DNA from: Streptomyces xanthophaeus
GTDB lineage: Bacteria > Actinomycetota > Actinomycetes > Streptomycetales > Streptomycetaceae
Assembly (NCBI RefSeq): GCF_000725805.1
Contig: NZ_JOFT01000041.1
Coordinates: 1-57,379, forward strand
Direction: 5' to 3'
Length of the DNA: 57,379 nucleotides
Positions 1-57,379 of the stretch are shown one piece after another (positions within the stretch are counted from its first letter, which is position 1; every line of letters starts with the position of its first letter). Below the pieces are notes generated by a model that saw nothing but the letters and a program-made list of their open reading frames with translations, searched no databases and was not told where the DNA came from. A program made the position numbers and the translations under genes.

Positions 1-48
1 GATGGTACTGCAGGGGGGACCCTGTGGGAGAGTAGGACGCCGCCGAAC
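1..48 (+). rRNA. rrf: 5S ribosomal RNA, 3' part only
   Basis: The first ~48 bases match the conserved 3' third of actinobacterial 5S rRNA as I remember it, from the GATGGTACTGCAGGGGGGAC block to the closing GACGCCGCCGAAC. The 5' two thirds lie outside the window, so this is the tail of an rRNA operon read rightwards. A strong terminator follows at once. The exact 3' end is uncertain by a few bases. Confidence 0.9.
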
Positions 49-60
49 AATCATTGTGGG

Positions 61-92
61 AAAGCCCCGCACCTTATGGTGCGGGGCTTTTC
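61..92 (+). terminator. Rho-independent terminator of the rRNA operon
   Basis: Arms of 13 bp (AAAGCCCCGCACC and its complement) close over the loop TTAT and run into a T tract. It lies just after 5S rRNA, so it ends the rRNA transcript. Confidence 0.9.
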
Positions 93-248
93 TGCGTTCC
101 GGGGCAGAATCCCGTGTGGCGGGGGGTCCACGACGACGCCGGTCACCGGGTTGCCCATGTCGTGTCGCTGAGGGTCGCGCGTCAGCAGTCTGGGCCTCGA
201 TCTGACGGTGCAGCCGCATCACGTTCAGCCCGTGGGGAGCCGTGGGGC

Positions 249-265
249 TTCCTCACTGTGAGGAA
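249..265. repeat. Perfect 17-base palindrome beside the IS remnant
   Basis: TTCCTCACTGTGAGGAA has two 8-bp arms around a central T. It sits about 20 bases outside the IS5-like end. The flanking stretch from 93 to 285 has no gene I can support. The palindrome may be an operator left from a lost gene or part of another element; no function can be assigned from sequence alone. Confidence 0.4.
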
Positions 266-285
266 AATCTGACACACCCCCCTAA

Positions 286-525
286 GGGCTGTCCCGCAAT
301 TGATCTTTGACGGTGGCAGGGGAGTCCCGCCTATCGGCGGCAGATCCGGACTACGCGGCCTGGAGGAGGTTGTGGAGGTGGGCGATGCCGAGCATGGCGT
401 GATGGACGCCATCGCCCTTGAGGCGCCAGTCGCGCAGGATCTTCCAGGTCTTCATCCGGGCGAAGACATCCTCGACACGGGCGTGCGGAACTCTCGCGGG
501 CTCAGCCCGGTGAACGGGGCTGTCC
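286..525 (-). mobile_element. Remnant of an IS5-family insertion sequence (one end only)
   Basis: The left boundary GGGCTGTCCCGCAATT at 286-301 looks like an IS5-group terminal inverted repeat and is preceded by CTAA, which fits the YTAR target preference of IS5 relatives. Inside it, reading leftwards, lies the last part of a transposase. No matching second end is visible before about 530, so the element is truncated and cannot move by itself. The family assignment comes from motif memory and was not searched. Confidence 0.65.
351..525 (-). pseudogene. C-terminal fragment of an IS5-family DDE transposase
   Basis: An open frame of about 57 codons reads leftwards to the stop TAG at 351-353. 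It encodes the tail typical of Streptomyces IS5-like transposases, with RVEDVFARMKTWKILRDWRL followed by a block rich in H, A and L (GDGVHHAMLGIAHLHNLL). The glutamate in RVEDVFARMK with lysine seven residues later fits the E-x6-K end of the DDE catalytic core. The N-terminal catalytic aspartates are absent. There is no start codon or ribosome site, so this is a decayed fragment rather than a gene. Confidence 0.7.
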
Positions 526-566
526 AGGACGACTCCGACGCCGTGATCACACCAGCCATGCCAAGA

Positions 567-908
567 TCATTCCACTGCTTCGGGATCCTCCTGCGCGTAG
601 GCAGCCCGGCAGCGTTCGACCTGCTCGGTGACCTGCGCCATGAACCAGCGCATGATCTCGTATGGGATGACGTGCTCGTCATGGCTGTGGATGTGGACGG
701 TCGGCTCCAGAGTCGGATCCTCGTCAGGGACGAACGCCGCCAGAAAGCCAACCCCGTGCGTGTGAGTCGGGCTGCCGGGGATCTCGGCCCACGCTGCCGG
801 CGCTGGCACGGCCTCGCTCAGCTCCAGGGTCCAGGCGTCGTCAGGTCCCGCGTAGATGGACAGGACGGCGTAGTGCCGGCCCGCGTGTTCTCTCAGCTCT
901 GCTGGCAT
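567..908 (-). CDS. Hypothetical protein, 113 residues
   Basis: I do not recognise this protein. The ATG at 906-908 is the first possible start after an in-frame stop only a few codons upstream, and no clear ribosome-binding site precedes it. The sequence is acidic and rich in histidine in its second half (VHIHSHDEHVIPYEIMRWF), with a predicted helical tail (MAQVTEQVERCRAAYAQ). It looks like a soluble cytoplasmic protein without signal peptide or membrane segment. It ends about 40 bases from the IS remnant, so the original gene could have been longer. Codon use is less GC3-biased than in its neighbours, which may mean an acquired or decaying gene. Confidence 0.5.
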   Translation of the reverse strand: MPAELREHAGRHYAVLSIYAGPDDAWTLELSEAVPAPAAWAEIPGSPTHTHGVGFLAAFVPDEDPTLEPTVHIHSHDEHVIPYEIMRWFMAQVTEQVERCRAAYAQEDPEAVE

Positions 909-1017
909 GTCCGCAGGCTGTCACAGCTGTCCGTCCGGAGTCGCACCGATATCCGGCCGAGGACCCGCTCCTCGGAGCCTCAGCCACGCGGCTCAACCAG
1001 CGGTTACGGGACAACCC

Positions 1018-2328
1018 TCAGAGGCGGCCGGCGGCCTTGAGGGCCAGGTAGGCGTCGGCCAAAGCCGGGGGCAGGTCGTCCGGGGTGGCGTCGACCACGT
1101 GCACGCCGTGGCGGGTGAGCTGCTCGGCCGTGCGGCGGCGCTGCGACTGGGACTGGGTGCCGGCCGCGGCCTCGTAGACCGCGTCCACACTGCCCCGCGC
1201 CTTTGTCATGTCCGCGACGTGCGGGTCGGCCACCGAAGCCAGGATGACCGTGTGGCGCTGGGTGAGGCGGGCGAGGACGGGGAGCAGGCCCTCTTCGACG
1301 GGGGCCTTGTCCAGGCTCGTCAGGAGGACCACCAGGGAGCGGCGCGGGGCACTGCGCAGGATGGTGGACACCAGCGAGCGGGAGTCGGTCTCCACGAGCT
1401 CCGGCTCCAGCGTCGCCATCGCGTTCACGAAGGACGGCAGTACGTCGGCCGCGGGGCGGCCCTGGACCTGGGCGCGGGGGCGGCGGTCGTGGGCCAGGAG
1501 GTCCACGCGGTCGCCGGCGCGGGTGGCCAGGGCGGCCAGCAGCAGGGCGGCGTCCATCGCGGAGTCCAGGCGGGGGGCGTCGCCGACGCGGCCCGCCGAA
1601 GTACGGCCGGTGTCCAGGCAGATGAGGATGTGCCGGTCGCGTTCGGGGCGCCAGGTGCGGACGGCCACCTTGTTCTGGCGGGCCGTGGCCCGCCAGTCGA
1701 TGGAGCGGGTGTCGTCGCCGGGGACGTAGTCGCGGAGGCTGTCGAACTCGGTGCCCTCACCGCGCGTCAGGAGGCTGGTGCGGCCGTCCAGTTCGCGCAG
1801 TCGGGCGAGCCGGGACGGCAGGTGCTTGCGGCTGGTGAAGGGCGGCAGGACGCGGACCGTCCAGGGCACCACGTGGGCGCCCTGGCGGGCCCAGAGGCCC
1901 AGCGGCCCGTACGAGCGGACGGTGACCCGGTCGGCCGTGCGGTCGCCGCGGCGGGTGGGCAGCAAGTGGGTCGTGAGGCGCCGTCGTTCGCCCGCCGGGA
2001 CGGTGAGCTCGTGGCGGGACGCCGCGGCCTCGGTGCCGGGCAGCCAGCTGCTGGGGGGCCATCCGTCGCGGACGCGGGCGCGGAGCTTGCGGCCGCCGGG
2101 GTTGGTGACGGTGAGGTGGACGTCCGCGGGTTCGCCGAGGCGGACCGAGGTATCACCCGAACGGCTCAGTCCCAGCGTGCGGACCGGTGTGGCCAGGGCG
2201 TGGTCGATCGCGCAGGCGAGGGCCAGGGGCCCGTTGACGGCGATGATCCCCGCCCAGCTCGGGTCGATGATCCCGACGGGGATGCTGCTGAGGGCCGCGA
2301 TCAGGGCGGCGCGTCCCGTGATGGCCAT
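1018..2328 (-). CDS. DUF58 domain protein
   Basis: This 436-residue protein carries the DUF58 signature DYVPGDDTRSIDWRATAR near residues 200-217, followed by a von Willebrand A-like fold (ILICLDTGRT). Two hydrophobic stretches at the N terminus (about 8-45) suggest membrane anchoring. In many bacteria DUF58 proteins are encoded beside MoxR ATPases and are thought to act as their partners in assembling or activating envelope or surface complexes; the exact substrate is unknown. It is the last gene of the operon. Its ATG overlaps the TGA of the MoxR gene by one base (TGATG), so translation is probably coupled. Confidence 0.9.
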   Translation of the reverse strand: MAITGRAALIAALSSIPVGIIDPSWAGIIAVNGPLALACAIDHALATPVRTLGLSRSGDTSVRLGEPADVHLTVTNPGGRKLRARVRDGWPPSSWLPGTEAAASRHELTVPAGERRRLTTHLLPTRRGDRTADRVTVRSYGPLGLWARQGAHVVPWTVRVLPPFTSRKHLPSRLARLRELDGRTSLLTRGEGTEFDSLRDYVPGDDTRSIDWRATARQNKVAVRTWRPERDRHILICLDTGRTSAGRVGDAPRLDSAMDAALLLAALATRAGDRVDLLAHDRRPRAQVQGRPAADVLPSFVNAMATLEPELVETDSRSLVSTILRSAPRRSLVVLLTSLDKAPVEEGLLPVLARLTQRHTVILASVADPHVADMTKARGSVDAVYEAAAGTQSQSQRRRTAEQLTRHGVHVVDATPDDLPPALADAYLALKAAGRL

Positions 2329-3308
2329 CAGCGCGGTACGGGGACGTGGGAGAGGATCGCGGTGATGACGGCGTCGGCCTTGACCCCCTCCATCTCGGCC
2401 TCGGGGCGCAGCTGGACGCGGTGGCGGAGGGTCGGCAGGGCGAGGGCCTTGACGTCGTCGGGGGTGACGTAGTCACGGCCGGTGAGCCAGGCCCAGGCGC
2501 GGGAGGTGGCCAGCAGGGCGGTCGCACCGCGGGGGGAGACGCCGAGGGTGAGGGACGGGGACTCGCGGGTGGCGCGGCAGACGTCGACGACGTAGCCGGC
2601 GATCTCGGGGGAGACGGACACCTTGGCGACGGCCTCGCGGGCGGCTTCGAGCTCTGCGGGTCCTGCGACCGGGCGGACGCCCGCGGAGTGCAGGTCGCGG
2701 GGGTCGAAGCCGGCGGCGTGCCGGGTCAGGACGCCGATCTCGTCCTCGCGGGAGGGCAGCGGGACGGTGAGCTTGAGGAGGAAGCGGTCCAGCTGGGCTT
2801 CGGGGAGGGGGTAGGTGCCCTCGTACTCCAGCGGGTTCATGGTGGCGGCGACGAGGAAGGGCTCGGGCAGCGGGCGGGCGGTGCCGTCGACCGTGACCTG
2901 GCGCTCCTCCATCGCTTCGAGGAGCGAGGACTGGGTCTTGGGGGGTGTCCGGTTGATCTCGTCCGCGAGGAGGAGGTTGGTGAAGACCGGGCCGTTCTGG
3001 AAGGAGAACTCGGCGGTGCGGGCGTCGTAGACCAGGGAGCCGGTGACGTCGCTGGGCATCAGGTCCGGGGTGAACTGGACGCGCTTGGTGTCGAGTTCGA
3101 GGGAGGCCGCGAGGGCCCGTACGAGGAGGGTCTTCGCGACGCCGGGGACGCCTTCGAGGAGGACGTGGCCGCGGCACAGGAGTGCGACGACGAGACCGGT
3201 GACGGCGGAGTCCTGACCGACCACGGCCTTGCCGATCTCGGTGCGGAGCGCTTCGAGGGAAGCGCGGGCGCTGTCCGCGGCGGCGGATTCGGTGGCCGGG
3301 TACGTCAT
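2328..3308 (-). CDS. MoxR-family AAA+ ATPase
   Basis: The 326 residues hold Walker A GVPGVAKT at 53-60, Walker B LLLADEIN at 112-119, sensor 1 in LVAATMNPLEYEGTYPLPEA and an arginine-finger region, which is the usual MoxR layout and length. MoxR ATPases act as chaperones that load cofactors or help assemble protein complexes. Its start overlaps the stop of the DUF4350 gene by 4 bases (ATGA) and its stop overlaps the DUF58 start. This arrangement of MoxR, DUF58, DUF4350 and DUF4129 genes is common in actinobacteria. The role here is inferred only from family and context. Confidence 0.93.
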   Translation of the reverse strand: MTYPATESAAADSARASLEALRTEIGKAVVGQDSAVTGLVVALLCRGHVLLEGVPGVAKTLLVRALAASLELDTKRVQFTPDLMPSDVTGSLVYDARTAEFSFQNGPVFTNLLLADEINRTPPKTQSSLLEAMEERQVTVDGTARPLPEPFLVAATMNPLEYEGTYPLPEAQLDRFLLKLTVPLPSREDEIGVLTRHAAGFDPRDLHSAGVRPVAGPAELEAAREAVAKVSVSPEIAGYVVDVCRATRESPSLTLGVSPRGATALLATSRAWAWLTGRDYVTPDDVKALALPTLRHRVQLRPEAEMEGVKADAVITAILSHVPVPR

Positions 3309-4510
3309 GACGTGCGGACCTCTCTTTCGAGGGCGTCGAGGTGGTCGGCGAGCGCGACGAGGGCCGCGTCGTCGGAAGGGGTGGGGCCGAAGAGGAGGGC
3401 GGTCGTGTCACGGGACCCGTCGGGGAGCCGGGTGGAGACCGCGGGGACCAGTGCGGCGGGGTCGTGGGCCTGGGACTGGGGTACGCCGACCAGCGCGGCC
3501 AGGCGTTCGCGGGCGGCGGCGCGCAGCACGGTGGCGGCGCGGTCGCGGGCCCCGGCCTTGCGGTAGAGGCGGGCGCGGCCCTCGGTGGCCTCGGAGGCGC
3601 GGATGACGACGGGGAGGTTCTCGGTGACGAGGGGTCCCAGGCGGCGGGCGCGCCAGAGGGCGGCGAGGACGGCGGCGGCGAAGAGCTGGAGCAGGGCCCA
3701 GGACCAGCCGGCGGGGACGAGGTCGAAGAGGGACTTGTCCTCGTCCGCGGACGTGGCGTCCGGGTCGGTGTCGGAGAGGGTCGGCAGGTACCAGACGAGG
3801 TCCGGGTGGGCGCCGAGGAGCTGGAGGGCGAGGGAGGCGTTGCCCTCCTGGGCGAGGTTCTCGTTGAGGAGGATCGACTCGGAGCCCAGGACGACGGTGT
3901 CGCCGCCGGTGGTGCCGGTGGGCAGGACGAGGAGGGTGGGGTGGCCGTTGCCGGGGTAGCAGGCGGTGGCCCCGGGGCGGGTGGTGCTGTAGCGCAGGCC
4001 GGTGCCGGTGGTGGCGCGGCCGGCTGAAGTGGCGGCGGGGAGGGCGCAGCCGGGGGCGAGGTCGTCGGCGGACCAGCCGTCCTCGGTGCGCACGCCGGGG
4101 GCCAGGGCGGCCAGGGCGGTGCTGCCGGGGGCGAGGAGGACCGTACGGCCGCCGGAGAGGTCCATGGCGGAGCGGACGGTGCGGCGCTGGGCGTCCCCGA
4201 GCAGTTCGGGGTCGGTGACCAGGAGGGTGGTGCGGGGGCCGGAGGCGGCGGCGGCCTCGCGGGCGGTGGTGACGACCCGGGTGGTGACTCCGCGGTCCTC
4301 CAGGAGCTGGGCGAGGGCCCGGCTGCCGGTGGGGTCGGCGGAGCGGGGGTCGAGGTAGCCGTGCCGGGTGCCGCTGTCGAGGGCGGCGAGGGCGACGGCG
4401 GAGGCGAGGAGGAGGACGAGGAGGGCGACGATGCCGCGGGCGCGGCGCCAGAGCTGTGCGGCGCCGAGGGCGGTGGAGGTGGTGGCCGGGGGCGCGGTGG
4501 GGCCGGTCAT
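3305..4510 (-). CDS. DUF4350 domain membrane protein
   Basis: I chose the ATG at 4508-4510, giving 401 residues, because it overlaps the preceding stop by 4 bases (ATGA); the frame stays open further upstream only as a shadow of the DUF4129 gene. A transmembrane helix near residues 25-45 (GIVALLVLLLASAVALAAL) is followed by an extracytoplasmic DUF4350 domain (LAQLLEDRGVTTRVVTTAREA), then a second helix (WALLQLFAAAVLAALWRARR) and a cytoplasmic tail. The domain resembles the N-terminal fold of glutamine-amidotransferase-like or IFT52-like proteins. Function is unknown; it is probably a membrane component working with the MoxR-DUF58 pair. Confidence 0.88.
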   Translation of the reverse strand: MTGPTAPPATTSTALGAAQLWRRARGIVALLVLLLASAVALAALDSGTRHGYLDPRSADPTGSRALAQLLEDRGVTTRVVTTAREAAAASGPRTTLLVTDPELLGDAQRRTVRSAMDLSGGRTVLLAPGSTALAALAPGVRTEDGWSADDLAPGCALPAATSAGRATTGTGLRYSTTRPGATACYPGNGHPTLLVLPTGTTGGDTVVLGSESILLNENLAQEGNASLALQLLGAHPDLVWYLPTLSDTDPDATSADEDKSLFDLVPAGWSWALLQLFAAAVLAALWRARRLGPLVTENLPVVIRASEATEGRARLYRKAGARDRAATVLRAAARERLAALVGVPQSQAHDPAALVPAVSTRLPDGSRDTTALLFGPTPSDDAALVALADHLDALEREVRTS

Positions 4511-5187
4511 GCGGTGGGTCCCGTCAGGAGCGGCTTGGCGCGGTCCAGGGTGAGGTCGAGGGCGCGCAGCCGCTCGTACGTCGCGGCGTCGCCGGTGCGG
4601 CCGCCGTAGGTGACGTCGTCGAAGGCGCGGGCGGCGGCGCGCAGGTCCCCGGCGTGGCCGGGGAGGGAGACGGCGGCTTCGGCGGCCGCTTCGTCGGCGG
4701 TGCGGCCGGGGCGCGGGTCGAGGAGGGTGCGTTCCTCCAGGGAGCGGACGACGGCGCGCATGCGTTCCTGGACGGCTTCGGTCCAGCGGCCCGCGGCGGC
4801 GTGGGCGTCGGCGCTCCTGCGGTGGTCGGCGGCGCTGCGTATGCCGTCGTCGAAGAGGGTGGCGGCTGCGGTGGTGATCCGGCGGGGGGCGCCGAGCCGC
4901 CACCACAGGGCGGCGACGGCGAGGACGACGACGAGGAGGATCACGAGGAGGCCGACGGGGCCGCCGGGGGTGGCCCCGGAGGCCCGTTCGAAGAGTCCGT
5001 CGATCCAGTCCCAGAACCGGTCCAGTGCGCGGTCGAGCAGGCTGGGGTCGTTCTGGTGGTAGAGCCGTTTGGACAGCTCCTGCTCGGCCGCTTCCCGGGC
5101 CGGGTCGCGCGGTGTCGTCACCGGTGGTGTCTCTGCTGCGGGCAGCAGGGACGCGGCGCGGTCGATGAGGCCCCCCGTACTCATCAT
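4507..5187 (-). CDS. DUF4129 domain membrane protein
   Basis: This 226-residue protein has one clear transmembrane helix near residues 78-97 (VGLLVILLVVVLAVAALWW). It is followed by a cytoplasmic DUF4129 domain in which R-x(n)-E-rich helices (WTEAVQERMRAVVRSLEERTLL) and a conserved AFDDVTYGGR block are visible. DUF4129 is found at the C terminus of some transglutaminase-like membrane proteins that are encoded beside MoxR and DUF58 genes; here the transglutaminase part is absent. The start is ATG at 5185-5187, with a second ATG right after it. It overlaps the DUF4350 start by 4 bases and follows the membrane-protein gene by 7 bases. Confidence 0.88.
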   Translation of the reverse strand: MMSTGGLIDRAASLLPAAETPPVTTPRDPAREAAEQELSKRLYHQNDPSLLDRALDRFWDWIDGLFERASGATPGGPVGLLVILLVVVLAVAALWWRLGAPRRITTAAATLFDDGIRSAADHRRSADAHAAAGRWTEAVQERMRAVVRSLEERTLLDPRPGRTADEAAAEAAVSLPGHAGDLRAAARAFDDVTYGGRTGDAATYERLRALDLTLDRAKPLLTGPTA

Positions 5188-5194
5188 CGGTGCA

Positions 5195-6547
5195 TCAGCC
5201 TCCGGTGACCGGTCCGCCGGCGGTCTGTGCGGCGGAGGTGCCGGGGGTGTCGGTGCCGGCGGCCCGGACCAGTTCGAGGTCGAGTGCCTCGCGGCGGATG
5301 CGCTGGTCGACGTAGAGGAGGGTGGTGACGCCGGTCTGCATGGGCAGGGTGACGGCGGCGCCGACGACCGAGCCGACGGCGGCGATGATCAGGAAGGTCC
5401 AGCTCTGGGTGGCGGAGCCGTCGAGGAAGGAGCCCATGCCGCCCGGTGCCACGAACATGGCGACGATCGCGAAGGGCATCACCATGATCATGGCCGTGAG
5501 CTTGGCGATGAGGGCGGTGAGCAGGCTGATGCCGAAGATCCGCCACCAGGAGCCCTTGACGAGCTTGGCGGAGCGCTTGAGGGCGGCGCCGATGGAGCCG
5601 CGCTCCAGCATCAGTGCGGGCGGTGCCAGCAGGAAGGACACGTAGAACCAGGCCAGCAGGACGACCCCGACGGGGAAGCCGAGCGCGATCAGGCCCGGGC
5701 TGTCCGCCAGGATGCCGGGGAGCATCGGCAGCATTCCGGCGGCGAGGGCGCCGAGGAACAGGACGAGGGTCAGGCCCAGGAGGCGGCCCGCCAGGGGGCG
5801 CAGGGTGCGCAGGGTCGAGGAGACCGTGGTCCCGTGGCCGAGGACGGCGGCGCTGACGACGGGTGCGAGGAGCGCGGTGACCAGGAACAGGCCGAGGATC
5901 TCGGTGTAGTAGCTGAACGCGTAGAAGACCATGGCGTCGCCCATGGCGTCGAGCAGCTCGGACGGGCCGGCCGTCTCGTCGGTGGTGAACGCGTAGGTGT
6001 CCATGGTGGCGCGCTGGACGAGGAGCAGGGCCAGCTGGAACAGGGCGGCGACGACGAGGGTGACGGACAGGACCGTGCGCCAGTGCTTGCGCAGGATGCC
6101 GACCGCGCCGTCGAGGATCTCGCCGAGGCCCAGGGGGCGCAGCGGGATGATGCCGGGCTTGGCGGCGGGGGGCTTGCCCCACTGGCCGGTGCCGCCCGGG
6201 TAGCCGTAGGGCGTGCCGGGCTGGGGGTACTGGCCGGGGTAGGGGCCGTTCTGCGGGCCGCCGGGGTGCTGGCCGGGCTGCTGGCCGTACGAGCCCCAGC
6301 CTGCGCCCTGAGGTGCCTGTGGGGCGTTCTGGCCGGCGTCGCGGGGTGCGTCGGTGCCCGGGCTCGACCACTGGCCGGGCGGGGGCTGCTGGGCGGACCA
6401 CTTCTGGTCGCCTGCGGGCTGCGCGGGCTGCTCGGGACCGGCAGCCGGCTGGGTGGTGCCGGAGCCTGACTGGTCGGCTGGTGCCCCCGGCCGCTCGCCG
6501 TCGGACGGAGAGGATCCGGGCGTAGCCCAGCCCGGAGAGTCGTTCAT
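5195..6547 (-). CDS. Multi-pass membrane protein, glycerophosphodiester phosphodiesterase-membrane-domain type
   Basis: I start the gene at the ATG at 6545-6547 (MNDSPGW) because AAGGAG lies 6 bases upstream; in-frame codons further up lack such a site. The 450-residue product has a long N-terminal tail rich in P, G, Q and Y (about residues 1-135), then about six membrane helices. These include WRTVLSVTLVVAALFQLALL and GVVLLAWFYVSFLLAPPALM, the hallmark of the membrane domain seen next to some glycerophosphodiester phosphodiesterases. No catalytic phosphodiesterase domain is present. It is the first gene of the MoxR-DUF58 operon and diverges from mtrA across about 235 bases, so both may share regulation. 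Molecular role unknown. Confidence 0.85.
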   Translation of the reverse strand: MNDSPGWATPGSSPSDGERPGAPADQSGSGTTQPAAGPEQPAQPAGDQKWSAQQPPPGQWSSPGTDAPRDAGQNAPQAPQGAGWGSYGQQPGQHPGGPQNGPYPGQYPQPGTPYGYPGGTGQWGKPPAAKPGIIPLRPLGLGEILDGAVGILRKHWRTVLSVTLVVAALFQLALLLVQRATMDTYAFTTDETAGPSELLDAMGDAMVFYAFSYYTEILGLFLVTALLAPVVSAAVLGHGTTVSSTLRTLRPLAGRLLGLTLVLFLGALAAGMLPMLPGILADSPGLIALGFPVGVVLLAWFYVSFLLAPPALMLERGSIGAALKRSAKLVKGSWWRIFGISLLTALIAKLTAMIMVMPFAIVAMFVAPGGMGSFLDGSATQSWTFLIIAAVGSVVGAAVTLPMQTGVTTLLYVDQRIRREALDLELVRAAGTDTPGTSAAQTAGGPVTGG

Positions 6548-6763
6548 CGTCGCTCCTTCACGTGCACGTGCTGCGGCGGGGGCGCCGGTCGCTGCCATCG
6601 TGCCACGTGGGGTACACGAACGGACCAGCCGTCCCCCCCGGATCTTGGGCAGCCCGTACCTTCAATTGTCACCCGGATCCGGGGCAGACTGGTCGACCTG
6701 ATCTCCACGCAGGTCCGAGGGGCGATTTCCAGCCCTTTTGGCTGTGGGACAGCTCACCGCCAG

Positions 6764-6778
6764 GTAACGATTAGCTAA
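6764..6778 (+). promoter_or_regulatory. Candidate MtrA-type box in front of mtrA
   Basis: GTAAC at 6764-6768 is followed five bases later by GCTAA, close to the tandem GTAAC repeats reported for MtrA sites. It lies five bases before the mtrA start, and the overlapping ATTAGCTAAT at 6770-6779 is also a palindrome. Autoregulation is an inference, and the second half-site is imperfect. Confidence 0.35.
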
Positions 6779-6782
6779 TGGG

Positions 6783-7472
6783 ATGATGTCAAGCATGAAG
6801 GGACGAGTCCTTGTCGTCGACGACGACACCGCGCTGGCCGAGATGCTCGGCATTGTGCTGCGTGGAGAAGGTTTTGAGCCGTCGTTCGTAGCTGACGGTG
6901 ACAAGGCACTGGCTGCCTTCCGGGAGGCGAAGCCCGATCTGGTCCTGCTCGACCTCATGCTCCCCGGAAGGGACGGCATAGAGGTGTGCAGGCTGATCAG
7001 GGCCGAGTCGGGGGTGCCCATCGTCATGCTCACGGCCAAGAGCGACACGGTGGACGTCGTGGTGGGCCTGGAATCCGGTGCCGACGACTACATCGTCAAG
7101 CCGTTCAAGCCGAAGGAGCTGGTGGCCCGCATCCGGGCCCGTCTGCGCCGGTCGGAGGAGCCCGCCCCCGAGCAGCTGGCCATCGGTGACCTCGTCATCG
7201 ACGTGGCCGGGCACTCGGTCAAGCGGGACGGTGCCTCCATCGCCCTGACCCCGCTCGAGTTCGACCTGCTGGTCGCCCTCGCGCGCAAGCCCTGGCAGGT
7301 GTTCACCCGTGAGGTGCTGCTGGAGCAGGTCTGGGGCTACCGGCACGCGGCGGACACCCGGCTGGTGAACGTGCACGTGCAGCGCCTGCGCTCCAAGGTC
7401 GAGAAGGACCCGGAGCGCCCCGAGATCGTCGTGACGGTGCGTGGTGTCGGCTACAAGGCCGGACCCAGCTGA
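6783..7472 (+). CDS. mtrA: MtrA, OmpR-type response regulator
   Basis: MtrA is the DNA-binding half of the MtrAB(-LpqB) system, which in actinobacteria links development, cell wall and antibiotic control. The 229 residues have a receiver domain with acidic residues VVDDD (11-15), phospho-acceptor Asp57 in LVLLDLMLP and the switch lysine in VKPFKP. A C-terminal winged helix follows (LTPLEFDLLVALARKPWQVF and VNVHVQRLRSKVE). I keep the first of the starts at 6783 (MMSSMK) as in known homologues; ATG at 6795 is possible, since neither has a strong ribosome site. mtrB follows after one base. Confidence 0.97.
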   Translation: MMSSMKGRVLVVDDDTALAEMLGIVLRGEGFEPSFVADGDKALAAFREAKPDLVLLDLMLPGRDGIEVCRLIRAESGVPIVMLTAKSDTVDVVVGLESGADDYIVKPFKPKELVARIRARLRRSEEPAPEQLAIGDLVIDVAGHSVKRDGASIALTPLEFDLLVALARKPWQVFTREVLLEQVWGYRHAADTRLVNVHVQRLRSKVEKDPERPEIVVTVRGVGYKAGPS

Positions 7473-7473
7473 C

Positions 7474-9414
7474 GTGCAGCCCGGCCGGGACCGGGGCGCC
7501 TCCGGCCGGGGGATCCTGCGGGGCGGCCGGCTGCTCCACGAACGGGCGGCCGCCGGGCCGCTGCTGCGGCTGTTCGTGCGCCTCGTGCGACGGCCGCTGC
7601 TCCCGGCTGTCCGGCTGTGGCGGCGCAACATCCAGCTCCGGGTGGTCGCCGCCACCCTGCTGATATCGCTGGCCGTGGTCCTCGCGCTCGGTTTCGTCGT
7701 CATCGCCCAGGTCAGCACGGGCCTCCTCGACGCCAAGGAGGAGGCCGCGCAGAGCCAGGCCGCGGGCGGGTTCGCGGTCGCGCAGGAGAAGGCCAACACC
7801 CCGGCGACCGTGGACGGGCCCGACGCCACCGACAACAAGGTCGGCCGCGACGCGAGCACCTGGATGAACTCGCTCGTCAAGCAGCTGGCCAGTGGCGGCC
7901 AGACCGCCTTCGAGGTGGTCGCGCTCGGCGCGGGCACCGGGGTGGAGCAGGGCGGCCCCAACGCGCTCGGCGTCCGCGGCGCGCGCGCCTCCGGCAACGT
8001 CGACCCGACCGCGAGCGTCCCGCTGGGGCTGCGCCAGGCCGTCAACCACGCCACCGGGGCCTTCAAGACCTTCTCCGAGATCCGCTACACGGCCGGATCC
8101 GGGGAGAAGGCGCCCGAGCCCGCGCTGGTCGTGGGCAAGCGGCTCACCGACATCAACGGGGAACCGTACGACCTCTACTACCTCTTCCCGCTGACCCAGG
8201 AGGAGGAGTCCCTCAACCTGGTCAAGGTCACCATCTCCACCGCCGGCCTGTTCGTCGTCGTCCTGCTCGGCGGCATCGCCTGGCTCGTCGTGCGCCAGGT
8301 CGTCACCCCCGTGCGGATGGCCGCCGGGATCGCCGAGCGGCTCTCCGACGGGCGGCTCCAGGAGCGGATGAAGGTCACCGGCGAGGACGACATCGCGCGC
8401 CTCGGCGAGGCCTTCAACAAGATGGCGCAGAACCTCCAGAACAAGATCCAGCAGCTGGAGGACCTGTCGCGGATGCAGCGCCGCTTCGTCTCGGACGTCT
8501 CGCACGAGCTGCGGACCCCGCTGACGACGGTACGGATGGCCGCGGACGTCATCCACGACGCCCGGGTCGACTTCGACCCGGTCACCGCGCGCTCCGCCGA
8601 ACTGCTGGCGGGGCAGCTCGACCGCTTCGAGTCGCTGCTGTCCGACCTGCTGGAGATCAGCCGCTTCGACGCGGGGGCCGCCGCCCTGGAGGCGGAGCCG
8701 ATCGACCTGCGGGACGTCGTGCACCGCGTCATCGGCGGGGCCGAGCCGCTCGCCGAGCACAAGGGGACCCGGATCCGGGTCCTGGGCGACAGCCAGCCCG
8801 TCATCGCCGAGGCGGACTCGCGGCGCGTGGAGCGGGTGCTGCGCAACCTCGTCGTCAACGCCGTGGAGCACGGGGAGGGCCGCGACGTCGTGGTCCGCCT
8901 CGCGTCCGCGGGCGGTGCCGTCGCGGTCGCCGTGCGGGACTACGGGGTCGGCCTCAAGCCGGGCGAGGCCACCCGCGTCTTCAACCGCTTCTGGCGGGCC
9001 GACCCGGCCCGCGCCCGGACGACCGGCGGGACCGGCCTCGGCCTGTCCATCGCCGTCGAGGACGCCCGGCTGCACGGCGGCTGGCTTCAGGCCTGGGGCG
9101 AGCCCGGCGGCGGCTCGCAGTTCCGTCTGACGCTGCCGCGGACCGCCGACGAACCGCTGCGGGGCTCGCCGATCCCGCTGGAGCCCGAGGACTCCCGGGC
9201 CAACCGGGCCAGGGCCGCCTCGGAGGCCGCGGGCAGCGCGGCGGACCGCCGGCCGCCGGAGGGCGGTGACCGCTCGCCGATACCGCCGAGGTCCGCGGTG
9301 GCCGGGGCGATGCCGGTGCCCGCCGACCCGACGGCCCTGCCCGGCAGCGGTGCGCGGGTGGTGGCCAGGCCGGCCGAGCAGTCAGCACAGGAGGACCGAG
9401 CCGATGGAGGCTGA
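7474..9414 (+). CDS. mtrB: MtrB, membrane sensor histidine kinase
   Basis: MtrB is the sensor that phosphorylates MtrA. From the GTG at 7474, one base after the mtrA stop, it has 646 residues. A first membrane helix lies near 50-75 (VVAATLLISLAVVLALGFVV), followed by an extracytoplasmic sensing region of about 190 residues and a second helix (GLFVVVLLGGIAWLVV). Then come HAMP, a dimerisation helix with phospho-acceptor His344 in SDVSHELRTPL, and an ATP-binding domain with GTGLGLSI. A disordered Arg/Pro/Ala-rich tail closes the protein. In-frame GTG codons inside mtrA could also serve as starts. It overlaps lpqB by 11 bases, so the three genes form one operon. Confidence 0.95.
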   Translation: MQPGRDRGASGRGILRGGRLLHERAAAGPLLRLFVRLVRRPLLPAVRLWRRNIQLRVVAATLLISLAVVLALGFVVIAQVSTGLLDAKEEAAQSQAAGGFAVAQEKANTPATVDGPDATDNKVGRDASTWMNSLVKQLASGGQTAFEVVALGAGTGVEQGGPNALGVRGARASGNVDPTASVPLGLRQAVNHATGAFKTFSEIRYTAGSGEKAPEPALVVGKRLTDINGEPYDLYYLFPLTQEEESLNLVKVTISTAGLFVVVLLGGIAWLVVRQVVTPVRMAAGIAERLSDGRLQERMKVTGEDDIARLGEAFNKMAQNLQNKIQQLEDLSRMQRRFVSDVSHELRTPLTTVRMAADVIHDARVDFDPVTARSAELLAGQLDRFESLLSDLLEISRFDAGAAALEAEPIDLRDVVHRVIGGAEPLAEHKGTRIRVLGDSQPVIAEADSRRVERVLRNLVVNAVEHGEGRDVVVRLASAGGAVAVAVRDYGVGLKPGEATRVFNRFWRADPARARTTGGTGLGLSIAVEDARLHGGWLQAWGEPGGGSQFRLTLPRTADEPLRGSPIPLEPEDSRANRARAASEAAGSAADRRPPEGGDRSPIPPRSAVAGAMPVPADPTALPGSGARVVARPAEQSAQEDRADGG

Positions 9415-11329
9415 GCCCATGGCCGGGCGGGCGGGGAACGAAGGGGCGGGGAGCGCAGAGGCGGGGAACGAAGGGGCGGGGAACGTGCGGGACGGCGGCC
9501 GGGTCCGGATGCGCGGGCGGCGCCCGCGCATCCTGAGGGCGTACGCCCTCGCACTGGCCGTGCTGCTGACGGCGGGCTGCGCCTCCATGCCCGACCACGG
9601 CGAGATCCGTCCGGTGGAGGCCTCGCAGGGCGTCGACTCCCAGGTGCGGGTCTTCAGCGTCCCGCCCGCCGACAAGGCCAGCGCGGCCGAGATCGTCGAC
9701 GGCTTCCTGGAAGCCATGACCAGTGACGACCCGCAGCTGGAGACGGCCCGCAAGTACCTCACCGAGGACGCCGCCAAGAGCTGGAAGCCCGGCTCCGCCG
9801 TCACCGTCCTGTCCGCGGGCCTCGACCGGCGCTCGGTGCAGGGCGAGAAGGACCCCGCGGGGCCCCGCTGGAAGGTCACCGGCAAGAAGCTTGCGACGGT
9901 CGACGAGCGCAGCGCCTACCAGCCGGAGACCGGGGACGAGCAGTACGAGGAGTTCCTCCAGCTCACCCAGGAGAACAAGCAGTGGCGGATCACGAGCCCG
10001 CCGAGCACCCTGGTCCTGTCCGAGTCCGACTTCCAGCGCATCTACATGCCCGTCAACAAGTACTACTTCGCCGGCGGCACGCTCGTCGCCGACCAGGTGT
10101 ACGTGCGCCAGCGCAACGACCCCGAATCGCGCATGGACCCCACCACGCAGACCGTGCAGTCGCTGCTCGCGGGCCCGTCCAAGTGGCTCGGACCGGTCGT
10201 CGCCTCCAGCTTCCCCACCGGTACGGAGCTGCGCCAGGGCACCAAGTCCCTCTCGTACGACGGCCAGAACACGCTGCGCGTGCCGCTCAACGACAAGGCG
10301 GACAACGTCGCGCAGCCGCAGTGCCAGAAGATGGCCACCCAACTCCTGTACACGGTGCGGGAGCTGTCGGCCTCTAGGCTGGAGCGGGTCGAACTGCTGC
10401 GCTCCGACGCCAAGTCCTCCTCGCTGTGCGTGGTGACCGAGGCCGCCGCGGCCGTGATCGCGAACCGGGTCCGCGCCCCCGAGTACCAGTACTACGTCGA
10501 CGGCGAGGGCCGGCTGGTCCGGATGAAGCTCGACGTCACCAGTGAGGACCCGCAGAGCCGCCCCGAACGGGTGCCGGTGCCGCTGCCCCCCACCTTCAAG
10601 GCGGCCTCGGCGGCCGTGGCGCACGACGAGCGGCACGCCGCGGTCGTCTCCGAGGACGGGCACGGGCTGTACGTGGTCCAGCTGTCGGCAGGGGAGAGCG
10701 TGCCGCCACCGGCGGTCACCAGCAAGGGGAGCAAGCCGAACGGGCTGAGCGCGCCCAGCTGGGACGCGGCGGGCGACGTGTGGGTCGCGGACCAGGACCC
10801 GCAGCACCCCGCGCTGTGGCGGGTGCCGAACGGCACCGCGACCGCGGAGAAGGTCCAGGTGGCCGGACTCGACGGCGGGCGCATCCTCTCGCTGAAGGTC
10901 TCCTCCGACGGGGTGCGGATCGCGCTGCTCGTGGAGCGCGGCAGCCGCAAGACCCTCTACATCGGGCGGATCGAACGCCCCGACGGCAAGGGGGACACCT
11001 CGGCCGTGTCGGTGCGCGAGCTGCGCCCGGCCGCCCCGCAGATGGCCGAGGTGACGGCGATGAGCTGGGCGCCGCGGGGCCGGCTGCTGGTGGTGGGCCG
11101 CGAGAGCCTCGGGGTCCGGCAGGCCCGGTACATGCTGGCGGACGGGTCGATGGTCGCGGGCAGCCTGCCCGGGGCCACCGGGCTCATCGCGGTCGCGGCC
11201 TCGGAGGACGAGACGAAGGTGCGGCCGGTGGTCGCGTACCTGGAGGACGACGGGATCGTGTGGCTGCCGCCGGGGGCGCAGTGGCGCACGGTGGCGCCGG
11301 ACGGACGGGCGCCGGTCTACCCGGGCTGA
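9404..11329 (+). CDS. lpqB: LpqB, lipoprotein partner of MtrAB
   Basis: LpqB is an extracytoplasmic lipoprotein that interacts with MtrB and modulates its signalling. I choose the ATG at 9404, preceded by GGAGG and overlapping the mtrB stop by 11 bases; ATG at 9419 or 9509 would also be in frame. A lipobox LLTAGC follows a hydrophobic helix (AYALALAVLLTAGC), so the mature protein starts at that cysteine. Next are a GerMN-type domain (about 200-320) and a C-terminal beta-propeller-like LpqB domain. Oddly, the residues before the signal helix contain a repeated GNEGAG motif, caused by near-identical DNA repeats at about 9430-9485. This makes the pre-signal tail unusually long. Confidence 0.93.
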   Translation: MEAEPMAGRAGNEGAGSAEAGNEGAGNVRDGGRVRMRGRRPRILRAYALALAVLLTAGCASMPDHGEIRPVEASQGVDSQVRVFSVPPADKASAAEIVDGFLEAMTSDDPQLETARKYLTEDAAKSWKPGSAVTVLSAGLDRRSVQGEKDPAGPRWKVTGKKLATVDERSAYQPETGDEQYEEFLQLTQENKQWRITSPPSTLVLSESDFQRIYMPVNKYYFAGGTLVADQVYVRQRNDPESRMDPTTQTVQSLLAGPSKWLGPVVASSFPTGTELRQGTKSLSYDGQNTLRVPLNDKADNVAQPQCQKMATQLLYTVRELSASRLERVELLRSDAKSSSLCVVTEAAAAVIANRVRAPEYQYYVDGEGRLVRMKLDVTSEDPQSRPERVPVPLPPTFKAASAAVAHDERHAAVVSEDGHGLYVVQLSAGESVPPPAVTSKGSKPNGLSAPSWDAAGDVWVADQDPQHPALWRVPNGTATAEKVQVAGLDGGRILSLKVSSDGVRIALLVERGSRKTLYIGRIERPDGKGDTSAVSVRELRPAAPQMAEVTAMSWAPRGRLLVVGRESLGVRQARYMLADGSMVAGSLPGATGLIAVAASEDETKVRPVVAYLEDDGIVWLPPGAQWRTVAPDGRAPVYPG

Positions 11330-11331
11330 CC

Positions 11332-11363
11332 GGGCTGACCGGGCCGGCCGGGCCGGTCAGCCC
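11332..11363 (+). terminator. GC-rich hairpin after lpqB
   Basis: Perfect 11-bp arms (GGGCTGACCGG and its complement) surround a 10-base loop, starting three bases after the lpqB stop. There is no T tract, as is usual in Streptomyces. It may end or attenuate the mtrAB-lpqB transcript before the ComF-like gene. Confidence 0.6.
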
Positions 11364-11430
11364 GGCCGGGCTACGGGCTCGTCGTCCACAGGGGTGGCGG
11401 CTGCCCGCGCCGCCCGGGAGAGTGGACGTC

Positions 11431-12165
11431 ATGCGGGGGTGGTGGCAGGAGCTCGCGGGGCTGGTGCTGCCGGCCGACTGCGCCGGGTGCGGGGCCGCCC
11501 GGGCGCTGCTGTGCGCCGTCTGCCGGGAAGCGCTGAGCGGTTCGGGCGCGGGTCCGGTGCGGCCCTGGCCGCGGCCCGCCGGGCTGCCGGTGGTGCATGC
11601 GGCCGCCGTATACGAGGAGGCCGTACGGGCCGTCGTGCTGGCCCACAAGGAGCGCGGGGTGCTGCCCCTGGCCGGATGGCTGGGCGGGGCCCTGGCGGTG
11701 GCCGTCAGCTCCGTCCTGGCGGGTGCGGGCGGGGAGGTGGCCCTGGTCCCGGTGCCCTCGGCGCGGCGGCAGGTCCGCGCACGCGGGCACGATCCGGCGC
11801 GCAGGACCGCGCTGGCGGCCGCGGCGCGGCTGCGGCGGGCCGGTGTCCGCGCGCGGGTGGCGCCCGTACTGCGTCAGCGGCGGGCGGTGGCGGACCAGGC
11901 GGGCCTGGGGGCGCGGGAGCGCCGGGAGAACCTCCGGGGGGCGCTGGAGGTGTGCCGGTACGGGGCGCGGGTGACGGCCGGGGCCCGGATCGTGCTCGTG
12001 GACGACTTGATCACCACCGGAGCGACCCTCGCGGAGGCGGCGCGTGCGGTGCGGGCTGCGGGCCTGGTGGGGGCCGTTCCGAGGGCTGCGGTGGTGGCTG
12101 CGGCGGCGGACTCCTTCGTACAGATCCGGTCGGCAACGCGCAGAGGGCAAAAATCTTGTGAATAG
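11431..12165 (+). CDS. ComF-family phosphoribosyltransferase-like protein
   Basis: The 244-residue protein has the ComF layout. An N-terminal zinc-ribbon (CAGCGAARALLCAVC, two CxxC pairs) is followed by a phosphoribosyltransferase fold with the PRPP loop VLVDDLITTGATL near residues 188-200. ComFC proteins are required for DNA uptake in competent bacteria, but the family is also widespread in species without known competence, where its role is unclear. The ATG at 11431 (MRGWWQEL) is the natural start; the longer open frame upstream only shadows lpqB. The C-terminal ~15 residues are less conserved in style. It lies downstream of lpqB but is separated from it by a hairpin. Confidence 0.88.
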   Translation: MRGWWQELAGLVLPADCAGCGAARALLCAVCREALSGSGAGPVRPWPRPAGLPVVHAAAVYEEAVRAVVLAHKERGVLPLAGWLGGALAVAVSSVLAGAGGEVALVPVPSARRQVRARGHDPARRTALAAAARLRRAGVRARVAPVLRQRRAVADQAGLGARERRENLRGALEVCRYGARVTAGARIVLVDDLITTGATLAEAARAVRAAGLVGAVPRAAVVAAAADSFVQIRSATRRGQKSCE

Positions 12166-12510
12166 ATTTGGAACTGGAGGGGAAGGCCCATCGTTGCAGG
12201 TAGTAAGAGTGAACAGCCACCTGAACGGAGGTACGTTCCGGTAGCGGGTGCCGACAACCGCCATTGAGAGATATGTTCGGTTGTGAGGAACTGGCGAACC
12301 TTGGGCCCCACGCATCGGATCGCAAGTTTTGGAAATCTTCGTGTCAGGAGGCTGTCTCTCGACTCCGAAGTCGGTGGGGTGCAGATCTTGCCGATGGGGG
12401 AGGAGGAGGTGAAAGTCGCCAAGTCCGAGACTCCGGTGTTCATCGGAGTCTGGTGCGAAAGGGAGACGCTTCGCCCCATGAGGCGGAGCTATCCGGGAAC
12501 GGAGTTCTGC
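12166..12510 (+). promoter_or_regulatory. 345-base leader in front of hpf
   Basis: No gene is supported here, although a frame in phase with hpf stays open from 12283. Two copies of GGAACTGG occur (about 12169 and 12287), resembling the -35 GGAAC of ECF/stress sigma promoters; the first is followed about 17 bases later by CGTTG. Two hairpins are possible: ACAACCG at 12254-12260 with CGGTTGT at 12278-12284, and GACTCCG at 12429-12435 with CGGAGTC at 12444-12450. The region has lower GC than the neighbours. These features suit a stress-controlled gene but are only suggestive. Confidence 0.4.
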
Positions 12511-13206
12511 GTGGACATCGTCGTCAAGGGCCGCAAGACCGAGGTGCCCGACCGGTTCCGCAAGCACGTGGCCGAGAAGCTGAATCCGGAGCGGATCCAG
12601 AAGCTCGACGCCAAGGTGATCAGCTTGGACGTCGAGGTGTCCAAGGAGCACAACCCGCGCCAGGCCGACCGTTCCGACCGCGTGGAGATCACCCTGCGTT
12701 CGCGGGGTCCGGTGATCCGGGCCGAGGCCGCCGCTGCTGACCCGTATGCGGCACTCGACCTCGCTCAGGACAAGCTCGAGGCCCGGCTGCGCAAGCAGCA
12801 CGACAAGCGCCACACCCGGCGCGGCAGCGGACGCATCTCGGCGGCAGAGGTCGCCGACGTCGTACCGGACGCCGCGGTCCTGAACGGGAACGGAGAGCCG
12901 GTCTCCGAGGAGAAGGCGGACGCGATTCCGACCACGAGGATCGGATCGCTGGAAGTGCAGGGCGAAGGCCCGCTGATCGTCCGCGAGAAGACCCACTCGG
13001 CCGCACCCATGTCGCTCGACCAGGCCCTGTACGAAATGGAACTGGTCGGCCACGACTTCTATCTGTTCGTCGACTCCGAGACCAAACTGCCCAGCGTCGT
13101 CTACCGGCGCCACGCCTATGACTACGGAGTCATCCACGTGAACCCGGACGGTGCCTCCAGTTCCGAGGAACCGCGCGGCGGTGCCGGCGGAGCGCTCGGC
13201 GGCTGA
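12511..13206 (+). CDS. hpf: Long-form ribosome hibernation promoting factor
   Basis: HPF binds the decoding centre and joins two 70S ribosomes into inactive 100S dimers in stationary phase or stress. The GTG at 12511 (MDIVVKGRKTEVPDRFRKHV) has GGAG 6 bases upstream and gives 231 residues. An S30AE/YfiA beta-alpha-beta domain occupies residues 1-105, a charged linker follows, and the C-terminal dimerisation domain is visible in MSLDQALYEMELVGHDFYLF and VIHVNPDG. That two-domain form is the standard one in actinobacteria. The next gene is a response regulator about 200 bases downstream behind a terminator. Confidence 0.95.
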   Translation: MDIVVKGRKTEVPDRFRKHVAEKLNPERIQKLDAKVISLDVEVSKEHNPRQADRSDRVEITLRSRGPVIRAEAAAADPYAALDLAQDKLEARLRKQHDKRHTRRGSGRISAAEVADVVPDAAVLNGNGEPVSEEKADAIPTTRIGSLEVQGEGPLIVREKTHSAAPMSLDQALYEMELVGHDFYLFVDSETKLPSVVYRRHAYDYGVIHVNPDGASSSEEPRGGAGGALGG

Positions 13207-13222
13207 GCACATCCATTTCTTT

Positions 13223-13256
13223 GCCCCTGCGGGTCGCCGAGGCGTCCCGCAGGGGC
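13223..13256 (+). terminator. Terminator after hpf
   Basis: Perfect 11-bp arms GCCCCTGCGGG and CCCGCAGGGGC are separated by a 12-base loop, beginning 16 bases after the hpf stop. Confidence 0.8.
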
Positions 13257-13410
13257 ACCTGTATGAACGCGTATGCGCCAGAGGCTTGCCGACAGACCCC
13301 CGCGCCGTGGTGCGGGCATGGAATCATGGCGGGCAGTCAACCGGCGGCGGTGCCCTTCCGGTTGGTCCAGCAGTTCGGGCACACGCAGGGCACATGCAGG
13401 GGGAGGAACG

Positions 13411-14151
13411 ATGGCGGACAGCTTCGGGCCGGTGCGCGGTGACGACGGCGCGGGCTGCCGTGAGGCGGATCCGGCGGGGGTTTCGGCCGGTGAGCCCATC
13501 CGGGTGCTCGTGGTCGACGACCACGCACTCTTCCGGCGCGGGCTGGAGATCGTCCTCGCGCAGGAGGAGGACATCCAGGTCGTCGGCGAGGCCGGGGACG
13601 GCGCGGAGGCGGTGGACAAGGCCGCGGACCTGCTGCCGGACATCGTGCTGATGGACGTGCGGATGCCCCGGCGCGGCGGCATCGAGGCCTGCACCTCGAT
13701 CAAGGAGGTGGCCCCCTCCGCGAAGATCATCATGCTGACGATCAGCGACGAGGAGGCGGACCTCTACGACGCGATCAAGGCGGGCGCGACCGGATACCTC
13801 CTCAAGGAGATCTCCACCGACGAGGTCGCCACGGCGATCCGGGCGGTGGCGGACGGGCAGTCGCAGATCAGCCCCTCGATGGCCTCGAAGCTGCTCACCG
13901 AGTTCAAGTCGATGATCCAGCGCACCGACGAGCGGCGGCTGGTGCCGGCGCCGAGGCTGACGGACCGCGAGCTGGAGGTCCTGAAGCTGGTGGCGACGGG
14001 CATGAACAACCGGGACATCGCCAAGCAGTTGTTCATCTCCGAGAACACGGTGAAGAACCACGTGCGCAACATCCTGGAGAAGCTCCAGCTGCACTCCCGC
14101 ATGGAGGCCGTGGTCTACGCGATGCGGGAGAAGATCCTGGAGATCCGCTAG
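13411..14151 (+). CDS. NarL/FixJ-family response regulator
   Basis: The start is the ATG at 13411, with GGGAGG 4 bases upstream. The 246 residues have a ~28-residue variable head, a receiver domain (VVDDH at 34-38, phospho-acceptor Asp82 in VLMDVRMP, switch Lys in GYLLKE) and a C-terminal LuxR-type helix-turn-helix ([20 protein letters not shown], then [15 protein letters not shown]). All phosphorylation residues are present, so it should be a working regulator. No histidine kinase lies next to it, so its partner is unknown. GC-rich inverted repeats at about 14160-14210 between it and the convergent YcaQ-like gene may end both transcripts. Confidence 0.95.
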
Positions 14152-14203
14152 CCGCTCTCCCCGGCGGGGGCCCTGGCGGGGCCCCGGCGAGGGCCCCGGC
14201 CGG

Positions 14204-15397
14204 TCACGGGCGCTGCGCGCGGAGCTCCGCGGTGACGGCGGCGGCCTCGGCGGGGGAGGCCGCGCGTTCGACGCGTACCTCCTCGCAGCCCACCCAGCGC
14301 GCGGCCTCCCACAGGGCCCCGGCCATGGCGGCAGCGGCGCGGGGAGTCTCCAGGGAGAGCTGACGGGCGACCAGGGTGGTGCCCTCGCGGGCCGGGTCCA
14401 CGCGGCCCTGGAGCCGGCCGCCTGCCAGCAGCGGCATCGCGAAGTACCCGTGCACCCGCTTGGGCTTGGGGACGTACGCCTCCAGGCGGTGCGTGAACCC
14501 GAAGATCCGTTCCGTGCGCGGGCGGTCCCACACCAGGGAGTCGAACGGGGAGAGCAGCGTGGTGCGGTGGCGGCCCCGGGGGACCGTCGCGAGCGCCTCG
14601 GGGTCCGCCCAGGCCGCCTTGGACCAGCCCTCGACCTCCACAGGGACCAGCCCGGAGTCCGCGATGACCGAGTCGACCTGTGCGCCGCCCAGGCGGTGGT
14701 AGTCGGCGATGTCGGCACGGGTGCCGACGCCGAGGGACCGGCCGGCCAGGGCGACGAGGCGGCGCATGCACTCGCGGTCGTCGAGGTCGTCGTGGAGCAG
14801 GGCGTCGGGCACGGCCCGCTCGGGCAGGTCGTAGACCCGCTTCCAGCCGCGGCGCTCGCCGCACACCACCTCGCCGGTGTCGAGCAGCCACTCCACGGCG
14901 ATCTTGGTCTCGGACCAGTCGAACCACTCGCCGCCGTTCTTGGTGCCGCCGAGCTCGCTGGAGGTCAGCGGACCGTCGGCCTTCAGGCGGTCCAGGACCG
15001 TCTGCGTCGAGCGGTCCTTGTCCTGGAGCACGTGCCAGCGGTGGCCGCGCACCCGGTTGGCCCGGCGGCGGAAGGCGAAGTGCGGCCACTCCTCGACGGG
15101 CAGGATGCAGGCGGCGTGCGACCAGTACTCGAAGGCGTGCCGGTCGGACCAGTACGCCGCCTCCACCGTGTCGCGGCCGACCGCGCCGAGGCGGGCGTAG
15201 GGGATCAGCTCGTGCGACCGGGCCAGGACCGAGATCGTGTCCAGCTGTACGGCGCCCAGGTGCCGCAGGACCCCGCGCACCCCCGCGCGCCGGTCGGGGG
15301 CCCCGATGAACCCCTGGGCGCGCAGCGCGATGCGCCGGGCCTCGTCGGCGGACAGGGACAGGGTCGGCTGCGGCTGGCCGGGCAGGGTCGCGGTCAT
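14204..15397 (-). CDS. YcaQ/AlkX-like winged-helix DNA glycosylase
   Basis: The 397 residues match the HTH_42 winged-helix family that includes E. coli YcaQ, a glycosylase that unhooks interstrand crosslinks and removes N-alkylated bases. The conserved catalytic Q-x-D motif of the YcaQ branch is visible as [21 protein letters not shown] (Gln51, Asp53). The streptomycete AlkZ that repairs azinomycin adducts has Q-x-Q instead, so this should be the broader-specificity branch. Other family blocks are [14 protein letters not shown] and [21 protein letters not shown] (shown in part). The start is leaderless-looking: TAGGCT on the minus strand ends 6 bases before the ATG. Confidence 0.85.
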
Positions 15398-15403
15398 GCC
15401 CGG

Positions 15404-15409
15404 AGCCTA
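15404..15409 (-). promoter_or_regulatory. -10 element of the YcaQ-like gene (leaderless)
   Basis: On the minus strand TAGGCT is followed by 6 bases and then the ATG, so the transcript would begin at or next to the start codon. The TAG of this element is also the stop codon of the upstream acetyltransferase gene. No good -35 is visible. Confidence 0.45.
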
Positions 15410-15988
15410 GAGGCCGCCACTGACAGCGGGCAGGTACGGGAGCGCGGGCGTCAGCCCGAGGTCCGAGGGGAGCAGGGCGCCGACCCAGGAGTCCCGGGCG
15501 GTGCCGTTCCTGACCAGGGCGGCCCGCAGCAGCCCTTCGATGCGGAAGCCGGCCTTCTCGGCGACGGCGCGCGAACCGTCGTTGCCGACCTCGGCGCGCC
15601 ATTCCAGCCGTACGGCGCCCAGCTCGGTGAAGGACCAGCGGGCGACGGCCCGTACGGCCTCGGTCATGTAGCCGCGGCCGCGGTGCTCGCGGACCGTCCA
15701 GTAGCCGATCTCGTACGCGTCCGCTTCGCGGCGGTGCACGCCGAGGGCGGCGACCAGCGGGCCGCCGGGGCCCAGGCGCACGGCGAAGCTGTGGGCGGTG
15801 CCGTCGCGCCAGCCGTCCGGGACGACCTCGGTCACGAAGCGGCGGGCGTGCTCCCGCTCGTAGGGGGAGGGGACCATCGTCCAGCGCTGGATGCCGGGGT
15901 CCTGGGCGGCCGCGTGGACCTCGTCCTCGTCGGCGGGGCCGAAGGGCCGCAGGTCCAGCCGGTCGGTGAGCAGGGTGGTGGGTTCCAT
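15407..15988 (-). CDS. GNAT-family N-acetyltransferase (RimJ/RimL-like)
   Basis: The ATG at 15986-15988 gives 193 residues of RimJ/RimL type. Visible features are [17 protein letters not shown] at the N terminus, the acetyl-CoA loop [19 protein letters not shown] near residues 99-117, and [20 protein letters not shown]. Such enzymes acetylate amino groups of proteins or small molecules; the substrate cannot be told from sequence. The start has no strong ribosome site. It lies 9 bases upstream of the YcaQ-like gene on the same strand and diverges from secA. Confidence 0.88.
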
Positions 15989-16228
15989 GAACGGATTCTG
16001 CTGGCGGCCGGGGGAGGAGGCGAAGGCTTTTCCGCAAAGAGGCGGCGTGAACCGCGGCACCTTCGGGGGCCCCCGTACGTTCTCATTCCGGGCGCCCGTG
16101 CCCTGGCGGTACGGCGGACCTCCCGACGCGACCACGTCCTCGCTTACGATGGCCGTTGCGGTGGGGCCCACCTGCCGTGCCCGTGTACGTACAGTGCCCA
16201 GGCCCGACCGGCAAGGAGACAAACCTCG

Positions 16229-19033
<2,805 letters not shown>

Positions 19034-19055
19034 CCCCGCTGGGGTCGTGAGCCAC

Positions 19056-19096
19056 CGGCCGGGGCCGGGCACCTTCGCGGTGTCCGGCCCCGGCCG
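19056..19096 (+). terminator. Terminator after secA
   Basis: A long GC hairpin has arms CGGCCGGGGCCGG and CCGGCCCCGGCCG around a loop that can pair further, followed by TTTC, about 22 bases after the secA stop. Confidence 0.85.
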
Positions 19097-19151
19097 TTTC
19101 GCGTCCCGCGTGGGGTCGGGGCCGGGTGGCGGGCCGGGTGCGGCGTCGTTG

Positions 19152-19168
19152 CCGGGGCTCCGCCCCGG
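19152..19168 (-). terminator. Short hairpin downstream of the Rv3235-like gene
   Basis: CCGGGGC and GCCCCGG close over TCC. It is 39 bases past the end of the minus-strand gene and could end that transcript. No T tract. Confidence 0.35.
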
Positions 19169-19206
19169 GCCCCTGTGCCGCGCGTGCCTGCGGGGCCGGG
19201 GGCACG

Positions 19207-20352
19207 TCACGGGCGCGGGCCCTGGATCTCCACGGCCGCGCAGCGCCAGCGCAGGTCGGGGCCCTGTTCCAGGCGGAAGGCCATCGCAGTGACGCGGTCG
19301 CCCGTCACGATGCGGGCGAAGGCCTCGATGACGCCCGGGCCGGGGATGAAGCGGCCGCACCGGCGGATGACGGGGGACAGCCGCTCGCCGCCCGCGGGGT
19401 CGGCCGGGGCCAGGGTGACCAGCTGCTGGTAGGCGGGGCCGACGGTGTGCCCGAGGAGCGAGTGCACGGGGCGGCGGCCGCTGACGACCGCCAGGAGGCG
19501 CTCGGCGAACCAGTGGTGGGGCCCGCTGCGGGCCGTGGGCGGCGGGCCGACGGGGCGGCGCGGGGCGACGGGCCGCAGACTTCCGACCGGAGCCGGCGGC
19601 CCTGCGGGGGGCCGTACGACGGCCGTGCGCGGGGGGTCGGCGGGGCGGCGGGTGCCGGGCGTGCGCGAGACGTCTGCCGGGCGCCCGGGCGGCGGCGCGC
19701 CTGCCGGCCGCCGGGTGCCGACGGCACGCGAGGGGTACGCCGGGGACCCCTTCGCCGGCGGGCCGGCGGGGCGCCGGGTGCGGGACGTGCGCGAAGTGGG
19801 GGCCGGGGTTGTGGGGTGCGTGTGCGGAGGGTCCGCCGGGGACCCGTTCGGCGGCGGGCCTGCGGGGCGCCCGGTGGTCGTAGGCGGGCTGGTGGGGCGT
19901 TCTGCGACGGTCGTGGGTCGCTGGTCCGTGGCGCGTGCGGTGCCTGCGGCGCGCCGGGGGTCTGCTGCGGGGCGGCCCGTCGGCGGCGCGTCGGTGGTGC
20001 GCCGTGCAACGGCTGCGCGCGGGTCCGAAGGGAACCCGGCGGGCGGGGGGCTTGTGGTGGGCCCTGTGACGGCCGCGGGCGGTGGGTCAGCAGGCTGTCC
20101 AGCGGGCGGCGGCGGGCCTGCGGGGCGGCCTGTGGTGGCCGCGGGCGGCCCAGCGGGCGGCGGCGGTCCTGCGGGGCGCCCGGCGGCGGCCGTGGGTGGC
20201 TGGTCCGTGGGGCGTGCGGCGCCTGCCGGGTGCGGAGGGTCTGCCCGGTGTCCGGGGCCGGCCGGGCCGGTTTCTGCCGCCGGGCGGGGCGGGGCGGCGG
20301 GGCCCTGGCGGGTCGTGTTGCTCCCGGTCGTGCCGCGTGTCGTGGTGTCCAT
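19207..20352 (-). CDS. Rv3235-like protein with a long proline-rich N-terminal region
   Basis: The ATG at 20350-20352 (MDTTTRGTTG) with GGGGG 9 bases upstream gives 381 residues. Only the last ~125 residues look folded (HHWFAERLLAVVSGRRPVHS and IRRCGRFIPGPGVIEAFARI). They resemble the small Rv3235/DUF6459 family that is found near secA in actinobacteria and whose function is unknown. The first ~250 residues are low-complexity P, A, G, R and T, with variants of GRPAGPPPPAG, GTRRPA and TARATDQRPT repeated many times, backed by DNA-level repeats. Because of these repeats, length probably varies between strains. It converges on secA. Confidence 0.75.
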   Translation of the reverse strand: MDTTTRGTTGSNTTRQGPAAPPRPAAETGPAGPGHRADPPHPAGAARPTDQPPTAAAGRPAGPPPPAGPPAATTGRPAGPPPPAGQPADPPPAAVTGPTTSPPPAGFPSDPRAAVARRTTDAPPTGRPAADPRRAAGTARATDQRPTTVAERPTSPPTTTGRPAGPPPNGSPADPPHTHPTTPAPTSRTSRTRRPAGPPAKGSPAYPSRAVGTRRPAGAPPPGRPADVSRTPGTRRPADPPRTAVVRPPAGPPAPVGSLRPVAPRRPVGPPPTARSGPHHWFAERLLAVVSGRRPVHSLLGHTVGPAYQQLVTLAPADPAGGERLSPVIRRCGRFIPGPGVIEAFARIVTGDRVTAMAFRLEQGPDLRWRCAAVEIQGPRP

Positions 20353-20686
20353 CGCGATCTGCCCCCGAACAGGCCGGGCCCGGAGTGGTACCGGGCGGTA
20401 ACTTGATGGGGATCTTCTACGGCCGCCGCACACGCTCCGCAACCGCCCGCAGGCCCCGTACCGACCGGCGGGCCCCTTCACCTATCCGGGTGCCCGCGGC
20501 CCGCGCACCCCCCGCCGGGGCCCTTGGAGGGCCCTCACCGGCGTACGGGGGTGGACGGGGGTGGACGGGCGGCGCGGACGGCCCGGCACCCCGATGGGGG
20601 ACGCGGTCCGTCACCCCACCGGAGCCGTCCGTCCCGGCCTTCGGTCGTATCCTGGGGACGTTCCCGACTACCGAAAGCAGCCGGCC
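20353..20686. other. Divergent intergenic region of 334 bases
   Basis: No gene is supported. Two copies of GGGGGTGGAC lie in tandem at about 20545-20568. TATCCT at 20648-20653 could be a -10 for the DUF6912-like gene with the first base near 20660, but no matching -35 is visible. Confidence 0.4.
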
Positions 20687-21187
20687 ATGCGCGTGTACGT
20701 CCCCCTGACCCTCCCCGGGCTCGCCGAGGCGCACAAGGCGGGTGAGCTGGGCCCCGCCCCGCTGCGTGCGTACGCCGTCACCCCCGGGCTCCGCGAGTGG
20801 TACGTGTCGGACGACATCGAGGAGCTGGAGTACGCGGCCCTGAGCCGGGCCGCCGAAGCCTCCCTGCGGCTGATCGCCGAGGACGACGGCGCCCCGCGCC
20901 GCCGCGTGGTCGTCGCCCTGGACGTCGCCGACAAGGCCGCCGGCGCCACCCCCGGGGTCGACGAGGCCACCCTCGGCCAGGTCACCCTGGCCGCCGCCGT
21001 ACGGCTCTCCGTGGCCGCCGCCGTGCACGTGGACGCCGACGACGCCGAGGCGGACGTGGCCGCCGCGGCGGCCGCACTGGCCGCCGCCGACGCCGGGGAC
21101 GACGACGCGCGGTTCACCGTCGACGGCGCCGAGGACCACGAGCTGCTGTGGTTCGGCGTCCAGGAGATCCCGGGGCTGCTCAAGTGA
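20687..21187 (+). CDS. DUF6912-like small protein
   Basis: This 166-residue acidic protein starts MRVYVPLTLPGLAEAHKAGE and ends DHELLWFGVQEIPGLLK, the ends typical of the actinobacterial family DUF6912. The middle is alanine- and aspartate-rich (DDAEADVAAAAAALAAADAG). No catalytic motif, signal or membrane segment is visible and no function is known. Its stop overlaps the start of the HAD hydrolase gene (GTGA), so the two are translated together and may act in one pathway. Confidence 0.8.
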   Translation: MRVYVPLTLPGLAEAHKAGELGPAPLRAYAVTPGLREWYVSDDIEELEYAALSRAAEASLRLIAEDDGAPRRRVVVALDVADKAAGATPGVDEATLGQVTLAAAVRLSVAAAVHVDADDAEADVAAAAAALAAADAGDDDARFTVDGAEDHELLWFGVQEIPGLLK

Positions 21188-21852
21188 CGGCGCACACCAC
21201 CCACATCGTCTGGGACTGGAACGGCACGCTGCTGCACGACATCGATGCCGTCATCGTGGCGACCAACGCCTCCTTCGCCGAGCTCGGACTCCCGCCGATC
21301 ACCCTGGCGACCTACCGCGACATGTACGTCGTACCCGTGCCGAAGTTCTACGAGCGCCTGATGGGAAGGCTGCCCACCGACGAGGAATGGCTCGTCATGG
21401 ACGAGGCCTTCCACCGTCACTACTGGGCCGCCGCCGAGGACTCCGGGCTCGCCGAAGGCGCCCGGGAACTGCTCCGGGACTGGCAGCAGGACGGCCTCAC
21501 CCAGTCCCTGCTGTCGCTCGCGCCCCACGAGAAGCTCGTGCCGCTGGTGCAGTCCCACGGGATCGACCGGCACTTCCTGCGCGTGGACGGCCGCACCGGC
21601 CCCTCCCACACCAGCAAGGCCGGTCACCTCGTACGCCACCTGGCCGCCCTGGACGGGACGGGCGTGACGGCGGCCCGTACGGTGCTCATCGGGGACGCCG
21701 TGGACGACGCGCTCGCGGCGGCCCACGTCGGCGCCCGGGCCGTTCTGTACACGGGCGGTTCGCACAGCCGCAGCAGTCTGGAATCGGCCGGTGTGCCCGT
21801 CGTGGACTCCCTGGCCGAAGCCGTACACACAGCTCGCGAGCTGGCCGAATAG
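21184..21852 (+). CDS. HAD-family hydrolase (phosphatase-like)
   Basis: The GTG at 21184 overlaps the preceding stop by 4 bases and gives 222 residues. Motif I is VWDWNGTLL, where the usual D-x-D-G-T is D-W-N-G-T: the nucleophile Asp and the acid/base position are D and N. Some phosphoglycolate-phosphatase-like proteins have the same change. Motif II lies in LLSLAPHEKL, motif III at the Lys of SHTSKAGH, and motif IV is VLIGDAVDDALAA. A four-helix cap is placed after motif I (subfamily IA). The substrate is unknown. The Asn in motif I could lower phosphatase activity. Confidence 0.88.
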   Translation: MTAHTTHIVWDWNGTLLHDIDAVIVATNASFAELGLPPITLATYRDMYVVPVPKFYERLMGRLPTDEEWLVMDEAFHRHYWAAAEDSGLAEGARELLRDWQQDGLTQSLLSLAPHEKLVPLVQSHGIDRHFLRVDGRTGPSHTSKAGHLVRHLAALDGTGVTAARTVLIGDAVDDALAAAHVGARAVLYTGGSHSRSSLESAGVPVVDSLAEAVHTARELAE

Positions 21853-22208
21853 CAGCGGGCACGGAACGCGGCGCGCGTCGCTGTCCAGAGTGTCAAAGTT
21901 CCACCCCCGGTTTTGTACACATACAGCTCATGACGGGCTGGGGGTGCGGGGAGATAGCCTTGTACCCGTGATCAGCGCGATAGTCATCGGGGGCACCGAC
22001 GCCCCCGGCCTGCGCCCGGCGCACCAAGGTGCCCGGGCCTTCGCTGATCCCCGCTGCCGGGACCTCCTGCCGATCATGGCTGATTCCCTCCCGGTCGGCT
22101 CTCTCGACGGCATAGCGTCGATCCCGAACGCGCATCCCGCATCGCGGCGCTATGCCATTCCTTCCTTCACCTACGTCACGCAATGGCGCGCGACAGGAGC
22201 CAGAGGAC
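21853..22208. other. 356-base region upstream of gdh
   Basis: The stretch between the HAD hydrolase and gdh has no conserved gene. It contains the candidate -10 TAGCCT (21955-21960) and the upstream reading frame listed separately. The unusually long leader suggests regulation of gdh at RNA or promoter level. Confidence 0.5.
21955..21960 (+). promoter_or_regulatory. -10 element TAGCCT upstream of gdh
   Basis: TAGCCT lies 7 bases before GTG at 21968 and about 250 bases before the gdh start. TGACGG at 21931-21936, 18 bases upstream, could be the -35 (GAC core of TTGACA). Confidence 0.4.
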
Positions 22209-22270
22209 ATGCAGACCAAGCTGGACGAAGCAAAGGCCGAGCTGCTCACACGGGCGGCCCGGGTAGCTGA
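21968..22270 (+). CDS. Possible leaderless upstream ORF overlapping the gdh start
   Basis: The GTG at 21968 lies 7 bases after a -10 element and opens a 100-codon frame (MISAIVIGGTDAPGLRPAHQ) that runs 62 bases into gdh in another frame. The peptide is not recognised and contains no domain. If translated from a leaderless transcript, it would end inside gdh and could couple or reduce gdh translation. Equally it may be a chance frame. Confidence 0.25.
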   Translation: MISAIVIGGTDAPGLRPAHQGARAFADPRCRDLLPIMADSLPVGSLDGIASIPNAHPASRRYAIPSFTYVTQWRATGARGHADQAGRSKGRAAHTGGPGS

Positions 22271-25200
22271 GCACAGCCCGGCCGGGGGGCTACTTCCGAC
22301 TGGGTCCGAGCAGGGGGAGCGTCCCGGCAGGGACTCCGTGCTCTCCTACCTCCAGCGCTACTACCTGCACACCGCCCCAGAGGACCTCTTGGACCGGGAC
22401 CCGGTCGACGTGTTCGGCGGTGCGCTCTCGCACTACCGGCTCGCCGAGAACCGGCCGCAGGGCACGGCGAACGTGCGCGTGCACACCCCCACGGTGGAGG
22501 AGAACGGCTGGACCTCCAGCCACTCCGTCGTCGAGGTCGTCACCGACGACATGCCCTTCCTCGTGGACTCCGTCACCAACGAGCTGTCCCGGCAGGGCCG
22601 CGGCATCCACGTCGTGATCCACCCGCAGGTCGTCGTCCGCCGTGACGTCACCGGCAAGCTCATCGAGATCCTCGGTCCCGACTGCGACGCGCACGGCCCC
22701 CGTACCGCGCGCCCCCACGACTCCCTCGTCGAGTCCTGGATCCACGTCGAGATCGACCGCGAGACCGACCGGGCCGACCTCAAGCAGATCACCGGCGACC
22801 TGCTGCGCGTCCTGTCCGACGTGCGCGAGTCCGTCGAGGACTGGGAGAAGATGCGCGACGCCGCGCTGCGCATCGCCGAGGGCCTGCACGAGGAGCCCAC
22901 CGCCCCCGACCTGCGTGAGTACGAGATGGAGGAGGCCGGCGAACTGCTGCGCTGGCTCGCCGACGACCACTTCACCTTCCTCGGCTACCGCGAGTACAAC
23001 CTCGTCGACGGCGACTCCCTGTCCGCCGTGCCGGGCACCGGCCTCGGCATCCTGCGCGCCGACCCGCACCACAGCGACAAGGAGGACGGCCACCCGGTCT
23101 CGCCGTCCTTCAACCGGCTGCCGGCCGACGCCCGCGCCAAGGCCCGCGAGCACCGCCTGCTGGTGCTGACCAAGGCCAACAGCCGCTCCACCGTGCACCG
23201 CCCCTCGTACCTGGACTACGTGGGCGTCAAGAAGTTCGACGCGGACGGCAACGTCGTCGGCGAGCGCCGCTTCCTCGGCCTGTTCTCCTCCGCCGCGTAC
23301 ACCGAGTCGGTGCGCCGCGTCCCCGTCGTCCGCCGCAAGGTCGCCGAGGTCCTGGAGGGCGCCGGCTTCGCGCCGAGCAGCCACGACGGCCGCGACCTGC
23401 TGCAGATCCTGGAGACCTACCCGCGCGACGAGCTGTTCCAGACCCCCGTCGACCAGCTCCGGGCGATCGTCACCTCCGTCCTGTACCTGCAGGAGCGCCG
23501 CCGACTGCGGCTGTACCTGCGCCAGGACGAGTACGGGCGCTACTACTCCGCACTGGTCTACCTGCCCCGCGACCGGTTCACCACCGGCGTCCGGCTGCGT
23601 CTGATGGACATCCTGAAGGAGGAGCTCGACGGCACCAGCGTCGACTTCACCGCCTGGAACACCGAGTCGATCCTCTCCCGCATCCACTTCGTCGTCCGCG
23701 TCCCGCAGGGCAAGGAACTGCCCGTCCTCACCGACGCCGACGTCGAGCGCATCGAGGCCCGCCTCGTCGAGGCCGCCCGCTCCTGGGCCGACGGCTTCGG
23801 CGAGGCACTGGTCGCCGAGCTGGGCGAGGAGCGCGCCGCCGAGCTGCTGCGCAAGTACGGCACCTCCTTCCCCGAGGGCTACAAGGCCGACCACTCGCCG
23901 CGTGCGGCCGTGGCCGACCTCTGCCACCTGGAGCGGCTCTCCGCCAGCGACAGCGAGTTCGCGCTCTCGCTGTACGAGCCGGTCGGCGCGGGCCCCGGCG
24001 AGCGCCGGTTCAAGATCTACCGGACCGGCGAGCAGGTCTCCCTGTCCGCGGTCCTGCCGGTGCTCCAGCGCCTGGGCGTCGAGGTCACCGACGAGCGCCC
24101 GTACGAGCTGCGCCGCTCCGACCGGGTCAGCGCCTGGATCTACGACTTCGGTCTGCGGATGCCCGTCTCCTCCGGGAACGGCGACAACGGCGCGAACGCC
24201 CACTACATGGGCGATGACGCCCGCGAGCGCTTCCAGGAGGCCTTCGCCGCGGTCTGGCAGGGCGACGCCGAGAACGACAACTTCAACACCCTGGTGCTGG
24301 GCGCCGGGCTCACCTGGCGCCAGGCCGTCGTCCTGCGCGCGTACGCCAAGTACATGCGCCAGGCCGGCTCCACCTTCAGCCAGGACTACATGGAGGACAC
24401 CCTCCGCAACAACGTCCACACCACCCGGCTGCTGGTCTCGCTCTTCGAGGCGCGGATGTCCCCCGGCCGCCAGGCCGCGGGCAGCGAGCTCGTCGACGCC
24501 ATGATGGAGGAGCTGGACGGGGCCCTGGACCAGGTCGCCTCGCTGGACGAGGACCGCATCCTGCGGGCCTTCCTCACCCTCATCAAGGCGACGCTGCGCA
24601 CCAACTTCTTCCAGACGGACTCGGCGGGCGATCCGCACTCCTACGTGTCGATGAAGTTCGACCCGCAGGCCATCCCGGACCTCCCGGCGCCGCGCCCGGC
24701 CTTCGAGATCTGGGTGTACTCCCCGCGCGTCGAGGGCGTCCACCTGCGCTTCGGCAAGGTCGCCCGCGGCGGGCTGCGCTGGTCCGACCGGCGCGAGGAC
24801 TTCCGTACGGAGATCCTCGGCCTGGTCAAGGCGCAGATGGTCAAGAACACCGTCATCGTGCCGGTCGGCGCCAAGGGCGGCTTCGTCGCCAAGAACCTGC
24901 CGGACCCGTCGGTGGACCGCGACGCCTGGCTCGCCGAGGGCATCGCCTCGTACAAGATCTTCATCTCGGCGCTGCTCGACATCACCGACAACATGGTCGC
25001 GGGCGAGGTCGTGCCGCCCACCGGCGTGGTCCGCCACGACGAGGACGACACCTACCTCGTCGTCGCCGCCGACAAGGGCACCGCGACCTTCTCCGACATC
25101 GCCAACGGGGTCGCGGAGGCGTACGGGTTCTGGCTCGGCGACGCCTTCGCCTCCGGCGGCTCGGCCGGCTACGACCACAAGGGCATGGGCATCACGGCCC

Positions 25201-27191
25201 GCGGCGCCTGGGAGTCCGTCAAGCGGCACTTCCGCGAGCTCGGCCACGACACCCAGACCCAGGACTTCACGGTCGTCGGCGTCGGTGACATGTCGGGCGA
25301 CGTCTTCGGCAACGGCATGCTGCTCTCCGAGCACATCCGCCTGGTGGCCGCCTTCGACCACCGGCACATCTTCATCGACCCGGCTCCGGACGCGGCCACC
25401 TCGTACGCGGAGCGCCGCCGGCTGTTCGAGCTGCCGCGCTCCTCGTGGGCCGACTACGACACCTCGCTGCTGTCCGCGGGCGGCGGCATCCACCCGCGCA
25501 GCGCCAAGGCGATCCCGATCAACGCGCAGGTCAGGGCGGCCCTCGGCATCGAGGCGGGCGTCACCAAGATGACCCCCGCCGACCTGATGCAGGCCATCCT
25601 CAAGGCCCCGGTCGACCTGCTGTGGAACGGCGGCATCGGTACGTACGTCAAGGCGACGGCCGAGACGCACGCGGACGTCGGCGACAAGGCCAACGACGCC
25701 ATCCGCGTCAACGGCTCCGACGTCCGGGCCAAGGTCATCGGCGAGGGCGGAAACCTGGGTCTGACCCAGCTCGGCCGCATCGAGTTCGCACGGACCGGCG
25801 CCGACGGCGAAGGCGGCAAGATCAACACCGACGCCATCGACAACAGCGCGGGCGTGGACACCTCCGACCACGAGGTGAACATCAAGATCCTGCTCAACGC
25901 GGTCGTCGCGGACGGCGACATGACCGTCAAGCAGCGCAACAAGCTCCTCGCCGAGATGACCGACGAGGTCGGGCACCTGGTGCTGCGCAACAACTACGCG
26001 CAGAACCTCGCCCTCGCCAACGGTGCGGCGCAGGCCCCGAGCCTGCTCCACGCCCAGCAGCGCTTCATGCGCCGCCTGGAGCGCGCCGGGCGGCTCGACC
26101 GCCAGCTGGAGTTCCTGCCCGCCGACCGGCAGATCCGCGAACTGCTCGGCAACGGAAAGGGCCTGACCCAGCCGGAGCTGGCCGTCCTGTTCGCCTACAC
26201 CAAGATCACGGTGGCGGACGAGCTCATCGCGACGGAGCTGCCGGACGACCCGTACCTGCGCCGCCTGCTCTTCGCGTACTTCCCGTCCGCACTGCGCGAG
26301 AAGTTCCCCGAGCAGGTCGACGGGCACGCGCTGCGCCGGGAGATCATCACGACCATCCTGGTCAACGACACCGTCAACACCGGTGGTTCGACCTTCCTGC
26401 ACCGGCTGCGCGAGGAGACCGGGGCCTCCACGGAGGAGATCGTGCGGGCGCAGCTCGCGGCCCGCGAGATCTTCGGCCTGGCCGAGGTGTGGGACGCGGT
26501 CGAGGCGCTGGACAACAAGGTCGCGGCCAGTGTCCAGACCCGGATCCGGCTGCACTCGCGGCGCCTGGTCGAGCGCGGTACGCGCTGGCTGCTGAACAAC
26601 CGGCCGCAGCCGCTCCAGATGACCGAGACCATCGACTTCTTCGCGGAGCGGGTCGGGCACGTCTGGGCCGAGCTGCCCAAGCTGGTGCGCGGCGCGGACC
26701 TGGACTGGTACCAGTCGATCATGGACGAGCTGATCGGCGAGGGGGTGCCGGAGGAACTGGCCGCCAAGGTCGCCGGCTTCTCCTCCGCCTTCCCGACGCT
26801 GGACGTCGTCGCGATCGCGGACCGTACCGGCACGGCCCCGCTGGACGTGGCCGAGGTCTACTACGACCTCGCCGACCGCCTGGACATCACCCAGCTGATG
26901 GACCGGATCATCGAGCTGCCGCGGGCCGACCGCTGGCAGTCCATGGCCCGCGCTTCCATCCGCGAGGACCTGTTCGCGGCGCACGCGGCCCTGACCGCCG
27001 ACGTGCTGTCGGTGGGCGACGGCACCTCGACTCCCGAGGAGCGCTTCCAGGCGTGGGAGGAGAAGAACGCGGCGATCATCGGCCGGGCCCGGACGACCCT
27101 GGACGAGATCCGCGGTTCGGACGACTTCGACCTGGCGAACCTGTCGGTGGCCATGCGCACGATGCGCAGCCTGCTGCGCGCGCACAGCTAA
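22209..27191 (+). CDS. gdh: NAD-specific glutamate dehydrogenase, large (about 180 kDa) type
   Basis: This 1,660-residue protein has the length and layout of the large NAD-dependent glutamate dehydrogenases (L-180 class), first characterised in Streptomyces clavuligerus. It deaminates glutamate to 2-oxoglutarate and ammonia, mainly for catabolism. The N-terminal half holds ACT-like regulatory segments, and the catalytic core lies in about residues 700-1250. The core is visible in RGGLRWSDRREDFRTEILGL, VKAQMVKNTVIVPVGAKGGF and VIGEGGNLGLTQLGRIEFAR, and the C-terminal ~400 residues are helical. The start is ATG at 22209 after AGGAG and GAGG. A very strong palindromic terminator follows. It is a single-gene unit with a long leader. 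Confidence 0.95.
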   Translation: MQTKLDEAKAELLTRAARVAEHSPAGGLLPTGSEQGERPGRDSVLSYLQRYYLHTAPEDLLDRDPVDVFGGALSHYRLAENRPQGTANVRVHTPTVEENGWTSSHSVVEVVTDDMPFLVDSVTNELSRQGRGIHVVIHPQVVVRRDVTGKLIEILGPDCDAHGPRTARPHDSLVESWIHVEIDRETDRADLKQITGDLLRVLSDVRESVEDWEKMRDAALRIAEGLHEEPTAPDLREYEMEEAGELLRWLADDHFTFLGYREYNLVDGDSLSAVPGTGLGILRADPHHSDKEDGHPVSPSFNRLPADARAKAREHRLLVLTKANSRSTVHRPSYLDYVGVKKFDADGNVVGERRFLGLFSSAAYTESVRRVPVVRRKVAEVLEGAGFAPSSHDGRDLLQILETYPRDELFQTPVDQLRAIVTSVLYLQERRRLRLYLRQDEYGRYYSALVYLPRDRFTTGVRLRLMDILKEELDGTSVDFTAWNTESILSRIHFVVRVPQGKELPVLTDADVERIEARLVEAARSWADGFGEALVAELGEERAAELLRKYGTSFPEGYKADHSPRAAVADLCHLERLSASDSEFALSLYEPVGAGPGERRFKIYRTGEQVSLSAVLPVLQRLGVEVTDERPYELRRSDRVSAWIYDFGLRMPVSSGNGDNGANAHYMGDDARERFQEAFAAVWQGDAENDNFNTLVLGAGLTWRQAVVLRAYAKYMRQAGSTFSQDYMEDTLRNNVHTTRLLVSLFEARMSPGRQAAGSELVDAMMEELDGALDQVASLDEDRILRAFLTLIKATLRTNFFQTDSAGDPHSYVSMKFDPQAIPDLPAPRPAFEIWVYSPRVEGVHLRFGKVARGGLRWSDRREDFRTEILGLVKAQMVKNTVIVPVGAKGGFVAKNLPDPSVDRDAWLAEGIASYKIFISALLDITDNMVAGEVVPPTGVVRHDEDDTYLVVAADKGTATFSDIANGVAEAYGFWLGDAFASGGSAGYDHKGMGITARGAWESVKRHFRELGHDTQTQDFTVVGVGDMSGDVFGNGMLLSEHIRLVAAFDHRHIFIDPAPDAATSYAERRRLFELPRSSWADYDTSLLSAGGGIHPRSAKAIPINAQVRAALGIEAGVTKMTPADLMQAILKAPVDLLWNGGIGTYVKATAETHADVGDKANDAIRVNGSDVRAKVIGEGGNLGLTQLGRIEFARTGADGEGGKINTDAIDNSAGVDTSDHEVNIKILLNAVVADGDMTVKQRNKLLAEMTDEVGHLVLRNNYAQNLALANGAAQAPSLLHAQQRFMRRLERAGRLDRQLEFLPADRQIRELLGNGKGLTQPELAVLFAYTKITVADELIATELPDDPYLRRLLFAYFPSALREKFPEQVDGHALRREIITTILVNDTVNTGGSTFLHRLREETGASTEEIVRAQLAAREIFGLAEVWDAVEALDNKVAASVQTRIRLHSRRLVERGTRWLLNNRPQPLQMTETIDFFAERVGHVWAELPKLVRGADLDWYQSIMDELIGEGVPEELAAKVAGFSSAFPTLDVVAIADRTGTAPLDVAEVYYDLADRLDITQLMDRIIELPRADRWQSMARASIREDLFAAHAALTADVLSVGDGTSTPEERFQAWEEKNAAIIGRARTTLDEIRGSDDFDLANLSVAMRTMRSLLRAHS

Positions 27192-27202
27192 CCGCTGCAC
27201 GA

Positions 27203-27248
27203 CGAAGGCCCCGGCCCCCGGATCGCGATCCGGGGGCCGGGGCCTTCG
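27203..27248. terminator. Bidirectional terminator after gdh
   Basis: A perfect 46-base palindrome starts CGAAGGCCCCGGCCCCCGGA and meets its complement at GATCGCGATC. It sits between the convergent gdh and 27259-27639 genes and can end both. Confidence 0.92.
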
Positions 27249-27258
27249 TGCTGTCCGC

Positions 27259-27639
27259 TCAGTCGTCGGCGAGGGCTTCGCAGGTGCAGTAGTAGCCGGT
27301 GCACGGGGTGCCGGCCTCGGAGCCGTAGGGGCCGAGGCCGGCCATGAGCCGCAGGACCTCCGCACGTTCGGCCGCGCTGAGCACGGGCCTCGGCGGGGTG
27401 CCGGGCCGGTGCCAGTCGGCCGGGAGGTCCTCGATGTCGGCGACGCGCCGCCCGTCGACGAAGAAGGTGTGGAGCGGGTGGTCGGGGAAGCCGTTGAGCC
27501 GCAGCACCCACCACCGGCCCTCGGCCCGCGCCGCGTGGGGGAAGACGTTCGAGCCGGTGGCGTGCCAGACGGCCCCCGGAGGCAGCGGGGGCAGCGGGAT
27601 GCCACCCGCCACGTCGGGCCAGTTCCGGTTTCTCGTCAT
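27259..27639 (-). CDS. Hypothetical protein, 126 residues
   Basis: I do not recognise a domain. The ATG at 27637-27639 (MTRNRNWPDVAGG) has GAGGA 8 bases upstream and is preferred over an in-frame start 12 codons further up. The protein is small and soluble in appearance, with aromatic patches (RWWVLRLNGFPDHPLHTFFV) and ending in a Cys-rich motif CTGYYCTCEALADD that could bind a metal. It is encoded between gdh and the wall-polymer ABC transporter on the same strand as the latter, 53 bases away, but no functional link is evident. Confidence 0.75.
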   Translation of the reverse strand: MTRNRNWPDVAGGIPLPPLPPGAVWHATGSNVFPHAARAEGRWWVLRLNGFPDHPLHTFFVDGRRVADIEDLPADWHRPGTPPRPVLSAAERAEVLRLMAGLGPYGSEAGTPCTGYYCTCEALADD

Positions 27640-27692
27640 GCGCCCATCCTCGGGGCCGGGGGCCTGAGCGGGCAAGATCCGGGAGGGGCTGC

Positions 27693-28463
27693 CTAGCGGC
27701 GCGTGAAGGCCTCGTAGGCGGCGCAGACCTCGGCGGAGGGGCCGTCCATGCGCAGGACGCCGGACTCCAGCCAGATGGCCCGGTCGCAGGTCTCGCGGAC
27801 GGTGTTGATGCCGTGGCTGACGAGGAAGACGGTGCCGGCGTGTTCGCGGAGTTCTTCGATGCGGGCCTGGCTGCGGCGCTGGAAGGCGGCGTCGCCGGTG
27901 GCCAGGGCCTCGTCGATCATCAGGACGTCGTGGTCCTTGGCGGCGGCGATGGAGAAGCGCAGCCGGGCGCCCATGCCGGAGGAGTACGTACGCATCGGCA
28001 GGGAGATGAAGTCGCCCTTCTCGTTGATCCCGGAGAAGTCGACGATGCCCTGGTAGCGCTCGCGGATCTGCTGCTTGGTCATGCCCATCGCGAGGCCGCC
28101 GAGGACGACGTTGCGCTCGCCCGTCAGATCGTTCATCAGGGCGGCGTTCACGCCCAGCAGCGAGGGCTGGCCGTAGGAGTAGATCCGGCCGCGGGCCGTC
28201 GGCTGGAGTCCGGCGATGGCGGCGAGCAGGGTGGACTTGCCGGAGCCGTTGGAGCCGATGAGGCCGATCGCCTCGCCCTTGTACGCGGTGAAGCTGACGC
28301 CCTTCACGGCGTGCACCTCGCGCACACCGGGTGCGGGCTTGCCGGAGAAGATCCGGCTGAGGGCGGCGGTGGCACCGCCCTTGCGGCCGCCGCCGTTGAC
28401 CTTGTAGACGACGTGGACGTCGTCGGCGATGACGGTGGGGGTCCTCACAGCGGTGTCAGCCAC
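27693..28463 (-). CDS. ABC exporter ATPase, teichoic-acid/polysaccharide type (TagH-like)
   Basis: The 256 residues include Walker A GSNGSGKST (70-78), the signature motif YSSGMGARLRFSIAA and Walker B DVLMIDEALATGD. The YSSGM signature (instead of LSGGQ) and the short N-terminal strand are typical of ATPases exporting teichoic acids, O-antigen or capsule (TagH, Wzt, KpsT). The GTG start at 28461-28463 overlaps the permease stop by 8 bases. With the bifunctional CDP-glycerol-type transferase at 30183-32456, it suggests export of a wall glycopolymer. TagH proteins often carry a C-terminal domain; this one lacks it. Confidence 0.93.
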   Translation of the reverse strand: MADTAVRTPTVIADDVHVVYKVNGGGRKGGATAALSRIFSGKPAPGVREVHAVKGVSFTAYKGEAIGLIGSNGSGKSTLLAAIAGLQPTARGRIYSYGQPSLLGVNAALMNDLTGERNVVLGGLAMGMTKQQIRERYQGIVDFSGINEKGDFISLPMRTYSSGMGARLRFSIAAAKDHDVLMIDEALATGDAAFQRRSQARIEELREHAGTVFLVSHGINTVRETCDRAIWLESGVLRMDGPSAEVCAAYEAFTRR

Positions 28464-29451
28464 GGCCGTACGCCTCCTCGGCCTTCCAGAAGTAGATGAA
28501 GCCGCCGACTCCGGCGAGCAGGGCCCAGCCGATGGCGACGGGCCACACGTGGGGCGGCAGGGAATGGGCGTTGAAGCTGTCGATCAGGGAGAAGCGCATC
28601 AGGTCGATGTACACGGCCGCGGGGTTGTTCTTGAGCACGACCAGGACCCAGTGCGGCAGGTCGTCCGTCTTGAGCATCTGGTCGATGGACCACATGACCC
28701 CGGAGGAGTACATCCAGGTGCGCAGGACGAACGGCATCAGCTGGCTGACGTCGGGGCTCTTGCTGCCGATGCGGGCCATGGTCATGGCGCAGCCGGCGGC
28801 GAAGACGGCCATCAGCAGGAGGGTGGGGACCGCCAGCAGCCAGGCCGGGCCCGGGGTCTGGCCGAAGGCGAGGAGCAGCACGACCAGGGCGCCCATGGTG
28901 ACGAGCAGTTGCTGGAAGAGCTGGACGACGGTGGAGATCGGCAGGCTGGCGCGGGGGAAGTGCAGGGCGCGGACCAGGCCGAGGTTGCTGTGGACGGCGC
29001 GGGTGCCGGCGTTGATGGAGCTGCCGATGAAGTCCCAGACGAACACGCCGGTGATCAGGAACGGCAGGTAGTCGGGCACGTTGTGGCTGGCCTTCATCAC
29101 GATGCCGAAGATGAAGTAGTAGACGGCCGCGTTGAGCAGCGGCGTCACCAGGTGCCAGACCTGTCCGAGCTTCGCGTTGCTGTACTGCGCCTGCATGCGG
29201 GCGGTGGCGTACGCGGTCACGAAGTGGCGCCGGCCCCACAGCTGGGCGACGTAGCGGGGGAGCGTGGGGCGGGCGCCGCTGAGCGTCAGGCCGTGGGCGG
29301 CCGCGAGCTCCGCGCGCTGGGCGGAGGTGGTGGGCTGCGGGGGCCGGCCGGGTGTGGTCGGGCGTGCGGTCGCGGTGGTCACAGGAGTCGCTTTCGCCGG
29401 GGTCGGGGCGTCGCTGGCGATGCAGGACGTCTCCCGGCAGGCCGCGGCCAT
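28456..29451 (-). CDS. ABC-2 type polysaccharide/teichoic acid exporter permease
   Basis: The product has six membrane helices in its second half (VTPLLNAAVYYFIFGIVMKA, ITGVFVWDFIGSSINAG, LLVTMGALVVLLLAFG, VPTLLLMAVFAAGCAM, VWPVAIGWALLAGVGGFIYF). It also has the cytoplasmic QYSNAKLGQVWHLVTPLLNA element of ABC-2 polysaccharide exporters (TagG/Wzm). The start is uncertain: the ATG at 29449-29451 gives 331 residues; GTG at 29380-29382 (VTTATARP) gives a shorter protein, and neither has a clear ribosome site. It diverges from the tetR gene, and one palindromic operator candidate lies 16 bases upstream of the chosen start. Confidence 0.88.
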   Translation of the reverse strand: MAAACRETSCIASDAPTPAKATPVTTATARPTTPGRPPQPTTSAQRAELAAAHGLTLSGARPTLPRYVAQLWGRRHFVTAYATARMQAQYSNAKLGQVWHLVTPLLNAAVYYFIFGIVMKASHNVPDYLPFLITGVFVWDFIGSSINAGTRAVHSNLGLVRALHFPRASLPISTVVQLFQQLLVTMGALVVLLLAFGQTPGPAWLLAVPTLLLMAVFAAGCAMTMARIGSKSPDVSQLMPFVLRTWMYSSGVMWSIDQMLKTDDLPHWVLVVLKNNPAAVYIDLMRFSLIDSFNAHSLPPHVWPVAIGWALLAGVGGFIYFWKAEEAYGRG

Positions 29452-29466
29452 GACGCCGGGACGGGT

Positions 29467-29483
29467 CCGTATCGTCGCTACGG
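29467..29483. promoter_or_regulatory. Palindromic operator candidate O1
   Basis: CCGTATCGTCGCTACGG is an inverted repeat with CCGTA arms. It shares CCGTATCGTCG with a second copy 48 bases to the right. The place between a TetR gene and its divergent target suggests TetR binding. Confidence 0.6.
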
Positions 29484-29514
29484 TGAGGTTAGAGCGAGGA
29501 GCGTCGGAACGCAA

Positions 29515-29531
29515 CCGTATCGTCGTGACGG
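29515..29531. promoter_or_regulatory. Palindromic operator candidate O2
   Basis: CCGTATCGTCGTGACGG is a second copy of the motif, with CCGT/ACGG arms. It lies about nine bases before the -10 TATGCT of tetR (29540-29545), so a bound repressor would block that promoter. Confidence 0.6.
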
Positions 29532-29551
29532 GGCGAGGCTATGCTCTCTGC

Positions 29552-30163
29552 ATGACCACGGACCCTGCCGCCCCTGCCCGCCGTGCCCCCGCCGGGGCCG
29601 CCGTCCTGCGCGAGGACGTCACCGAGGCGATCCGCAGCGCGGTGGTGGCGGAGCTGGCCGCGGTCGGGTTCTCGAAGATGTCGATCGAAGGGATCGCCCG
29701 GCGGGCGGGCGTCGGCAAGACCGCCGTCTACCGACGGTGGAAGTCCAAGCTGCACCTGGTGCTGGACCTCGTCGGAGCCTTCGCCGTGGACGGCCTGCCG
29801 GTGCCGCAGACCGGCTCGCTGTACGGGGACGTACGGGCCCTGCTGGAGGTCATGTCACACGTGCTGCGGCACCCGGTGGCCTCGGCGGTCATCCCCGACC
29901 TGCTGGTCGAGGCCGCACGGAACCCGGAGATCGCCGACGCGGTCCGCGGCGCGCTGCTCGACGGTCAGCGGCGGATGGCGCAGGGCATCGTCTCCGGCGC
30001 GGTCGAGCGCGGCGAGCTGGCTGCGGGCACGGACCCGGGACGGGCGCTGGACCTGGCGATCGGCCCGCTGTACTGGCGGCAGGTCGTCGTCCGGGACGAG
30101 GTCACCGCCGACTACCTCGACGGCCTGGCCCGGTCGGTCGTGGCGGGGCTCCAGGCCGTCTGA
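29552..30163 (+). CDS. TetR-family transcriptional regulator
   Basis: The ATG at 29552 gives 203 residues. The N-terminal helix-turn-helix is clear (VGFSKMSIEGIARRAGVGKT followed by AVYRRWKSKLHL), with the rest forming the all-helical ligand/dimer domain. The effector cannot be told. The -10 TATGCT ends 6 bases before the ATG, so the message is probably leaderless. Two CCGTATCGTCG palindromes in the divergent promoter region suggest it represses itself and the polymer exporter. It converges with the bifunctional transferase gene, 19 bases apart. Confidence 0.9.
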   Translation: MTTDPAAPARRAPAGAAVLREDVTEAIRSAVVAELAAVGFSKMSIEGIARRAGVGKTAVYRRWKSKLHLVLDLVGAFAVDGLPVPQTGSLYGDVRALLEVMSHVLRHPVASAVIPDLLVEAARNPEIADAVRGALLDGQRRMAQGIVSGAVERGELAAGTDPGRALDLAIGPLYWRQVVVRDEVTADYLDGLARSVVAGLQAV

Positions 30164-30182
30164 GCCCCGCCGCCCGCGGTTC

Positions 30183-32456
30183 TCAGAAGGGGAAGCGGCC
30201 GCTCGCGAGGGCCGACAGCGTGGGCTCCGGGACGGGCGCCGGGGCCGAGGGCGCCGGGCGGCGCTCCTCCAGCGGGACCACTGCCGGGACCGGGACGGAC
30301 TGCCCCAGGAAGACCCGGCGCACCACCCGCTCCGCCGCGTGCCCGTCGTCGTGGGAGCAGAAGCGCGAACGGAACGCCGCCCGCAGCTGGGCGGAGCGCG
30401 AGCCCTGCCAGTGGCCGGTGGCGAAGATGTCCACCAGCTCGTCCTCGGTCCGGGCGATCGCGCCCGGCGGACACGCCCGCAGGTCGAAGTAGGTGCCGCG
30501 GGCGGCTTCGTACGCCTCCCAGTCGTCCGCATGGATCACGATCGGCCGGTCCAGGGACGCGTAGTCGAACATCAGGGACGAGTAGTCCGTCACCAACGCG
30601 TCCGAGGCCAGGCAGAGTTCCTCGACCGACGGGTACCCGGAGACGTCGATCAGGCGCGGATGGGCCTCAGGGGCCGCGCCCGCGTCGCCCGCGTACGTCA
30701 GGTGGGTGCGCGTCAGCAGCGTGAAGCGCGGGCCGAGGTCGCGCAGCACCCGCTCGAAGTCCAGGTGGTCGGGGCGGCTGCGCCGGTAGTCGCGGTGCGT
30801 GGGCGCGTACAGGATCGCGGTGGAACCCGGCGGGATGCCGAGCCGCTCGCGCAACTCCAGCACGTCGGCCTGGCTCGCCGTGTGGAAGACGTCGTTGCGC
30901 GGGTAGCCGTACTCCAGGGTGGTGTACGAGGAGGGGAGGGCCTTCTCCCAGACCAGGGTGGAGTGCCGGTTCGCGGAGAGCAGGTAGTCCCACTGGTCGG
31001 CGCCGCGCAGCAGCCCTGCGAAATCGGTGGTCGGGGTGGCCGCCGGACGGTCCTGGAGGTCGAGGCCGACCCGCTTGAGCGGGGTGCCGTGCTGGGTCTG
31101 CACCAGGATCTGGCCGGGGCGCTTGACGAGCGCCCGCTCGAAGTTGACGTTCGTGACCAGGTACGTGGCCCGGGCCAGGGCGCTCCAGTACGCCGCCGAG
31201 CCCGGGCGCAGCGCCGCCGTCCCCCCGGGCAGGGTCGCGGCGTGCTCCGGCTCGCAGATCCACGCCGTCCGCATCCGCGGGGCCAGCTCCCGCAGCTTCG
31301 CCTCGATCGCCGCCGGGTTGCAGGCGTAACCGCCGTGCCAGTACGCGGAGAAGACCGCCAGCTCCGGGCGCAGCGGCAGCAGCCGCTGGATCCGGTAGTG
31401 CAGGCGCAGGAAGGTCTCGTGCAGCCCCCGCCCCACGGCCCTCGCCCCCCGGCCCGCCGCCAGCGCGGCCGACCGCAGCGCCGACAGCAGCCGGTAGGTG
31501 CGCCGGGTGCCCAGCCTCATCAGGGTGTGCCGGACCCGGTCGGTCCGCGACAGCGACAGCGGCAGCGATCCCGGGCCCCCGGGGGCCCGGTAGCGGCGCA
31601 GCAGCGCGGCCGCCCGGGCGAAGAACTCGGCCCGGCTCGCGCGCGGCAGGCGGCGCGGGTCGGCGTACAGGGCGCAGAAGTGCTCGGCCATCCGCCGGTG
31701 CACGGCCGGCCGCCAGCGCTCCAGCTCGGGGCGGCCGGCGAGGTAGCCGAAGACCCGGTCGTACTGGTCGAAGATGTCGAGGTGGCGGCGGCTGGTGGTG
31801 GTCAGGATCGACCCCGTCCGGCGCTGGCGGTAGTGCACGCAGACCCGGTCCAGGACGGCCACGGACTCGGCGGCCAGCAGCGCCGGGTAGGTCCAGGGGG
31901 TGTCCTCGTAGAAGCCGGGCGGGAAGGAGAAGCCCTCGCGCTCCACGTACTCGCGGCGGTACGCCTTGTTCCAGACCACCATCAGCATGCCGAGCAGCGC
32001 GGGGCGGTCGGCGAGGCGGAAGCTGGCCGGGCCCTCCTGCGAGAGGCGGTCCGACAGGCGGTTGCGCACCAGTTCGCCCGTCCAGAAGGTGCGCGCGTAG
32101 TCGTAGACCAGGACGTCCGGCGAACCGGTCGCCTTCAGCCGGTCGGTGATGGCCTCCAGCGCGCCCGGCGCGAGGGTGTCGTCGCCGTCGAGGAAGATCA
32201 GGTAGTCGCCGGTGGCCCGGGCCAGACCCGCGTTGCGGGCCGGGCCCAGGCCCAGGTTGTGCGCCAGGTGCACGGCCGTGACCCGGGGGTCCCGTGACGC
32301 GTACTCGTCGATGATCGAGCCGCAGGCGTCCGGGGAAGCGTCGTCGACCGCGATCAGCTCCAGATCCGGGTACGACTGCGTCAGGACCGAGTCCAGACTC
32401 TCCTGGAGGTACGCCTGGACCTTGTACGCGGGCACGATGACGCTGAACCGGGGCAC
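30183..32456 (-). CDS. Bifunctional glycosyltransferase / CDP-glycerol glycerophosphotransferase (TagF-like)
   Basis: The GTG at 32454-32456 (MPRFSVIVPAYKVQAYLQES) gives 757 residues. The first ~240 form a GT-A family 2 glycosyltransferase with VIVPAYK, VDDASPD and the metal-binding DGDD. After a ~100-residue helical spacer, residues ~365-720 are a glyphos_transf domain (QHGTPLKRVGLD, LYAPTHRDYRR, VTDYSSLMFDYASLDRPIV) like TagF and TarL, which polymerise glycerol- or ribitol-phosphate. This fits synthesis of a teichoic-acid-like wall polymer exported by the ABC pair nearby. It converges on tetR. Two 13-bp repeats lie 57-92 bases upstream of its start. The C-terminal ~35 residues are a Pro/Ala-rich tail. 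Confidence 0.92.
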   Translation of the reverse strand: MPRFSVIVPAYKVQAYLQESLDSVLTQSYPDLELIAVDDASPDACGSIIDEYASRDPRVTAVHLAHNLGLGPARNAGLARATGDYLIFLDGDDTLAPGALEAITDRLKATGSPDVLVYDYARTFWTGELVRNRLSDRLSQEGPASFRLADRPALLGMLMVVWNKAYRREYVEREGFSFPPGFYEDTPWTYPALLAAESVAVLDRVCVHYRQRRTGSILTTTSRRHLDIFDQYDRVFGYLAGRPELERWRPAVHRRMAEHFCALYADPRRLPRASRAEFFARAAALLRRYRAPGGPGSLPLSLSRTDRVRHTLMRLGTRRTYRLLSALRSAALAAGRGARAVGRGLHETFLRLHYRIQRLLPLRPELAVFSAYWHGGYACNPAAIEAKLRELAPRMRTAWICEPEHAATLPGGTAALRPGSAAYWSALARATYLVTNVNFERALVKRPGQILVQTQHGTPLKRVGLDLQDRPAATPTTDFAGLLRGADQWDYLLSANRHSTLVWEKALPSSYTTLEYGYPRNDVFHTASQADVLELRERLGIPPGSTAILYAPTHRDYRRSRPDHLDFERVLRDLGPRFTLLTRTHLTYAGDAGAAPEAHPRLIDVSGYPSVEELCLASDALVTDYSSLMFDYASLDRPIVIHADDWEAYEAARGTYFDLRACPPGAIARTEDELVDIFATGHWQGSRSAQLRAAFRSRFCSHDDGHAAERVVRRVFLGQSVPVPAVVPLEERRPAPSAPAPVPEPTLSALASGRFPF

Positions 32457-32512
32457 GGCACATCCAGGGGTCGGCGGGCGGGCATATGGCCCAGGAACCC
32501 CCGGCGTGGTGA

Positions 32513-32548
32513 TCGGGTTACGCAGGGTGTGGCATTCGGGTTACGCAG
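32513..32548. repeat. Two 13-bp direct repeats upstream of the TagF-like gene
   Basis: TCGGGTTACGCAG occurs at 32513-32525 and again at 32536-32548, a 23-bp period close to two helical turns. On the coding strand this reads CTGCGTAACCCGA twice, each with a GTAAC core. It is placed where a regulator could act on the gene at 30183-32456. Confidence 0.6.
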
Positions 32549-32585
32549 TGTCAACGGCGCACGTCAACCGGGGCGCGCGGGCACG

Positions 32586-33524
32586 TCACTTGATCGCCCC
32601 CGCCATCACCCCCGAGACGAACTGCCGCTGGAAGGCGAAGAAGACGACGAGCGGGACCACCATCGACAGGAACGCCCCGGGCGCCAGCACGTCGATGTTG
32701 TTCCCGAACTGCCGCACCTGCTGCTGGAGCGCGACCGTGACCGGCGGGTTCGCGGAGTCCGCGAAGACCAGCGCGACGAGCATGTCGTTCCACACCCACA
32801 GGAACTGGAAGATGCCCAGCGAGGCGATCGCCGGACCGCCCAGCGGCAGCACCACCCGGGCGAACAGCCGCAGTTCGCCCGCCCCGTCCAGGCGCGCCGC
32901 CTCCAGCAGCTCGCGCGGGATCTCCGCGAAGAAGTTGCGCAGCAGGAACACCGCGAAGGGCAGCCCGAAGGCCGTGTGGAAGAGCACCACCCCGGCCGTG
33001 GTCTCGAACAGGCCGATGGAACCGAAGAGTTCGGAGACCGGGATCAGCGCCACCTGTACGGGGACCACCAGCAGGCCGACGACCAGCAGGAAGAGCCAGT
33101 CCCGGGCCGGGAACTCCAGCCAGGCGAAGGCGTATCCGGCGAACGCGCCCAGGACGAGCACGAGGAGGGTGGCGGGGACGGCGATCGCGACGGTGTTCAG
33201 CAGCGAGCCGGTGATCGTGTCGTCGGCCAGCAGCCGCTCGTAGTTGTCCGCGGTCAGCCGTGCGGGCGCGGTCAGCGCCTGCCACCAGCCGCCGCTGTTG
33301 AGGTCGGTGGGGGAGAGGAAGGAGGAGATCAGCAGGCCGAGCGTGGGCAGCAGCCAGAAGAGCCCCGCCAGGACCAGGAAGACGCGCAGCGCCCCGCCCG
33401 CGAGGACGCCCGCGGCGCGCTTGGCCACCGGGGTCCGCGCCGCAGGGGGCCTCGCACCGGTGGCGGCCGCCGCGACGGCCTGCGCGGGAGGGGACGGGGC
33501 CGGGGCGTGGTCGGGGCCGCTCAT
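32586..33524 (-). CDS. Carbohydrate ABC transporter permease (MalG-like)
   Basis: The ATG at 33522-33524 with AAGGAGGG upstream gives 312 residues. A basic, Ala/Pro-rich head (1-45) is followed by six membrane helices and the EAA loop EIPRELLEAARLDGAGELRLF, by which MalG-type permeases contact the ATPase. The gene overlaps the upstream permease by 4 bases (ATGA). No ATPase gene is in this operon, so a shared multi-sugar ATPase encoded elsewhere probably serves it, as known for many Streptomyces sugar importers. Confidence 0.93.
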   Translation of the reverse strand: MSGPDHAPAPSPPAQAVAAAATGARPPAARTPVAKRAAGVLAGGALRVFLVLAGLFWLLPTLGLLISSFLSPTDLNSGGWWQALTAPARLTADNYERLLADDTITGSLLNTVAIAVPATLLVLVLGAFAGYAFAWLEFPARDWLFLLVVGLLVVPVQVALIPVSELFGSIGLFETTAGVVLFHTAFGLPFAVFLLRNFFAEIPRELLEAARLDGAGELRLFARVVLPLGGPAIASLGIFQFLWVWNDMLVALVFADSANPPVTVALQQQVRQFGNNIDVLAPGAFLSMVVPLVVFFAFQRQFVSGVMAGAIK

Positions 33525-34882
33525 CGGGAGCCCTCCTTCCGGAGCCTGCGGATATTCACCAGCATCACCGGCACCACCAGTACCAGCAGCAGGACCGCGA
33601 TGGCGCTGCCCAGCCCCGGATGGGCATCCGTGCCGAAGGAGGTCCGGTACAGCTGGAGCGCGAGCACGTTCGCGTCGTCCTGCACCGCGCCCGGCGCGAT
33701 CACGAAGACCAGGTCGAAGACCTTCATCACGTTGATGACGAGGGTGACCAGGACGACCACCAGCACCGGCCCGAGCAGCGGCACGGTGATCCGGCGGAAC
33801 ACCTGCCACTCGTTCGCCCCGTCCACCCGCGCCGCCTCCAGCAGCTCGCGCGGTACGGCCGCCAGCCCGGCCCCGATCAGCACCATCGCGAAGCCGGCCC
33901 ACATCCACACGTACGCCCCGATGACCGCCGGGGTCACCAGCGTCGGCCCCAGCCACTGGACCCCGCCGTACGCCTCCCGGAAGTTCGAGGCGGGCAGCCG
34001 CAGCAGGGCCCCGTCGGCCTTCGCGGACAGGCTGAAGGTGCCGTCGGCGCGGGCGGTCGCCGAATCCACCACCCGGCCGTCCCTGACGGCCTCGATCCGC
34101 ATCCCGGAGAAGCCGGACTCGGTCGGGTCGACCTCGTTGGTGCGCCCGCCCCCGCCCCGGGTGAAGTCCTGCCAGGCCGTTCCGGTGACCCGGCCCGGCT
34201 CGGCCGCCGCCGCCTTCGCCGTACGGGTCCCCTCCGGCAGCTCCTCGGGGGCCACGCCGACCAGCGGGAGCAGCACCGGCGTGCCCGCCCGTACGGGAGT
34301 GCTCGTCACGAAGGCTCCCCCCTCGGCGGGCACCAGCGGGGAGTCCCGGCCCGGGCGGGCCTTGGGGAAGGCCGAGGACTCCGCGAAGGTGTCGTGGACG
34401 CCGACCCAGACCGCGTTGGCGACGCCCCGGTCGGGGTCGTGGTCGTAGACGAGCCGGAAGATGATGCCCGCCGCCAGCATCGAGATCGCCATCGGCATGA
34501 AGACCAGCAGCTTGAACGCCGTTCCCCACCGCACCCGTTCGGTGAGCACCGCGAAGATCAGGCCGAGGGCGGTGGCCGTGGCCGGGGCGAGCACCACCCA
34601 CAGCGCCGTGTTCTTCAGGGCGGTGCGGATGGTGTCGTTGCCGAGTATCTCCCGGTAGTTGTCCGCGCCGACGAAGGCGGAACCCGAGCGGTCGAAGAAG
34701 CTGCGGTAGAGCGAGTAGCCGATCGGGTGCACGACGAGCGCGCCGAGCAGGACCAGCGCCGGGAGGAGGAAGGCCGCGGCGACCAGACGGCGGCGCCTGG
34801 CCTCCGCCGAGCGCGCGCTGCGAGGGCTCCTCCCGGTTCCCGCGGTCCTCTCCTTGTCCGAGGTGGTGACCGTGGCCGTCAC
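33521..34882 (-). CDS. Carbohydrate ABC transporter permease (MalF-like) with a large external loop
   Basis: I place the start at the GTG at 34880-34882, 5 bases after the binding-protein stop, giving 453 residues; the longer open frame upstream overlaps that gene. The membrane core has the EAA loop AVPRELLEAARVDGANEWQVF. Between helices 3 and 4 there is an insertion of about 130-150 residues (roughly 180-310, from VYDHDPDRGV to LRLPASNFREAYGG). It is likely outside the membrane, much like the P2 loop of MalF, which touches the binding protein. Part of it (GRVVDSATARADGTFSL) resembles a small beta-sandwich. Confidence 0.9.
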   Translation of the reverse strand: MTATVTTSDKERTAGTGRSPRSARSAEARRRRLVAAAFLLPALVLLGALVVHPIGYSLYRSFFDRSGSAFVGADNYREILGNDTIRTALKNTALWVVLAPATATALGLIFAVLTERVRWGTAFKLLVFMPMAISMLAAGIIFRLVYDHDPDRGVANAVWVGVHDTFAESSAFPKARPGRDSPLVPAEGGAFVTSTPVRAGTPVLLPLVGVAPEELPEGTRTAKAAAAEPGRVTGTAWQDFTRGGGGRTNEVDPTESGFSGMRIEAVRDGRVVDSATARADGTFSLSAKADGALLRLPASNFREAYGGVQWLGPTLVTPAVIGAYVWMWAGFAMVLIGAGLAAVPRELLEAARVDGANEWQVFRRITVPLLGPVLVVVLVTLVINVMKVFDLVFVIAPGAVQDDANVLALQLYRTSFGTDAHPGLGSAIAVLLLVLVVPVMLVNIRRLRKEGSR

Positions 34883-34887
34883 CGGGA

Positions 34888-36249
34888 TCAGTTCCCGTAG
34901 GCCTTGGCCGCGTCCGCTTCGAGTTTCGCCTGGGCGCCCGCCACGTCCGAGGGGTTGGCCAGGAAGTCCTGGAGCGCCTTCCACTCACCCGCGCCCGGAG
35001 TCCCGCCGAAGGCGGCCGGAGCCTGGTCCGACATGTCGAAGCGGAAGTCGTCGCCCGCCGCGATCAGCGCCTTCGCGATGTCGCGCTGGATGTCGTTGGG
35101 GTAAGCCGACGGATCGACCCCCTTGTTCGGGGAGATGAAACCGCCCTGCCGGGCCTGGATCTGCGCCGCGTCCGGCGAGGCCAGGAAGGTCAGCAGCGCC
35201 TGCGCGCCCTTGGAGGGTTTCAGCGCGACCGCCACGTCACCGCCCGAGACCACCGGGGCCTTCGCGCCGACCGCCGGGAAGGGGAAGACCAGGGCGTCCT
35301 CACCCACCTTCGCCTCGGTCTGCGCGATGTTCACCGCCACGAAGTCGCCCTCGAAGACCATCGCGGCCGCCGGCCGGTCGCCGCCCGTGAAGGTCTGGGT
35401 CACCGACTTCGGGAACTCCGTCGACAGGGCCCCGGCGGGCCCTCCCGCCAGGAAGTCCTTGCGCCCGAACAGCTCGCCGAGCGTGGTGAGCGCCTGCTTG
35501 ACGCTGTCGTCGGTCCACTTGATCTTGTGCTGGGCCAGCTGGTCGTACTTCTCCGGGCCCGCCTGGGAGAGGTAGACGTTCTCGAACCAGTCGGTGAGGG
35601 TCCAGCCGTCCGCGCCGGCCACCGAGACCGCCGGGGTGCCGGAGGCGGAGAGGGTGTCGGCCGCCGTCAGCAACTCCTTCCAGGTGGTGGGGGGTTTGAC
35701 GCCCGCCGCCTCGAAGGCCTTCGCGTTGTACCAGATCAGCGACTTGTTGGCGGCCTTGTAGTACACGCCGTACTGGGTCCCCTCGACCGCGCCGAGGTCC
35801 TTCCAGCCGGCCGAGTAGTGCGCGTCCAGCTGGGCCTTGGCCTCTGGGCCCACCGGCTGGGCCCACTTGTTCTGCACCGCCGAGACCAGCGCCCCGACCT
35901 GCGGCAGCAGCGCCACGTCCGGGGGCTGCCCGCCCGCGATCTTCGTACCGAGGAAGGTGACGATCGGGTCCTGGGCCGGGACGAAGGTGACGGTGGCGCC
36001 CGTCCGCTTCTCGAACTCCTTGAGGACCTTGGTGAAGTTCTCCTGCTCCGGGCCCGTCCAGACGGCCGCGACCTCCAGCTTCTCGCCGTCCAGCCGGGGT
36101 AAGGAGACCGTCGGCGCGGACGGTTCGCCGCTGCCGCCGGGACCTTCCTTCGGCGCCGGGTCGCCCCCGCACGCGGTGAGTGCGAGCGCGCCCGCGGCGG
36201 CCAGGGCCGCCCAGGTGATCGTCGTACGGCTCGTTCCGTGCTTGCGCAT
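34888..36249 (-). CDS. Extracellular sugar-binding lipoprotein of an ABC importer
   Basis: The ATG at 36247-36249 (MRKHGTS), with GGGGG about 9 bases upstream, gives 453 residues; an ATG seven codons earlier is possible. A lipoprotein signal with lipobox LTAC is visible (AALAAAGALALTACGGD). The remainder is a family 1 (MalE-like) solute-binding protein: FEKRTGATVTFVPAQDPIVT, KIAGGQPPDVALLPQ and WYNAKAFEAAGVKPPTTWKE. The ligand is likely an oligosaccharide, but its identity is unknown. It is the first gene of the three-gene importer operon, behind a good promoter at 36289-36317. Confidence 0.93.
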   Translation of the reverse strand: MRKHGTSRTTITWAALAAAGALALTACGGDPAPKEGPGGSGEPSAPTVSLPRLDGEKLEVAAVWTGPEQENFTKVLKEFEKRTGATVTFVPAQDPIVTFLGTKIAGGQPPDVALLPQVGALVSAVQNKWAQPVGPEAKAQLDAHYSAGWKDLGAVEGTQYGVYYKAANKSLIWYNAKAFEAAGVKPPTTWKELLTAADTLSASGTPAVSVAGADGWTLTDWFENVYLSQAGPEKYDQLAQHKIKWTDDSVKQALTTLGELFGRKDFLAGGPAGALSTEFPKSVTQTFTGGDRPAAAMVFEGDFVAVNIAQTEAKVGEDALVFPFPAVGAKAPVVSGGDVAVALKPSKGAQALLTFLASPDAAQIQARQGGFISPNKGVDPSAYPNDIQRDIAKALIAAGDDFRFDMSDQAPAAFGGTPGAGEWKALQDFLANPSDVAGAQAKLEADAAKAYGN

Positions 36250-36288
36250 GGCTGTGCCCCCGAGGTTCATGGTGTGTCCCGGACCACA

Positions 36289-36317
36289 GGTCTACGCCCG
36301 ACCCGCCCGCCCCGCAA
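36289..36317 (-). promoter_or_regulatory. Promoter of the sugar importer operon
   Basis: On the minus strand TTGCGG is followed after exactly 17 bases by TAGACC, a good match to the housekeeping sigma consensus. Transcription would start about 33 bases before the binding-protein ATG. Confidence 0.65.
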
Positions 36318-36374
36318 TACCGCCTCGCCCGGAAGGGGCGGGCAGCGGGAGCCGGGGGCGGGACGGGAAGCGGG

Positions 36375-39300
36375 TCAGGGGGACGGCGGGAACAGCACGG
36401 GTATCGCCGAGACCAGGTGAGCGGCCCGGTCCAGAGCACTGGCCAGCAGCGCGAGGTCGGTCGGCCCGTTGCCGAGCTCCCGGACGGGCCGGCGGGCCGG
36501 AGGATCGCCCATCCGCTCCCACTCCACCGGGACCACGGTGGGCCGCAGGGTCGCGGTGCGCGGGATCCGGCCGGTGACCCGGCCCGCCTGGAACGGGACC
36601 GTCCGGCCGTCGGCGTACCGCAGCAGACCGCGGCCGGGGCCCGGCTGGTCGGGGGCGTCGAGCTCCACCCGCAGCGTGGTCATCCGGGCCAGCCCGGTGT
36701 CGGCCGTACGGTCCGGGCGGGCCGTGGTGGCCACCAGGTGCACGCCGAGCCGGGCGCCGTCGCGGGCCACCGCCTCCAGCGCCCGGACCACCGAACCGGC
36801 GGCGGGGCGGCCCGTACTGCCCAGGCCCGGCGCGACCAGTGCGTCCAGGTCGTCGACCAGGACCACCAGCCGGGGCAGCGGACCGGGCCCGGCCGGATCG
36901 GTGCGCGGAGCCGCGGAACGCAGCCGGAGCGTGCCCGACCGCGGGGGGTCCAGATCGCCGCGCTGCTCCCCGGGGCCGGGCTGGCGGGGCGAGACCATGC
37001 GCCCGGAGAGGTCGCCCTGGGCCTCCCCGGCCCGGAAGGCCGGGGGGCGGCCGTGCCACTCGGCGAACGGCACCCCGTCCAGGAGTTCGGCGCGGCGCTT
37101 GAGCTCCGCGCCGAGGGCCTGCGCGAACTCCCGCATGCGCAGCGGGTCGGTGGCGACGAGGTGGGCGGACACGTGGGGCAGTTCGGTGCAGGGCGCCAGC
37201 CCGTCGCCGCGTTCGCCGCCGGCCCCGTCGAGGAGGACCAGCCCGAGCCGGTCGGGCCGGGCGCCCGCGGACAGGGAGGCGGCCACCGACCGCAGCAGCT
37301 CGGTCCGCCCGCTTCCGGCGGGACCCTCGATGAGCAGGTGCGGGCCGTCCTGGACCAGCTCCGCGCCCACGGCCCCGCGCCGCCCGCTGCCCAGCACGAT
37401 CTCGGCCAGGCCGCCCGTGCCCTGCCCCTGGTCGGTGGCGGCGGCCCAGCGGGCCATCAGGGACGCGGGGGTCGCGCGGGCCAGCCCCAGTTCGTCCAGC
37501 AGCCGTGCGGTGGGCGGCAGGGCCGCGGAGGTGGGCCGGTGCGGCTCCTGGGAGCCCCCGTCGGCGCGCAGCGGGGCCAGGGCCCGGGCGAACCGCTCGG
37601 CCCAGGCCACGGACACCGCGTCGGCGGTGGCACCGGCTCCGGAGGGGACGGGCCGGCCCCCGCTGACCGCGAAGGTCCGTACGGTCGTGGCCACGTCGCC
37701 GCTGAGCAGGGCCACGGCGCCGCAGTCCCGGAAGGCGGGGTTGTTCGCGCAGGCGCTCTCGTAGGTGTCGGCGACCGGGGAGGCGGGCGTGGCGGCCGGG
37801 GCCTCGGCGAGCGCGAGGACGTGGATGCCGGCGGCCGGACCGTGCGAGGCGAGCCGCCCGGTGACGTCCCGCAGGGCCCCGGTGCCGGGGTCGCCGTCGA
37901 CGATCACGAGGGTGTACGGGCCCTCGTGGACCCGGGCGGCCTGCCGGACGCCCTCCGGGTCGGCGGCGGCCCAGTGGGTGCCGAGCGGGCCTTCGTCCAG
38001 CCGCCGGGTCAGCTCGCCGGTGCGGGCGGCGGCCTGGTCGCGGTCGTAGGCGAGGAGCAGGCGGCAGTCCTGGCCGTGCGCGGGCCGCAGGTGCGGCAGC
38101 CAGCCGAGCCAGCCCCAGTCGCGGCGCCGTTCGGCGAGTCCGCGGGAGCGGTCGGCGGCGATCAGGACGATCTCCAGCTGGGCCGGGCCGTGCAGGGCCG
38201 CCAGCTGGGCGACCACACAGCGGGCCACCCCGGCCAGCCTGGCCCGGGGACCGGCGATGCCGAGCGAGCCGACCGTGCGCAGGGCCACCCGGCTCCCGGC
38301 CCCGAGGCCCACGTCCAGCACCCCGGAGTGCCCCGGTGCCCTGGACCAGAGGCGTTCGGTGGGTCCGAGGGCCGCCAGCAGCAGCGCGGCGGGGTCGTCC
38401 GGGTCGGGCGCGGCAGCGGCGGCGGCCACGGCCTCCGGCTCGGGCAGCGGCTCCGCGGCCTCGTCGCCGCGCACCCACTTGCGGGCCCAGGCGCCGAGCC
38501 CCTTGCGGCGGCCGGCGCCGGCCCCGCCCGAAGCATCGGTTCCGGTACGCGGTCCTGCCGTCGGCTCGGGGGCGGCGCCCGGGCCCGGCTGCGCCCCTCG
38601 CGGCCCGGCGGGGGGCGCGGCCGGCTCCGGGGCGGGGTGCGCTGCGGCCGAGGGGCCCTTTTGGCGGGGGACGCCGCCCTGAGGTCCGGCGGGGGGCGCC
38701 GGGTGCTGCCCGGAGGCGGCGGCCGGAGCCGGGCCGCTCCCGTGCCCGGCGCCTTGGCCGGCGCCGGGGGCGAGCGGTGCGCGGCCGGGGAGGGCGAGGT
38801 GCCCCTCCAGGTCCGGGGTCACCGCCAGCGGGACCGCCGATCCGGCGGGGGTCAGGCGCAGGGTGGACTCGCCGACCCGCAGCAGGGCCCCCGGCGGCAG
38901 GGCCACCGGCTGGGGGCCGACGGGGGCGCCGTCCAGAGTGGTGCCGTTCGTCGAGTCCAGGTCGGCCACGGCCACCCGGCCGTCCGGCAGCACCGTGACC
39001 GCGCAGTGCAGCCGGGACACGTCGGGGTCGTCCAGCGGGACGTCGGCGTCGGCGGACCGGCCCACCCGGATCTGGCCGCTGTGCAGCAGGTGCACGCCGC
39101 CCGCGTCGGGACCGGCGACCACCTGCAGCTGGGGCGCGCCGAGGCTCTCCTCGGGCAGGACGTCCGGAACCGGACCGTGCAGCGCCAGGACCGCGCCGTC
39201 CACCAGCGGGGGCTCGCCCAGGATCCGTCTCTGGAGGTCGAGGCGTTCGGCGCCGGCGTACAGCACGACCGTGCCGCCGGTGTCGGGGCCGCCCACGGTG

Positions 39301-39431
39301 GCCGCGAGCCCGGAGGCCACCGCGGCCAGCGCGGTACCGGCGGGCGCCGTGACGAGTACGTCACAGCTCGCGGGTGCGGTCGCGGTCTGGTGGCCGCTGC
39401 GCGACCCGAGGACGGTCAGCCGGATCTGCAT
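36375..39431 (-). CDS. FHA domain - FtsK/SpoIIIE-type ATPase
   Basis: The 1,018-residue protein joins two modules. Residues ~95-190 form a forkhead-associated domain with the phosphothreonine-binding residues GR (124-125), SRLH (139-142) and STNG (160-163). After a Pro/Ala-rich linker (~210-330) comes a P-loop NTPase domain of the FtsK/SpoIIIE and EccC kind, with Walker A GPAGSGRT at 703-710 and Walker B LVVLVDDLD near 855. A ubiquitin-like segment occupies residues 1-90 (LTVLGS and ALAAVASGLA). The FHA module should bind phosphothreonine proteins, and the Ser/Thr kinases PkaA and PkaB are encoded just across the promoter. No type VII secretion genes are nearby, so substrate and role are open. 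Confidence 0.9.
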   Translation of the reverse strand: MQIRLTVLGSRSGHQTATAPASCDVLVTAPAGTALAAVASGLAATVGGPDTGGTVVLYAGAERLDLQRRILGEPPLVDGAVLALHGPVPDVLPEESLGAPQLQVVAGPDAGGVHLLHSGQIRVGRSADADVPLDDPDVSRLHCAVTVLPDGRVAVADLDSTNGTTLDGAPVGPQPVALPPGALLRVGESTLRLTPAGSAVPLAVTPDLEGHLALPGRAPLAPGAGQGAGHGSGPAPAAASGQHPAPPAGPQGGVPRQKGPSAAAHPAPEPAAPPAGPRGAQPGPGAAPEPTAGPRTGTDASGGAGAGRRKGLGAWARKWVRGDEAAEPLPEPEAVAAAAAAPDPDDPAALLLAALGPTERLWSRAPGHSGVLDVGLGAGSRVALRTVGSLGIAGPRARLAGVARCVVAQLAALHGPAQLEIVLIAADRSRGLAERRRDWGWLGWLPHLRPAHGQDCRLLLAYDRDQAAARTGELTRRLDEGPLGTHWAAADPEGVRQAARVHEGPYTLVIVDGDPGTGALRDVTGRLASHGPAAGIHVLALAEAPAATPASPVADTYESACANNPAFRDCGAVALLSGDVATTVRTFAVSGGRPVPSGAGATADAVSVAWAERFARALAPLRADGGSQEPHRPTSAALPPTARLLDELGLARATPASLMARWAAATDQGQGTGGLAEIVLGSGRRGAVGAELVQDGPHLLIEGPAGSGRTELLRSVAASLSAGARPDRLGLVLLDGAGGERGDGLAPCTELPHVSAHLVATDPLRMREFAQALGAELKRRAELLDGVPFAEWHGRPPAFRAGEAQGDLSGRMVSPRQPGPGEQRGDLDPPRSGTLRLRSAAPRTDPAGPGPLPRLVVLVDDLDALVAPGLGSTGRPAAGSVVRALEAVARDGARLGVHLVATTARPDRTADTGLARMTTLRVELDAPDQPGPGRGLLRYADGRTVPFQAGRVTGRIPRTATLRPTVVPVEWERMGDPPARRPVRELGNGPTDLALLASALDRAAHLVSAIPVLFPPSP

Positions 39432-39878
39432 CGCCGTCAGCGGTCCCTTCTGCGCGGTGCGCGGTGCGTGCGCCCGGCAGGGAGGATCCGGGACGTGCCC
39501 GCCCGATCACCCCCCGCCCGGCACGGACGCGTCGTCCGGTCAGGTCTGCCCGGAAGGCGGGGCTCCCGTCCCGTGCCGTCCGTACGGGTGCATCCTCGCA
39601 CCTGTCGCCCACAACACGCCCGGCACCCGGCAACAAGTGATCTTGATCGGTCGCGGCGCCGTACAGATCCGGACAGCAACCCCGGCAATGGCGGGGAAAG
39701 CCGGGGAAAATCGCCTCCGGCATACCCGACGAACATCACCCTTCGTACATATGTACGGCAACCAACCTTCGGTGCGCCGCGTCTTCCACCGGGACACCCC
39801 CTAGAGTGGGCCGGAAAAAAGCAAGCAGGACCACCCAGGATCAAGCAGCGGGACGACTACAGCAGGGGAGCGCGAGAC
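39432..39878. other. Divergent 447-base region between the FHA-ATPase and pkaA
   Basis: No gene is supported. It holds a perfect palindrome CGTACATATGTACG (39744-39757), a TAGAGT at 39802-39807 that could be the pkaA -10, and AT-richer DNA at about 39600-39760. Both genes probably have their promoters here. Confidence 0.5.
39744..39757. promoter_or_regulatory. Perfect 14-bp palindrome upstream of pkaA
   Basis: CGTACATATGTACG reads the same on both strands. It lies about 120 bases before the pkaA start and 45 bases before the possible -10. Perfect symmetry with an AT core suggests a dimeric regulator site; the regulator is unknown. Confidence 0.5.
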
Positions 39879-41645
39879 GTGCGGCCAGTCGGCAGCAAAT
39901 ACCTGCTCGAGGAGCCGCTCGGGCGCGGCGCCACGGGCACCGTCTGGCGTGCGCGCCAGCGCGAGACCGCCGGCGCCGAGGCGGCCGTCGCCGGGCAGCC
40001 CGGCGAGACCGTGGCCATCAAGGTCCTCAAGGAGGAGCTGGCCCAGGACGCGGACATCGTCATGCGCTTCCTGCGCGAGCGCTCGGTGCTGCTGCGCCTG
40101 ACGCACCCCAACATCGTCCGCACCCGCGACCTCGTCGTCGAGGGCGATCTGCTGGCGCTGGTCATGGACCTCATCGAGGGTCCGGACCTGCACAAGTACC
40201 TCCGCCAGAACGGCCCCTTCACCCCCGTCGCAGCGAGCCTGCTGACCGCGCAGATCGCGGACGCGCTCGCCGCCAGCCACGCCGACGGCGTGGTGCACCG
40301 CGACCTCAAGCCCGCCAACGTCCTGCTCGACGAGCGCGGTGGCCAGATGAAGCCGATGCTCACCGACTTCGGCATCGCCCGCCTCGCGGACTCCCCGGGC
40401 CTGACCCGCACCCACGAGTTCGTCGGCACCCCGGCCTACGTCGCCCCCGAGTCCGCCGAGGGCCGCCCGCAGACCTCCGCCGTCGACATCTACGGCGCCG
40501 GCATCCTGCTCTACGAACTCCTCACCGGCCGCCCGCCGTTCGCCGGCGGCACCGCGCTCGAAGTGCTCCACCGCCACCTCAGCGAGGAGCCGCAGCGCCC
40601 CTCGACCGTGCCCGAGCCGCTGTGGACCGTCATCGAACGCTGCCTGCGCAAGGAGCCGAACGAGCGCCCCAGCGCCGAGAGCCTGGCCCGCGGGCTGCGC
40701 GTGGTCGCCTCCGGCATCGGCGTGCACTCCTCGGCCGCCGAGGTGGAGGCCGCGCTCGGCGTGGGCGCCCTGCTCGCCCCCGACCCCTCGCCGGCCCCGG
40801 TGCCGCAGACCCCGGGCGCCGCCGACCCCACCCAGGTGCTGCCCGGCGGGGCCCCGTCGCCGATGGGGGCCTACGACCCGAACGCCATGACCTCCGTCAT
40901 GCCGCCGGTCGGCGCGGCCGACGCCACCTCGGTGCTCCCGACGGGGGGAGCGGGAGCCCCCGGGGCCGACCCGACCTCCGTCATGCCCCCGGTGCAGCAG
41001 CCGGACCAGCCGCACCCCTGGCAGTCCCAGATGCGGGCGGTCCGCGACCGCAACGAGCAGACGCAGGTGCAGTACCTCGACCCGAACGAGGACCCGCTGC
41101 GCCGCCGTCCGCAGCGGCAGGCGCCCCCGCCGCCGCAGCAGCAGCCGCGCCGGCCCCAGCAGCAGCCCCAGCAGCAGCAGCCGTACCGCCAGGGCCCGCC
41201 GCCGCAGCACTACCAGCAGCAGCCGCAGCCGCAGCAGCCCCCGTATCCGCAGCAGTACGCGCCTGCGCCGCCGCAGCACTACCAGCAGCAGCACCAGCCG
41301 CAGCCGTACCAGCAGCAGCAGTCCCAGCAGCAGCCCCAGTACCGGCAGCCCCAGCAGCAGCCTCCGCAGGGCCCGCCGCCGCAGCAGCAGGCCCCGCGGC
41401 CCCCGCGCGAGCCCCGCAGGCGCAGCGCCAACCCGGTGCGCATCCCCGGCCTCGGCTGCCTCAAGGGCTGCCTGGTCATGATCCTGCTGTTCTTCGTGGC
41501 GGGCTGGCTGGTCTGGGAACTGACCCCGCTTCAGGAATGGGTCGGCACCGGCAAGGGATGGTGGGACCAGCTGTGGAGCTGGGGCTCCGGCGTCGCCGAC
41601 TGGGTCGGTTCCGTCGGCGACTCGGCGGGCGGTACGCAGCCCTGA
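39879..41645 (+). CDS. pkaA: PkaA, eukaryotic-type Ser/Thr protein kinase
   Basis: The GTG at 39879, preceded by GGGGAG, gives 588 residues. The kinase domain spans ~8-280: glycine loop LGRGATGTVW, Lys48 in TVAIKVL, catalytic HRDLKPANVLL (His140-Arg141-Asp142), DFGIA and the APE-like YVAPESAEG. A ~13-residue insertion (AGAEAAVAGQPGE) sits before Lys48. Residues ~400-520 are very rich in Q and P with QQQP repeats, and one membrane helix follows near 528-548 (GCLVMILLFFVAGWLVW) plus a short tail. So the kinase is inside and only ~40 residues are outside. S. coelicolor PkaA is the expected homologue. It is followed by pkaB after 159 bases. Confidence 0.92.
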   Translation: MRPVGSKYLLEEPLGRGATGTVWRARQRETAGAEAAVAGQPGETVAIKVLKEELAQDADIVMRFLRERSVLLRLTHPNIVRTRDLVVEGDLLALVMDLIEGPDLHKYLRQNGPFTPVAASLLTAQIADALAASHADGVVHRDLKPANVLLDERGGQMKPMLTDFGIARLADSPGLTRTHEFVGTPAYVAPESAEGRPQTSAVDIYGAGILLYELLTGRPPFAGGTALEVLHRHLSEEPQRPSTVPEPLWTVIERCLRKEPNERPSAESLARGLRVVASGIGVHSSAAEVEAALGVGALLAPDPSPAPVPQTPGAADPTQVLPGGAPSPMGAYDPNAMTSVMPPVGAADATSVLPTGGAGAPGADPTSVMPPVQQPDQPHPWQSQMRAVRDRNEQTQVQYLDPNEDPLRRRPQRQAPPPPQQQPRRPQQQPQQQQPYRQGPPPQHYQQQPQPQQPPYPQQYAPAPPQHYQQQHQPQPYQQQQSQQQPQYRQPQQQPPQGPPPQQQAPRPPREPRRRSANPVRIPGLGCLKGCLVMILLFFVAGWLVWELTPLQEWVGTGKGWWDQLWSWGSGVADWVGSVGDSAGGTQP

Positions 41646-41804
41646 ACCGGCTCCCGTAGCGCCGAGTTCGTGGATTTGTCGACTTCTGGGACATGATTTC
41701 GCCCGCAGAAGTGAAGGTCGCCGCGAATCGGGCCCCCTACTGGCCGCCAACCCCCACCCGGCCGCGTAGCTTTGGTGCGTACGCCAGCCGCTGAGGGAGC
41801 AGTC

Positions 41805-43055
41805 GTGGCACGGAAGATCGGCAGCCGGTACACCGCGCACCAGATCCTGGGGCGCGGCAGCGCGGGCACGGTGTGGCTGGGTGAGGGGCCCGACGGGCCC
41901 GTCGCCGTCAAACTGCTGCGCGAGGACCTCGCGTCCGACCAGGAGCTGGTCGGACGGTTCGTCCAGGAGCGCAGTGCGCTGCTCGGGCTGGACCATCCGC
42001 ACGTGGTCTCCGTCCGCGACCTCGTCGTCGACGGCAACGACCTCGCCCTCGTCATGGACCTCGTCCGCGGTACGGACCTGCGCACGCGCCTGGACCGCGA
42101 GCGCCGCCTCGCCCCCGAGGCGGCCGTGGCGATCGTCGCGGACGTCGCGGACGCGCTCGCCGCGGCCCACGCGGCCGGCGTCGTGCACCGGGACGTCAAG
42201 CCGGAGAACGTCCTGCTGGACATGCAGGGCCCGCTCGGCCCCGGCGGCGCGCACCCGGCCCTGCTCACCGACTTCGGCGTGGCCAAGCTCATCGACACCC
42301 CGCGCCGCGCCTCGGCGGGCCGGACCTCGGCCCCCACCACGCGGATCATCGGCACGCCGGACTACCTGGCGCCGGAGATCGTCGAGGGTCTCCCGCCGCG
42401 GGCCGCGGTGGACATATATGCCCTGGCCACCGTCCTGTACGAGCTGCTGGCCGGGTTCACCCCCTTCGGCGGCGGCCACCCGGGCGCGGTGCTGCGCCGC
42501 CACGTGACGGAGACGGTCGTCCCGCTGCCCGGGATCCCCGACGAGCTGTGGCAGCTGGTCGTGCAGTGCCTGGCCAAGGCCCCGGCCTCGCGGCTGCGGG
42601 CCTCGGAGCTGTCGGCCCGCCTGCGGGACCTGCTGCCGCTGCTGGCCGGGATGCCGCCGCTGGACGTGGACGAGCCGGACGACGCCGAGCCGGAGCCGGA
42701 GCCCTCGGAGGAACCGGCCGCCGATCCGGTGCGCCGCCGGGGCGTGGTCCCGCTGGTGCCGGGCTCCGCGACCGACTCCAACCGGGACACGCACACCTCG
42801 ATGCGGGTGCCGGGGCCGGACGAACTGGCGGGCGGCGCCCTGGGCACCGCCCGCGTACCCCGCCCGGCGGGCGGCCACCGCCCGGGCTCGGCCCGGCACC
42901 GGGCGGAAGCGGCCCGCAAGCGCAGGCTGGTGCTGTCCGTCTCGGCCGTGCTGCTGGCCGCCGCGGTCGGAGTGGGTACGTGGCTCGCCGTTTCCGGTGG
43001 CGACGAACAGGCGCCGCAGCAGGACAGCAAGCAGTCGGGCCCGCGCACCCCTTAG
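41805..43055 (+). CDS. pkaB: PkaB, eukaryotic-type Ser/Thr protein kinase
   Basis: The GTG at 41805, with GAGGGAG upstream, gives 416 residues. Kinase motifs are complete: LGRGSAGTVW, Lys in VAVKLL, HRDVKPENVLLDM (His128, Asp130), DFGVAKL and LAPEIVEG. A Pro/Glu/Arg-rich linker (~290-375) leads to one membrane helix near 377-397 (LVLSVSAVLLAAAVGVGTWL) and a short external tail rich in Q and P, so there is no external sensor domain. It is paired with pkaA, as in S. coelicolor, and the two may act in the same pathway as the FHA-ATPase. Confidence 0.93.
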   Translation: MARKIGSRYTAHQILGRGSAGTVWLGEGPDGPVAVKLLREDLASDQELVGRFVQERSALLGLDHPHVVSVRDLVVDGNDLALVMDLVRGTDLRTRLDRERRLAPEAAVAIVADVADALAAAHAAGVVHRDVKPENVLLDMQGPLGPGGAHPALLTDFGVAKLIDTPRRASAGRTSAPTTRIIGTPDYLAPEIVEGLPPRAAVDIYALATVLYELLAGFTPFGGGHPGAVLRRHVTETVVPLPGIPDELWQLVVQCLAKAPASRLRASELSARLRDLLPLLAGMPPLDVDEPDDAEPEPEPSEEPAADPVRRRGVVPLVPGSATDSNRDTHTSMRVPGPDELAGGALGTARVPRPAGGHRPGSARHRAEAARKRRLVLSVSAVLLAAAVGVGTWLAVSGGDEQAPQQDSKQSGPRTP

Positions 43056-43070
43056 AGGGTGTTCTCGCAG

Positions 43071-43109
43071 GCCCGCCGGGCCCCTGGGGGCTGTGGCCGC
43101 CCGGCGGGC
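43071..43109. terminator. Bidirectional terminator between pkaB and the oxygenase gene
   Basis: Perfect 11-bp arms GCCCGCCGGGC and GCCCGGCGGGC are separated by 17 bases. The right arm touches the stop codon of the minus-strand oxygenase gene. Confidence 0.8.
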
Positions 43110-44119
43110 TACGCCGGGACCAGCTCGGGGTGCCAGCGGCGCGCGACGGCCGGGTGGGCGCGGACCCAGCCCTTGAGCTCGTTGCGGCCGTACTCCGCGT
43201 GCAGCGGGTTCGTCGCGTCGTGGGCGACGCCCGGGGCGGAGTGCAGGTAGTCGCCCGGGACCGTCTCCACCACCGCGTCCAGGCGCGGGTTGTAGAAGAA
43301 GGGGACCGAGTACCGCTCCACCGCCCCCGGAGGGCTGACCACGCGGTGGTCGGTGGCCGTCAGGTACCCCTCGGTGGCGATCTCCAGCAGCTCGCCCAGG
43401 TTGACCACGAAGGCACCCGGCATCGGCGGCACCTCCACGTACCCGCCGTCCCGGACCACCTGGAGCCCGCCCACCGAGTCCTGGAGCAGGAGCGTCAGGA
43501 AGCCGTAGTCCTTGTGCGCACCGACGCCCTGGCCGGCGCCGGAGGTGGCGGAGGGGTCGGACCCGGGGTAGCGGACCAGCTTGGTGTGCAGGTGCGGCCG
43601 GTCCGCGAAGGCCCCGTCGAAGAAGTCGGCCGGGGCGCCGATGGAGACCAGGAGCTCCTGGAGCAGCCGGTGGGCCACCGCCGCCAGCCGCGCCTGCCAC
43701 TCCAGGACCACCGTCCGCAGCTCCGGGAGGGCCGCCGGCCACTGGTTGGGCCCCTCCAGCCAGAGGTACGCCGGGTCGTCCGGCCCCAGCACCGGCGCGG
43801 GTCGCTCGGCGCCGACGTCCAGCTGGTCCCGCCAGTCGCTGGCCCCGCCGGTCAGCTCGTGGCCGATCCGGGTGTAGCCGCGGAAGTGCGGGGAGTTCAG
43901 ATTGCTCACGGCGAGCCGGTCGGCCTCCGGGAGGGCGAAGAAAGCCCTGGTCAGGTCCAGGATGCGGGCGGTCTCGGCGGCGGTGACGCCATGGCCGGTG
44001 AGGTGCAGGAAACCGGTGTCCCGGGCTGCTGCGTGCAGCTTCTTCAGGAAATCGGCCCGCTGGGCCGGGTCGTCCGCCTGGGAGAGGTCCAGGACGGGGA
44101 GGGAGTGCGCGGACGGCAT
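43109..44119 (-). CDS. Fe(II)/2-oxoglutarate-dependent oxygenase, isopenicillin-N-synthase family
   Basis: The 336 residues have the DIOX_N head (FLHLTGHGV) and a double-stranded beta-helix with Fe ligands His202, Asp204 (GAHKDYGFL) and His258 (TATDHRVVSP), and the co-substrate motif R-Y-S at 269-271. Such enzymes hydroxylate or oxidise small molecules, using 2-oxoglutarate in most members. Lone members like this one are common in Streptomyces and not tied to beta-lactam synthesis; no biosynthetic cluster is near. The ATG at 44117-44119 is the start. It diverges from prfB over 313 bases, which contain a palindrome. Confidence 0.9.
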   Translation of the reverse strand: MPSAHSLPVLDLSQADDPAQRADFLKKLHAAARDTGFLHLTGHGVTAAETARILDLTRAFFALPEADRLAVSNLNSPHFRGYTRIGHELTGGASDWRDQLDVGAERPAPVLGPDDPAYLWLEGPNQWPAALPELRTVVLEWQARLAAVAHRLLQELLVSIGAPADFFDGAFADRPHLHTKLVRYPGSDPSATSGAGQGVGAHKDYGFLTLLLQDSVGGLQVVRDGGYVEVPPMPGAFVVNLGELLEIATEGYLTATDHRVVSPPGAVERYSVPFFYNPRLDAVVETVPGDYLHSAPGVAHDATNPLHAEYGRNELKGWVRAHPAVARRWHPELVPA

Positions 44120-44299
44120 GACGGCTCCGTTTCGGATGTCACGGGGTCCTGTTCCCCGGAGATGGCGGGGATCGCGGATGGGGAGGGCTCCGGCAGGGAT
44201 GGCGCCGGTAGCGCGTGAGCCGCGTACAGGACCAAGTCGGATCGGGGTGGATCAGGCTTGGGGATGGTCCGGCGGCCGACAGCTCGTCGTCGTGACACG

Positions 44300-44314
44300 C
44301 ATGTGGTCCACATG
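44300..44314. promoter_or_regulatory. Palindrome CATGTGGTCCACATG
   Basis: Two 7-bp arms surround a central T. It is followed by TTGACG at 44321-44326. The core TGTGGTCCACA has the look of a GntR-type or similar dimer site; which of the divergent genes it serves is unclear. Confidence 0.45.
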
Positions 44315-44420
44315 GCGGCGCTTGACGAGGCGAACAGTCATACGGTGAGGGTACGCCCGTACGAGGTTCCATCAGTACGGGTGAATCGGCCTGCCCGGAC
44401 GGCGCCCTCCGCGGACCGGC

Positions 44421-44426
44421 TACGCT
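44421..44426 (+). promoter_or_regulatory. -10 element of prfB (leaderless)
   Basis: TACGCT is followed by 6 bases and the GTG start of prfB, so the message would begin at or near its start codon. The -35 is weak (CGGACG with 19-base spacing). Confidence 0.5.
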
Positions 44427-44432
44427 GGACCC

Positions 44433-45542
<1,110 letters not shown>

Positions 45543-45587
45543 CCCGCACGGCCGGGCCCCAGGGCCCGTGACCACGTGAGACGTGAG

Positions 45588-45624
45588 GGAGGGGCCCGGA
45601 CACCTACGGTGTCCGGGCCCCTCC
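45588..45624. terminator. Bidirectional terminator after prfB
   Basis: Perfect 17-bp arms starting GGAGGGGCCCGGACACC close over a three-base loop TAC. It lies between convergent prfB and the small zinc-ribbon gene. Confidence 0.92.
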
Positions 45625-45651
45625 GCTCTGTGCGATCGGTACGCGGCGCGG

Positions 45652-45843
45652 CTAGGCCGTCTGCTGGGCCACCAGCGCGAGGGCCGCCACGAGGACCACC
45701 AGAAGCGCCACGAGCGCCACGGGGTTCAGGCCGGAGAAGGGGCCCTCCTGCTGGAGGCGCTCCCGGTTCGCCCGGCACACCGGGCAGCGGCCCTGGCTGA
45801 CGGGTGCGGCACAGTTCGCGCACACGAGCCGGTCATATGTCAT
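45652..45843 (-). CDS. Small zinc-ribbon membrane protein, 63 residues
   Basis: The ATG at 45841-45843 has GAGGAGG upstream, so this short gene is credible despite its size. The N terminus has two CxxC pairs ([17 protein letters not shown]) that likely bind zinc. A linker and one C-terminal membrane helix follow ([17 protein letters not shown]). It looks like a tail-anchored protein with a cytoplasmic zinc ribbon. No function is known; it is conserved next to prfB and ftsE in Streptomyces as far as I recall. Confidence 0.85.
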
Positions 45844-46079
45844 GCGCTCCTCCTCTCGTCCCCTTGGTCTCCCCTGGGAGACAACGGCGCGGGGAACGAG
45901 ACGGTTCCCCCTACCACTGTGCCAGCTCCGGCGACATTCGGCGCGGCCCGTCCAGTCAATCGCGATCGGGCACCACCGGGACCCGAGGACATATCGGTCA
46001 TCTCTGGATGCCGGGTCCACACCCCGCGCCCGTTCGCGTATGGTCACGCACACCTACTCCCGGCGACCGTGGTGCACCC

Positions 46080-46769
46080 GTGATCCGATTCGACAGCGTC
46101 TCCAAGTCCTACCCGAAGCAGAGCCGTCCCGCACTCAGAGATGTCTCCCTGGACATCGCCAAGGGCGAGTTCGTCTTCCTGGTCGGCTCCTCCGGCTCCG
46201 GCAAGTCCACCTTCCTGCGGCTCCTCCTGCGCGAGGAGCGGGCGAGCCACGGCCAGGTGCACGTCCTGGGCAAGGACCTCGCCAAGCTCTCCAACTGGAA
46301 GGTCCCGCAGATGCGGCGCCAGCTGGGGACCGTGTTCCAGGACTTCCGCCTGCTGCCCAACAAGACGGTGGCCGAGAACGTCGCCTTCGCGCAGGAGGTC
46401 ATCGGCAAGCCGAGGGGCGAGATCCGCAAGGCCGTCCCGCAGGTCCTGGAACTGGTGGGCCTCGGCGGCAAGGAGGACCGCATGCCGGGCGAGCTCTCCG
46501 GCGGTGAGCAGCAGCGCGTGGCCATCGCCCGCGCCTTCGTCAACCGCCCCGCCCTGCTGATCGCGGACGAGCCCACCGGCAACCTCGACCCGCAGACCTC
46601 GGTCGGGATCATGAAGCTGCTGGACCGGATCAACCGGACCGGCACCACCGTGATCATGGCCACCCACGACCAGCAGATCGTGGACCAGATGCGCAAGCGC
46701 GTCATCGAACTCGAACAGGGCCGACTCGTGCGCGACCAGTCGCGCGGCGTCTACGGCTACCAGCACTGA
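46080..46769 (+). CDS. ftsE: FtsE, ATPase of the FtsEX division complex
   Basis: FtsE with FtsX forms an ABC-type complex at the membrane that activates peptidoglycan hydrolases during growth and division. From GTG at 46080 ([14 protein letters not shown]) it has 229 residues with Walker [10 protein letters not shown], signature [14 protein letters not shown] and Walker [14 protein letters not shown]. An in-frame GTG lies just upstream, but 46080 fits the family start. There is no clear ribosome site. ftsX follows after 17 bases. Confidence 0.96.
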
Positions 46770-46786
46770 AAGGTCCCTGAGACGCA

Positions 46787-47752
46787 ATGCGCGCCCAGTT
46801 CGTCATGTCGGAGATCGGCGTCGGTCTCCGGCGCAATCTCACCATGACCTTCGCGGTCATCATCTCCGTGGCCCTGTCGCTGGCCCTGTTCGGTGGTTCC
46901 CTGCTCATGCGCGAGCAGGTCAGCCGGATGAAGGGCTACTGGTACGACAAGGCCAACGTCTCGATCTACCTCTGCAACAAGCAGGACGCCGAGGAAGCGG
47001 GCGGTGCCAACAAGCCGGACTCCGCGGAAGCCCGCGCCGCGGGCGTCGCCACCTGCTCCAAGGGCGCGGTGACGGCGGAGCAGAAGCAGCAGATCGAGTC
47101 CGAGCTCAAGCAGATGGACCTGGTCAAGTCCGTCGCCTACGAGTCGGCCGACGAGGCCTTCAAGCACTACCAGGAGCAGTACGGCCACACCGCGCTGGCC
47201 TCCTCCATCACCCCCGACCAGATGCAGGAGTCCTTCCGGGTCAAGCTCAAGAACCCCGAGAAGTACAAGGTCATCACCACCGCCTTCGCGGGCCGGGACG
47301 GCATCCACACCGTCGACGACCAGCGCAAGGAGATCGACGACCTCTTCCGCATCCTCAACTACCTCAACTACGCCGCGCTCGGCATCATGATGGTCATGCT
47401 GATCGTGGCGCTGCTGCTGATCGTCAACACGGTGCGCGTCTCGGCGTTCAGCCGTCGGCGGGAGACCGGGATCATGCGGCTGGTGGGCGCCTCCAGCTTC
47501 TACATCCAGGTCCCCTTCATCATGGAGGCGGCCGTCGCAGGCCTGATCGGCGCCGTCTTCGCCTGTCTCATGCTGGCCTCCGGCCAGTACTTCGTCATCG
47601 ACCACGGGGTCGGGCTGCGGGACAAGATCCAGCTGATCGACTTCATGGGCTGGGGATCGGTGCTGGGCAAGCTCCCCTACGTCCTGTTCATCGGCCTCCT
47701 GATGCCCTCCATGGCCGCCTTCATCGCATTGCGCAAGTACCTGAAGGTGTGA
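46787..47752 (+). CDS. ftsX: FtsX, membrane subunit of FtsEX
   Basis: The 321 residues have a cytoplasmic head, helix 1 (MTFAVIISVALSLALFGGSL), an extracytoplasmic domain of about 170 residues and three C-terminal helices (MMVMLIVALLLIVNTV, FIMEAAVAGLIGAVFACLML and LPYVLFIGLLMPSMAAFIAL). This matches the FtsX topology. The external loop carries Cys residues (YLCNKQ and ATCSKG), which could form a disulfide. FtsX passes the ATPase signal to a peptidoglycan hydrolase outside; the S41 protease gene downstream is commonly found here. Confidence 0.96.
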   Translation: MRAQFVMSEIGVGLRRNLTMTFAVIISVALSLALFGGSLLMREQVSRMKGYWYDKANVSIYLCNKQDAEEAGGANKPDSAEARAAGVATCSKGAVTAEQKQQIESELKQMDLVKSVAYESADEAFKHYQEQYGHTALASSITPDQMQESFRVKLKNPEKYKVITTAFAGRDGIHTVDDQRKEIDDLFRILNYLNYAALGIMMVMLIVALLLIVNTVRVSAFSRRRETGIMRLVGASSFYIQVPFIMEAAVAGLIGAVFACLMLASGQYFVIDHGVGLRDKIQLIDFMGWGSVLGKLPYVLFIGLLMPSMAAFIALRKYLKV

Positions 47753-47819
47753 CAAGCGCCCCGCGCGTGGTCCGGTCAACCTTCCGTACCGGCACGGGGC
47801 TTGTCCTAGACTCGGCGCC

Positions 47820-49034
47820 ATGCCGGGCCGGCCGAGTCTTCCCGCCTTCTGTCTCCGGCCCCGCGACCACCGTCGCGGGGCCGTCTTGACGTTGGTCTTC
47901 CTCGCGTCCGTCGTCACCGCCGCGGGCACCGGCTGCTGGGACCGGGAGGAAGCCGCCGCAGCTTCCGCTTCGTCTTCCGCTTCCGCGCCCGACGCCGGGG
48001 CGGACGGCCCGCCGGGGGAGCCCTCCCGCACCCCGGGCACCGTCGACCGCGAGGCCGTCGCCCGCGCCGTCGCCGAGGCCGTCGCCGAGGGGAAGTCCGG
48101 GAAGAAGGCCGCCGAGGAGGTGGTCAGCCGCAGCGGCGACCGCTGGGGCACCGTCTACGACCAGGGCGAGTACGCCGCCTTCAGCGAGGGCCTCGACGGC
48201 AGCTGGACCGGCGTCGGGATCTGGGCCGGCCGCGGCCCCGGCGGTACGGTCGCGGTCGACAAGGTCCAGCCCGCGAGCCCCGCCGCCCGGGCCGGCCTGC
48301 GCGCCGGGGACCGGCTGCTGAGCGTCGACGGCCAGGCCGTCACCGGCCTGGGCGTGACCGATGTGGTCGCCCTGCTGCGCGGCCGGGCCGGCACCCCCGT
48401 GGTCCTGCACCTGAGCCGGGACGGCGCCGACCTCACCGAGACCGTCCTGCGCGAGCAGCTGCGCACCGAGCCCGTGACCGTACGCCGGCTGCCGGGCGGG
48501 ATCACCGTCATCAAGGTGGCCTCCTTCACCCGCGGCTCGGGCGAGCGGGTCAAGGCCGCCGTCCGTGAGGCCCCGCCGGGCGCCGGGGTCATGCTCGACC
48601 TGCGCGGGAACCCGGGCGGCCTGGTCACGGAGGCGGTGACGGCGGCCTCCGCCTTCCTCGACGGCGGGCTCGTGGCGACGTACGACGTACGGGGCTCCCA
48701 GCGCGCCCTGTACGCGGCCCCGGGCGGGGACACCGCCCGGCCGCTGGTGGCCCTGGTGGACGGCGGCACGATGAGCGCGGCCGAGCTGGTGACGGGCGCC
48801 CTGCAGGACCGCGGCCGGGCCGTGGCGGTCGGGACCCGGACCTTCGGCAAGGGCTCGGTCCAGATGCCGACGGAGCTGCCGGACGGTTCGGTGGCCGAGC
48901 TGACGGTGGGCACGTACCGCACGCCGGCGGGCCGCAGCCTGGACGGCGGCGGCATCACGCCGGACCTGGCGGCGGGCGAGGGGGTCGAGGAACGGGCCGC
49001 GACAGTATTGGGTGGCCTCGGGGTGGGTCCGTAG
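47820..49034 (+). CDS. S41-family C-terminal processing peptidase with PDZ domain
   Basis: The ATG at 47820 gives 404 residues. A basic N terminus and hydrophobic helix (GAVLTLVFLASVVTAAGTGC) form a signal or lipoprotein-like anchor; the Cys is preceded by AGTG, a poor lipobox. A PDZ domain lies near 135-220 (VQPASPAARAGLRAGDRLLS) and the protease domain near 225-400. The catalytic dyad is Ser319 (GGTMSAAE) and Lys344 (TFGKGSVQ), 25 apart as in CtpA. It is probably membrane-bound with the active domain outside, trimming envelope proteins. TAGACT 7 bases before ATG suggests a leaderless message. Confidence 0.93.
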   Translation: MPGRPSLPAFCLRPRDHRRGAVLTLVFLASVVTAAGTGCWDREEAAAASASSSASAPDAGADGPPGEPSRTPGTVDREAVARAVAEAVAEGKSGKKAAEEVVSRSGDRWGTVYDQGEYAAFSEGLDGSWTGVGIWAGRGPGGTVAVDKVQPASPAARAGLRAGDRLLSVDGQAVTGLGVTDVVALLRGRAGTPVVLHLSRDGADLTETVLREQLRTEPVTVRRLPGGITVIKVASFTRGSGERVKAAVREAPPGAGVMLDLRGNPGGLVTEAVTAASAFLDGGLVATYDVRGSQRALYAAPGGDTARPLVALVDGGTMSAAELVTGALQDRGRAVAVGTRTFGKGSVQMPTELPDGSVAELTVGTYRTPAGRSLDGGGITPDLAAGEGVEERAATVLGGLGVGP

Positions 49035-49052
49035 TGCGAAAATGACCGCACT

Positions 49053-49538
49053 ATGGCTAAGGAAAAAGGGCGCAAGCTGATCGCCCAGAACAAGAAGGCG
49101 CGGCACGACTACACGATCATCGACACCTACGAGTGCGGCCTCGTGCTCACGGGTACCGAGGTCAAGTCCCTGCGCCAGGGCCGGGCCTCGCTGGTGGACG
49201 GCTTCGTGTCGGTGGAGAGCGGGGAGGCCTGGCTCTACAACGTGCACGTGCCGGAGTACAGCCAGGGCACCTGGACCAACCACAGCGCCCGGCGCAAGCG
49301 CAAGCTGCTCCTGCACCGCGAGGAGATCGACAAGCTGGACTCGAAGACGGGGGAGACGGGCAACACGATCGTGCCGCTCTCCCTGTACTTCAAGGACGGC
49401 CGGGCGAAGGTCGAGATCGCGCTGGCGAAGGGCAAGAAGGAGTACGACAAGCGGCAGTCCCTGCGCGAGAAGCAGGACACGCGCGAGACGAACCGGGTGA
49501 TCTCGGCCGTGAAGCGCAAGGAGCGCGGCCAGCTTTAA
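49053..49538 (+). CDS. smpB: SmpB, tmRNA-binding protein
   Basis: SmpB brings tmRNA to stalled ribosomes in trans-translation. The 161 residues match the family in length, with [40 protein letters not shown] and a basic C-terminal tail ([20 protein letters not shown]). ssrA, the RNA partner, is encoded 102 bases downstream. The ATG at 49053 has no ribosome site; a 6-bp hairpin (AGTGCG at 49033-49038 with CGCACT at 49047-49052) overlaps the upstream stop and touches this ATG, so translation may depend on readout of the S41 gene. Confidence 0.97.
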
Positions 49539-49543
49539 CCTCC

Positions 49544-49573
49544 TGGCACACGGTGGTCCACTTCGCGTACGAT
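49544..49573 (+). promoter_or_regulatory. Candidate promoter of ssrA
   Basis: TGGCAC and TACGAT are 18 bases apart. Transcription would start near 49580, giving a ~60-base precursor leader that holds a hairpin (CACCAC at 49582-49587 with GTGGTG at 49598-49603), to be removed when tmRNA matures. Confidence 0.5.
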
Positions 49574-49640
49574 GGCGTCAGCACCACGCGCTTGCGAGTG
49601 GTGGCTGTGAGAGCAAGCTCAACTGAACAGCGTGAAACAT

Positions 49641-50029
49641 GGGGATGATCGGTTTCGACAGCGGATGTCGATGCAGGGGAAGCGAGCCGAGGAAGCGGCA
49701 ATGATCTCGCTAACCACATGTCGCAAAAAATAATCGCCAACTCCAAGAGCGATAACTCCCGCTTCACCCTCGCTGCCTAATAACAGTGAGCTGAAGCCTC
49801 TGTGAGGAGCGTCAGCCCGGAAGTGGTCCCGGTCCGGATCCTGGCGTCAATTAGGGATCTAAACCTCTAGCCCCGGTCGCGGGGGTTTGAGGGAAATCAA
49901 ACAGTGACTGAGCCCGTCGGAGACTTGTCCGTGTGATCTCCGGGGCTGAGAAAAGCGCAGCGGACTGCGCTCGGAGAAGCCCTGCTTCTGCACCGTTGGA
50001 CGCGGGTTCGATTCCCGCCATCTCCACCA
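49641..50029 (+). ncRNA. ssrA: tmRNA (ssrA)
   Basis: The RNA begins GGGGATGATCGGTTTCGACA and ends with the tRNA-like GGTTCGATTCCCGCCATCTC followed by CACCA, the hallmark ends of tmRNA, about 389 bases in all. The tag frame starts at GCC (49736): ANSKSDNSRFTLAA, followed by two TAA stops (49778-49783). The hydrophobic end LAA is the usual degradation signal for ClpXP. In most Streptomyces that I recall the tag is ANTKRDSSQQAFALAA-like, so this one is shorter by about two residues and different in the middle. It pairs with smpB upstream. Confidence 0.97.
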
Positions 50030-50042
50030 CCCCATGTGTACG

Positions 50043-50073
50043 AAGGCCCCGCAGCTCAGGCTGCGGGGCCTTT
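50043..50073. terminator. Terminator after ssrA
   Basis: AAGGCCCCGCAG and its complement close over a six-base loop and end in TTT. It serves ssrA and perhaps the convergent collagen-like gene. Confidence 0.85.
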
Positions 50074-50094
50074 GTCATGTCCGGGGGGCGGGGG

Positions 50095-51315
50095 TCAGCA
50101 GAACGGGACCTTGTTGAGGTTCAGGGCGTAGCGGGCGGAGATCCAGCCGCTGCCGTCGGCGAGCTTGTACCAGATCGAATTGCCGTCGACCTTCTCGCCG
50201 TTGACCTTGCACTGGAGGGCGACCACGGAGTCGGTCTTCGCCTTGCCCGTCTTCGCGTAGTGCGTGCCGGGGCCGGAGCGGATGCCGAGGCCCTTGCCGG
50301 GGGCGACGATGCGGGCCTTCGGGGTCTCGTGGTGGCCGCCGCACGTCTTGCAGCTGCCGGGCTTGCCGGGCTTGCCGGTGTCGCCCTTGGGGCCCTGCGG
50401 TCCGGCCGGACCCTGGGGTCCCTTGGGTCCCTGGGGGCCTTGCGGGCCGGGCTTGCCCGCGTCGCCCTTGGGGCCGCGCGGTCCGGGCATGCCGGTGTCG
50501 CCCTTGGGGCCCTTGGCGCCGTCGCGGCCGGCCGGGCCGCGGTTGCCCGGGGCACCCTTGTCACCCTTGTCACCCTTGTCGCCCTTCGGGCCCCGGGGTC
50601 CCTCGGGCCCCTGGGGTCCGCCCGACGGGCCGCGCGGGCCCTGCGGGCCCCGGGGGCCTTCGGGGCCCCGCGGGCCGGTGAGGCCGGTCTCGCCGCGTTC
50701 ACCCCGTTCGCCCTGCTCGCCGCGGTCGCCCTTCTCGCCCTTCTCGCCCTTCTCGCCCTTCGGGCCGTGCTTCCCGGGCTTGCCGTGGTGGCCCGGCTTG
50801 CCGTCGTCGCCCTTGTCGCCCTTGGGGCCGGTCACCGGGGTGGCGACGGCGAACAGGGCCGGGGCCCCCTCGGCCGGCGCCCACTCGCCGCCGTGCAGCG
50901 TCGTCCCCTCGGGAGCGTCCGCGTCGACCCGTACGGACACGCCCAGCCGCGTCTGCTCGTCCGCGGGGAAGGCGAAGCCGGCCCGGGTCCCGGCCTCGCA
51001 GGTCAGCAGGCGGGCGTCGGTGGACCGGGTGCACGGCACGGAGGCCCGCCGGCCGTTCCAGTAGAAGCGGTTCTCGGGGAAGGTCGTCCGTTCCGGGGCG
51101 ACGATCCGGAAGGTGCTGCTGGTCGCCGCGTCCGCCCCGGTGGAGGCCGCGATGACGACCCGGCCGGTGGCGCCGGGGGCGATCGAGGGGACGTACGGCT
51201 GGGAGAACCGGATGTTCGACGCGTCGGCAAGGGCCGGTACGGCCGGCACGAGAGCGCTCGCGGTGACGGCTGCGACGACCAGGGCGGCAGGCACGACGGA
51301 ACGGGAAGCAGACAA
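50095..51315 (-). CDS. Secreted collagen-like protein with C-terminal SH3-type domain
   Basis: I take the TTG at 51313-51315 as start, since GGAGGA lies 7 bases upstream; it gives 406 residues. An N-terminal signal peptide is visible ([20 protein letters not shown], cleavage near ALA at 28-30). A ~130-residue beta-rich domain follows (33-162, with two cysteines, possibly a disulfide). Residues 163-322 are a Gly-X-Y collagen tract: 23 triplets, one extra Gly at 232 that breaks the frame, then 30 triplets rich in GPK, GDK and GPQ. The C terminus (~335-406) resembles a bacterial SH3 domain ([16 protein letters not shown] and [18 protein letters not shown]), which could bind the wall. Function unknown. 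Confidence 0.85.
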
Positions 51316-51361
51316 GGGTGGTTCCTCCGCTGAGGGAAGGGCGCTGGGGAAGACACCCCAG

Positions 51362-52732
51362 TTATTGCCGATCTTGAGCGTCGGCCGTGACCACCACGCG
51401 GGAGCGATCACCCGGGCGCCGGATCGATCGCCCGGTCACGGTCACCAGAAGGGCCAGCAGCGCCGCGGCGGCGGGCAGGGCGTACGCGGTGCCCGTGCCC
51501 AGGTGGTCGACGGTCAGCCCGGCCGTGGCCGAACCGGCCGCGATCCCCCCGAGGATGGCGGTGACCGCGAGGGTCATGCCCTCGTTGAGCCGCCCTTCGG
51601 GAGTGACGGCGTGCACCCGGGCCATCGCGGTGACCATCGCCGGGGCCGTGGCCATGCCGGCCAGCAGCAGGGCCCCGGCGAGAGCGGGCAGGGAGCCGGT
51701 GCCCGCCGCGGCCCACGGCAGGGCCATGAGGGCGGCCAGGGCGCACACGCAGCTCCGTAGCGAGCGGGGGCGCAGGGTTCCGTAGAGCAGACCGGCCGCG
51801 CAGGAGCCCGCCGCCTGGAGGGCCAGGACCGGGCCGGAGGCGGCCCCCAGGCCGTGGCCGGCGAGATGGGCGATCGAGGTGACCTCCATCGAGCCGAAGA
51901 CCAGCCCCATCGCGAAGAACATGACCAGCAGCGGCCCCAGGGCGCGCAGCGGGGAGCCGAGCCGGGGCGCGGTCGACACCGGCGGCTCGGTGGCGCGCCG
52001 GGAGGTGAAGACGGCCATGCCGGTCAGGAGCAGGACGGCGCCCACGAGGGTGCCGGCCTCGGGGAAGACGACGGTGCAGAGGAAGGCCGCCAGGACCGGG
52101 CCGAGCATGTAACAGAGTTCGTCCGCGGCCTGTTCGAAGGACATCGCGGTGTGGTGCGAGGCCGGGGAGTCGCGCAGCAGGTGGGTCCAGCGGGCGCGGG
52201 CCATGCCGCCGATGTTGGGGGTGGTGGCGGTCGCGGCGTACGAGGCGAAGAGGGTCCAGGCGGGTGCCCCGGTCCGGACGCACACGACCAGGGCGAGCGA
52301 GCCGAGGACCGCGATCAGGGTGGCGGGGAGGGCGATCCTGGCCTGGCCGTGGCGGTCGACCAGCCGGGCCGTCCAGGGCGCGACGAAGGCGGTGGCTGCC
52401 AGGCCGGTCGCGGTGACGGCCCCGGCGAGGGCGTACGAGCCGCGCTGGCCGGCGATCATCATCACCGCGCTGATCCCGAACATGCCCATGGGGAGCCGGG
52501 CCAGGAGGTTGCCGACGGTGAAGGCGCGGGTGCCGGGCAGGGCGAACAGCCTGCGGTACGGCCCGCGGGCGCGGGCCTTCGGCCGGGCCTGGGTCCCGGA
52601 CCGCGGACGGGCCCGGTCCAGGGCCGGGGCGGGGCCGGCAATGACGAGGGTGCCGCCGGTGACGGTCATCCGGGGCGTACGGGAGGCGGCAGGGGCAGGG
52701 GCGGGGGCGAAGGCAGGGGTGGCGGCGGGCAT
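51362..52732 (-). CDS. Major facilitator superfamily transporter
   Basis: The ATG at 52730-52732 (MPAATPAF) has GAGG upstream and gives 456 residues. An Ala/Pro/Arg-rich head (~1-60) is followed by about 12 membrane helices (such as [37 protein letters not shown] and [20 protein letters not shown]) and the MFS loop [13 protein letters not shown] between helices 2 and 3. Drug or metabolite efflux is likely, the substrate unknown. It diverges from a LysR gene across 84 bases, a layout that suggests control by that regulator. Confidence 0.9.
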
Positions 52733-52816
52733 GGGAAAAGCCTCGGGCCGGGCCCCGGTCGCGGTCCAACACCTGTTCCGGGGCCATTCACGCCCCTGCG
52801 TTGTTAGTCTCCGGGG

Positions 52817-53824
52817 GTGATTCCCGTGACGCCCGCGACCTCCCTTCCCGTGACCTCCCGCGACGTGGAACCCCGGCTGCTGCGCGGGTTCGTGGCCGTC
52901 GCCGAAGAGCTGCACTTCACCCGCGCCGCCGCCCGGCTGTACGTCGCCCAGCAGGCGCTCAGCCGCGACGTCCGCAGGCTCGAACAGCAGCTGGGGGCGA
53001 GCCTGTTCACGCGGACCACCCGGCAGGTGGAGCTCACCGCCGAGGGGCACCGGCTGCTGCCCCTGGCCCGCCGGGTGCTGCGCGCCCACGAGGAGCTGGC
53101 CGCCGCCTTCGGCGCGGCGGCCGGGGCGCGCCCGCTGCTCGTCGACCTGAACACCGACGGCCCGAGCACCGGGCGCACCGTGCTGGAGCGGGCCCGGGAA
53201 CTCGCCCCGGACTGCGAGCTGATGGCCCGCTTCGAGAGCGGGCTCACCCATGCCGCCGCCGAGATCGCGGCCGGGCGGCTCGACGTGTCCTTCGGGTACG
53301 CCGACGGCCTCGACCCGGCGCTGCGGGCCCGGCTCGCGCAGTGGCCCGTACGGTACGAGCCGCTCGCCGTGCTGCTGCCCGAGGACCACGCCCTGGCCGG
53401 GGACGGCCCCCTGCCGCTGGACGCCCTGGCCGGGCACCGGGTGTACACGGGCGCCGGGAACCCGCGGACCCTGGAGTGGACCGGGCTGGCGGGCGAACTC
53501 TTCGCAGGGCGGGGGATCGGGGCGGCGCCGCCCGCGCCGGTGGCGGTGGGCAAGGAGGAGTTCAGCCGGGTGATGGCCAAGACCCGTACCCCGGTGCTGG
53601 TGACCGTGGACTTCGCCGACATGCCCGGGTCCGTGAAGCGGCCGCTGACCGCTCCGGTCCCGCTGTCGCCGCTGTCCATGGTGTGGCGGAAAGGTTTCGG
53701 CCACCCGGGGCTCGACGCCCTGCGCACCGCGGCGGCCGCGCTGACGGCCGAGCGGGGCTGGCTGCGGGTGCCGCCGGGGAGCTGGCTCCCCGGCGGGCTC
53801 ACACCCTCCCCGGACGGCGGGTGA
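52817..53824 (+). CDS. LysR-family transcriptional regulator
   Basis: The GTG at 52817 gives 335 residues; other in-frame GTG codons follow. The N-terminal winged helix is clear (LLRGFVAVAEELHFTRAAAR and LYVAQQALSRDVRRLEQQLG), followed by a periplasmic-binding-like effector domain (~100-300). The -10 TAGTCT lies 6 bases before the GTG, so a leaderless message is possible. It diverges from the MFS gene, its likely target; the effector is unknown. It ends 97 bases before narK, which is probably not part of its unit. Confidence 0.9.
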   Translation: MIPVTPATSLPVTSRDVEPRLLRGFVAVAEELHFTRAAARLYVAQQALSRDVRRLEQQLGASLFTRTTRQVELTAEGHRLLPLARRVLRAHEELAAAFGAAAGARPLLVDLNTDGPSTGRTVLERARELAPDCELMARFESGLTHAAAEIAAGRLDVSFGYADGLDPALRARLAQWPVRYEPLAVLLPEDHALAGDGPLPLDALAGHRVYTGAGNPRTLEWTGLAGELFAGRGIGAAPPAPVAVGKEEFSRVMAKTRTPVLVTVDFADMPGSVKRPLTAPVPLSPLSMVWRKGFGHPGLDALRTAAAALTAERGWLRVPPGSWLPGGLTPSPDGG

Positions 53825-53921
53825 GTGCAAGGTTGCGCAGTGGTCATCCGGTGGGGACCGGGGCCGAAACGAGCCCTTCCTACGGTCGTCACCACGGACG
53901 CGACAGCTGTGGAGGCGTGTG

Positions 53922-55289
53922 ATGACCGGTACCGCACCGCGCAAGGGGGGCCGCTGGATCGAGCAGTGGGATCCCGAGGACGAGACCTTCTGGAAGGAAT
54001 CGGGGGAACGGACCGCCCGCCGCAACCTCCTCTACTCGGTCCTCTCCGAGCACATCGGCTTCTCCATCTGGTCGCTGTGGTCCGTGATGGTGCTCTTCAT
54101 GGGCCCGCAGTACGGGATCGACCCCGCCGGGAAGTTCTTCCTCATCGCCACCGCCACCTTCGTCGGTGCCGTGGTCCGGGTGCCGTACACCTTCGCCGTC
54201 GCCCGGTTCGGCGGCCGGAACTGGACGGTCGTCAGCGCCCTGCTGCTGCTCGCGCCCACGGTGGCCGCCCTGGTGGTCATGGAGCCGGGGACCTCCTACG
54301 GCACCTTCCTGGCCGTGGCCGCACTGACCGGCGTGGGCGGCGGCAACTTCGCCTCGTCCATGACGAACATCAACGCCTTCTTCCCGCTGCGCAAGAAGGG
54401 CTGGGCCCTCGGGCTGAACGCGGGCGGCGGGAACATCGGGGTCCCCGTGGTGCAGCTCGTCGCCCTGCTGGTCATCGGCACCGCCGGAGCCGGACACCCG
54501 CGGCTGCTGCTCGCCGCGTACGTCCCGCTGATCGTGATCGCCGCGGCCCTGGCCGCGCTGCGCATGGACAACCTGGCGCCCGTGCGCAACGACACGGGCG
54601 CGGTGCGCGAGGCCCTGCGGGAACCGCACACCTGGATCATGGCCTTCCTGTACATCGGCACCTTCGGCTCCTTCATCGGCTACAGCTTCGCCTTCGGCCT
54701 GGTGCTCCAGACGCAGTTCGGCCGGACCCCGCTGCAGGCCGCCTCGCTGACCTTCGTCGGACCGCTGCTCGGCTCGCTGATCCGGCCGGTCGGCGGCGCG
54801 CTGGCGGACCGCCTCGGCGGGGCGCGGATCACCCTCGCCACCTTCGTGGCGATGGCGGCCGCGACCGGGGTGGTGATCCTCGCGTCGGTGCAGGAGTCGC
54901 TGCCCGTGTTCCTGGTCGGGTTCGTGTGCCTGTTCGTGCTGAGCGGCCTCGGCAACGGGTCGACGTACAAGATGATCCCGGGCATCTTCCAGGCCAAGGC
55001 GCTGGCCCGCGGCATGACCGGCGAGGACGCGGCGGCCTACGGGCGCCGGCTCTCCGGGGCCTCCATGGGGCTGATCGGCGCGGTGGGCGCGCTCGGCGGG
55101 CTCGGCATCAACCTCGTCTTCCGCGAGGCCTTCGCCTCCTCCGGCTCCGGGACGGCCGCCTTCGTGACCTTCCTCGGCTGCTACGCGGTGTGCTGCGCCG
55201 TCACCTGGGCGGTATACCTTCGCCGGCCGGCCGCCACCCCGCTCCCGGCCGCCGGGGAGACGGTGAAACCGCAGCTCACGTCGGTGTAA
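53922..55289 (+). CDS. narK: NarK-type nitrate/nitrite transporter
   Basis: The ATG at 53922 has GGAGG 6 bases upstream and gives 455 residues. It belongs to the nitrate/nitrite porter branch of MFS, with signatures GVGGGNFASSMTNINAFFPL and KKGWALGLNAGGGNIGVPVV near helices 4-5, and G-x2-G-rich helix 10-11 sequences (LSGLGNGSTYKMIPGIFQ). An N-terminal WIEQWDPEDETFWKESGERT is typical of the actinobacterial subgroup. It takes up nitrate or exports nitrite. The next gene is nnaR, and both are known targets of the nitrogen regulator GlnR in S. coelicolor. Confidence 0.95.
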   Translation: MTGTAPRKGGRWIEQWDPEDETFWKESGERTARRNLLYSVLSEHIGFSIWSLWSVMVLFMGPQYGIDPAGKFFLIATATFVGAVVRVPYTFAVARFGGRNWTVVSALLLLAPTVAALVVMEPGTSYGTFLAVAALTGVGGGNFASSMTNINAFFPLRKKGWALGLNAGGGNIGVPVVQLVALLVIGTAGAGHPRLLLAAYVPLIVIAAALAALRMDNLAPVRNDTGAVREALREPHTWIMAFLYIGTFGSFIGYSFAFGLVLQTQFGRTPLQAASLTFVGPLLGSLIRPVGGALADRLGGARITLATFVAMAAATGVVILASVQESLPVFLVGFVCLFVLSGLGNGSTYKMIPGIFQAKALARGMTGEDAAAYGRRLSGASMGLIGAVGALGGLGINLVFREAFASSGSGTAAFVTFLGCYAVCCAVTWAVYLRRPAATPLPAAGETVKPQLTSV

Positions 55290-55295
55290 CAGCGG

Positions 55296-55311
55296 TTAAC
55301 CGCACCGAAAT
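55296..55311 (+). promoter_or_regulatory. Candidate GlnR half-site upstream of nnaR
   Basis: TTAAC, six bases, then GAAAT is one mismatch per half from GTnAC-n6-GAAAC, the repeat of GlnR boxes. It lies 7 bases after the narK stop and 88 bases before nnaR. GlnR control of nnaR is established in S. coelicolor; the site here is inferred and lacks a full second half. Confidence 0.4.
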
Positions 55312-55319
55312 ACGGCGGA

Positions 55320-55353
55320 ACCGAGCCTGACACGCCGTGTTGGCAGGCTCGGT
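55320..55353 (+). terminator. Hairpin between narK and nnaR
   Basis: Perfect 10-bp arms ACCGAGCCTG and CAGGCTCGGT surround a 14-base loop. It lies 31 bases after the narK stop and 46 before nnaR, so it may end narK transcription or partially separate the two genes. Confidence 0.75.
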
Positions 55354-55398
55354 CCCCGCGAGGCGACACCGACCCACTGGCAAGGCAGGCAGGTCACC

Positions 55399-56550
55399 AT
55401 GGACCACGACAGGCAGACCGGTCCGCTCGCGGGCTTCACCGTCGGAGTCACGGCAGCACGCCGGGCCGACGAACTGATCGCACTGCTGCGCCGCCGCGGG
55501 GCCTCGGTGGTGCACGCGCCCGCGCTGCGGATCGTGCCCCTGGCCGACGACAGCGAACTGCTGGCCGCCACGAAGGAACTGATCGCCTGCGCCCCGGACG
55601 CGGTCATCGCCACCACCGCCATCGGATTCCGCGGCTGGATCGAGGCCGCCGACGGGTGGGGGATCGGCGAACAGCTGCTGGAGTGCCTGCGGTCCACCGA
55701 ACTGCTGGCGCGCGGACCCAAGGTCAAGGGCACCATCCGGGCCGCCGGGCTCGTGGAGGCCTGGTCCCCGCAGTCGGAATCGCTCGCCGAGGTGCTGGAC
55801 CGGCTGCTCGCCGCAGGGGTGGCGGGGCGCCGGATCGCGATCCAGCTGCACGGGGAGCCGCTGCCCGGCTTCGTCGAGTCCCTGCGGGCCGGCGGGGCCG
55901 AGGTGGTGGTCGTACCGGTGTACCGGTGGATGCCGCCGGAGGACCTCGGGCCGCTGGACCGGCTGCTCGACGCGGTCATGGGCGGCGGCGTCGACGCGGT
56001 CAGCTTCACCTCGGCCCCGGCGGCGGCCTCGCTGCTGTCCCGGGCCGGGCAGCGCGGGGTGCACGAGGAGGTGCTGGCCGCGCTGCGGGGCGGGGTGCTG
56101 TCCGCGTGCGTGGGGCCGGTGACGGCCCTGCCCCTGCAGGCGTACGGCGTGGACACGGTGCAGCCGGAGCGGTTCCGGCTGGGCCCGCTCGTGCAGCTGC
56201 TGTGCCGGGAACTGCCCGGCCGGGCCAAGGTGCTGCCGGTGGCCGGGCACCGCCTGGAGATCCGCGGGCAGGCCGTGCTCCTGGACGCGGAGCTGCGGCC
56301 GGTGCAGCCCGCCGGGATGGCCCTGCTGCGGGCGCTGGCCCGGCGGCCGGGCTGGGTGGTGTCCCGCGCGGACCTGCTGCGGGCCCTGCCGGGGGCGGGC
56401 CGGGACGAACACGCGGTGGAGACGGCCATGGCCCGGCTGAGGTCGGCGCTGGGCGCGCCGAAGCTGATCCAGACGGTGGTCAAACGGGGCTACCGGCTGT
56501 CCCTGGACGCGGGCGGAGAACTCAAGTACGGCGGCGCCCCCTTGGAGTGA
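55399..56550 (+). CDS. nnaR: NnaR: HemD-like domain fused to winged-helix regulator
   Basis: The ATG at 55399 gives 383 residues. Residues ~1-270 form a uroporphyrinogen-III-synthase-like (HemD) fold (LAGFTVGVTAARRADELIAL and AVSFTSAPAAASLLSRAGQ). Residues ~295-375 are an OmpR-type winged helix (MALLRALARRPGWVVSRADL and VETAMARLRSALG). This is the plan of NnaR, a nitrate/nitrite assimilation regulator in S. coelicolor that helps GlnR activate nitrate and nitrite genes. It probably no longer serves in haem synthesis, although a remaining activity cannot be excluded. It sits downstream of narK, as in S. coelicolor. Confidence 0.93.
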   Translation: MDHDRQTGPLAGFTVGVTAARRADELIALLRRRGASVVHAPALRIVPLADDSELLAATKELIACAPDAVIATTAIGFRGWIEAADGWGIGEQLLECLRSTELLARGPKVKGTIRAAGLVEAWSPQSESLAEVLDRLLAAGVAGRRIAIQLHGEPLPGFVESLRAGGAEVVVVPVYRWMPPEDLGPLDRLLDAVMGGGVDAVSFTSAPAAASLLSRAGQRGVHEEVLAALRGGVLSACVGPVTALPLQAYGVDTVQPERFRLGPLVQLLCRELPGRAKVLPVAGHRLEIRGQAVLLDAELRPVQPAGMALLRALARRPGWVVSRADLLRALPGAGRDEHAVETAMARLRSALGAPKLIQTVVKRGYRLSLDAGGELKYGGAPLE

Positions 56551-56660
56551 CCGTCGGAGTGTCCCTCGGCGCCCCTCGGCGAGACCCTGGCGTGAACCGC
56601 CCTCCTCGGCACCGCCCCGACGGGTGGGCAGCCCCGGGCGGCTTCGGCTAGCGTGCCCGG

Positions 56661-57209
56661 ATGGTGATCGACGGGGTCGAGATGAGGGGCCTGGCGCTCG
56701 GCGACGCCGCCGGGCTCGCCGAGGCGTTCACACGGAACCGGGCGGCCATGGCGCACGTCGAGCCGGTCCGGGCCGAAGCCTTCTACACCGAACGGGGCCA
56801 GGCCGCCCGCATCGAGGGCGCGCTCGCCGAGCGGGAAGCGGGCCGGCTGCTCCCGTACGTGCTCGTCGACACCGCCACCGGCGCGCCCGTCGGGGCGATC
56901 AACCTCGGCTCCATCACCCTGGGTCCGCTGTGCAGCGGCGGCATCGGCTACTGGGTGGACCGGGCCTGGCACGGCAGGGGACTGGCCACCGCCGCCGTGG
57001 AGGAGGTCTGCCGGATCGCCCGCGACGAGGTGGGACTGCACCGGGTCGAGGCCGGGACCCTCGTCGACAACCTGGCCTCGCAACGGGTTCTGGCGAAGGC
57101 CGGCTTCGAGCAGTACGGCCTCGCGCCGCGCTACCTCCACATCAACGGGGCCTGGCGCGACCACCGCCTGTTCCAGCGGCTGCTGCACGACGGCCCCCCG
57201 GGCCCGTAG
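56661..57209 (+). CDS. GNAT-family acetyltransferase (RimJ/RimL-like)
   Basis: The ATG at 56661 gives 182 residues with the acetyl-CoA site DRAWHGRGLATAAVEEVCRI and EAGTLVDNLASQRVLAKAGF, plus the final LHINGAWRDHRLFQRLL typical of ribosomal-protein serine/alanine acetyltransferases. The exact substrate is unknown. TAGCGT 6 bases before the ATG looks like a leaderless -10. It follows nnaR by 110 bases and its unit is probably separate. Confidence 0.9.
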   Translation: MVIDGVEMRGLALGDAAGLAEAFTRNRAAMAHVEPVRAEAFYTERGQAARIEGALAEREAGRLLPYVLVDTATGAPVGAINLGSITLGPLCSGGIGYWVDRAWHGRGLATAAVEEVCRIARDEVGLHRVEAGTLVDNLASQRVLAKAGFEQYGLAPRYLHINGAWRDHRLFQRLLHDGPPGP

Positions 57210-57274
57210 AAGGTCCGGAGGGACCGGTTCGGGGGGTTCCCCCGCGGGCGGCGGGCGGGCACTCTGGTGGGGCG

Positions 57275-57379
57275 CCTAGATGTGTTGTCCCGGGACGTTG
57301 GTGACACGCGTGCTGGGTTCTTGAAATGGGTGAGGGCCTCCGGGTTCGGTGTGGATTGCGACATCTCCACCGAAGACAG
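57275..57379. mobile_element. Possible edge of an IS481-like element running off the window
   Basis: The text from GATGTGTTGTCCCGGGACGT to the end has lower GC than its surroundings and resembles the left end and leader of an IS481-type element as I remember them from Streptomyces genomes. No transposase start is inside the window, so this is a guess. Bases 57210-57274 hold no gene. Confidence 0.3.

Follow-up and report, generated by a model that had tools for sequence, protein, structure and literature searches.

The protein encoded beside the kinase gene pkaA in this Streptomyces DNA is probably, as far as its sequence tells, a phosphorylation-controlled adaptor, a secretion motor with a decayed engine. 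Its phosphothreonine-binding FHA domain is kept, and the catalytic residues of its ATPase module are replaced. The gene lies at 36375–39431 on the minus strand of the window (the whole stretch analysed, 57,379 nt), starts with ATG and codes for 1,018 amino acids.

Two Ser/Thr kinase genes are read in the opposite direction. The first, pkaA (39879–41645, plus strand), runs in frame from a GTG for 588 residues (Pfam Pkinase, 1.1e-54), which form a kinase domain (10–269), a Pro/Gln-rich tail and one C-terminal transmembrane segment (TM, about 527–545). The second, pkaB (41772–43055, plus strand; Pkinase, 1.1e-44), encodes a kinase with a tail anchor; its start is uncertain, the candidates being TTG 41772, GTG 41775 and GTG 41805. 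Exactly 447 bp (39432–39878) separate the ATG of the FHA gene at 39431 from the GTG of pkaA. These ORF coordinates agree with the earlier note, in which a 1,018-residue FHA protein stood divergent from pkaA and pkaB across 447 bases. Both kinases are Streptomyces proteins named long ago.

Other neighbours include sugar-ABC transporter genes, a dioxygenase, prfB, ABC/FtsX genes, a peptidase and smpB. The link of the FHA gene to ftsEX is one of gene order only. A tRNA-Arg call by ARAGORN within pkaA was set aside, and PADLOC matches to defence kinases and mad8 were read as general kinase and FtsK folds. To judge from its gene order and a comparable element, the FHA gene would correspond to SCO2975 of S. 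coelicolor as its ortholog; one paper lists SCO2975 as a hypothetical protein. The S. coelicolor promoter strings are absent in exact form from 191 loci.

The pairing with pkaA is old. In the Streptomyces set of 80 loci, five are cut by a contig end, and pkaA is divergent from the FHA gene in all 75 that have an upstream flank. The same holds for all 20 family loci, which represent 17 genera, and for all 10 loci reaching the gene in two other families of the order. An arrangement that recurs in the family and in both other families drawn is not due to chance. Co-occurrence beyond close relatives, on which the earlier note had made its proposal depend, is thus found. A pairing limited to the genus was likewise rejected: in 7 of 15 non-family genomes, weak matches (34–42%) lie roughly 7 kb away from prfB, and the loci fetched there and elsewhere hold the whole module.

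Outside the order, prfB neighbourhoods were sampled in 40 stretches covering 33 of 34 other families (f21 was left out), several of them truncated where a contig ends. Three contain an FHA-FtsK gene (L152 of f10, L167 of f26 and L178 of f37), with canonical residues where these are readable; two other f26 stretches, again prfB neighbourhoods, have no such gene. Only in L152 does a kinase gene adjoin it.

The shared intergenic region carries a sigma-E-type promoter of pkaA, GGCAACC-N16-CGTCTT, at 39757–39785 on the plus strand, for which PMC6767563 is cited as support. Its strict form is present in 60 of 72 loci and its relaxed form in 70; shuffled regions are expected to show the relaxed form in 2.3 of 72 cases. 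Eight of the 80 loci were dropped from this count because their pkaA start did not match the pattern. A further conserved element, TGATCTTGATCGGTC (39638–39652), may serve the FHA gene as an operator or as part of its promoter. It comes from an alignment of 51 of 73 intergenic stretches that passed a length filter.

The FHA domain occupies residues 98–198 (38838–39140, minus strand). Its phosphothreonine site is complete, as the earlier note had claimed, with GR (124–125), SRLH (139–142) and STNG (160–163) all found. Residues 124, 125, 139, 140, 142 and 160–163 are invariant in 45 of 45 aligned sequences, namely the window protein and 44 of 48 references (12 further loci were omitted for length or for want of a clear start). 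In four of these 45, the P-loop Lys is replaced by Val or deleted. Across 78 sequences, one or two deviate at residues 160–163. On alignment evidence, then, the site is kept in nearly all orthologs. Nearby structures of the predicted domain include FhaA (3oun, 35% identity).

A candidate ligand is found in the tail of PkaA. Five T-[SQ]-V-[LMQ] sites, at Thr318, 338, 350, 366 and 395 (40830–41063, plus strand), are candidate FHA docking sites. In membrane-proximal PkaA tails, FHA-type threonine sites number 274 against 4.4 expected. This count covers 104 of 105 tails, one shorter than 40 aa having been dropped, and some are over-long, such as that of 1,524 aa in L114, where the domain end or TM was misjudged. 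The motif is missing from 15 of the 104. The looser T-x-x-[ILVM] gives 269 against 63.1, 48 against 15.3 and 35 against 9.1 in three taxonomic groups (73, 16 and 10 tails), where expectations come, as for all the tail motifs, from shuffle controls that ignore relatedness. The Ser equivalents fall under expectation. In PkaB tails, the same motif is seen 55 times against 68.3 expected (57 Streptomyces tails); outside Streptomyces, this control has two and no usable tails in the two other groups. Tails shorter than 60 or longer than 600 aa, or lacking the end-of-kinase pattern, were dropped from the looser count. The narrower T-x-[VILM]-[VILM] is not found in 7 of 9 PkaA tails of group f3, and f2 and f3 together give 4 against 1.0 expected, which is not above the best of 100 shuffles. 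By these motif counts, Thr-specific FHA-type tail sites are a property of PkaA and not of PkaB. The main text of an S. rimosus phosphoproteome study does not mention FHA, FtsK or PkaA (PMC9600765).

Each kinase has one hydrophobic segment close to its C terminus, the pattern of a tail-anchored kinase. The segment has a hydropathy of 2.36 with 43 residues after it in PkaA, and of 2.07 with 22 residues after it in PkaB. Among the tails examined, 91 of 104 from PkaA and 62 of 101 from PkaB have a recognised TM. For SCO2973, a membrane location is reported from fractionation (PMC3087755).

Together, the invariant FHA site in 45 sequences, the divergent pkaA at every locus with a flank and the threonine sites in the PkaA tail lend support to the phospho-circuit half of the earlier proposal. 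A different phosphoprotein may nonetheless be what the FHA domain reads. This could be PknB, a PkaB substrate or an envelope enzyme, and the place beside pkaA would then reflect co-regulation or inherited gene order. Such a reading could draw on the 12 FHA matches in the genome and on the age of the gene order with prfB itself. PknB tails also carry FHA-type threonine motifs (121 against 3.4 expected in 120 tails), with sites of the TSM[ML]PP type; since the same kind of motif is kept there, the PkaA sites may serve other FHA proteins. However, the threonine-specific sites are in PkaA and not in PkaB, and pkaA remains divergent from the FHA gene where pkaB is elsewhere (L118) or absent from the stretch (L124). 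This alternative is considered unlikely.

Beyond the FHA domain, the protein resembles a type VII secretion (T7SS) ATPase. Pfam finds FHA (4.1e-16) and FtsK_SpoIIIE (1.7e-14), and the predicted fold consists of FHA, an EccC "DUF" domain and one EccC/FtsK ATPase module. The structure model used has 45 alignment rows and a pLDDT of 75.2; with 15 close rows it reached only 38.7. On the minus strand, a small N-terminal domain (residues 1–90; 39162–39431) has pLDDT block means of 73–90, with one block at 53, and its predicted secondary structure suggests a ubiquitin-like strand-strand-helix-strand order. A mostly disordered Pro/Ala/Gly linker without a transmembrane hairpin (199–342; 38406–38837) follows the FHA domain. 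Next come the DUF fold (335–625; 37557–38429) and a single EccC/EssC/FtsK-type ATPase module with replaced catalytic residues (627–1017; 36381–37553). Only this one module is recognised: there is one PF01580 stretch, and the matched fold extends up to the end of the protein. The curated EccCa model TIGR03924 scores 116.1 bits, under its cut-off of 509.15. In L112, the FHA and ATPase parts are in different frames.

The two-helix membrane hairpin that precedes the DUF in EssC and EccC was not found by hydropathy in the window protein or, on alignments, in its relatives. For the stretch between FHA and DUF, the highest 19-residue hydropathy of the window protein is 0.87. It does not exceed 1.45 in the Streptomyces set (81 sequences) or 0.91 in 30 family and order sequences, against 1.78–2.64 in three canonical outgroups.

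Several known systems combine similar parts. EssC/YukB of T7SSb has an N-terminal FHA region followed by DUF and ATPase folds, but EssC has two TMs and three modules; its FHA domains lack the phosphothreonine site, and its D2 module binds ATP without the Walker B acid (PMC4925161). In T7SSd of Actinomycetota, the FHA-ATPase TsdC has a conserved phosphothreonine site fused to an EccC-type body, and the locus includes a kinase, TsdD. However, TsdC is membrane bound, has four predicted NTPase domains and is encoded beside a WXG100 gene (PMC11217815), whereas the FHA protein here has one degraded module and no hairpin. From the T7SSd set (FHA-ATPase, kinase, WXG100 protein TsdA, TsdH and TsdI), the FHA protein and kinases are present at this locus. 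Among the annotated neighbours of the FHA gene, a scan that left small ORFs aside, no T7SS gene was found.

Such loci, the predicted EccC-type fold and a separate EccC, EccD and EccE set in the genome (contig C21) would suit an accessory T7SS pseudo-subunit, whose EccC-like body joins or regulates EccC. Against this, the T7SS genes are on another contig than the FHA gene, and the protein has one module and no hairpin; the idea is quite improbable.

The engine itself appears to be lost. In Walker A (GPAGSGRT, 37302–37325, minus strand) Lys is replaced by Arg709, and in Walker B (VVLVDD, 36849–36866, minus strand) the catalytic Glu is replaced by Asp861, the context reading LVVLVDD rather than ending in DE. 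Thus, the P-loop domain of the earlier note stands as a fold but not in its catalytic residues. Among 111 orthologs, the P-loop position is Lys in 25, Arg in 76, Val or Ile in 9 and deleted in one (L138), and the Walker B Glu is present in none. No ortholog therefore has both residues, so the ATPase is probably dead; because 25 keep the Lys, ATP binding may persist. A tree of 66 sequences was also examined, comprising 33 of the 81 in the Streptomyces set, 20 from the family, 10 from the order and three outgroups. On this tree, the starred branches require four changes of the Arg label, most simply read as four K-to-R gains; Val, Ile and the deletion are in other families. The canonical EssC-like outgroups have K in 3 of 3 and E in 2 of 2 readable cases. 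By the criterion for FtsK/SpoIIIE DNA translocases, active RecA-type motor residues were not found in the FHA protein. The best PF01580 match of the genome is on C34 (1.9e-64), presumably FtsK itself.

An active motor was rejected on this residue loss, and a working ATP-driven protein or DNA pump under kinase control, the favourite of the earlier note, is highly improbable: the predicted FtsK/EccC fold, a well-conserved module (mean column identity 0.79 in the Streptomyces set) and the Lys of some orthologs speak for it, but the Walker B Glu is gone throughout, the P-loop Lys is replaced in several lineages and deleted in L138, the membrane hairpin is missing, and only one ATPase module is recognised.

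The model moderately favoured here, from sequence evidence, is a phospho-switched scaffold, in which PkaA autophosphorylates its tail, the FHA domain docks and the pseudo-ATPase provides the scaffold. Sigma-E would raise the level of this membrane-anchored kinase when the envelope is under stress. PkaA would then phosphorylate its repeated T-x-V-L/M threonines, located in the disordered segment that links its kinase domain to the membrane, and the FHA domain would bind at least one of them. Docking would bring the EccC-DUF/ATPase body, putatively descended from an EssC/EccC-like secretion motor, to the membrane. Since this body lacks the hairpin, the further modules and the catalytic residues, its role would be that of an adaptor and not of a pump; the partner it serves would most likely belong to the envelope or division machinery.

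A precedent is found in mycobacteria, where the juxtamembrane domain of PknB is reported to recruit FhaA (PMC6180346). Both cases have a membrane kinase, a threonine-bearing juxtamembrane segment and an FHA partner, but PkaA has no PASTA match, and its binding by FHA is a prediction. To our knowledge, FhaA has no EccC/FtsK module. The threonine-phosphorylation pathway of type VI secretion, PpkA-Fha1, also controls assembly through a kinase and an FHA reader, although at the FHA locus no secretion machine was identified; PMC11217815 refers to the pathway in A. tumefaciens. The earlier note, whose author knew of no described system for this set, was partly right: kinase-FHA pairs and kinase loci with an FHA-ATPase are described; the pseudo-ATPase form, like any reader for PkaA or PkaB, was not found in the literature search.

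The proposal leads to a concrete prediction: five named PkaA threonines, one FHA domain and no ATP hydrolysis. More tentatively, with somewhat more doubt than confidence, a type VII-like motor may have been converted early in the order of Streptomyces into a soluble pseudo-ATPase, with the FHA pocket as its best-kept ligand site, and have become a reader dedicated to one tail-anchored kinase under sigma-E control. It would represent a pseudo-EccC class that converts kinase autophosphorylation into a scaffold for envelope growth at the membrane. In several lineages, catalytic residues have been lost from a secretion-type motor while the phospho-reading domain was conserved, and this bears on the purpose of the FHA domains on EssC-type ATPases.

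The FHA gene (36375-39431, minus strand) encodes a 1,018-residue protein with an FHA domain, an EccC-type DUF and an ATPase fold. It is separated by a 447 bp gap from the divergent pkaA (39879-41645, plus strand, GTG start), which is followed by pkaB (plus strand, ending at 43055), so the layout described in the earlier note holds. Residues 340-1018 are 100% identical to the best database protein match, named from S. xanthophaeus. Past pkaB come, in order, a 2OG-Fe(II) oxygenase (2OG dioxygenase) gene (43109-44119, minus strand), prfB, an ftsE-like ABC-ATPase, FtsX, an S41 peptidase, smpB and ssrA. The oxygenase gene between pkaB and prfB is a lineage-specific insertion; among the best 80 of 542 relatives, the loci nearest to the window have it (e.g. 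L001-L012) and more distant ones do not. A tRNA-Arg (gcg) called by ARAGORN antisense within pkaA (41066-41140, minus strand) is not listed by Rfam at the gathering threshold and is probably a false call. The window also holds a raiA-hairpin RNA (12417-12464, plus strand; RF03059, 65.7 bits).

The pairing of the FHA gene with pkaA is old. One scan of a genome collection gave the best 80 of 542 relatives; Streptomyces is the title of 79 of them, and the last is titled "Actinobacteria bacterium". A divergent pkaA adjoins the FHA gene in all 75 of these 80 loci that have the upstream flank (found by tblastn in 73 and by phmmer in L046 and L063), and pkaB comes next in 73 of the 75, the remaining two ending at the contig end.

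Co-occurrence, which the earlier note had proposed as a check, extends across the family and into two further families of the order. Within the family, 79 of 81 genomes have a match to the FHA protein at E <= 1e-25, and all 17 genera are represented. Twenty stretches picked to span these genera (Streptomyces and 16 others) all have the divergent pkaA, and 18 have pkaB adjoining. In L118, a stretch from another genus (4350-17292), the pkaB-prfB block is placed on the opposite side of the FHA gene, with pkaA still divergent beside it; in L124, pkaB is not within the stretch. In L112, from a third genus (9702-14936), the FHA and ATPase parts lie in different frames, through either a frameshift or an assembly error.

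The two other families are represented by 15 genomes, 13 of which were compared. The FHA gene is divergent from pkaA in all 10 stretches that reach it, and the complete run ATPase-pkaA-pkaB-prfB is present in nine (L141 ends early); four short contigs hold pkaB-prfB only. Outside the order, an FHA-FtsK gene occurs in 3 of 40 prfB neighbourhoods. One of these, L152 (2-9069), has an FHA-EssC-like gene, incomplete at the contig end and divergent from a kinase gene, after which come T2SSE/T2SSF genes and then prfB.

The motor of the FHA protein, as judged from its catalytic positions, is degraded. Alignment with the solved EccC 4nh0 places the Walker A Lys opposite Arg709 and the Walker B Glu opposite Asp861. 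Position 709 holds R in 72 and K in 9 of the 81 sequences from the window and the best 80 of 542 relatives, and position 861 holds D in all 81. At residue 709 the family-wide sample of 20 has 16 K and 4 R, with D at 861 throughout; the ten sequences from the two other families have V (7), I (2) or a deletion (1) at 709, and N (7), G (2) or D (1) at 861. Thus the pair of Walker A Lys and Walker B Glu occurs in none of these 111 sequences. Canonical outgroup proteins have K in 3/3 and E in 2/2, the third ending at the contig end. On a 66-sequence tree the R label at 709 requires four changes, all forced by starred branches; four K-to-R gains are the simplest reading, and some of the changes may be losses. 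As in P-loop ATPases generally, such replacements of Lys and Glu would abolish hydrolysis. Nucleotide binding may persist, since the D2 module of EssC, with Asn in place of Glu, is reported still to bind ATP (PMC4925161).

The phosphothreonine-reading site, in contrast to the motor, is intact, bearing out the earlier description of it as complete. G124, R125, S139, R140, H142, S160, T161, N162 and G163 are shared without exception by the 45 aligned sequences, four of which have the P-loop Lys replaced by Val or deleted. Among readable sequences of the window and the best 80 of 542 relatives, G124/R125 are kept in 78/78, S139/R140/H142 in 76/76, S160, T161 and N162 in 76/78, and G163 in 77/78. 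Mean column conservation in this set is 0.74 for the N-terminal domain, 0.84 for FHA, 0.47 for the linker, 0.77 for the DUF and 0.79 for the ATPase module. The ATPase module is therefore still constrained despite the loss of its catalytic residues, as expected for a scaffold. The most conserved part is a C-terminal block outside the Walker motifs (residues 960-1017, 36381-36554; 0.88 over 960-1015), a possible partner surface.

FHA domains favour phosphothreonine plus a selected residue at +3. The Pro/Gln-rich tail of PkaA, between kinase domain and membrane, is variable except where a Thr site recurs; the window has five such sites (Thr318, 338, 350, 366 and 395). All tail counts concern related, non-independent sequences, and the shuffle control ignores kinship: across 104 PkaA tails there are 274 occurrences of T-[STQ]-[VIM]-[LIMVQ], with 4.4 expected after shuffling and no occurrence in 15 of the tails; 101 PkaB tails have 4 against 3.0. 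The looser T-x-x-[ILVM] is found 269 times against 63.1 expected in 73 Streptomyces-set PkaA tails (from the best 80 of 542 relatives), 48 against 15.3 in 16 tails of other genera, and 35 against 9.1 in 10 tails of other families. Its Ser version falls below expectation in the same groups (42 against 69.8, 3 against 12.4, 8 against 15.6). For PkaB the count is 55 against 68.3 (57 Streptomyces-set tails from the best 80 of 542; 2 and 0 usable elsewhere).

The Thr motif may instead serve Streptomyces kinases in general as an FHA-docking signal, because PknB tails of close homologs also carry a conserved juxtamembrane site of TSM[ML]PP type. T-x-[VILM]-[VILM] occurs 121 times in 120 PknB tails against 3.4 expected; in PkaA tails of the two other families it occurs 4 times against 1.0, inside the shuffle range. 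Two FHA-bearing frames lie some 5 kb from the PknB gene of the window's genome (L186, 14496-16541). The PknB site counts against specificity of the PkaA sites for the FHA protein.

In S. coelicolor, a sigma-E promoter of pkaA is reported from ChIP-seq peaks and sequence, and pkaA belongs to a group of 21 sigma-E targets for which conservation is predicted in 9 or more of 19 genomes (PMC6767563). A sequence match of the same form lies at 39757-39785 (plus strand). GGCAACC-N16-CGTCTT is present in 60 of 72 loci from the best 80 of 542 relatives, and a relaxed pattern in 70 of 72 against 2.3 expected. The FHA gene may also respond to sigma-E, because the element TGATCTTGATCGGTC (39638-39652) resembles the weaker site listed for sco2975, a hypothetical protein (PMC6767563), but the exact S. 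coelicolor promoter strings have no match in the 191 compared loci. Its core TGATCTTGA is at least 90% conserved across 51 aligned intergenic regions.

Judged by the tests applied, the FHA protein is not an EccC/EssC member: it scores 116.1 against a curated cut-off of 509.15, lacks the membrane hairpin and the catalytic pair, and has a single module. The genome carries its own EccD (minus strand), EccC and EccE away from the FHA gene (contig G000:C21; L187, 7798-19293), and this EccC exceeds the cut-off of both domain models. A near system is T7SSd, where an FHA-ATPase with a conserved phosphothreonine site and a kinase are described in one locus (PMC11217815). The docking predicted here from sequence would work like the reported recruitment of FhaA by the PknB juxtamembrane domain (PMC6180346). 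The FHA protein and PkaA are filed here as a variant of the kinase-FHA pair. A PkaB ortholog is a demonstrated tail-anchored membrane protein (PMC3087755), and MreC and PBP2, two cell-wall proteins, are substrates of PkaI, a kinase whose reported interaction partners include PkaA (PMC4416010).

From components seen in the sequence, we infer every step that links them in the proposed mechanism. Sigma-E would lead to more PkaA, which would phosphorylate its own tail. The FHA protein would dock on the phosphorylated tail and carry its pseudo-ATPase body to the membrane, where this body would gather or hold an envelope partner.
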